DNA from: a virus
IMG/VR virus record: IMGVR_UViG_3300035698_011498
Coordinates: 1 to 27,735 of that record
DNA: 27,735 nucleotides
Strand: one strand, 5' to 3'
The notes beneath the pieces were generated by a model. The model was given only the letters and a program-made list of their open reading frames with translations, ran no database searches and had not been told where the DNA came from. How positions within the stretch are numbered: position 1 is the first letter of the stretch; each line of letters begins with the position of its first letter. Positions 1 through 27,735 of the stretch are shown here, piece by piece. The translations under genes and the position numbers were made by a program.

Positions 1-1172
1 ATGCAGAAGCTGAACAGGAGAATAAGGCACAGATCGGTGGAATGGCTAACTCGGTAAAACAGCTTGGAGTTACACCAACAGAAGCCGATACTCCATCTTC
101 ATCAGCAATTGAAAAGAATGCAGAAGGGGGCAACACGTTTGTTTCTGGTATTGATAGAGAATCCCTAGATAATAAAAAAGTAGAACTTCTTGAGCAAATT
201 TTAGCACAATTGAAGCAAATGGAAGGCGTAGGCTCTGGAAGTCTATTGGGACCGTCCGGCATTGCAGCACTAGGCACAGCAGCCGGCGCTGCATTAACAG
301 CCGGATTAAAAGCAGTTAGAATATTAGGGCCCCTAGCAGTATTAAAAGATGTATTTGACATAGTTGCGGGAACTGACGGCGGCGCTAATCTAGAAAATGC
401 CGGGGGTGTTACAGCAGGTGTAATAGGAGGCGTTGCAGGATTTATGCTAGGGGGGCCACCGGGTGCAATGATAGGAGCAGGGATCGGAAATGCTATTGGC
501 GATATTATAGGCAGCACTTTTGATGATCAGTGGGCAAACAGAGAAAGAGGACCAGAAAGAACTAAAAGATTTGCTGGAGACAGAGAATTTACTACAGACG
601 CTCCTTTGTCTTTTAATGAGCGCCGAGACATGGAAGAGTATGGCACTTTAGACAGAGAAGAAATACAAAAAATACAAATGGAAAAAGCAGGATACTCTCA
701 GCCAGAAGTAGTACAATCAACTCCAGTAACTCAGCTATCAACACAAGAAATTCAAAATAGTCAAAAAAATAATCCTGCTCTAATACAAGCAGTTAAAGAT
801 ATGCCAGCCGAACAAAAAGAAATATTTTTAGAACAAAATCCTCACATGCGTTCAGCAATAGAGTTAGAGAGTAAACCCCTAGAGAATACTAGACAAAGTA
901 CAGAGCCTGACATGTTGACGATTCCTGGCTCTGGTGTATTGTCAGCAGAAGCTCAAGGCATGTCTCCAGATGTTACTCGCACTGCGGATGCAGTAGCTAA
1001 CATGACAGAAGCTTACGGACAAATGGTAAATAACGTGACTAACATATTTAACAATACTACAAATAACAATACGAGTGGTGGTGGAAGTCAACAACCAATA
1101 ATCGTAAATCCTTCTTTAAGCAGAGAAACCAGCAATTCGTTGGCACAATTCAAATCGAATGGAACTAGATAA
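1..1172 (+). CDS. Probable virion structural protein, 5' end outside window
   Basis: The frame is open from the first bases of the window, upstream of the ATG at 42, with in-frame codons giving AEAEQENKAQIGG before MANSVKQ. The ATG at 42 is therefore probably internal and the gene is cut by the window edge. From that ATG, residues about 65-165 form a long Gly/Ala-rich hydrophobic stretch with glycine-zipper spacing. A charged, Gln/Glu-rich middle follows, then an Asn/Thr/Gly-rich tail (NNVTNIFNNTTNNN, then SGGGSQQP). Low-complexity Asn/Gly tails and Gly-zipper segments occur in tail, baseplate and tape-measure type proteins of marine myoviruses, but I do not recognise a specific family. It is on the plus strand, opposite to the replication genes, and ends 7 bases before a terminator hairpin. 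The structural role is inferred. Confidence 0.6.
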   Translation, partial: AEAEQENKAQIGGMANSVKQLGVTPTEADTPSSSAIEKNAEGGNTFVSGIDRESLDNKKVELLEQILAQLKQMEGVGSGSLLGPSGIAALGTAAGAALTAGLKAVRILGPLAVLKDVFDIVAGTDGGANLENAGGVTAGVIGGVAGFMLGGPPGAMIGAGIGNAIGDIIGSTFDDQWANRERGPERTKRFAGDREFTTDAPLSFNERRDMEEYGTLDREEIQKIQMEKAGYSQPEVVQSTPVTQLSTQEIQNSQKNNPALIQAVKDMPAEQKEIFLEQNPHMRSAIELESKPLENTRQSTEPDMLTIPGSGVLSAEAQGMSPDVTRTADAVANMTEAYGQMVNNVTNIFNNTTNNNTSGGGSQQPIIVNPSLSRETSNSLAQFKSNGTR

Positions 1173-1173
1173 C

Positions 1174-1197
1174 AAAAAAGGGGCAAAGCCCCTTTTT
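1174..1197. terminator. Bidirectional intrinsic terminator
   Basis: A perfect GGGGC-AAA-GCCCC hairpin (1180-1192) has an A6 tract before it and a T5 tract after it, so it reads as a rho-independent terminator on both strands. It lies between the convergent virion protein gene (stop at 1172) and gene 32 (stop at 1215). Confidence 0.9.
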
Positions 1198-1214
1198 CTA
1201 TTACAGACTATTGA

Positions 1215-2132
1215 CTAGTCATCTTGTGCTAGTTTAGCAAAGTATGACATGGTGTCATCTGTATCAGCTATATCAATCGCAGTTTGTTGTCTGCTTTCAA
1301 CCGCTGTCGTAACATCCTTTAGAAACGCATCGTCTGCCAAGTCGCCAGTAGTAGCTGAAATGCTTTCTGCTGTACCTACTCGTGATGCTGATCCAAGGAC
1401 AAAGTCTAGCTTCTTCTTCAGTTCATCATACGACTTGAAGTTAGAAGGAGCAATGATTTCAGCAAGTGAATGCTGCTTGTTCCAGATTGCTTCAATCTCT
1501 TCATCAGAGTCAGACACAGGACTAACTGCCGAGAACTCAGACTTGTCGTAGTTGCGATAGCCTTCTACTTGACGAATCTTCAGCTTGAAGTTAGCACCAT
1601 CCCAGAAATCAAAAGGATTCATTGGATCTTCGTCTTGAAACTCAGGCTGCATAGCGTCTTTGATTTTGTCAAAGATTTTCTTGCCAAACTTATACAAGAA
1701 CACTTTGCCGTTGTTATCAGGATTGCCAGAATCCTCTACTACAAGAATGTTAGCGTAATATGATAGTCGGCGCTTTTGCTTGCGGGCAACTTCTTTGTTA
1801 GCTTCTACGCCGCTGTTCCAAAGCTCTGAATTGAGTTCTGATACAGGGTCAGTTTGCTTGAGTGTAGTAAGTGAGTTTTCGATGTACCACTTACCAGATG
1901 GTCCTTGAAATCCGTGATTCCAAAGTTGTGACCAAGGCATATCTTCGCCTTGTGGTGCAGGAAGAAAGCGAATAACAGCATAGCCATTACCTGCTTGGTC
2001 TACCGTAGCTTTCCATTCTCGATCATCGCCTCGATTGCTTTGCTGAGGTGTATCAAGTTTTTCAACTTCTTTCATAAGTGAATCGAAGTTGCCACGGGCC
2101 TTGCGTAGATCGGATAGTGAATTAAACGACAT
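1215..2132 (-). CDS. 32: Single-stranded DNA-binding protein gp32
   Basis: T4-like gp32, the protein that coats single-stranded DNA at the replication fork and in recombination. The N-terminus (MSFNSLSDLRKARGNFDSLM) matches the basic LAST-like cooperativity region. The OB-fold core is recognisable from GKWYIENSLTTL, DPVSELNSELWNSG, YYANILVVEDS and GKVFLYKFGKKIFDKI, and the tail is acidic. At 305 aa it is close to T4 gp32 (301 aa). The protein has no cysteine, so the T4 zinc site (His and three Cys) is absent, as I recall for marine T4-like gp32. It is last in the 33-59-orf50-32 order and ends at the shared terminator. An AGGAG ribosome site precedes the ATG, and a repeated decamer in the leader may be a translational operator. 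Confidence 0.95.
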   Translation of the reverse strand: MSFNSLSDLRKARGNFDSLMKEVEKLDTPQQSNRGDDREWKATVDQAGNGYAVIRFLPAPQGEDMPWSQLWNHGFQGPSGKWYIENSLTTLKQTDPVSELNSELWNSGVEANKEVARKQKRRLSYYANILVVEDSGNPDNNGKVFLYKFGKKIFDKIKDAMQPEFQDEDPMNPFDFWDGANFKLKIRQVEGYRNYDKSEFSAVSPVSDSDEEIEAIWNKQHSLAEIIAPSNFKSYDELKKKLDFVLGSASRVGTAESISATTGDLADDAFLKDVTTAVESRQQTAIDIADTDDTMSYFAKLAQDD

Positions 2133-2187
2133 ATATTTTCTCCTAGTATGCGTTGTATAGATTGTATTGCGTTATATTGCGTTGTAT
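2133..2187 (-). promoter_or_regulatory. gp32 leader with three decamer repeats (possible operator)
   Basis: On the plus strand the decamer TGCGTTRTAT occurs at 2149-2158, 2168-2177 and 2178-2187 (mRNA sense AUAYAACGCA), followed on the sense strand by AGGAG and the gp32 ATG. T4 gp32 represses its own translation by binding an unstructured leader; that this A-rich repeated leader does the same is inference. Confidence 0.45.
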
Positions 2188-2339
2188 TATTTTGTATAGT
2201 ATGTATCAAATACATCGTCCAGCTTTGATGTATCAACATTATTTATACGCTTCAGTTCCCTGTCAATATTCTTGCCAGGCTTTTTCTCAACACGCTTGAT
2301 GCGTTTTTCTTGCGGTTTGTAGTTATTTGATTTACTCAT
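2187..2339 (-). CDS. Small basic protein, 50 aa, between gp59 and gp32
   Basis: An ATG at 2339 overlaps the end of gp59 by 8 bases and opens a 50-codon frame ending TAA at 2187. The product begins MSKSNNYKPQEKRIKRVEKK and ends DDVFDTYYTK: a Lys/Arg-rich first half and an acidic/aromatic C-terminus. I do not recognise the family. The start overlap with gp59, clean fit before the gp32 leader and same strand support translation by coupling. No transmembrane segment or cysteine is visible. A nucleic-acid-binding or replication accessory role would fit its charge and place but is a guess. Confidence 0.6.
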   Translation of the reverse strand: MSKSNNYKPQEKRIKRVEKKPGKNIDRELKRINNVDTSKLDDVFDTYYTK

Positions 2340-2922
2340 TTCCGTAAACTAAATTTAGTTGCTCCATGTGTTTAATTAAAACAGACTCTTTGTCAAAGCG
2401 AACAAAGGGCTTGTACTTAGATACTAGAAGACAAACATCGTCAAGCACAAAATCATCATAATAACTGTCAATAAAGGGTCTCATTTTTTCTAACATGACT
2501 AATGTTTCTAAATGAATTTCTCGCCCCATGTACATTTTAAAAATCAATGGATGTGTGTCTTCATGTATCGCTGAGTTAATCTCATACTTTTCCATGCGAA
2601 GTAGTGTAAGATCGAGATCAGTATTAAAATTATACAACATTCTTTGCTTGTTTGTCAACCACTTTTTGTAAGTTTCTACACATGAAGTGTCAAATAATCC
2701 ACCCCACTTGTCTCCGCTTACAAAATTGGCTACAAGAATGTCAATAACATCTGACCTTTTGTAATCCCTAGCTAACTTGCGAATAGATGTTAAGTCTTTT
2801 CGCCTAAGAAAGGTCTCACGTTTGCTACGAACAGCACCTTTTGTTTCAGTGATGTCGTATGCTTTGGTTGTAAAATGCAGTTTCAGTGCAAGATACAGTT
2901 TATAGACTTCAAATGGTTCCAT
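2332..2922 (-). CDS. 59: gp59-like loader of the gp41 replicative helicase
   Basis: The N-terminus EVYKLYLALKLHFTTKAYDI resembles T4 gp59 (VYKLYLMIKQHMNGKYDVI). Length (196 aa against 217 in T4), all-helical basic character and position between gp33 and gp32 agree. In T4, gp59 binds forked DNA and gp32 and loads the gp41 helicase at origins and recombination intermediates. The N-terminal half is Lys/Arg-rich, as expected for fork binding. The ATG follows the gp33 stop by one base. The assignment rests on N-terminal similarity plus conserved order, so it is strong but not from a full alignment. Confidence 0.85.
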   Translation of the reverse strand: MEPFEVYKLYLALKLHFTTKAYDITETKGAVRSKRETFLRRKDLTSIRKLARDYKRSDVIDILVANFVSGDKWGGLFDTSCVETYKKWLTNKQRMLYNFNTDLDLTLLRMEKYEINSAIHEDTHPLIFKMYMGREIHLETLVMLEKMRPFIDSYYDDFVLDDVCLLVSKYKPFVRFDKESVLIKHMEQLNLVYGNE

Positions 2923-2923
2923 A

Positions 2924-3214
2924 TTAAAAAGGTAGTTTATTGGATTTCACCTTAAGAAGATTAAGTTCTTGCGCCTCTGCTTGTATCTTTTCTTTGAGAC
3001 TGGTACTAATTAATTTATTGGCACTTTCGATTTCAACATCATTTTTTGTACAATATTCAATAAGAACGTCAATGCATGACGATTTTGTATGAATTGCTCT
3101 GCGCTCAATATGCTGTGAAAATTCAGAGGCCGTGTTGAATTTTTTTGTGATGATATATACATCTGTCATTTTTTCTGAGTTAGCCATAAATTCGTTTACT
3201 ACTCTAATTGTCAA
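2924..3214 (-). CDS. 33: gp33-like late-transcription co-activator
   Basis: The C-terminal third (ISTSLKEKIQAEAQELNLLK, then a short tail ending LPF) parallels T4 gp33 (SGIIEKIQSEAIDENLL, then a short hydrophobic tail). T4 gp33 links RNA polymerase to the sliding clamp for late transcription, the C-terminal tail binding the clamp. At 96 aa it is near T4's 112 aa. The start appears to be TTG at 3214, with GGAG placed 7 bases upstream; an in-frame ATG at 3187 has a weaker site. The start overlaps the stop of the upstream epimerase. Location directly before gp59 and gp32 matches the T4 cluster. Confidence 0.75.
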   Translation of the reverse strand: MTIRVVNEFMANSEKMTDVYIITKKFNTASEFSQHIERRAIHTKSSCIDVLIEYCTKNDVEIESANKLISTSLKEKIQAEAQELNLLKVKSNKLPF

Positions 3215-4067
3215 TCTTGTTCTCCGTCAACCAATTCTCAATATATGAGAATACATCATTAGGACATTCTATATAAGGTGTGTTACAGATAGTAGTCTGC
3301 GCTTCACCCGGTTTATCAAAACTGTGAACGATTGAAGTGTTAAATGCTTGAGCAATTGATAATATAGACTTGGGATCACCTTTACCGAAGTGTACTTCTT
3401 TCAGGTGTCTCTCGTCTACTAGCAGTTGCAGTATGCCTTGCACAACATCATCTACATGAGTGAAGTCTCTTTCTTTACTTCCGTTGCCGAAAATAGTTAG
3501 AGAATCACCCGCCAAATAATCTTTCTTAAACTTTCTTATTACTGTACTGTATGGACCATAGTCTGCTTCTCCTGGCCCATAAACATTGTAGAAGAACATT
3601 TTCGCAAACTTTAAGTCATAAAGTTCTTCATACAAATCTAAAATACCTTCACACGCTGCTTTGCTCCATGTGTAAGGATTTACCGAATCTTTATACTGTG
3701 TGCTAGAAGATGTCGCAAAGAACAAGAATGTCTGCCAGTGTCTTGCCCAATCACACACAGCCGTAGTTGTCGTGATGTTATTATCAATCGTGTCTCTAGG
3801 CTCTTCAAGCGACCTACGAACTCTAGGACTGTTTGCTAGATGTATGATAGCAAGTGGTCTGTTTATCATCTCGGTGAGATTGCACTTAGCAACATCTTCA
3901 AATATATATCTGACATTGGGAAGATCAAATACATAATCTCCTTGTCGCATATCATCTACAACAGTGACATCAAATCCAATCTCAGCAAGACGGTACACGA
4001 GGTGAGATCCTATGAATCCACAACCACCTGTGACTACTATTCTTGCGTTTATATTTTCTTCATTCAT
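3204..4067 (-). CDS. NAD-dependent epimerase/dehydratase (extended SDR)
   Basis: An extended short-chain dehydrogenase of the nucleotide-sugar epimerase/dehydratase type. It has the Rossmann motif VVTGGCGFIGSHL (Gly14, Gly17, Gly20), an acidic end of beta 2 (VVDDM, residues 37-40), the Ser cluster at about 120-122 and the catalytic Y132-x3-K136 (YTWSK). Later motifs NVYGPGE and RDFTHVDDVVQGIL are typical of GalE/RmlB-like enzymes acting on NDP-sugars. At 287 aa it is slightly short for the family (about 310-340). Substrate is not predictable. It sits upstream of gp33 and overlaps its start; such sugar genes are common auxiliary genes in marine phages. A candidate promoter lies immediately upstream with almost no leader. 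Confidence 0.9.
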   Translation of the reverse strand: MNEENINARIVVTGGCGFIGSHLVYRLAEIGFDVTVVDDMRQGDYVFDLPNVRYIFEDVAKCNLTEMINRPLAIIHLANSPRVRRSLEEPRDTIDNNITTTTAVCDWARHWQTFLFFATSSSTQYKDSVNPYTWSKAACEGILDLYEELYDLKFAKMFFYNVYGPGEADYGPYSTVIRKFKKDYLAGDSLTIFGNGSKERDFTHVDDVVQGILQLLVDERHLKEVHFGKGDPKSILSIAQAFNTSIVHSFDKPGEAQTTICNTPYIECPNDVFSYIENWLTENKIDN

Positions 4068-4074
4068 ATATTAT

Positions 4075-4102
4075 ATTATACAGTATTATGAGCCAGTGTC
4101 AA
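4075..4102 (-). promoter_or_regulatory. Candidate sigma70-type promoter for epimerase-33-59-32
   Basis: Minus-strand TTGACA (4097-4102), a 16-base spacer, then TATAAT (4075-4080). Transcription would start about where the epimerase ATG begins (4067), giving a leaderless or nearly leaderless message. The site overlaps the end of the hydrolase gene. Confidence 0.5.
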
Positions 4103-4682
4103 GTGATGTGTAGAATATATGAGCATCTATTTTAGTCGTTCTTGTAAATGCTAATCGCCAATCAGGCTTGACTTTTGTTGAGTGATAGTAATCAGCGCCG
4201 CCTGTGTTGTCGCTGTGCTTACCGACAATAATCTCACTCGCTAATTTGTATAACTCTTCGTACTCGTGAATGTTTCTGATGTAATCAGATTTACCATCAC
4301 AGTACCAGCTAAACTGACATTGATGTTTGATCGGCACAAGACGATCTCTTTCTGTCTTCCACCAACGAGAGTGTCGAGCCTGATAAACAACATCACATAT
4401 GTTATCAGGAAACTTAGGACTTTCTACCCGATTCAGCGTAACAAAAGCTACTGCCTTCTTGCCTTCGTGTGACTCGCCTCGGGCTTCAAAATATATATTA
4501 GTAGCTAAACACTGAGTCTCTTTGTGTGCTACTTCATAAAACGAAGCAGGTCTAACTTCACTTGTAGTGACTTTAGCTACAGGTTCTGCTTGAGCATCAT
4601 TTTCATCATAAGTTATTAAACTAACTACGCATAGCACAAATACTGCTGCTATCATAGGAAGAGTTTCTCTTACTAGATACAT
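4086..4682 (-). CDS. SleB/CwlJ-type cell wall hydrolase with N-terminal signal anchor
   Basis: The domain from about residue 55 onward matches SleB/CwlJ (Hydrolase_2) cell-wall hydrolases: CLATNIYFEARGES with the likely catalytic Glu66, KKAVAFVTLNRV, then CQFSWYCDG (about 122-130) and a C-terminal GADYYHS. The family cleaves peptidoglycan glycan strands. Residues about 9-24 form one hydrophobic segment (MIAAVFVLCVVSLITY) after a short charged N-terminus, suggesting Sec export as a signal anchor or signal-anchor-release endolysin. At 198 aa it is a usual phage lysin size. The ATG is preceded by AAGGA next to the end of the tmRNA locus. No holin gene is evident beside it. A lysis role is likely; release at egress versus entry cannot be separated. 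Confidence 0.85.
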   Translation of the reverse strand: MYLVRETLPMIAAVFVLCVVSLITYDENDAQAEPVAKVTTSEVRPASFYEVAHKETQCLATNIYFEARGESHEGKKAVAFVTLNRVESPKFPDNICDVVYQARHSRWWKTERDRLVPIKHQCQFSWYCDGKSDYIRNIHEYEELYKLASEIIVGKHSDNTGGADYYHSTKVKPDWRLAFTRTTKIDAHIFYTSLDTGS

Positions 4683-4696
4683 GATTGTATTCCTTG

Positions 4697-4861
4697 TGTT
4701 TGGGCCCGTTTGATTATAAGGTGGTACCCATACCTCATCTAGCCTATGCGGCTAGAGCAAATGCTTCATCGTTTGCATTTATAGAGTTTGTTGCATTCAA
4801 GGTAGCTCCCGCACCTATTCTCCACATGCTTTCAGTTGTCTGTCGAATCTATTGCATCCCC
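4697..4861 (-). ncRNA. ssrA: tmRNA coding piece (mature 5' half)
   Basis: This begins GGGGATG at 4861 and carries the D-loop-like GATTCGACAG, the tag frame and the P5-like hairpin. A further self-complementary GGTA-TGGG-TACC follows the tag. The 3' end is not sharply defined; the ribosome site of the hydrolase gene (AAGGA) starts just beyond it. Confidence 0.8.
4744..4776 (-). other. tmRNA proteolysis tag frame: ANDEAFALAA-stop
   Basis: A resume codon GCA at 4774-4776 opens ten codons reading ANDEAFALAA followed by TAG at 4744-4746. The E. coli template encodes ANDENYALAA, so only residues 5-6 differ, and the C-terminal ALAA is the degron known to be read by ClpXP-type proteases. Confidence 0.93.
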
Positions 4862-4928
4862 ATTAAAAAGCACCCTCTAATCTGGATACTACCATCTACT
4901 TTCCTCTAAGAGGACGGAAGATGCTTTT
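4862..4928 (-). other. tmRNA intervening segment removed at maturation
   Basis: These 67 bases separate the two tmRNA halves. The two ends are complementary (AAAAAGCA after the CCA, TGCTTTTT before the GGGG), so the precursor would extend the acceptor stem into a long hairpin. This is what is expected of a permuted pre-tmRNA before RNase processing. Confidence 0.75.
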
Positions 4929-4985
4929 TGGTGGAGATGTCGGGACTTGCACCCGAGTCCAAACTTCCTATTTCATGCTTCATCG
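4929..4985 (-). ncRNA. ssrA: tmRNA acceptor piece (mature 3' half)
   Basis: This starts just after the stop of the glycine-zipper gene and ends in an encoded CCA at 4929-4931 (plus-strand TGG). The stretch GGAAGTTTGGAC before the T-arm aligns with the E. coli tmRNA P2 3' strand and T-arm junction. A GTTTGG (4959-4964) could pair with CCAAAC near 4698-4703 in the coding piece. The 5' end is uncertain. Confidence 0.85.
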
Positions 4986-4989
4986 AATT

Positions 4990-5376
4990 CTAATCTACGA
5001 GGATTGTGTGTAACTTTCCTTCGTAGCGCATTGTGATGTACTTGCCACGCTGTACTTGTACTTGTACATCACGGCAAACATTACGATACTCAATTCTACC
5101 GTTGTTCTGCGCTCGTGTTCTACCAACATTTGCACCAGTGATAGCGCCGACTACAGTAGCGATCTTTCTTCCAGAACCACCACCGATCTCGTTGCCGATA
5201 GCTGCTCCAATAATACCGCCTATGATAGATGAACCAGTAGTGTTCTCAACATACACTTCTCTTGTCTCGCACTCTTGTTGAGTGACCATGACATACTTAG
5301 GCTTTTCAGAAACAATCTCAATCTGAGCAAGCGCAAGAGATGGTACTAATGCTGCAATTAAAACTAAAATTTTCAT
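4990..5376 (-). CDS. Secreted glycine-zipper (2TM-type) protein
   Basis: The N-terminus MKILVLIAALVPSLALAQ is a clear Sec signal peptide with a likely cut after ALA; there is no lipobox Cys. Residues about 48-85 carry the glycine-zipper repeat (IIGGIIGAAIGNEIGGG, then VVGAITGANVG) of the 17-kDa antigen/glycine-zipper 2TM family, which inserts in or associates with the outer membrane. Two Cys flank it (about positions 36 and 100), possibly a periplasmic disulfide. The C-terminal part (RGKYITMRYEGKLHTILVD) resembles the usual tail of bacterial homologues. It has an AGGAG site before the ATG and lies between the nuclease and the tmRNA. An envelope-altering role is inference; the gene was probably acquired from a bacterium. 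Confidence 0.75.
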   Translation of the reverse strand: MKILVLIAALVPSLALAQIEIVSEKPKYVMVTQQECETREVYVENTTGSSIIGGIIGAAIGNEIGGGSGRKIATVVGAITGANVGRTRAQNNGRIEYRNVCRDVQVQVQRGKYITMRYEGKLHTILVD

Positions 5377-5385
5377 ATCTTTCTC

Positions 5386-6048
5386 CTAATCGTACTCGCC
5401 ATTTAAAAACATTCGCTTACTTTCTAACAAATAATCAGTGTAATTATCTCGCTTCTCAATGAATATCTGAGGCTCTTCTCCATCTACTGCAATAAGTATA
5501 ACTGTTCTATTTATAGCAATTCCAGTTAGCTCTTCATACATTACAGCATATGCGGCACACTGTGCAAAGTATCCAGATATACCTTCGTGCTTCTTCAGGC
5601 GGCGTGAAGTCTTGAAATCTATAACTGATAGCTTACCATCAAATTCTGCGATACAATCACATTGTCCAGCCATTCCAAGATGATTACTGTATAAAAATGG
5701 TTCTACATAGTGAATATTATCAATACGTTCGACAATTGGTCTAAACTTTTTCCATGTATCTAAATCTAGAGGTGACAGTTCAGGAAGTTCTTTGTTGAGC
5801 AGATAATCTTCGCACAGTTTATGAACTCTAGTTCCTCTAGTTGATGCCTTGTTTGAAATTCTGTTTGCTTCTTCAGCACCTACTCGTTGTCGCCATTCAA
5901 AAATACCTTTCTTGCCACGAACGGAAAGAACTGAGGTGACAGATGGATATTTATTACCATCGTCATTTACATATACTCTCTTGCCGTCTATATTCTTGCG
6001 AGACAGTGATGGTAATTTTGGTGCTTCAATGTGTGTAAACTTTTTCAT
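5386..6048 (-). CDS. RecB-family PD-(D/E)XK exonuclease
   Basis: This protein shows the PD-(D/E)XK nuclease signature in order: RGTRVHKLCEDYL with His76, GMAGQCDCIAEF with Asp131, then LSVIDFKTS with Asp144-x-Lys146, followed by FAQCAAYA (Gln163, Tyr167). This His-Asp-(D/E)xK-Q-Y arrangement is that of RecB/Cas4/MGME1-like exonucleases. There is no helicase domain and no four-Cys iron-sulfur cage, so it is a stand-alone nuclease of 220 aa. Likely jobs are recombination-linked end processing or host DNA degradation. It lies between tRNA-Arg and the glycine-zipper gene on the same transcript. Confidence 0.85.
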   Translation of the reverse strand: MKKFTHIEAPKLPSLSRKNIDGKRVYVNDDGNKYPSVTSVLSVRGKKGIFEWRQRVGAEEANRISNKASTRGTRVHKLCEDYLLNKELPELSPLDLDTWKKFRPIVERIDNIHYVEPFLYSNHLGMAGQCDCIAEFDGKLSVIDFKTSRRLKKHEGISGYFAQCAAYAVMYEELTGIAINRTVILIAVDGEEPQIFIEKRDNYTDYLLESKRMFLNGEYD

Positions 6049-6062
6049 AATATTCCTAAATT

Positions 6063-6138
6063 TGGTACACCCTGATGGATTCGAACCATCAACCTACGCC
6101 TTAGAAGGGCGTTGCTCTATCCGTTGAGCTAAGGGTGC
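6063..6138 (-). tRNA. tRNA-Arg (anticodon UCU)
   Basis: The 76-base cloverleaf has acceptor GCACCCT/AGGGTGT (one G-U pair), D-stem GCTC/GAGC, anticodon stem ACGCC/GGCGT with loop CTTCTAA (anticodon TCT), T-stem GATGG/CCATC with loop TTCGAAT, discriminator A and an encoded CCA. It reads AGA, a frequent Arg codon in these AT-rich genes. It sits between two coding genes only one base from the glycosyltransferase stop, so it must be cut out of the mRNA. Confidence 0.96.
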
Positions 6139-6139
6139 A

Positions 6140-7228
6140 TTAATCAAACAGATGTTCCAGTGAATTTCTACCGTTAGTATCATTCATTCTTTCGTCAAAT
6201 ATATCTTGTATATGTTGTTTCCAAGATTCGATGCCGTGCTTTTGTATAGTTTTTTTGCTAATTTCTTTTCTTTTTTCTGTATCATGCGTGTTAATAATAC
6301 TTACAACCAACTCTTCAAATTCAGAAGAAGAACATTTTCTAGAAATTTTAAATATATGATCTGGACTTTGTGCAACTATTTCACTAGCATGATTACCAGA
6401 TTCATCTGTAAATAAGATTGTAGGAACACCACAACCTAGTGCTTCCATTGCTGTTATTCCCCAAGACTCTTTATCCCATGTGCTGATGAACACCTTAGCT
6501 TTTGAAATGTTAGTCATAACCTCGGAATGGCTTAGTCCTCTGAATGTTTCTCTAGGATATTTCCATTGTTTGTTTTTTTCTTGATACAGATTTATTGCAT
6601 CGCTCTTATATACTCCTTCATTTGTCATTACTAAACTGACCACAGGAGAATCTTTTAATTTTTCATGGACTAGAAATGGCGCTTTCTCGTTATCTGATCT
6701 GCCAACGGTCACGCAATCATATATTAATTCATCAGATAGTTGTAAGTTTTCTTGTAAGAAAGATGGTCGAATAAAACCTTTTATCTCACCAAAATCTACT
6801 TTTTTAATTCTTTTTGCCATATCTCTATGGTATTGTAGTTGTGCTGGACTAACAAAGTATAGATGACAATGGTTTTCCTGTAACTTTTTTAAAAGTGTAC
6901 CTAACTCTACCATTCGAATGTCTCTAACCAACGGCTCATGTATAACACATATGAGTCTTACATTAAATGACATCATCATTTTTGACCACCAAGGGTTGTG
7001 GAAAAGAATGAAGTCAGGATTATGTTTGTTTATCGCATCTTGAATAATACTTTTAGTATTTCTATTTTCTTTGTCTTTTTTTGAAATACACAAAGGTATG
7101 ATTTCTTCAAAATTAGTCTCTAAATCAAAACAAAATTTTTCAATACCACCGGTAATAACTTTGCCATGCGAGTAATCGACTTTGGCATCAAAGTGAGTCG
7201 AATACGGCATTAATATTTTATTTTTCAT
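6140..7228 (-). CDS. Glycosyltransferase, GT4-like (GT-B fold)
   Basis: The C-terminal half has the GT4 signature: AKVFISTWDKESWGITAMEA, then LGCGVPTILFTDESGNHASEIV, including the E-x7-E-like region that binds the nucleotide sugar. The central DCVTVGRSDNEKAPFLVHEKL resembles the linker before the donor-binding domain. The N-terminal part (KVITGGIEKFCFDLETNF) resembles the acceptor domain start. The protein transfers a sugar from an activated donor; acceptor unknown. The best start is the ATG at 7228 (MKNKILMPYSTHF, 362 aa), inside the last codons of the upstream gene; a TTG at 7237 is less likely. With the epimerase and carbamoyltransferase it suggests glycan modification by the phage. Confidence 0.85.
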   Translation of the reverse strand: MKNKILMPYSTHFDAKVDYSHGKVITGGIEKFCFDLETNFEEIIPLCISKKDKENRNTKSIIQDAINKHNPDFILFHNPWWSKMMMSFNVRLICVIHEPLVRDIRMVELGTLLKKLQENHCHLYFVSPAQLQYHRDMAKRIKKVDFGEIKGFIRPSFLQENLQLSDELIYDCVTVGRSDNEKAPFLVHEKLKDSPVVSLVMTNEGVYKSDAINLYQEKNKQWKYPRETFRGLSHSEVMTNISKAKVFISTWDKESWGITAMEALGCGVPTILFTDESGNHASEIVAQSPDHIFKISRKCSSSEFEELVVSIINTHDTEKRKEISKKTIQKHGIESWKQHIQDIFDERMNDTNGRNSLEHLFD

Positions 7229-7532
7229 TATGTGCAATCATCCATTGTGCAGTTGACAACACCCAGGGGTCTCGTAGTGGTAAATCAAAACCAGATGCGC
7301 TGTCCCATTTTTTAAACGCAAAATCAAATCTATCACTATATAGATCGGGATTATCTTTCAGTAATTTTTCTAATTCTATCGCCCAACTATCAAACTTGTC
7401 ATCAGCTATAATAGTTGTATCGAGTACATAGTACATACAGGAATGAATGAGAATCTGCAAGCGACGGCGCTTAATAAGTTCTGCCGTCGGGTCAACTGGA
7501 TTAGGAAATATGTATCGTTCTTTTTTTGCCAT
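7218..7532 (-). CDS. Small protein resembling the Ia domain of NAD+-dependent DNA ligase
   Basis: The segment at about residues 30-62 (HSCMYYVLDTTIIADDKF, then DSWAIELEKLLKDNPDLY) resembles the LigA Ia region (YYVLD..ISDAEYD.L..EL..LE..HPEL), the NMN-binding part of NAD+-dependent ligases. The protein is only 104 aa and has no nucleotidyltransferase (KxDG) domain, so it cannot be a ligase alone. It might bind NAD+/NMN or be a divergent helical protein; the similarity is from motif reading only. Its ATG overlaps the stop of the 47-aa ORF (TAATG) and its end overlaps the glycosyltransferase start. Confidence 0.5.
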   Translation of the reverse strand: MAKKERYIFPNPVDPTAELIKRRRLQILIHSCMYYVLDTTIIADDKFDSWAIELEKLLKDNPDLYSDRFDFAFKKWDSASGFDLPLRDPWVLSTAQWMIAHNEK

Positions 7533-7675
7533 TATGCAGGGGTTATATAACTCATACTCATTTCTGAGTGATTGTTGTTTAGAAGACTATTATATACTTC
7601 TTCCCCAAAAAAGTCAAGTACTTCCTGCATACACGAAAATCTGGCAGAGTAATGCTGGTTTGAAACTACAATCAT
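7532..7675 (-). CDS. Small coupled ORF, 47 aa, unknown
   Basis: An ATG at 7675 shares its A with the TAA of the upstream 71-aa gene, and the frame runs 47 codons to a TAA at 7532 that in turn overlaps the ATG of the next gene (TAATG at both ends). An AGGGTGAAAG stretch precedes the ATG. The product starts MIVVSNQHYSARFSCMQEVL and ends EMSMSYITPA. I do not recognise it. The two exact overlaps make chance unlikely. A promoter-like sequence inside it (7589-7617) is probably coding. Confidence 0.6.
   Translation of the reverse strand: MIVVSNQHYSARFSCMQEVLDFFGEEVYNSLLNNNHSEMSMSYITPA
7589..7617 (-). promoter_or_regulatory. Promoter-like sequence inside the 47-aa ORF
   Basis: Minus-strand TTGACT, a 17-base spacer and TATAAT. 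It matches sigma70 well but lies inside a likely reading frame (codons for L-D-F-F through V-Y-N-S), so it may be chance or an internal promoter for the genes from 7532 downward. Confidence 0.3.
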
Positions 7676-7890
7676 TAGTCTTTCACCCTTGTAATGTGTC
7701 TGTGATCGATGATTATAACATCGCCTGCAGGTCGAATTACTCTGCCGCCAGCAATAGAAAGCCCCTTATCGAGTTTAATGTGATGCTGGACGGCGCCACC
7801 ATATGCTACACGGCTAAGCGTGACTCTGCCAGAAACTTCCACTTCGTCTAGATAACTGCCCCAAACTTGCATACCTTCTAAATTCCACAT
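7675..7890 (-). CDS. Small conserved-looking protein, 71 aa, unknown
   Basis: First gene after the promoter at 7925-7953. The frame is open further upstream, but the promoter lies inside that extension. The start is therefore set at the ATG at 7890 (MWNLEGMQVWGSYLDEVEV), which has a purine-rich AGAGAGAAAAAAG stretch before it. The protein alternates short hydrophobic beta-like strands with Gly turns (GRVTLSRVAYGG, GGRVIRPAGDVIIIDHRH), suggesting a small beta-rich fold. There are no Cys, no membrane segment and no family I recognise. It is coupled to the next ORF by a TAATG overlap. Confidence 0.65.
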   Translation of the reverse strand: MWNLEGMQVWGSYLDEVEVSGRVTLSRVAYGGAVQHHIKLDKGLSIAGGRVIRPAGDVIIIDHRHITRVKD

Positions 7891-7924
7891 ATCTTTTTTC
7901 TCTCTTTTCTCATTTTGTATAGCT

Positions 7925-7953
7925 ATTATAGCAAGCAAATCGGCATTTGTCAA
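7925..7953 (-). promoter_or_regulatory. Consensus sigma70 promoter
   Basis: Minus-strand TTGACA (7948-7953), 17-base spacer and TATAAT (7925-7930): all 12 consensus bases. It sits between the terminator at 7957-7991 and the 71-aa gene, with a start point near 7918. This suggests early transcription by unmodified host RNA polymerase, running toward the GT, tRNA, tmRNA and lysin genes. Confidence 0.88.
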
Positions 7954-7956
7954 GCA

Positions 7957-7991
7957 CAAAAAAACCTCTAAGTACTTGATTTCCTTAGAGG
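7957..7991 (-). terminator. Intrinsic terminator after PhoH
   Basis: An 8-bp stem CCTCTAAG/CTTAGAGG with an 11-base loop is followed on the minus strand by seven T. It lies downstream of PhoH and directly before the next promoter, closing the long unit that begins at 23742. Confidence 0.88.
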
Positions 7992-8003
7992 TCCTAAAAT
8001 AAT

Positions 8004-8033
8004 TGTAAGTACTTGATTTACTTACAGTTTTTT
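8004..8033. terminator. Second hairpin with the same loop sequence
   Basis: Stem TGTAAGT/ACTTACA (8004-8010, 8020-8026), followed on the plus strand by GTTTTTT. It shares TAAGTACTTGATTT-N-CTTA with the terminator hairpin about 35 bases away, with a compensating C-G to G-C change at the flanking pair. It reads better as a plus-strand terminator, though no plus-strand gene leads into it; on the minus strand it would be a tandem hairpin after PhoH. Confidence 0.55.
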
Positions 8034-8044
8034 ATTGAGTTAAA

Positions 8045-8794
8045 TCAGACACTTATGCCGTAGTCATCCTCATATTGCATTCTAGCTAGGATATACTCCT
8101 TGACTAGCTCGGATCTGACAATATCATTAGGTCCAAACTCAACGGAACAGAATGATGGCATGGCCTCAGTGGTAAGCATAAACTGCCGCATGCCTGACAT
8201 ATCGTAGCGTTTTGACAAGTCTGTTTGTCGGAAGTCTCCGCAAAAAATGATCTTTGTATTAACGCCTACTCTAGTCATGATACTATTGAGTTCCATATCG
8301 TTCAAGTTCTGACACTCGTCAACGATAACTACTGCATGGTCTAACGTAATGCCTCTCACATACGATGTACACATAAACTCTACATATTTTTGCTCTACTA
8401 ATCTTTGGTAAGGCTTGTCTTTTCCTGGGAAAAATTCCTCACACATTGATTGATAAGGCGCACTGTATACTTCTGTTTTCTCCTCCTCGCTTCCTGGTAA
8501 GTGTCCAATGTCTCTACTTGGTACTGCTGATCGTACAATAACTACTTTACCGTAACCGTTTTGTTTGTCTAACACTTCTTCAAGCGCACGATATAAGGCA
8601 ATAAAAGTCTTTCCCGTTCCTGCACAGCCATGCAACAAAAAGGCCGGATTATGTCGATACTGGGACATAAACTGGCCTTGGTTTTCTGTTTTTGCTGATA
8701 CAGTAATCATGTCATCAAGTGTCACCTTGAGACTATTAGAAGGGCGTCTTTCATTTTTTTCGTTTTGTACTAGTTGGAGATTCTTCTTTGGCAT
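8045..8794 (-). CDS. phoH: PhoH-like P-loop ATPase
   Basis: PhoH family protein: Walker A in FLLHGCAGTGKTFIALYRAL (Lys62-Thr63), Walker B in AVVIVDECQNLND, and downstream VGVNTKIIFCGDFRQTDLS, a sensor region typical of PhoH and superfamily 1-like ATPases. At 249 aa it is the short phage form without the N-terminal PIN nuclease. PhoH is a common marine phage gene; proposed roles include RNA metabolism and phosphate stress, but its phage function is unsettled. An AGGA site lies 8 bases before the ATG. It is the last gene before the terminator at 7957-7991. Confidence 0.93.
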   Translation of the reverse strand: MPKKNLQLVQNEKNERRPSNSLKVTLDDMITVSAKTENQGQFMSQYRHNPAFLLHGCAGTGKTFIALYRALEEVLDKQNGYGKVVIVRSAVPSRDIGHLPGSEEEKTEVYSAPYQSMCEEFFPGKDKPYQRLVEQKYVEFMCTSYVRGITLDHAVVIVDECQNLNDMELNSIMTRVGVNTKIIFCGDFRQTDLSKRYDMSGMRQFMLTTEAMPSFCSVEFGPNDIVRSELVKEYILARMQYEDDYGISV

Positions 8795-8841
8795 AGAAAG
8801 TATCCTATGTTGGTTAAGGGTTAAAGAATCATAATATAAAC

Positions 8842-9159
8842 TTACTCTGTAATGCTACCTCCTGCTTTTTCTCTGTGTTTTTGGACGATATTCCTAGTCG
8901 TGACTGACTTGTGATCTTTGTGACCAAAGTCTGACGCCAATGCACTTGTAGGATTTGCTTCTGAGATTTTTGATAAGACTTCTTTGAAACCGCCTGGTGC
9001 TTTTGTTCTGTCACCAGTTGCCTTAACTGTTCCTGGTGCAGATAACATGACGGGTTTTAAATTTGGATTGTGTTCTAGATACAAATCACGCTCAGAGATT
9101 TTCATAATCTCTTGTGTGATTTCACCTGTTTCAGTGTTTTCAAAGTTGTATGTTGGCAC
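8842..9159 (-). CDS. Conserved small phage protein beginning MPTYNFENTETGE (FmdB-like start)
   Basis: This 105-aa protein starts MPTYNFENTETGEI and continues ISERDLYLEHNPNLKPV, then GGFKEVLSKISEANPTS. The opening recalls FmdB-type zinc-ribbon proteins (MPTYxYxC), but there is no cysteine, so the ribbon is lost. I recall proteins of this pattern next to PhoH in marine T4-like phages; function unknown. The start is GTG at 9159, overlapping the TAG of the upstream gene (TAGTG), with GAGG upstream. It is soluble and basic at the C-terminus (HKDHKSVTTRNIVQKHREK). Confidence 0.75.
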   Translation of the reverse strand: MPTYNFENTETGEITQEIMKISERDLYLEHNPNLKPVMLSAPGTVKATGDRTKAPGGFKEVLSKISEANPTSALASDFGHKDHKSVTTRNIVQKHREKAGGSITE

Positions 9160-9338
9160 TAAATCACGCCTCGTTTGACAAGTTCTTTCATGATCTTGTC
9201 TCTCATCTTTGGTGTTGTTAGTGTAGCATGAGCAGCTTCTTGGAGTGCTGCGGTAGATGCTGCTGACATGTAGCTGTGTGAACCGACTTTAACGCCGCCG
9301 ACTCGCTTGTATGTTGATGGTCTAAACTTCACTGGCAT
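9159..9338 (-). CDS. Small basic protein, 59 aa, unknown
   Basis: MPVKFRPSTYKRVGGVKVGS, then an Ala-rich helix (SAASTAALQEAAHATL) and a basic tail ending ELVKRGVI. The ATG at 9338 has GGAG at a good distance; an earlier in-frame ATG at 9344 has it too close to the start codon. The start lies inside the end of the upstream gene, so translation is probably coupled. It has the compact basic make-up of a nucleic-acid or structural accessory protein, but I do not recognise the family. Confidence 0.7.
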   Translation of the reverse strand: MPVKFRPSTYKRVGGVKVGSHSYMSAASTAALQEAAHATLTTPKMRDKIMKELVKRGVI

Positions 9339-9630
9339 AATCATTCTCCGTTACTTCTTCAATGTTTGCTATAATCATATTTATCACTCTAAAACCAATA
9401 GTTGAAATGAGATCAGAATCTCTCATCTTAATCAGACACTGTTTGATATAAAGTGGGTCTAGGTCTTTAAGATTCTTTCGTGTGAATCTGACTTCTTCAA
9501 AGCCATACACATTCAACGCTATCAGCGTAATGTCTAGCTCTTCTTCTGTGTAGAAAGAGATGCGATGACCAATAACTTTAACTGGCTCTTCAACTATCTC
9601 TTTCTGCTTGAACTGTATTATGTCTCCCAT
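9322..9630 (-). CDS. Conserved-looking small protein, 102 aa, unknown
   Basis: Acidic, probably alpha/beta protein (MGDIIQFKQKEIVEEPVKVI, later FYTEEELDITLIALNVYGF, IKQCLIKMRDSDLIS and FRVINMIIANIEEV). No catalytic motif or membrane segment is visible. It begins 12 bases after the carbamoyltransferase stop with a poor ribosome site, and overlaps the next gene at its 3' end. Its place beside the MPVKF and MPTYNF proteins and PhoH suggests a block inherited together. Function unknown. Confidence 0.7.
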   Translation of the reverse strand: MGDIIQFKQKEIVEEPVKVIGHRISFYTEEELDITLIALNVYGFEEVRFTRKNLKDLDPLYIKQCLIKMRDSDLISTIGFRVINMIIANIEEVTENDYASEV

Positions 9631-9642
9631 ACATCTATTTAT

Positions 9643-11067
9643 TTAACTTACTACCTTGACTCCGTAAATATTCTCAAATTCTTTAGCATCGTGTAAATCA
9701 TTGACAATAGGTTTCCCTTTTATATTCAAGCTAGTGTTCAGTAGCATAGGACATTTTGTTTTCTTTTTCCATTTTGTCAACAACTGAAACAGTCCAGGAT
9801 GAGAATATTCTGTCACTGTTTGCACTCTACTCGTACCATCTTCATGCACAATTGCAGGAAATGCTTTCGGATTCTTACACCTAACAACAGATTGCATGTA
9901 CGGCGAAGAAAATCCTTTATTTACATTAAAATACTTGTCTACATCTGACTCTAGTATCACAGGTGCAAACGGCCTAAACTCCTGCCTCTGTTTAATAGCA
10001 TTTACTTTATCTTTCATCTCTTGTCCACGAGGATCAGCTAACAGACTACGATTACCTAAAGCTCTGGGACCAAACTCTGCTCTACCACTTGCAACTCCAA
10101 CTATACTACATTGTATCAGTTCTTCTAGTGCTTTGTCAACTGGATATTCACCTTGTATTTCTTCGCCTAAGAAAGCATTATCAAAATCTATCTTCTGTCG
10201 TGTATGTGCAAGAATCGCACCCAGAGAAGAGCCGGCGTCACCAGGATTTGGCATGATCCAGTGATTGTCGAAGTGCTGAGGAATAATTCTATTAGCAAGA
10301 CAGTTCAACGCACAACCACCCATGAAGACAAGATTATCTTCGCCTGTCATGTCTTTTGTCATTCTCAACAGGCTAGCAAAGTATCGCTCATACAGTTTCT
10401 GTGTAGCAGCAGCAACATCAAAGTAATCTGCTTCAGTGAGTTCTGGCTTCCACCAAGAGCATCCTCGATGAAAGTTTGTACTGTCGAGACAGATTCCTTT
10501 CATGTCGTTATAGAACCTGTCTGGATTGCCGTATGCTGACATGCCCATTAGAATGTACTCGTCTTCGTTCGGCTTGAGGCCTATACGAGCAGTCATAGCA
10601 GAATAGAAAAGACCCAATGACGATGGGTAGTTTGCAGTCCAAATTTTCTTAGTATTTTTCCATATCGATACTGTATTAAATTCACCTATTGCATCTATTA
10701 CAAGTGTGGCAGAAGACGCAAAGGGCGAAGTATAATATCCAGCAGCCATATGACTTTCATGATGATTGCCGTATTCTAGATGAATACCTCCTAGTCCATA
10801 TTTCTTCAAATACTTTTTAGGACTCAACCAAGCGTTAGGTTGTCCGGCATATATTTTACGCAGAGCCTTAGTGTATGGGTTCTCGTACCAAAATATAATT
10901 TCAGGTGTGCCATGCTCAAGTGCTGCTGCAATTAGGTCAGCATTCAAGTCTTTATCATTTTTTATGCCACTGTATCTTTCTGCATGTGAGGCGAACAGTA
11001 TTTTGTCGCCGCTCATTACCGTCAAAGATGCATCATGTGTAGCAGCAGCAATCCCCCATTTAATCAT
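9643..11067 (-). CDS. NodU/CmcH-family carbamoyltransferase
   Basis: 474-aa O-carbamoyltransferase of the NodU/CmcH/TobZ type, moving a carbamoyl group from carbamoyl phosphate (via carbamoyl-AMP) to a hydroxyl of a sugar or other product. N-terminal Kae1-like part: GIAAATHDASLTV, GNHHESHMAAGYY (metal-binding His region, about 101-112), LVIDAIGEF, EYILMGMSAYG, FMGGCALNCLANR. C-terminal part: GRAEFGPRALGNRSLLADPR and MLLNTSLNIKGKPIV, which shape the active site. Both domains are complete. It starts by overlapping the 34-aa ORF and follows the radical SAM array, so its target may be that pathway's product. Related genes occur in other marine phages. Confidence 0.93.
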   Translation of the reverse strand: MIKWGIAAATHDASLTVMSGDKILFASHAERYSGIKNDKDLNADLIAAALEHGTPEIIFWYENPYTKALRKIYAGQPNAWLSPKKYLKKYGLGGIHLEYGNHHESHMAAGYYTSPFASSATLVIDAIGEFNTVSIWKNTKKIWTANYPSSLGLFYSAMTARIGLKPNEDEYILMGMSAYGNPDRFYNDMKGICLDSTNFHRGCSWWKPELTEADYFDVAAATQKLYERYFASLLRMTKDMTGEDNLVFMGGCALNCLANRIIPQHFDNHWIMPNPGDAGSSLGAILAHTRQKIDFDNAFLGEEIQGEYPVDKALEELIQCSIVGVASGRAEFGPRALGNRSLLADPRGQEMKDKVNAIKQRQEFRPFAPVILESDVDKYFNVNKGFSSPYMQSVVRCKNPKAFPAIVHEDGTSRVQTVTEYSHPGLFQLLTKWKKKTKCPMLLNTSLNIKGKPIVNDLHDAKEFENIYGVKVVS

Positions 11068-11164
11068 ATATGAATGGATCTTCTTCTTTAAGTTTTTTTA
11101 TTTTTTTCTTTATTTCTCTTTTCTTTTTCCAGTCCTTATACCAATCTTTAATTTTGTTAATCAC
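11060..11164 (-). CDS. Small Lys-rich coupled ORF, 34 aa
   Basis: A GTG at 11164 overlaps the stop of the radical SAM gene (GTGATTAA) with AAGGA 9 bases upstream; the frame ends in a TAA overlapping the ATG of the carbamoyltransferase. The product is MINKIKDWYKDWKKKREIKK through KIKKLKEEDPFIYD: a basic amphipathic helix with a DPFIYD end. I recall small phage ORFs ending in DPFIY from marine T4-like genomes, but their role is unknown. A peptide substrate of the neighbouring enzymes cannot be excluded, though it lacks Cys, Thr, Ser and Gly. Confidence 0.6.
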   Translation of the reverse strand: MINKIKDWYKDWKKKREIKKKIKKLKEEDPFIYD

Positions 11165-12389
11165 TATAATTATTCCTTTTGATATTATCTTTAAACCATT
11201 CTTTTAGCACAGGGAAAAAATCATATAGTTTTTGATCTCGGTATTGATCTTGCCATTTTACAACTTTTAACGTATTATTAAATTCTGAAACACTATTATT
11301 TTCATCGTACTTATCTATATAAGGTTTGATGATACTTTTTGCTTGTTCATTTGCAGACTCTTCGAAACTTGTTTTTAGTACAGATAAAGGAACTGCATTT
11401 AATGAAAATTCACTCGGATGATCAACTGGAATATAAAAAACATGCAAATCATATGTATCCTCAATATAGGCTTCAAACCGCACACTTTGCTCTATAGTCA
11501 AATTTTGCATAGTACATGCTACTGAAATATGCATGTTGCTATTCTTCTTCAAATCAGCAAAGTAGTGTAGATTCTCTTTCATCTTACTCCATTTACTAGG
11601 CCAACGTATATAATCATATACTTCTTCCATGCCATCACAACTAATTTGTATGTCTATCTGTTTAAAGTGAGACCACAATTCTGTAAATCTTCTCAGGGTC
11701 GTATTTGTGCCGTTAGTAGAATATCTAAGAGTAATATTTTTAGCATTACCAGAATTTACTAACATTTGCAAAAATTCCAAATGTTCATTTATTATTATAA
11801 ACGGTTCTCCACCGAACATATAAATATCTTTCAACTCAGAAGAATTATTTTTTATAAAATCTAAAAATCTTGCGTCACTCAAAAACAGGGTTGTTTCGCC
11901 AGTGTCACTTGCAATTACATCTTTTCTTAGATGTTCTTTTCTATTTAAAGGATGTTCATCTTCTCTGCGCCATTCCTTTTCTATCATGCTACTTGCGTCT
12001 GGTGAACACATTCTGCAATTCAAATTACATCGATTTCCTATTGCAAGTGTCAAACTCTCTAGTTCAAAAGATTTTGTTGTATTTTTTTCTATAATTTTGT
12101 CAAAAGTTTCTGGAAATTGTTTAGCATGAACTGCTCTGAAACTGTTAGGCTCCATTCTCCAGCAACGGTTACAATGCTCATGTTGTACGCCATCCAACAA
12201 ATCCTGTTTTAAATTTATCCATTCCTTGCTATTTTGTTGAGTTTTTAAATCATCTAAATTTGTAAAATTTCCATCATCGTTTTTCATCTCACCAGAAGCA
12301 TTGCAGCATACTTTTACTGATCCATCGATGTAAACAGAATTCCAAGGATAGGTACAAACTGTGTTTTTATTGTCTATTAAATCACTCAT
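11157..12389 (-). CDS. Radical SAM protein 1, N-terminal twitch domain
   Basis: 410 aa from the ATG at 12389 (ATGA overlap with the oxygenase stop). The radical SAM motif is CNLNCRMC (Cys121, 125, 128) with GGEP at 193-196. N-terminal twitch/SPASM-like domain: Cys12 (VCTYPWNSVYIDG), Cys28-Cys29 (VKVCCN), Cys73 and Cys76 (CNRCWRMEPNSFRAV), which can hold one auxiliary Fe-S cluster. Such enzymes cleave S-adenosylmethionine to a 5'-deoxyadenosyl radical; the auxiliary cluster usually helps bind or oxidise the substrate. Having the Cys domain before the radical SAM core reverses the usual SPASM order and fits the family named twitch-domain radical SAM (N-twitch). The C-terminus has YRDQKLYDFFPVLKEW. 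Substrate unknown. CC subgroup, the most divergent member. Confidence 0.88.
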   Translation of the reverse strand: MSDLIDNKNTVCTYPWNSVYIDGSVKVCCNASGEMKNDDGNFTNLDDLKTQQNSKEWINLKQDLLDGVQHEHCNRCWRMEPNSFRAVHAKQFPETFDKIIEKNTTKSFELESLTLAIGNRCNLNCRMCSPDASSMIEKEWRREDEHPLNRKEHLRKDVIASDTGETTLFLSDARFLDFIKNNSSELKDIYMFGGEPFIIINEHLEFLQMLVNSGNAKNITLRYSTNGTNTTLRRFTELWSHFKQIDIQISCDGMEEVYDYIRWPSKWSKMKENLHYFADLKKNSNMHISVACTMQNLTIEQSVRFEAYIEDTYDLHVFYIPVDHPSEFSLNAVPLSVLKTSFEESANEQAKSIIKPYIDKYDENNSVSEFNNTLKVVKWQDQYRDQKLYDFFPVLKEWFKDNIKRNNYSD

Positions 12390-12988
12390 GACAGCATCTT
12401 CATCCAAAACGCAGTTATTCTATCTTCATCTTCAGTTGGCCCTATACTATGATACATTTCCTCATGATTAAAATAAAAAATTCCTGATCCTTTTTTGGTT
12501 GGAATATTATAATCGCCCTGATTAGTGTGGATAACTGTAGAACTAATATGATCTTGCAAATTCATGATAAGAGTCCATTTAGTATTTCTGTTGTCTAGGT
12601 GAACGCCCATATGAAATCCTTTCGAATCTCTTTTCAAATCAAACTGTACAATACTTTCTTGTAAAAGCTCCTTTTCAGACCAAGTATCTATTGGCCAAGA
12701 AGCTTCAAGTCCTCTTGCAGGATAATTTTCCTTTATGTTTAAAATAATTTTTTTAAGAATATCACTAATATCTTTAAAAATTATACTATCTTCGTTATCG
12801 TGTAAAAATGCTATTTTTCTCTTTGAAAAATTTTCAGTGTTGGTAAGAACATTTTTTCCTAACATATTTTCCCAGTTCACAGTCTCATAGTCGTGATCAG
12901 GAATATATACTTCTTCAAAAAACCAACAAGGCAATTCTCTGTCTGGATCTAATGTATCTATATGTTCAAATGGTTTAGTTATTTTCAT
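12386..12988 (-). CDS. 2OG-Fe(II) oxygenase-like protein
   Basis: 200-aa protein with a double-stranded beta-helix oxygenase signature: His130-Leu-Asp132 (GVHLDNR), a distal His180 (EEMYHSIGP) and Arg190 ten residues later (EDRITAFWMKML). This HxD...H...R pattern holds iron and binds the 2-oxoglutarate carboxylate. Between them lie KWTLIMNLQDH and GSGIFYFN, typical strands. Family members hydroxylate, desaturate or otherwise oxidise C-H bonds. It overlaps both radical SAM neighbours (14 bases with protein 2, ATGA with protein 1), so it is probably made with them and may oxidise the same substrate. Identification is by motif only. Confidence 0.75.
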   Translation of the reverse strand: MKITKPFEHIDTLDPDRELPCWFFEEVYIPDHDYETVNWENMLGKNVLTNTENFSKRKIAFLHDNEDSIIFKDISDILKKIILNIKENYPARGLEASWPIDTWSEKELLQESIVQFDLKRDSKGFHMGVHLDNRNTKWTLIMNLQDHISSTVIHTNQGDYNIPTKKGSGIFYFNHEEMYHSIGPTEDEDRITAFWMKMLS

Positions 12989-14180
12989 ATATTATTTTGC
13001 TCCACTCAGGAAAAACCGAAGAAAAAGTTTCATTTCGATACTCATCTTTTTGTTTTGTGTAACTCAAAAACTCGCTCCAGTGACCTCTTGTACTAATATT
13101 TCCTTGCATGAAATTTAAAACTCTTTTTAAATTATCCTTTGAGGATGTACTAACACTACACTCATGATATTTATAACTAATTTCTTGTTTTACATTTTCA
13201 TGTATGTTTTTAATATTATAATAAGGAGGTCCATGCAAGAAATTAACATAGTAATACATACCTATGGAATCTAAATAATTAAAAATTTCTGGTAAATAAT
13301 ATATGTTCAAGTTATTCACTGTGACGCAAACCGCTACATCAATATTTGTCGTGTTTTTTGCTAACTCATAAAATTTTTGTATGTTAGTAGAAACTTCTTC
13401 CCATATCCCTCCACTTCTTTCATATTCAAATCGTTTTCCTATATCGTCTATAGACAAACTTATCAAAACTTTTTTATATTGTTTTAATATTCCAATATGC
13501 TCTGGTAGAAAAAAAGTTCCATTAGTATTGAAGTGTAGGACTTGATCTTTTGCATATTCCAAATCAATACCTTTCTGTAGCAGCTTCCAATTCTTTTTAA
13601 CCATAAAAGGCTCGCCGCCATAAAAATCTACTTGTTTCAGAGACGATATTCCTTTTTCAATATTATCCCACACCGGACTGGACTCTTTCCAGTTTCCTTG
13701 ATAATACTTAATATCTTTCATGTATTCTTTAAAGCCTTCTTTTGTTTTATCATGGTGAAAGAGATCAAAATGCTCTTTAACCCACCTACTACTAGACCAT
13801 GGTCCGCAAATTCTACACTTTAAATTACATTCAGTTCCTAGATTTAACTCGACAATCACTGGCTCAACTATTTTATCGTTTAAAAAATCTTCCCCCCAGT
13901 AATCTATGGCCCTGTCGTTATCAAGTATTCTTTTACTAGGCAATCCAGCATCTTCTTCTTCCCAACACTTTTTACAATTGTCGTGTCGAACTCCGTTGTC
14001 TAGAGCAAATCTTACTTCATCTGCTATCTTACCATTCAATGCTTGATTGAAACCTTGGTGCTCTATATTTGATTTTTTGCCATCTGCATCGTCTAGCCAA
14101 AGCTCACTTTTACAGCAAAACATAACATCGCCACTATTAGTATATCTCAACGACTTATATGTATTGATACAAAATGTCAT
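12975..14180 (-). CDS. Radical SAM protein 2, N-terminal twitch domain
   Basis: 401 aa. Radical SAM motif CNLKCRIC (Cys118, 122, 125) preceded by ELNLGTE, and YGGEP (187-191) for SAM binding. N-terminal Cys set: Cys4 (MTFCINTYKSLRYTNSGDV), Cys22-Cys23 (MFCCKSE), Cys69 and Cys72 (CKKCWEEEDAGLPSKR). C-terminal motif YRNETFSSVFPEW. The protein starts almost directly at its first Cys, a compact N-terminus. The ATG overlaps the stop of protein 3 (ATGA) and its end overlaps the oxygenase. CC subgroup. Central residues (LISLSIDD, DVAVCVTVNNLNIYYLPE) follow the usual barrel strands of the group. Confidence 0.9.
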   Translation of the reverse strand: MTFCINTYKSLRYTNSGDVMFCCKSELWLDDADGKKSNIEHQGFNQALNGKIADEVRFALDNGVRHDNCKKCWEEEDAGLPSKRILDNDRAIDYWGEDFLNDKIVEPVIVELNLGTECNLKCRICGPWSSSRWVKEHFDLFHHDKTKEGFKEYMKDIKYYQGNWKESSPVWDNIEKGISSLKQVDFYGGEPFMVKKNWKLLQKGIDLEYAKDQVLHFNTNGTFFLPEHIGILKQYKKVLISLSIDDIGKRFEYERSGGIWEEVSTNIQKFYELAKNTTNIDVAVCVTVNNLNIYYLPEIFNYLDSIGMYYYVNFLHGPPYYNIKNIHENVKQEISYKYHECSVSTSSKDNLKRVLNFMQGNISTRGHWSEFLSYTKQKDEYRNETFSSVFPEWSKIIYENN

Positions 14181-15502
14181 AAGATTTTATACCTTTCTAC
14201 TACACTTGCCAACCAGGGAACAGCAGATTTTGCTTTCTCCAGATCAAATAAATTATCTTTTATGAATAGATCAAATTCAGCAGTAGGCTCATCATCTATT
14301 TTTTCTTCAATTACTTTCCACTGCTCTTTAGCACATGAGTAATTTTCGGTAACTTTTTTGACACTTACGTTATTTTTTGTAAGCTGTATCTTTTCTTTTA
14401 GTTCTTTCTTTGCAAATTTTGGCAAATTACTAAGCTGAAATGAATCGCCATATGCGTAGTTTATTATAATATCACTTAATCCTCCAACATCAAGAAAATT
14501 ATTTTCATCCAAAAATTGAAAAAAATCTGTAACATAGTATGCATTATAGGGGCTAAGAGTAAAGCATATAATTATTTCAATTTTTTTTGTTAAGTTTTCG
14601 TTTTTCAGTTTTAACAATTTTCTAAGATTAGAAAAAACAACGTCATGTTTTGTTCTGTCTCTAACATATTCTAATAAATCGCCATGTCCATCTATACTAC
14701 ATAGTACTTTTACCGAATTAAAATTTTTCCAGATATCTAAAAAATTTGTTTTTTTCCAGCTCAATGTTGTCATGTTGGTACTGTAGATTATACCCTTATC
14801 ATACATTTTATTTTCATGTAAATAAGTTAGTATATCATAGTGTTCTTGGTGCATTAAGGGCTCGCCGCCGGCAAAATAAAACAGCTCACAATCTTCTATA
14901 TAAGGAAGAACATCTACTTCCATAAACTCAGGACGAGCATATGCAAAAGAAGTAATAGTACCCTGTTTGGATAATACATTTTTTTCTATACGCTCTTGGT
15001 GCATAATTTCTTTTTCTTTTGGAGGCAAATTATTTGCCAATGTACTACTCAGTTGATGTCCACATGTTCTACACCCAAGATTACATAAATTACTGAAACG
15101 AAAGTCCATGTATAACATTTTTGGGTTTTTTATGTATCCATCTTCGTCAGTATCACCAATAAATCTATCAATATGTTTAGAGAAATTATCATTTAAACTT
15201 TGCCTGAAGCTTGTCATTCCATAATCTTCTTGAGTATAACAAGACGAGCATTGTGGTACTCTTTTTCCTTCAAGTAAATCTAGGCGAATTTTTTTTAAGT
15301 TTTTACTGTTGATAATTTCTTGAAAAGAATTCTGTGAAAAGTCTCCGACTTCTCCCATGTTCTCGCCGCCATTAGCTACACAACAAAGCATGGCTTTGCC
15401 ATCTGGCCAAGCATGTAAATGCATCCAAGGCATCACACAAAATGTAGAGGATAGTTCTAATTTATCAGAGATTGGTGCAGCGTCTTTCTTAATTTGGCTC
15501 AT
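14177..15502 (-). CDS. Radical SAM protein 3, N-terminal twitch domain
   Basis: 441 aa. Radical SAM motif CNLGCRTC (Cys140, 144, 147) after MDFRFSNL; AGGEPLMHQEHYDIL holds the GGEP motif. N-terminal domain is the clearest SPASM-like one in the set: FCVMPWMHLHAWPDGKAMLC (Cys22, Cys40) then Cys41, MGEVGDF, a KIRLDLLEGK helix and CSSCYTQEDYGMTSFR (Cys85, Cys88). IKVLCSID-like strand (VKVLCSIDGHGDLLEYVRD) follows. Unlike the others its C-terminus lacks the RRN...FPE motif. ATGA overlaps join it to protein 4 upstream and protein 2 downstream. CC subgroup, closest in pattern to protein 4 (shared FSNLCNL and AGGEPL). Substrate unknown. Confidence 0.9.
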   Translation of the reverse strand: MSQIKKDAAPISDKLELSSTFCVMPWMHLHAWPDGKAMLCCVANGGENMGEVGDFSQNSFQEIINSKNLKKIRLDLLEGKRVPQCSSCYTQEDYGMTSFRQSLNDNFSKHIDRFIGDTDEDGYIKNPKMLYMDFRFSNLCNLGCRTCGHQLSSTLANNLPPKEKEIMHQERIEKNVLSKQGTITSFAYARPEFMEVDVLPYIEDCELFYFAGGEPLMHQEHYDILTYLHENKMYDKGIIYSTNMTTLSWKKTNFLDIWKNFNSVKVLCSIDGHGDLLEYVRDRTKHDVVFSNLRKLLKLKNENLTKKIEIIICFTLSPYNAYYVTDFFQFLDENNFLDVGGLSDIIINYAYGDSFQLSNLPKFAKKELKEKIQLTKNNVSVKKVTENYSCAKEQWKVIEEKIDDEPTAEFDLFIKDNLFDLEKAKSAVPWLASVVERYKIL

Positions 15503-16761
15503 AAGTTTGTTACTTCTATTAAACTATTGTTAATCTTTTTCCACCAATCTGCATATTCTGGAAAAGTATTCGAAAAACACTGATTTCTTCTTTCATCAAT
15601 TTTGTTTGTTTCGTGAACAAACTTGGCAATATCATCCGATGATGCATTATTATCTATATAAGAAATGATGCTGTAAAAACTTTCAATTATATCTTCTCTT
15701 GCATTTTGTTCTTTTAACCAGTCACAATGCAATGTTACCTTTTCTTTTATTTCATCTTTCAATTTATCAGATAAATTTCGAATTTCATAATAACTAGGAC
15801 CCAAAAGCATGTTTAGTACTACAGCATTTACATCTGGTACATATTTATTTTCAACAAAATACCTGTGCATATCTGTCAGTGAGTGTACATTCATGATACT
15901 AACTGTAGGTGCAATATGAATATTTATATGTCTATATTCTTGTATTGTGTCTGCTAGTGTTTTTAGATTTTTTTCTATTACAGACCACTTAACTCCATTT
16001 CTAATAAACTCTGCTCGTTCTCCCATTGCATCGATACTTGCACCTAAAACAACATTTCTAAACTGCTTCCAATATTCGACTAAATCATGTCTATTATAAT
16101 TCAACTTGGTCATGTTTGTATTATACAAAAGTTTTACTTTGTGCGCTCTGCCGCTATCAATTATTTTTTGAAGTGTTCTAAAATGTTCCGGCATAATAAG
16201 AGGCTCGCCGCCGGCAAAATATATCTTATCTACATTTTTGTATTGATTTTCCAAAGGATCCGGAGCTCCTTCTGGGATGCTTTTAAGCTCAGTGTAGTCT
16301 GAATGTCCAGTAAATTTTAGCTCTTCTTGTGCCCAAGTGGTACTGTAAACGCTTCCACATGACCTACATTTTAAATTACAAAGATTACTAAATCTTATAT
16401 CCCAACTTTTAATTATTGGTTCTAAGTATCCGTCTTCTGCCATACTTGCAACAATTTCATCTTCTACATCAAGATAATCTAAGTTATTACCATTTCTTGC
16501 ACTGACAAATCCATTATCTTCTCTACTATAACATGCGCTACAGAAATCAGGTCGTCTTACACCATTTGCCAGATCAAGCCTGAGCTGTTTCATTTTATCA
16601 GAATTGAAAAGTTCTTCAAGTGTGTTGTCTTTTAGAAATCCTAATTGTGTTGTTCTGTCTGCATTCCAACCGATACAACAAGGAAATACATCTCCTTCTG
16701 TGTTGAGATGAGTATGCACGAAAGGAAGAATACAAAAAGAATCTGAGTCTTTACTTATCAT
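15499..16761 (-). CDS. Radical SAM protein 4, N-terminal twitch domain
   Basis: 420 aa. Radical SAM motif CNLKCRSC (Cys128, 132, 135) after SWDIRFSNL; AGGEPLIMPEHFRTL follows. N-terminal Cys: Cys10 (FCILPFVHTHLNTEGDVFPC), Cys28-Cys29, Cys74 and Cys77 (CSACYSREDNGFVSAR). The C-terminal motif is IDERRNQCFSNTFPEYADWW. ATGA overlaps link it to the SDR upstream and protein 3 downstream, so the SDR and four CC-type radical SAM genes form one translationally coupled run. The strand VVLGASIDAMGERAEFIRNG corresponds to the substrate-side barrel strand. Substrate unknown. Confidence 0.9.
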   Translation of the reverse strand: MISKDSDSFCILPFVHTHLNTEGDVFPCCIGWNADRTTQLGFLKDNTLEELFNSDKMKQLRLDLANGVRRPDFCSACYSREDNGFVSARNGNNLDYLDVEDEIVASMAEDGYLEPIIKSWDIRFSNLCNLKCRSCGSVYSTTWAQEELKFTGHSDYTELKSIPEGAPDPLENQYKNVDKIYFAGGEPLIMPEHFRTLQKIIDSGRAHKVKLLYNTNMTKLNYNRHDLVEYWKQFRNVVLGASIDAMGERAEFIRNGVKWSVIEKNLKTLADTIQEYRHINIHIAPTVSIMNVHSLTDMHRYFVENKYVPDVNAVVLNMLLGPSYYEIRNLSDKLKDEIKEKVTLHCDWLKEQNAREDIIESFYSIISYIDNNASSDDIAKFVHETNKIDERRNQCFSNTFPEYADWWKKINNSLIEVTNL

Positions 16762-17447
16762 ACATCATGCTCATTGGCTATTTGATATTTGCCATCATTT
16801 TTAAAATAAGTAGGAATTGCAGACGGAGGATAGAATTCTATGATTTTTCCACTATCAAACCTTTTCAGATTTACCGCTCTGTTATATAAACTATTCATAA
16901 CTGTTTCTGCTTGAGATTCATCTTCATAAGGAATGTGAGGAGCAAAAATAGAAACAATTGCATTTTTATCATTAAATTCCGATAGCGATCTTCCAAGTTG
17001 ATTCATGACTCCTTTAGTACCGAAATATCCTGCAAGATCCAAATAATTGTCTCTATTTATTAAATAGGAAGCAGAAGAAGTCATAAAAACTATACCTGAA
17101 TTTTCACTCATATATTTCAAAGCCTCGACCGAAAACATGTGTGGCATAGCCGCATTAATCATTATTGCTGTATGCCATTCTTCAAATTTTACTTTATGTC
17201 CAGAAATATATTCAGAAGGATTTCCGGGATAAAATCCTCCGATACAATTGTATAGTAATAGGTCTATTTGCCCCTTATCTTCTAAAAATTCAGAAAATTC
17301 TTTTTGTATTGTTTCTGGATCACTTAACTTCGGCACAATTCTATATGAGAATTTGTGTACTGTATGACCATCTTCGGTTGCTTTGTTGCTGAAGTAAGAT
17401 CCAAATCTTTTTGGATCTTTTCCTGGTCCTATGATAACAATGTTCAT
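16758..17447 (-). CDS. Short-chain dehydrogenase/reductase
   Basis: Classical SDR-like protein of 229 aa: N-terminal beta-alpha-beta MNIVIIGPGKDPKRFGSYFS with a modified Gly-rich loop, DLLLYNCIGGF (the NNAG-like region), IMINAAMPHMFSVEAL, the catalytic Ser in VFMTSSASY (about 124-127) and Tyr141-x3-Lys145 (YFGTKG). It would reduce or oxidise a carbonyl/hydroxyl with NAD(P). The cofactor loop is unlike the textbook TGxxxGxG, so cofactor preference is unclear. It starts on the stop of radical SAM 5 (TAATG) and overlaps radical SAM 4 (ATGA), which ties it to that pathway. Confidence 0.85.
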   Translation of the reverse strand: MNIVIIGPGKDPKRFGSYFSNKATEDGHTVHKFSYRIVPKLSDPETIQKEFSEFLEDKGQIDLLLYNCIGGFYPGNPSEYISGHKVKFEEWHTAIMINAAMPHMFSVEALKYMSENSGIVFMTSSASYLINRDNYLDLAGYFGTKGVMNQLGRSLSEFNDKNAIVSIFAPHIPYEDESQAETVMNSLYNRAVNLKRFDSGKIIEFYPPSAIPTYFKNDGKYQIANEHDV

Positions 17448-18841
17448 TATGACTCCTTACACATATTATAGAAGTTTCTGAGTTCTGGAAAAGCTGCGTG
17501 AAAGTCTGTGCCACGTCTCCTATCATGTTCGTCTACAAATTTAGCAAAGTCTCTTCTATTTACTGCAAGCTCTTCACCCTCATAGCGATTTTGTTTTACC
17601 CAATCTAATACACGAGTTAGTTTCTTGTGTTCTACCGAAGAAAACATTCGTATATCATTATCGTCTACCCTTTCTTTCAAGTAGTTACAAGTATACTCAA
17701 GACGATCAACCATCCAATCATCTGCAATACGAGCAGTAAGATGCGGAGGCTCAACTGTATACGGAGTGTCGAAATTTACTCGCTGATAGCTATCATCCAC
17801 ATTGTATTTTTCTCTGAATTCTAACACTTTATCTAGAAACTCAGTGAAGTTTGGTATCGCAAGCAAACAGAATGTAACCATAAAGCTGAAATACTTTGAT
17901 TCAGAGTTCTCCATATAGTAATGGAGATTGCTTTCGTATTTTTCAATTTCTAGACCGTTGCGAATCCACTCTGCTTGTTTGCCCCAACTATCTACACTTG
18001 TAAACAGTGAGTAACCTTTAATTTTTTTATTTACAGTTAAATCGTTTGCTGTTTGAATAAACCGAATAATATTTCTTTCAGGTATCATCATATTACTATT
18101 TACTGCAAACTCCAAGTCTGGCTTAGGATTGGCTCCAACATAATCTAACACTTTAAATACATTAGGACTCAGCAAAGGCTCGCCGCCGGTAAATCTTAGT
18201 GTGTGTAGATGTGGATAAGCATCAGGAAACCATTCCCAGAAAATCTTGATGTATGGATTCGTGTCTTCTTCGCCGTAAATAGATCCTTCATTTTCAAAAC
18301 TTTCGTTATCATATTGTCTCACATTAATATGATTTTCTAATGGCCAGTTTCCCCATTTCTTAGTTTCTTGTAGCCAACTAGAACTTGCCATAGGAGCACA
18401 ATAGCTACATTTTAACTGACAGCGATTGCTGAAGTTTAGTTCTAGATACCTAGGATAGACATCTGCTTGCCAATCGATATCCTTAGTCTCTTGTAAGAGA
18501 GGTAATGACCAAGGCTCAGATGAGCGAAGCATCCTGTCTGAAATTTGATCTTCGCCTAGGTCTTCTACATTCCAGCAGTAAGAGCATTCATCAGGTCTGC
18601 CGCCTTCAAGCATTTCTTTTCGAACTTGTTTCTTGAATGGACTATTGTGTAACACATGAGAGTCTTCTTTTGCTAACTCTAAAGGAATCTTATGTGGTGA
18701 TGGATGATAACAACTATGATTTTGTCCAGTATGTAAATGCATACTGACATGATACCATTTCGCCATACAGAAGCCTTTGCCCACTGTATTCAATTCATCT
18801 GTTACATCTTTTAAATCTATTATATTGTACGAATGTGCCAT
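17447..18841 (-). CDS. Radical SAM protein 5, N-terminal twitch domain (HPSPHKIP type)
   Basis: 464 aa. Radical SAM motif CQLKCSYC (Cys141, 145, 148) preceded by YLELNFSNR; FTGGEPLLSPNVFK contains GGEP. N-terminal domain differs from proteins 1-4: Cys25 in FCMAKWYHVSMHLHTGQNHS, a single Cys44 followed by YHPSPHKIPLEL in place of the CC pair, then Cys86 and Cys89 (CSYCWNVEDLGEDQISDR). The strand LFTSVDSWGKQAEWIRNGLE follows. C-terminal motif is DRRRGTDFHAAFPELRNFY. It begins 3 bases after the 345-aa gene and couples to the SDR. A close pattern match to proteins 6 and 7 implies duplication. Substrate unknown. Confidence 0.9.
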   Translation of the reverse strand: MAHSYNIIDLKDVTDELNTVGKGFCMAKWYHVSMHLHTGQNHSCYHPSPHKIPLELAKEDSHVLHNSPFKKQVRKEMLEGGRPDECSYCWNVEDLGEDQISDRMLRSSEPWSLPLLQETKDIDWQADVYPRYLELNFSNRCQLKCSYCAPMASSSWLQETKKWGNWPLENHINVRQYDNESFENEGSIYGEEDTNPYIKIFWEWFPDAYPHLHTLRFTGGEPLLSPNVFKVLDYVGANPKPDLEFAVNSNMMIPERNIIRFIQTANDLTVNKKIKGYSLFTSVDSWGKQAEWIRNGLEIEKYESNLHYYMENSESKYFSFMVTFCLLAIPNFTEFLDKVLEFREKYNVDDSYQRVNFDTPYTVEPPHLTARIADDWMVDRLEYTCNYLKERVDDNDIRMFSSVEHKKLTRVLDWVKQNRYEGEELAVNRRDFAKFVDEHDRRRGTDFHAAFPELRNFYNMCKES

Positions 18842-18844
18842 TTT

Positions 18845-19882
18845 TTATCTCGGAAACAGTGGGCTAAGAAATTCAATTTCATTTTCTACATAATCTGGAT
18901 CAGTCCACTTATAATCCCAAACATATGAAGAAACTAAATTGTCGTTTTCGTAACATGCTAAACTATATATATTTAATCTTTTTGCAATTTCAGCGGCAAG
19001 CTCGCTGTCACTACTAAAGGAGTTTTCCAGCTTTGCAACAACTAGCCAGCCAATTCCTTGTTTGTTGCCGTCAGGATCAACATAGTAACAAAAATCATCA
19101 TGCTCTTCTAAAACAACATCTCTAGCTTGAAGCCATTTTTTCAACTCAGTTTTTCTTATACGGTTAGATGCATCTGACATCGACTGACTCCACCATATAT
19201 TAAACTCGCCTGACATATATCGAAGTGCATTTATGTTGTTGTTAAAAACATAATCATCGTTGTCTTCAAATGCTTCGATAGGAGTTTTTCCAGTTTGTGC
19301 GTAGTGAAGAAACACATCGCCAAAATTTCGTTGTAATGAAAAATTATCATAATAGTCTTCACTAAATAATTCACGAACAGGATTTAAATAACTTCCTATA
19401 GTCATTCCTTGATTTGTAATAGCAGTTTTTCTACTTGCAAGTTCATGTACTAAGTTGTTTAGTTGACGAATATGATACGAGGTAGTATCATCTGACAATT
19501 TCATATACTTCGCAACATCCCAAACTTGGCCCATTAAAACTTCAAAATGATGATGTAATTGATTAAGCGCATCTTCACTCGTAATATCTTCCCAGTTTTT
19601 ATCTATTCGATATCCGTTCCACACTTCAGTATTATTGTCAGCGAAGTTGTTGATACCGTCTACGCAAGCATCTAGCTTATCTGCAAGATATTCTACTGTG
19701 CGATTTGGGTCAGGCCATCCTAGCCAACAAAAGTTTTTTTCTAAACGAGGATTATTTTTTAGTGATTCTGATGCGAAGTTGAACCAATCGTTCCCAATAT
19801 CTGTATCACTAACATTAAATTTAATGTCTAGAGTGTCTGATTCGTCTATGGGATTCTGTAAGGTCAGTATCACATGTTTCAT
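18845..19882 (-). CDS. Unknown 345-aa protein inside the radical SAM array
   Basis: Soluble acidic protein with no signal peptide, membrane segment or recognised catalytic motif. N-terminal beta region (MKHVILTLQNPIDESDTLDI), then a mainly helical centre with a His-rich helix (LNQLHHHFEVLMGQVWDVA), HIRQLNNLVHELASRK, and a C-terminal part with Trp/Tyr-rich strands (DDFCYYVDPDG, SSYVWDYKWTDPDYVE). It starts on the stop of radical SAM 6 (TAATG) and ends 3 bases before radical SAM 5. It could be a partner, scaffold or substrate of the array, which the sequence cannot decide. I do not recognise the family. Confidence 0.8.
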   Translation of the reverse strand: MKHVILTLQNPIDESDTLDIKFNVSDTDIGNDWFNFASESLKNNPRLEKNFCWLGWPDPNRTVEYLADKLDACVDGINNFADNNTEVWNGYRIDKNWEDITSEDALNQLHHHFEVLMGQVWDVAKYMKLSDDTTSYHIRQLNNLVHELASRKTAITNQGMTIGSYLNPVRELFSEDYYDNFSLQRNFGDVFLHYAQTGKTPIEAFEDNDDYVFNNNINALRYMSGEFNIWWSQSMSDASNRIRKTELKKWLQARDVVLEEHDDFCYYVDPDGNKQGIGWLVVAKLENSFSSDSELAAEIAKRLNIYSLACYENDNLVSSYVWDYKWTDPDYVENEIEFLSPLFPR

Positions 19883-21312
19883 TATAAAATATCCTTTAAC
19901 TGTATCAACCTATCATCGTCTAAGAAAACTGTATTGTCACCTGAATGCAGTTCGCTTTTCTTATAACCACTATTTATAGTACTATACCAGTCAGTAAATA
20001 TTTCAGGAAACACATTAATGTCTTTGTTTCTTCGTTCGTCATATTGTGTGTAGAAAGATTTCATGTCCTGCCAGAGCGTCTCTCTGTTGCTTGCTTTTCT
20101 GTGCGGCGTTTCATCTGTTGCAAGATAGTCAATTAATCTTTCAATGCTTGCAAGCTCAAAATCAAGCCATTGAGTCTTTGTACGATTTTCTTCGAACCAC
20201 AAAACAAGGTCTTGTCTGCAATATTCTCGTATATCTTTAGGCATGGTGAGTATGTTTTGAAAGCTAGGAAAGCGAAGTATGTTTACACTAACAACAGGAT
20301 GATGTCCAGACTTACTATGCTTCTTCATCTCATATACTTCATCTAAAAACTCAGTAGTACTAAACAAAGATAGACCTGTAATAGTCATCATGATGTTCAA
20401 ACTATTATATTTGCCCTCTTTGGCAAATCTTAACATGTTGTTGTGCCAGACTCCCCAAACAAATCCATCTCGCAAATATTCTTGGTGTACGCCAAAACAT
20501 TCTGCGCTCGTATACAACTCAAAGTTTTTTACACGATGCGATTTTTCTATTAGTCTGTCTATGATTTCATCTTTTGCAATTAGATTGCTGTTGATTGAAA
20601 ACCGCATGTCACTGTCTTGCTCTTCAAACCAATCGAAAAGTTTCCATGTATTTCCTGACATAAGGGGTTCGCCGCCTGTCACACGCAACTCTTCTAGGCT
20701 ATCTGAAAGTCCATTGGCCCACCATTTCCAGAATGCTTCGATATATGGATTTTCTTCATCTCTTCCGTATGGTTCAGTCCAAGAACCATCTTGCTCAAAT
20801 GCACCTGCGCCATCTGATAGTAGATTCTGATAGGGGCCATTCTTTTTTATATCTCTTGCCCAGGTAGTAGAGAAAGAAGGATTACAGTATGAGCAAGCAA
20901 GATTGCATGTTCTATCAAATGCGATTTCAAAAGTTTTCAGATCAACACTGTCTTCCCAACTCTTGTCGTATGCTTCTTGTAAGTCTTTCTCGCTGTAAAT
21001 CTGTGACTTGAACACACGGTCTGATATAGCGTCTTTACCCATGTCTTCGATGCGCCAACAGTACTCACACTCAAGTGGCCGTTCGCCTTCTTGCATCATC
21101 TTGCGAGTAGCTTTCTTGTGCTTCGTGTTGTGTATCGCAGTATAGTCATCAAGCAGCTCAACCAGAGGAATCTTATGTGCGGTTGGGTGATGACAAGAAG
21201 CAGTCGTGCCACTGCCCAACCAAGTCGTAGCATTGTACCACTTAGCACCACAAAACGAAGGTGACTTTGAGTCAAGAACTTTCTTACGGTAGTCTATTAG
21301 AGCTTTACTCAA
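19882..21312 (-). CDS. Radical SAM protein 6, N-terminal twitch domain (HPTAHKIP type)
   Basis: 476 aa. Radical SAM motif CNLACSYC (Cys136, 140, 143) after FEIAFDRT; VTGGEPLMSGNTWK holds GGEP. N-terminal Cys: Cys21 (FCGAKWYNATTWLGSG), Cys40 with HHPTAHKIPL, Cys82 and Cys85 (CEYCWRIEDMGKDAISDR). C-terminal motif YDERRNKDINVFPEIFTDWY, then an extra tail of about 30 residues (YKKSELHSGDNTVFLDDDRL). The start must be TTG at 21312, because a stop lies three codons upstream and the next Met is beyond residue 70. It overlaps the stop of protein 7. Substrate unknown. Confidence 0.9.
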   Translation of the reverse strand: MSKALIDYRKKVLDSKSPSFCGAKWYNATTWLGSGTTASCHHPTAHKIPLVELLDDYTAIHNTKHKKATRKMMQEGERPLECEYCWRIEDMGKDAISDRVFKSQIYSEKDLQEAYDKSWEDSVDLKTFEIAFDRTCNLACSYCNPSFSTTWARDIKKNGPYQNLLSDGAGAFEQDGSWTEPYGRDEENPYIEAFWKWWANGLSDSLEELRVTGGEPLMSGNTWKLFDWFEEQDSDMRFSINSNLIAKDEIIDRLIEKSHRVKNFELYTSAECFGVHQEYLRDGFVWGVWHNNMLRFAKEGKYNSLNIMMTITGLSLFSTTEFLDEVYEMKKHSKSGHHPVVSVNILRFPSFQNILTMPKDIREYCRQDLVLWFEENRTKTQWLDFELASIERLIDYLATDETPHRKASNRETLWQDMKSFYTQYDERRNKDINVFPEIFTDWYSTINSGYKKSELHSGDNTVFLDDDRLIQLKDIL

Positions 21313-22759
21313 TTTCTTTCACCGTTATAAAATCAGAATTATCATCTGCCCACATCAAATAGAGCATTTCGTATTCAGGAAAGACTTCACAGAAATTTTT
21401 ATTTCTTCTTTTATCATACTCTTGTATAAACTGAACGAAATTTCTTCTATATTTCGGGCCTGAAGATTGGTCAGCCTTTAAATAATCACAGAATCTTTTT
21501 ATTTGATTAATTTCTTCACGATAAAACATTACGTTATAGTCAACTCCCTCTTTATAACCGTGAGTGTGAATTGACTTGTCCCATTGCATAGCATAATCTA
21601 AAATTTCATTCGCATACTTTTCTCGTATAGTATAGGGTAGCAACGTAACCTGAAGGTGAGGAGGAAATCTCATATAATTAAAACTGATAGGAGTTCTATG
21701 CGAAAAATTTGAACTGTCATATTTTTTTCTAAACTCTATCATATCTTTCAAAAAATCAACGAATCTAGGAAGACTTAATATATTGATGGTTGTCATAATA
21801 ACAACTCTACACTCAGTCTCATCTAAAACTCGTGTTACATTACTTTTCCATAAATCATAGTCCATGCCGTCTCTGGCATACTCAATTTGTTCACCATGAG
21901 ATTCACAGCTAGTGTAAATTTGACATTCTTTACAACACTCATCTAGTTTTTTAGCATATCTAATTAGCTTATCAATCAGTTCTTTTGGAGTTCCTAAGTT
22001 TGTGTTGATAGAAATTTCCAAATCTTTTATAGGATTTTCTATGATGTAATCCAAAGTTTTCCAAAAATCTTTACTCATTGTAGGTTCTCCGCCTGTTATA
22101 CGAAAAACTTTCAGATGAGGTAGAGCTTCTGGAAACCATTTATTAAATGCTTCAACATATGGATTGTATTCATTGTGTTTATACGGGTACTGTTCTCGTT
22201 TTTTTAAATCTTCTAAGTCGTGACTACCAAACTGTACAGGATATGGTCCATTTTTCTTGATATCTTTCATCCAGGTAGAACTAACATCAGGAGAACAATA
22301 AGCACATGCAAAATTACAAGCATTAGAAAAGCTGACTTCAAGATATGATGGAAATACGTCAACAGCTGGATCAGATTTCGCTATTTCATTAAATCTAGGC
22401 CAGGCCCAGGTATCAGCAGTTTTTGTGTGTCTGTCTGATAGGTGATTTTCTCCTAGGTCTTCAATATTCCAGCAATAACCACATTCTTCTGGGCGCTCTC
22501 CTTTAAGCATCTTTGACCGCTGCTCTTTCTTAAATTTACTATTATGCAACGCAGCTGGATTTTCTAAAACTTCTTCTACAGGAATTTTGTGAGGGGACGG
22601 ATGGTGACAAGAATGATTATAACCAGTCTGTAAATATAGAGTAGTCTGTAGCCATTTTGCAGAACAAAAAGATGGGCTAACTTCAGACATTCTGTCTTTT
22701 CTTATCTCAAAGACTTTGACTCTATCTAAATTTCTCCATCCTATATTACTGGTTTTCAT
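21305..22759 (-). CDS. Radical SAM protein 7, N-terminal twitch domain (HPSPHKIP type)
   Basis: 484 aa, the longest of the set. Radical SAM motif CNFACAYC (Cys148, 152, 155) after YLEVSFSNA; ITGGEPTMSKDFWK holds GGEP. N-terminal Cys: Cys32 (FCSAKWLQTTLYLQTGYNHS), Cys51 with HHPSPHKIP, Cys93 and Cys96 (CGYCWNIEDLGENHLSDR). Extra Cys in LDECCKECQIYTSCESHG lie in the barrel region. C-terminal motif YDKRRNKNFCEVFPEYEMLY. The ATG is 2 bases after the methyltransferase-like gene stop; an in-frame ATG at residue 24 would still keep all Cys. First of the radical SAM genes on the transcript. Substrate unknown. Confidence 0.9.
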   Translation of the reverse strand: MKTSNIGWRNLDRVKVFEIRKDRMSEVSPSFCSAKWLQTTLYLQTGYNHSCHHPSPHKIPVEEVLENPAALHNSKFKKEQRSKMLKGERPEECGYCWNIEDLGENHLSDRHTKTADTWAWPRFNEIAKSDPAVDVFPSYLEVSFSNACNFACAYCSPDVSSTWMKDIKKNGPYPVQFGSHDLEDLKKREQYPYKHNEYNPYVEAFNKWFPEALPHLKVFRITGGEPTMSKDFWKTLDYIIENPIKDLEISINTNLGTPKELIDKLIRYAKKLDECCKECQIYTSCESHGEQIEYARDGMDYDLWKSNVTRVLDETECRVVIMTTINILSLPRFVDFLKDMIEFRKKYDSSNFSHRTPISFNYMRFPPHLQVTLLPYTIREKYANEILDYAMQWDKSIHTHGYKEGVDYNVMFYREEINQIKRFCDYLKADQSSGPKYRRNFVQFIQEYDKRRNKNFCEVFPEYEMLYLMWADDNSDFITVKEIE

Positions 22760-22761
22760 TA

Positions 22762-23370
22762 TTATTTTATACCGATAGCCATGAATCTATAAAAAGGAGA
22801 ACCATCTGGTCTCATTCCGCAGTTTAGTGTTTCTTTCACTGTTGCGCTTTCTAGATAGTTAATAGTAATAAATTCTTCAAGTGTGTCAGTGCATCTTACA
22901 TGTTCATCTGTTTCGAAAAAGTTATTGCCCTGTACAATGTATTTAGTACCAGTAGGAATCTTTTCCCACCAGGCAGCGTACACATCTTGAGAAACATGTT
23001 CGGTGCTTGTATTGATTACCATGTCCAAAAAAACAGAATCGCTGTAATCATACTCAGACATACATCCATGTTTAAATACAATATTTTTACTAGTATTAAT
23101 TTTATTGAACACTTCTTCACATGAAGGGTCATTATCAACGCTTATGTATTTGCCATCAAATTGTTGTTGCAAGAGTTGTGCAAGAACGCCGTACCAACCA
23201 CCAAAGATGACAATATCACCCATGTTGCCACGCCAGTATGCTTCTTTTATTAGGTTGTCAATTATCCACTTTTTGCTTTGTAATTGACTTGGCCAGAAGC
23301 AATCTAGAAGTCTAGGATTTTCTCGTATCTCATACATCCAGCTAGATACTAGATCAAAATCTATTTTCAC
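22762..23370 (-). CDS. Class I SAM-dependent methyltransferase-like protein
   Basis: 202 aa with a Rossmann-type methyltransferase outline: motif I-like MGDIVIFGGWYGVLAQLL (about 50-67), acidic end of beta 2 in YISVDNDPSCEEVF (Asp79), VFKHGCMSEYDYSDS, and VFLDMVINTSTEHVSQDVYA as the motif IV region. The Gly loop is GGWYG rather than GxGxG, so it is a divergent member; SAM binding is likely but the reaction is unknown. The start is GTG at 23370, overlapping the TGA of the upstream gene (GTGA). It leads the radical SAM array, being separated from radical SAM 7 by only 2 bases. Confidence 0.7.
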   Translation of the reverse strand: MKIDFDLVSSWMYEIRENPRLLDCFWPSQLQSKKWIIDNLIKEAYWRGNMGDIVIFGGWYGVLAQLLQQQFDGKYISVDNDPSCEEVFNKINTSKNIVFKHGCMSEYDYSDSVFLDMVINTSTEHVSQDVYAAWWEKIPTGTKYIVQGNNFFETDEHVRCTDTLEEFITINYLESATVKETLNCGMRPDGSPFYRFMAIGIK

Positions 23371-23681
23371 GAACCACGCCTCATGTTTGCGATGTCTTTC
23401 GCTTCTTGATCATTAATGATAGGAACAGCGTTGCTCTTGTGCATCGTTGCAATGCCTTTGACAAGTGTACCAGTGTATGACACACGAGTAGGCTTAGAAC
23501 ATGACTCAGCAGAGGCTGCTGTAGTCACACTGGGGTAGTTGGGAGTCTCTCTTATATATGCCGTTTGCTTAGGCACATATGTCTCAAACTTAGGCTTGGC
23601 AGGCTTCTTAGCAGGAAGCTTAGTGCGCTTGCGACCATTGGTAGTGTAGTTAAGGGAGTTGCCGAGATTGAGATAATACAT
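23367..23681 (-). CDS. Conserved-looking small basic protein, 104 aa, unknown
   Basis: Begins MYYLNLGNSLNYTTNGRKRT, followed by a Lys/Pro-rich stretch (KLPAKKPAKPKF), and ends with TGTLVKGIATMHKSNAVPII and a short AKDIANMRRGS tail. I recall the MHKSNAVPI pattern from marine T4-like phages as a hypothetical family; no function is known. It is probably disordered and basic in its first half. It is the first gene after the promoter at 23714-23742, with AAGGTG before the ATG, and its stop overlaps the methyltransferase-like gene start. Confidence 0.75.
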   Translation of the reverse strand: MYYLNLGNSLNYTTNGRKRTKLPAKKPAKPKFETYVPKQTAYIRETPNYPSVTTAASAESCSKPTRVSYTGTLVKGIATMHKSNAVPIINDQEAKDIANMRRGS

Positions 23682-23713
23682 AAAAACACCTTGAATTAAC
23701 AGTTTATCTATCT

Positions 23714-23742
23714 ATTATAGCAAATAAGCCCCTGTTTGTCAA
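23714..23742 (-). promoter_or_regulatory. Perfect-consensus sigma70 promoter for the radical SAM unit
   Basis: Minus-strand TTGACA (23737-23742), 17-base spacer and TATAAT (23714-23719). The TGA of the upstream 40-aa ORF lies inside TTGACA. No terminator is visible from here to 7991, so this promoter could drive the whole array through PhoH. Confidence 0.88.
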
Positions 23743-23861
23743 GCTTCTTCTACTAGAATTCCGAACTCGGTCTTGATTTCGGCAAGTTCTCGGGCTTTTC
23801 TCTGTTCCTCAGTTTCGGGAATAGGTGAAACTTCGATTAACACTTCTTTTGTATCGCTCAT
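23739..23861 (-). CDS. Small acidic ORF, 40 aa
   Basis: The ATG at 23861 shares its A with the TAA of the preceding membrane-protein ORF (TAATG), and the frame ends in the TGA that lies inside the -35 box of the next promoter. The product starts MSDTKEVLIEVSPIPETEEQ and ends TEFGILVEEA: acidic, probably one helix. Family unknown. Support comes from the exact overlap and from filling an otherwise empty stretch. Confidence 0.55.
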   Translation of the reverse strand: MSDTKEVLIEVSPIPETEEQRKARELAEIKTEFGILVEEA

Positions 23862-24004
23862 TACATGAACCCCATCGATGCTAGTACTGCATAAGAAAAG
23901 CCGCCAACAACAGCAATACAGAATATCGATACTCCGACAATCATCTTGCCTTCAGCATGAGAGAGTTCAACTTGCTCTAAATCTAAATCTGATTCTTCCA
24001 TCAT
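23861..24004 (-). CDS. Small single-pass membrane protein, 47 aa
   Basis: The ATG at 24004 overlaps the TGA of the upstream gene (ATGA), with GGAG just upstream; an ATG one codon later is equally usable. An acidic N-terminus (MMEESDLDLEQVELSHAEGK) is followed by one membrane segment (MIVGVSIFCIAVVGGFSYAV), so N-in or N-out insertion with a very short tail. Its size and place among other small membrane genes would fit a holin-like or envelope-modifying peptide, but there is no specific signature. Confidence 0.6.
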   Translation of the reverse strand: MMEESDLDLEQVELSHAEGKMIVGVSIFCIAVVGGFSYAVLASMGFM

Positions 24005-24228
24005 ATTACTCCAAAGTTTAGTAAAAGTCCTATCACACAAACGAAGGTGATAGTAAAGTTTGTTACAATTAACGCTCGATCATTCCAAGCAATAGCGACT
24101 ACTAGCCAAAGAACGCCTGCGACCATGTTTACGAGTGGACCTAACGGGTACATTCCCAGACTATTTAGACCAGTGGCAATTACAACAAGTACAGTTGCTA
24201 CCCATTTTGTTTTATCCAGAACGGTCAT
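24001..24228 (-). CDS. Small membrane protein, 75 aa, two to three TM segments
   Basis: Hydrophobic segments at about 9-28 (VATVLVVIATGLNSLGMY), 30-47 (GPLVNMVAGVLWLVVAIAW) and 53-73 (IVTNFTITFVCVIGLLLNFG), with few charges. It has a short polar start (MTVLDKTKW). The layout resembles small phage-borne inner-membrane proteins of unknown role. It overlaps by ATGA with both the lipoprotein upstream and the 47-aa membrane protein downstream. No transporter motif is seen. Confidence 0.7.
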   Translation of the reverse strand: MTVLDKTKWVATVLVVIATGLNSLGMYPLGPLVNMVAGVLWLVVAIAWNDRALIVTNFTITFVCVIGLLLNFGVI

Positions 24229-24455
24229 TTACAAGATGCCTCATGTGTAACATAGTACGATCCTCCCATTAAAGCACCTATTGCTAATCCTGTAGGAGTG
24301 CTAGATGATACGACAGCAAAAGGAACTGCAATCATGCCTGCTATCATTGAACCATCTACTTTAGGATTTCTAATACACTGTGTGTCATAAGAAGACATCT
24401 TTGCAGCACAACTTGATAGCAACAGCGATAACAATACTATTTTAACTTTAATCAT
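24225..24455 (-). CDS. Small lipoprotein, 76 aa
   Basis: The start is placed at the ATG at 24455 (MIKVKIVLLSLLLSSC), one base after the stop of the previous gene; the longer upstream frame lies inside that gene. A lipoprotein signal with lipobox LLSS-Cys16 is clear. The mature part is short and contains a Gly/Ala-rich hydrophobic stretch (MIAGMIAVPFAVV, then GLAIGALMGG) and three further Cys. It is the sort of small envelope lipoprotein that could act as a spanin partner or in superinfection exclusion, but neither is shown. Confidence 0.7.
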   Translation of the reverse strand: MIKVKIVLLSLLLSSCAAKMSSYDTQCIRNPKVDGSMIAGMIAVPFAVVSSSTPTGLAIGALMGGSYYVTHEASCK

Positions 24456-24456
24456 T

Positions 24457-24972
24457 CTAATCCCAGAGGCTCTCAAAATATTTTCCAAATAATCTAAAGC
24501 CGTTTGATATTCTTTTCTGATATGCTTTACGACCTTTCCAATCAATTTTAAAGGTATGGTTTGGGCCATCTACCCATTCAGTCATACCGTTATCGAGTGG
24601 TATATCTATTTTATCAATCTCGCCTGAGTAGAATTGATCTTCCCAATCTTCATGTTTGCTCTCAAAGGCAAAGATCATTTCGTCCATTACCCAATCCCAC
24701 TTATCAAAGTGAGTAGGACATATATTATCCTCTACAGGTTCAGACCTTAGTTCTTCTGGAACATCTTTATTATCAACATCAGGAGCACCTTGCTTGGTTA
24801 GTTTGAGTTGCTTGAGCATGGGTTCAATAATGTATGAAAGGGTATGATCCATACTCCAAGTATCAAAGTCATCTATATGAACAGACACTTTAGGCTCGTT
24901 TTTAATTCCCAACTTATACAGGAAGTTGTGATACCAACGATGTGTCGGATACTTTCCTATTTTAACTTTCAT
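24457..24972 (-). CDS. Conserved phage protein, DTWSMDHTL / LFGKYFE family, copy A
   Basis: 171-aa soluble acidic protein with blocks DDFDTWSMDHTLSYIIEPML, QGAPDVDNKDVPEELR, WDWVMDEMIFAFE and a C-terminal RISNGFRLFGKYFESLWD. The same blocks, in the same order, occur in the protein at 27000-27626, so the two are paralogues. I recall the family as common in marine phage genomes, with no known function. The many Trp, Asp and Glu residues suggest a compact fold. Its ATG overlaps the stop of the 108-aa gene. Copy A lacks about 40 N-terminal residues present in copy B. Confidence 0.8.
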   Translation of the reverse strand: MKVKIGKYPTHRWYHNFLYKLGIKNEPKVSVHIDDFDTWSMDHTLSYIIEPMLKQLKLTKQGAPDVDNKDVPEELRSEPVEDNICPTHFDKWDWVMDEMIFAFESKHEDWEDQFYSGEIDKIDIPLDNGMTEWVDGPNHTFKIDWKGRKAYQKRISNGFRLFGKYFESLWD

Positions 24973-25288
24973 TTATCAACTCCATCCAATCAGTGTCTTC
25001 TGGCATAAGCTCGACTGCATCACCAAACTTTTCTTTAAGTTCATTATACATTCCACTAGTCGCCATTGTTAAGCGATAACTTTCTCGATGGCAAACATAC
25101 TGGCTTCCACTATACCCTTCAAATATTGCATGATGTCCTCCTATGGTAGCTTTCACAATACCACTGTTCATTCGCCAAGAGTCACCATCAAGATAGCCGC
25201 CACTCCAACCCGCAAGAACTTTGTACAAGATTTCATCTTCGTTTATGATCTTTAGAATTACCCAGTTGTGTGGAGTGTATTCACTCAT
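24962..25288 (-). CDS. Conserved-looking phage protein, 108 aa, unknown
   Basis: MSEYTPHNWVILKIINEDEI, then VLAGWSGGYLDGDSWRMNSG and a YRLTMATSGMYNEL region. I recall the GGYLDGDSWR.NSG pattern from marine phages as a hypothetical family. Probably a small beta-rich soluble protein; no catalytic motif. The ATG overlaps the stop of the 33-aa membrane ORF (ATGA), and its end overlaps the following gene. Confidence 0.75.
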   Translation of the reverse strand: MSEYTPHNWVILKIINEDEILYKVLAGWSGGYLDGDSWRMNSGIVKATIGGHHAIFEGYSGSQYVCHRESYRLTMATSGMYNELKEKFGDAVELMPEDTDWMELINES

Positions 25289-25386
25289 TTTCTAGACCTA
25301 TAGTAAAGAGTTAAAGCAAATCCCATGTAACAACAGGATAATATGAAGAATCCACCAACTATCATTTCGAGTGTTTCTCTTTCCAT
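25285..25386 (-). CDS. Tiny membrane protein, 33 aa
   Basis: The ATG at 25386 overlaps the TAA of the AbrB-like gene (TAATG), and its TGA overlaps the ATG of the 108-aa gene (ATGA). The product is METLEM-like at the start (MERETLEMIVGG) followed by one membrane segment (FFILSCCYMGFALTLYY) and a basic end RSRK, consistent with an N-out, C-in single-pass peptide. Function unknown; the double overlap is the main evidence that it is real. Confidence 0.6.
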   Translation of the reverse strand: MERETLEMIVGGFFILSCCYMGFALTLYYRSRK

Positions 25387-25571
25387 TACGCTGCACCATC
25401 TTTATAATCTTCAGCGAAGGCGATAGTAATACCACGGAAGCTACCATGCTCTTCAAATATCTCAGTTTCTTCAACAACAACTTCATCACCAATCTTCCAA
25501 CCAAGCTCTTCCATCAGTTCGTCTGGAATTGGAAGTATATCACCTTCTAGTTTAACCGTATATTGTTTCAT
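25386..25571 (-). CDS. AbrB/MazE-like swapped-hairpin protein, 61 aa
   Basis: The sequence MKQYTVKLEGDILPIPDELM, then EELGWKIGDEVVVEETE fits the AbrB/SpoVT N-terminal DNA-binding hairpin (consensus: LP.ELLE.LGLKEGDEVEVE). Such domains are found in MazE/PemI-type antitoxins and transition-state regulators. No toxin gene (PemK or PIN type) is visible beside it, so a stand-alone regulator or a protein-binding adaptation is likely. The C-terminal part (HGSFRGITIAFAEDYKDGAA) is unrelated to known antitoxin tails I can recall. It overlaps both neighbours. Confidence 0.6.
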   Translation of the reverse strand: MKQYTVKLEGDILPIPDELMEELGWKIGDEVVVEETEIFEEHGSFRGITIAFAEDYKDGAA

Positions 25572-25872
25572 TTTTTATCCATCGTATCTTTTTACCATAG
25601 TATTTTTCAAAGAACTCTATGAGATGGTCGTATTCCCATACGAAGTCAGTCTCAAGTGTCTCTAGCCAATCACCGAAGGCGTTCCAGTCGTCACTATGCA
25701 TCGGAGCTAGACTATACTCATCACATCCGTCATAGCCTTCCTTGCTGTCGTCCCGTATATCGATACGACCACATGAATAGTGAGTAGTTATCTCACCATT
25801 CTCTATTAGACCCTGTTTCTTGTACCAATGAGTTGAAACAGGCCCCATCCAATTAATATCGTATCTTACCAT
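25552..25872 (-). CDS. Conserved phage protein, MGPVSTHWY family, copy A
   Basis: The start is placed at the ATG at 25872 (MVRYDINWMGPVSTHWYKK, 106 aa) because the family, as I recall it in marine phages, begins RYDINWMGPVS; the longer frame runs inside the upstream gene. Other blocks: THYSCGRIDIRDD, EYSLAPMHSDDWNAFGDWLE and a C-terminal LIEFFEKYYGKKIRWIKN. Function unknown. A second copy is cut by the end of the window (27626-27735), where it again precedes a DTWSMDHTL-family gene. Confidence 0.75.
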   Translation of the reverse strand: MVRYDINWMGPVSTHWYKKQGLIENGEITTHYSCGRIDIRDDSKEGYDGCDEYSLAPMHSDDWNAFGDWLETLETDFVWEYDHLIEFFEKYYGKKIRWIKNETIYG

Positions 25873-26266
25873 TTTTCGTATCAACCTCTGTGTACTCTTC
25901 CTGTACATCTTGTATCCATTGTTTAGCACAACCAACCAGCAGGTCTTTTTGCGTGATAGTTTCAAAGCCAAGAGCCGACCAGTCGTCTTTTTCTAGCATT
26001 GCCTTTACTGAATCATAGTCCACCACAGGAATCAGCGATTCATGAGTTTTCCACAGTGCCAGGTATTGGTCTTCCGCATCCCCCTCTGCATCGCTATCTG
26101 AATGCCAGAATATGTACCATTCACTTAGATAAGCTTCTGGGTTTTTGTTTTGTCTGCACCAGTCTAATTGCTCCTCAAGAGACCACTCACTAGTGTGTAG
26201 ATTTACCCATTCTTCTTTGGATAAATTCTCGACATCTATAATACTTGACCATCGTGCATAACTCAT
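25853..26266 (-). CDS. Acidic phage protein, 137 aa, unknown
   Basis: Trp- and acid-rich protein (MSYARWSSIIDVENLSKEEW, LHTSEWSLEEQLDWCRQNK, YLSEWYIFWHSDSDAEGDAE). The DSDAEGDAEDQ tract is strongly acidic, a feature seen in DNA-mimic proteins, but there is no other support for that. It is the first gene after the promoter at 26301-26329, with only a weak ribosome site (GTGGGA). Its end overlaps the start of the next gene by 20 bases. Confidence 0.7.
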   Translation of the reverse strand: MSYARWSSIIDVENLSKEEWVNLHTSEWSLEEQLDWCRQNKNPEAYLSEWYIFWHSDSDAEGDAEDQYLALWKTHESLIPVVDYDSVKAMLEKDDWSALGFETITQKDLLVGCAKQWIQDVQEEYTEVDTKNGKIRY

Positions 26267-26300
26267 TGTCTAATCCCACAAGTTCTGATATGTATATATA

Positions 26301-26329
26301 ACTATAACATATCTAAAGGAGATTGTCAA
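26301..26329 (-). promoter_or_regulatory. Sigma70-type promoter for the small accessory genes
   Basis: Minus-strand TTGACA (26324-26329), 17-base spacer and TATAGT (26301-26306), 35 bases ahead of the 137-aa gene. Its -35 box coincides with the start codon region of the divergent endonuclease gene. Confidence 0.75.
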
Positions 26330-27003
26330 TGCCTTACACATATTATATAGGTTGGACGCAACATAATAAGTTTTACTACGGAGGTCGCTGGGCAAAAGAT
26401 TGCTCACCTGATGACTTATGGACTTCATATTTTACTTCCTCTAAACATGTTAAAGCGTTCCATAAGGAACACAGTGAACCTGATATTATACAAGTTCGTA
26501 AAGTCTTTAATGATGCTGATAAATGCAAACTTCATGAGAACACAGTCCTTAAGAAGTTAAATGTACTACACAACGATAAATGGTTAAACAAGAACATAAA
26601 CGGTATGTTCCTCCCTGGTGGTCCTATGAGTGAGGAAACTAAACGAAAGAAAGTTGCTAGTTTTAAACGCACTATGCAAGGTAGAGGTACTCGTACTGGA
26701 GCCAAACATACTCCTGAGGCTATTGAGAAGATGCGACAAGCTCATACAGGTAAACCTAAATCTGCCGAACACATTGCCAATATGCGTAATCGTCCACAGG
26801 ATACTACTACACTTACCTGCCCACATTGCGACAAGACTGGCGACTATAAAAATATGAATCGCTGGCACATGGATCGCTGTAAGCACAATCCTAACCGTCT
26901 TACTGATAAAGACCCTAAACTTGTCACTTGTATTAAATGTGGACATACTGCTAAAGACTCCCCTAACTTCTATAGGTATCATAACGAGCATTGCGGGATC
27001 TAA
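26329..27003 (+). CDS. GIY-YIG homing endonuclease with NUMOD3-type repeats and zinc fingers
   Basis: A plus-strand gene among minus-strand neighbours. N-terminal GIY-YIG domain in divergent form: YTYYIGWTQHNKFYYGGRW with catalytic Arg20, LWTSYFTSSKHVKAF, and Glu70 in CKLHENTVLKKLNV. NUMOD3-like DNA-binding repeats follow (about 100-155: MSEETKRKKVASFK, HTPEAIEKMRQAHTGKPK, SAEHIANMRN), then two Cys/His fingers (CPHCDKT to about Cys184; CIKCGHT to about Cys222). The start is the ATG at 26329 with AGGAG 7 bases upstream. This is a free-standing mobile endonuclease of the Seg type, spreading by cutting related genomes lacking it. Its end overlaps the convergent gene by 4 bases. Confidence 0.88.
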   Translation: MPYTYYIGWTQHNKFYYGGRWAKDCSPDDLWTSYFTSSKHVKAFHKEHSEPDIIQVRKVFNDADKCKLHENTVLKKLNVLHNDKWLNKNINGMFLPGGPMSEETKRKKVASFKRTMQGRGTRTGAKHTPEAIEKMRQAHTGKPKSAEHIANMRNRPQDTTTLTCPHCDKTGDYKNMNRWHMDRCKHNPNRLTDKDPKLVTCIKCGHTAKDSPNFYRYHNEHCGI

Positions 27004-27626
27004 TCCCATAGTGCCTCAAAATATTTTCCAAACAGTTTAAAGCCGTTTGTCATGCGTTCTTGATGTGCTTGACGTCCTTTGTCATCTGTCCATTCGAAGC
27101 GACCGCTCAAAAATTTACCATCTTCACCTTCAATGTAAGGACCATAATAATCTTCTGCCCAATGATCTCTACACTTTTGTTCGAACGCCCAGATCATTTC
27201 GTCCATAACCCAGTCCCAACGCTTAAAGAACTTGTCATCAGTTGATCCATCTTTAGCAAACTGTGTCATATCTTTTTTGCTCATGCGTAGTTCTTTGGGT
27301 ACATCTGCATTGTCTACCATTGGAGCACCATGTTTAGTTTCTTGTAACTGTACAAGCATAGGTAGGATAATAGGGGCAAGGGTATGATCCATACTCCAAG
27401 TGTCCCATGGATCAATGCGTACTTTAACTTTTTGTGTGCGTCTATCAAACCATATCCAATTAAGCACATTGTACACGCTTTGTACTGCTTCTTCGATAGC
27501 TTCCATAACAGAGTCCATACGGCTCTCATTTTCATTCCAGCCATTGTAGCCATACTTTTTGTGCATGTGCTTTGTATGTATCTCACATCGTAGTCTGGAT
27601 GGGTAATTCTCTATTTTTACTTTCAT
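27000..27626 (-). CDS. Conserved phage protein, DTWSMDHTL / LFGKYFE family, copy B
   Basis: 208 aa from the ATG at 27626 (MKVKIENYPSRLRCEIHTKH), which shares its A with the TAA of the upstream partial gene; GTG codons slightly upstream are less likely. Blocks DPWDTWSMDHTLAPIILPML, HGAPMVDNADVPKELR, RWDWVMDEMIWAFEQK and NGFKLFGKYFEALWD match copy A (24457-24972). It has an extra N-terminal segment of about 40 residues (HMHKKYGYNGWNENESRMDS region). Function unknown. Its stop overlaps the end of the convergent homing endonuclease gene. Confidence 0.8.
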   Translation of the reverse strand: MKVKIENYPSRLRCEIHTKHMHKKYGYNGWNENESRMDSVMEAIEEAVQSVYNVLNWIWFDRRTQKVKVRIDPWDTWSMDHTLAPIILPMLVQLQETKHGAPMVDNADVPKELRMSKKDMTQFAKDGSTDDKFFKRWDWVMDEMIWAFEQKCRDHWAEDYYGPYIEGEDGKFLSGRFEWTDDKGRQAHQERMTNGFKLFGKYFEALWD

Positions 27627-27735
27627 TAGTTCTTCCACCACCTTATCTTTTTACCATAATCATTTTCAAATTGTTCTATGAGAGAGTCTTTTGATACAAG
27701 CTCTTTAGACTCAAAATCATATAACCATTCACTTA
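27626..27735 (-). CDS. Conserved phage protein, MGPVSTHWY family, copy B, C-terminal fragment
   Basis: The window ends inside this gene. The visible C-terminus reads SEWLYDFESKELVSKDSLIE, then QFENDYGKKIRWWKN and TAA, parallel to the end of copy A (GDWLETLETDFVWEYDHLIE, then FFEKYYGKKIRWIKN). Its stop overlaps the start of the DTWSMDHTL-family gene (TAATG). Confidence 0.7.
   Translation of the reverse strand, partial: SEWLYDFESKELVSKDSLIEQFENDYGKKIRWWKN

Follow-up and report, generated by a model that had tools for sequence, protein, structure and literature searches.

Why would a virus gather seven radical SAM enzymes of one family in a single operon, and on what would they act? The question is raised by the 27,735-base IMG/VR virus record IMGVR_UViG_3300035698_011498, the whole of which was analysed and which we will call the window. 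Its seven radical SAM ORFs all lie on the minus strand and span positions 11157-22759. The best reading of our results is that they belong to a unit, 9643-23681, which marine T4-like viruses carry optionally as a decoration cassette of the host-recognition type. The window also carries the T4-like replication genes gp32, gp59 and PhoH, and its gp32 is 55-57% identical to that of marine T4-like phages (Synechococcus, Prochlorococcus, Pelagibacter and Methylophilales).

All seven proteins are N-twitch radical SAM enzymes, which score 264-378 bits (E 1e-78 to 5e-113) with the NCBIfam family NF033640 (N_Twi_rSAM), for a curated cut-off of 170 bits. We named them in their order on the minus strand. 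R1 (21305..22759, 484 aa, 334 bits) is of the CHHPxPHKIP subfamily, and its partner R2 (19882..21312, 476 aa, TTG start) scores 286 bits. They are followed by R3 (17447..18841, 464 aa, 299 bits), of a CHHP-type subfamily, then by R4 (15499..16761, 420 aa), which at 378 bits is the top of the seven, R5 (14177..15502, 441 aa, 309 bits), R6 (12975..14180, 401 aa, 292 bits) and R7 (11157..12407, 416 aa, TTG start, 264 bits). A preliminary description of this DNA had seen here seven full-length proteins with CxxxCxxC, GGEP and four N-terminal Cys, and this holds: both motifs and the N-terminal four-Cys domain (twitch/SPASM-like) are invariant across the alignment of the seven, and the frames, free of internal stops, were found again by a Pfam search of the genome itself. 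The proteins thus share with NF033640 a full-length score above cut-off and the joining of an N-terminal four-Cys domain to a radical SAM core. The family is, however, defined by sequence and has no assigned reaction, whereas the window presents seven old paralogues in one viral operon. In the literature searched, no reaction is assigned to any N_Twi_rSAM enzyme, and we found no functional study of radical SAM enzymes with a carbamoyltransferase in phages, or of N-terminal twitch domains.

The SPASM/twitch maturases, such as SkfB and PapB, likewise combine a radical SAM core with an auxiliary Cys domain, but that domain is C-terminal in the maturases and N-terminal in R1-R7. Furthermore, the scores of R1-R7 with the known SPASM peptide maturase equivalogs lie far under the cut-offs (at best 46 bits against 340, for PapB, the others being lower), and the viral loci are devoid of precursor or RRE. 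The AF2 model of R1 (pLDDT 91.5) has as its best PDB match the peptide maturase SkfB, at a TM of 0.33/0.41, followed by BlsE and the viperins (nucleotide and sugar-nucleotide enzymes). Since the best TM is this low, the radical SAM core alone is recognised, and the fold does not designate a substrate for R1; the PDB comparison returned no solved enzyme close to it. This distance from any solved enzyme, the nearest being a peptide maturase, counts against a glycoconjugate substrate.

The fold similarity to viperins, together with weak viperin-family scores, would favour a modification of nucleic acids or nucleotides, be it DNA hypermodification, tRNA modification or the production of viperin-like nucleotide analogues. 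But the scores of R1-R7 with the viperin family NF038283 are of 18-39 bits for a cut-off of 180, no nucleotide kinase, DNA glycosylation or queuosine-type gene is recognised in the cassette, and in relatives the array sits with fibre and glycosyltransferase (GT)-like genes. We regard this explanation as very improbable.

Read along the minus strand, the unit (23681 down to 9643) consists of p104, MT, R1, R2, U345, R3, SDR, R4, R5, R6, 2OG, R7 and CARB. It had been described as a phage operon with near-continuous gene overlaps, and indeed the junctions from MT to R7 consist of eight overlaps (8, 1, 1, 4, 4, 4, 14 and 22 nt) and two gaps of 2 and 3 nt. The borders first given to it, 11157-23370, enclose the array properly but are too narrow as limits of the unit, which are best drawn somewhat wider, at 9643-23681, to include p104, which overlaps MT by 4 nt, and a carbamoyltransferase 89 nt after R7, whose downstream position had already been noticed. 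The GC content is 31-36% over most of 11-20 kb and about 40% in the flanks, which is compatible with an acquired block. Other candidate members fared less well. A glycosyltransferase (6140-7237) and an epimerase (3204-4067) of the next block are not seen in the sister cassettes presented below, so that their membership lacks support, and the 34-aa frame at 11060-11164 is a Lys-rich ORF whose status as a gene finds no support either. No glycosyltransferase was recognised inside 9643-23681; the unit thus shows no recognised sugar-transfer genes of its own, such as an O-antigen or LPS cluster would have, and it is only in relatives that GT-like genes adjoin the array.

That further genes stand among the radical SAM genes is borne out: they encode a 2OG-oxygenase-like protein, an SDR, a methyltransferase-like protein and the orphan of 345 aa, and the support differs in degree from one partner to the next. 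The first gene, p104 (23367..23681), encodes a small conserved phage protein (PHROG 27048, E 6e-24), and in L008, L009, L012 and L014 it likewise precedes MT, either immediately or with one gene in between. MT itself (22762..23370, 202 aa, GTG start) has no Pfam family, but a profile built from 13 homologues matches solved SAM methyltransferases, the best being 3dtn at E 8e-4, so that its sequence points to a putative class I SAM methyltransferase-like protein. It immediately precedes R1 in five other loci (L008, L014, L028, L030 and L062) as well as in two bacterial ones. The SDR-family oxidoreductase (16758..17447, 229 aa) matches PF13561 at E 2e-6, with 28.2 bits for a cut-off of 27; it has the YxxxK motif, and its gene is common to all five arrays of the window type and to L012. 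The 2OG-Fe(II)-oxygenase-like protein (12386..12988, 200 aa) matches no Pfam family, and is recognised by an H-x-D...H...R signature in which H130-x-D132 and H180 (the facial triad) and R190 (the 2OG-binding Arg) are invariant in six homologues. Finally, CARB (9643..11067), the last gene, encodes a NolO/NodU-like carbamoyltransferase with both domains above the Pfam cut-off (PF16861, E 1e-52; PF02543, E 3e-33), and it comes immediately after the array in L009, L010, L028 and L289.

The orphan U345 (18845..19882, 345 aa) represents a conserved phage family to which no Pfam or NCBIfam family corresponds. Its AF2 model (pLDDT 81, pTM 0.82) has no fold match in the PDB (best E 0.61), and its nine viral matches at E<1e-3 in BFVD are all uncharacterised, so the fold gave no function. 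No match to U345 was found in cultured phages. An N_Twi radical SAM gene lies within 5 kb in 49 of 80 viral loci with a U345 homologue; the 31 others weaken the idea of a dedicated radical SAM partner.

How far is this gene set kept together in other viruses? The scans of viral contigs gave 51 relatives for R1, three loci for U345 and two for MT. The set is found nearly complete, and in nearly the same order, in four further viral contigs (L008, L009, L010 and L014), which all carry R1-R2-U345-R3-R4-R5-R6 with the SDR and 2OG genes, most of them adding MT and either R7 or CARB. At the protein level identity is 28-93%, and these sister cassettes therefore do not come from one population. Up to eight N_Twi_rSAM enzymes can be found in one such conserved unit. 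Among 50 viral loci with R1, 43 have R2 directly behind it; these loci were selected by R1 similarity, their genes were delimited by a simple longest-ORF rule, and several loci are near-identical, so that counts across loci are non-independent.

The paralogues of the window are old. In a tree of 166 proteins, R1 to R7 fall in different clades, most of which include Bdellovibrionota sequences; R5, R6 and R7 each have a clade of their own, that of R7 including a bacterial member. A recent tandem duplication is ruled out by this separation, and we are therefore dealing with old paralogues kept side by side. They are also under purifying selection. The dN/dS values against L013, for pairs with an estimable dS, are 0.07 for R1, 0.025 for R2, 0.016 for R3 and 0.12 for MT; as dS nears saturation for several genes, R3 among them, these values show purifying selection but do not give its exact strength. 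All motifs are present in 165 of 168 full-length viral homologues, which, with the dN/dS of about 0.02-0.12 in the closest pairs, rules out broken or decaying copies. The expected co-occurrence of the set is thus observed, and what was found is neither scattered singletons nor broken active sites, the two outcomes that the preliminary description had named as contrary to it, since the set is conserved and the sites are intact. This selection also bears on the possibility that these are passenger genes, selfish cassettes that move horizontally and do little for the phage. Their optional presence and the genes they share with Bdellovibrionota would fit such a behaviour, but the low dN/dS, the intact motifs and the conserved order already disfavour it, and we hold it to be the least probable of all the explanations considered.

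The place where relatives carry the array is what connects it to surface or virion genes. In about 40 further contigs, R1, with or without R2, lies directly behind tail collar or fibre proteins (PHROG tail families) and GT-like genes, and the preliminary link to surface or virion genes is thereby strengthened. In most contigs the upstream series is fixed: it opens with structural and fibre proteins, continues with a 115-aa protein and two GT8-like proteins, and ends with a 190-aa protein and C1, after which come R1-R2. None of the GT-like genes has a Pfam match, their assignment being made by sequence reading, and C1 in particular reads like a GT-A-like glycosyltransferase with a DxD-type motif. 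We examined the best 80 of at least 600 C1 matches. A radical SAM gene comes next in 24 of these 80 and within three genes downstream in 3 more (27 in total), 50 have none, and 3 end there. In the radical SAM-free loci, C1 is followed by a second C1 and then by a thyX-like gene on the opposite strand. With 50 modules empty and 27 filled among these best 80, the array is thus an optional cargo behind fibre and GT-like genes. The genes downstream of the array vary between relatives but are often of sugar type, and those that recur read as UDP-glucose-dehydrogenase-like, DegT aminotransferase-like, nucleotidyltransferase-like, cupin-like and SGNH-like. In L028, the array adjoins a curli operon. 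In the window and its nearest relatives, the neighbours of the array are instead CARB, PhoH and genes of replication: the window has it in a variable region on the replication side, flanked by the PhoH/gp32 block and by small ORFs, and not beside tail fibres. This remoteness from the fibres, and the lack of an established link to the window's own glycosyltransferase and epimerase, speak against a glycoconjugate.

As the relatives insert the cassette behind tail-fibre and sugar-transfer genes, the most likely target of its decoration is a surface structure. We propose that it performs the serial tailoring of a surface glycoconjugate, on the virion fibre or on the host envelope, a reading to which we give an even chance. 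Other genes would make or attach the scaffold, a glycan or a glycan on a fibre; in most relatives, this supply would fall to the GT8-like glycosyltransferases located upstream, between the tail-fibre genes and R1. Each N-twitch enzyme would then carry out one radical step on the scaffold, for example a C-H oxidation, an epimerisation, a dehydration or a cross-linking, while the methyltransferase, the 2OG oxygenase, the SDR and the carbamoyltransferase would add or adjust groups. The outcome would be an unusual and variable surface structure, borne either by the fibres of the virion or by the infected cell's envelope, and it may benefit adsorption or the exclusion of competing phages. The action of the enzymes in series on one scaffold, the identity of this scaffold as a glycoconjugate, each of the reactions and the benefit are what we infer.

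The same genes also exist in bacteria. When 85,000 species genomes were searched for R1/R3-type patterns, 78 loci were found. Of these, 58 are assigned to Bdellovibrionota, and several of the rest are contigs of phages that had ended up in genome bins. The NF033640 cut-off is passed in 20 of 78 Bdellovibrionota genomes versus 3 of 200 from Pseudomonadota (Fisher p 1e-9, centres included). These shared genes raised Bdellovibrionota as a possible host of the virus, but the tmRNA of the window is permuted and of the alphaproteobacterial type. Some N_Twi arrays are chromosomal, one (L103) lying beside obgE-like and lgt-like genes and another (L308) joining radical SAM genes to C1. The members of such arrays fall in the clades of the phage paralogues, and the MT-R1 and R3-U345 pairs recur in Bdellovibrionota loci too; however, the arrays are partly accompanied by PqqD, an S26-like peptidase, an ABC exporter and peptide-like genes, all of which the viral cassettes lack. 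PqqD proteins are found near N_Twi genes in 18 Bdellovibrionota loci, in genomes that carry just 1-3 PqqD genes, and in some loci precursor-like peptides or an S74 chaperone protein share a YxFGG (YxFGG/FGSLTPL) leader. The arrays thus partly adjoin what look like new peptide-modification loci, and these neighbours favour a polypeptide substrate over a glycoconjugate.

The main rival to a glycoconjugate is accordingly a protein substrate, in which the enzymes would introduce cross-links, epimers or hydroxylations into a phage protein without any sugar. The most plausible target would then be a protein of the tail fibre or of another fibre, and U345 would act as its chaperone or presenter. The domain make-up close to that of SPASM/twitch maturases, the match to SkfB, a RiPP maturase, the PqqD, precursor-like and S74 neighbours in Bdellovibrionota, and the viral arrays next to fibre genes, or to the curli operon, all argue for it. 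Against it, PqqD-like (RRE) proteins occur in the bacterial loci only, and leader-like peptides reach a significant score in Bdellovibrionota only, none of either being found in the viral loci searched; the overlapping ORFs leave no room for a precursor gene; and a carbamoyltransferase and GT-like genes would be unusual in a pure peptide pathway. A RiPP cluster in the phage is rejected on these negative searches, which also leave the small-peptide substrate suggested earlier unsupported; the modification of a phage protein seems possible though rather unlikely. A bolder version, that the seven enzymes form a radical assembly line which step by step rewrites a single fibre protein of the phage, or a glycan bound to the fibre, with a toolkit shared with Bdellovibrionota, appears more doubtful still.

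Parts of this picture have precedents. Two papers mention such genes without analysing them: for pelagimyophages, radical SAM cassettes within their host recognition cluster (Zaragoza-Solas 2020, PMC7029224), and for a T4-like virus, TARA_ERS488813_N000010, a total of 12 radical SAM genes (Nishimura 2017, PMC5332604). These viruses resemble the window as marine T4-like viruses with multiple radical SAM genes; the insertion place of our relatives matches the pelagimyophage cluster (PMC7029224), whereas the window array is in another variable region. For cyanophage S-SSM6a, a jumbo-phage review (PMC7824862) describes a cluster that combines carbamoyltransferases and 2OG oxygenases with a methylase, read as polysaccharide decoration or secondary metabolite. 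The window has a carbamoyltransferase, a 2OG oxygenase and a methyltransferase in one phage unit too, but radical SAM enzymes are unmentioned in PMC7824862, and no halogenase is seen in the window. This precedent, like the many types of tailoring enzymes within a single unit, could suggest that a diffusible secondary metabolite (a toxin, a signal or a cofactor) is made during infection. We consider this improbable, as no NRPS, PKS, terpene or amino-acid ligase scaffold enzyme is recognised in the window and the insertion site of the relatives goes with fibre and GT-like genes. Phage surface-decoration cassettes, the N_Twi family and T4-like viruses rich in radical SAM genes were already known, and the multi-paralogue radical cassette is a new form among them; the identity of its genes, the R1-R2 core pair, the paralogue structure, the empty site and the bacterial counterparts are worked out here.

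If the proposed decoration is true, a radical chemistry acting during infection on the fibres of the virion, or on the surface of the host, would constitute a new layer of phage-host recognition, and if a fibre protein or a fibre-bound glycan is what the assembly line rewrites, it would be a kind of virion post-translational modification without earlier description. With a conserved unit, purifying selection and a site mapped in relatives, the substrate of the N_Twi_rSAM enzymes is now testable by deletion. Among cultured phages, the matches to R1, R2 and R4 are distant only and come nearly all from Vibrio phages. Vibrio phage K566, which belongs to another lineage, has its N_Twi genes (two above the NF033640 cut-off and two below) interspersed among a pair of Glyco_transf_8 genes and one GT4-like gene. 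This interleaving sides with a glycoconjugate, as do the sister cassettes, the empty versus filled site and the sugar-type genes downstream, and K566, as a smaller version of the cassette, offers a route to experiments.

Five peptide-like ORFs found beside N-twitch radical SAM genes in Bdellovibrionota (L309, 5747-5998; L070, 19282-19539; L081, 19660-19836; L074, 14537-14704; L093, 7008-7178) share a YxFGG / FGSLTPL leader, and their ends are Gly- or Cys-rich, as in NSSYGGY. PqqD proteins adjoin the ORFs of L070, L081, L074 and L093, and we consider these leader-bearing ORFs a candidate new RiPP family. At L123 (11794-12246) and at 11 similar Bdellovibrionota loci, a leader of the same type is joined in one protein with an S74 endosialidase chaperone domain, and PqqD and N-twitch radical SAM genes lie nearby.

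In the viral contig L028, the stretch upstream of the genes for the methyltransferase-like protein and the first two radical SAM enzymes (1763-8410, plus strand) holds genes of curli type (CsgF, CsgG, curlin repeat) together with FecR and a protein that combines CHASE2 with an adenylate/guanylate cyclase. In three sister viruses, the gene for the 104-aa protein that opens the unit is flanked divergently by extremely Asn/Thr-rich secreted repeat proteins, all on the minus strand (L008, 4823-6100; L009, 192-1160; L014, 923-2140). The isolated Vibrio phage K566 carries a smaller N-twitch radical SAM array with GT8 and GT4-like genes (L142, 10042-21010), which a Gly/Ser/Tyr-rich fibre-like protein adjoins.

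The domain of the 345-aa orphan protein also occurs in fusions (L230, 3678-5927; L231, 3765-6065; L237, 3349-4968), either with an N-terminal domain of unassigned type, in proteins of 749-766 aa, or with a C-terminal one that, by reading, appears kinase-like.

As for the host, the window encodes a permuted tmRNA (4744-4989, minus strand; RF04321, 107 bits, the alpha_tmRNA model matching too) with the tag ANDEAFALAA; carried by a phage, such a permuted tmRNA is a hint that the host is an alphaproteobacterium. Elsewhere in the window, an ORF at 26323-27003 (plus strand) reads as a putative homing endonuclease of the GIY-YIG type, its C-terminus resembling a zinc finger.
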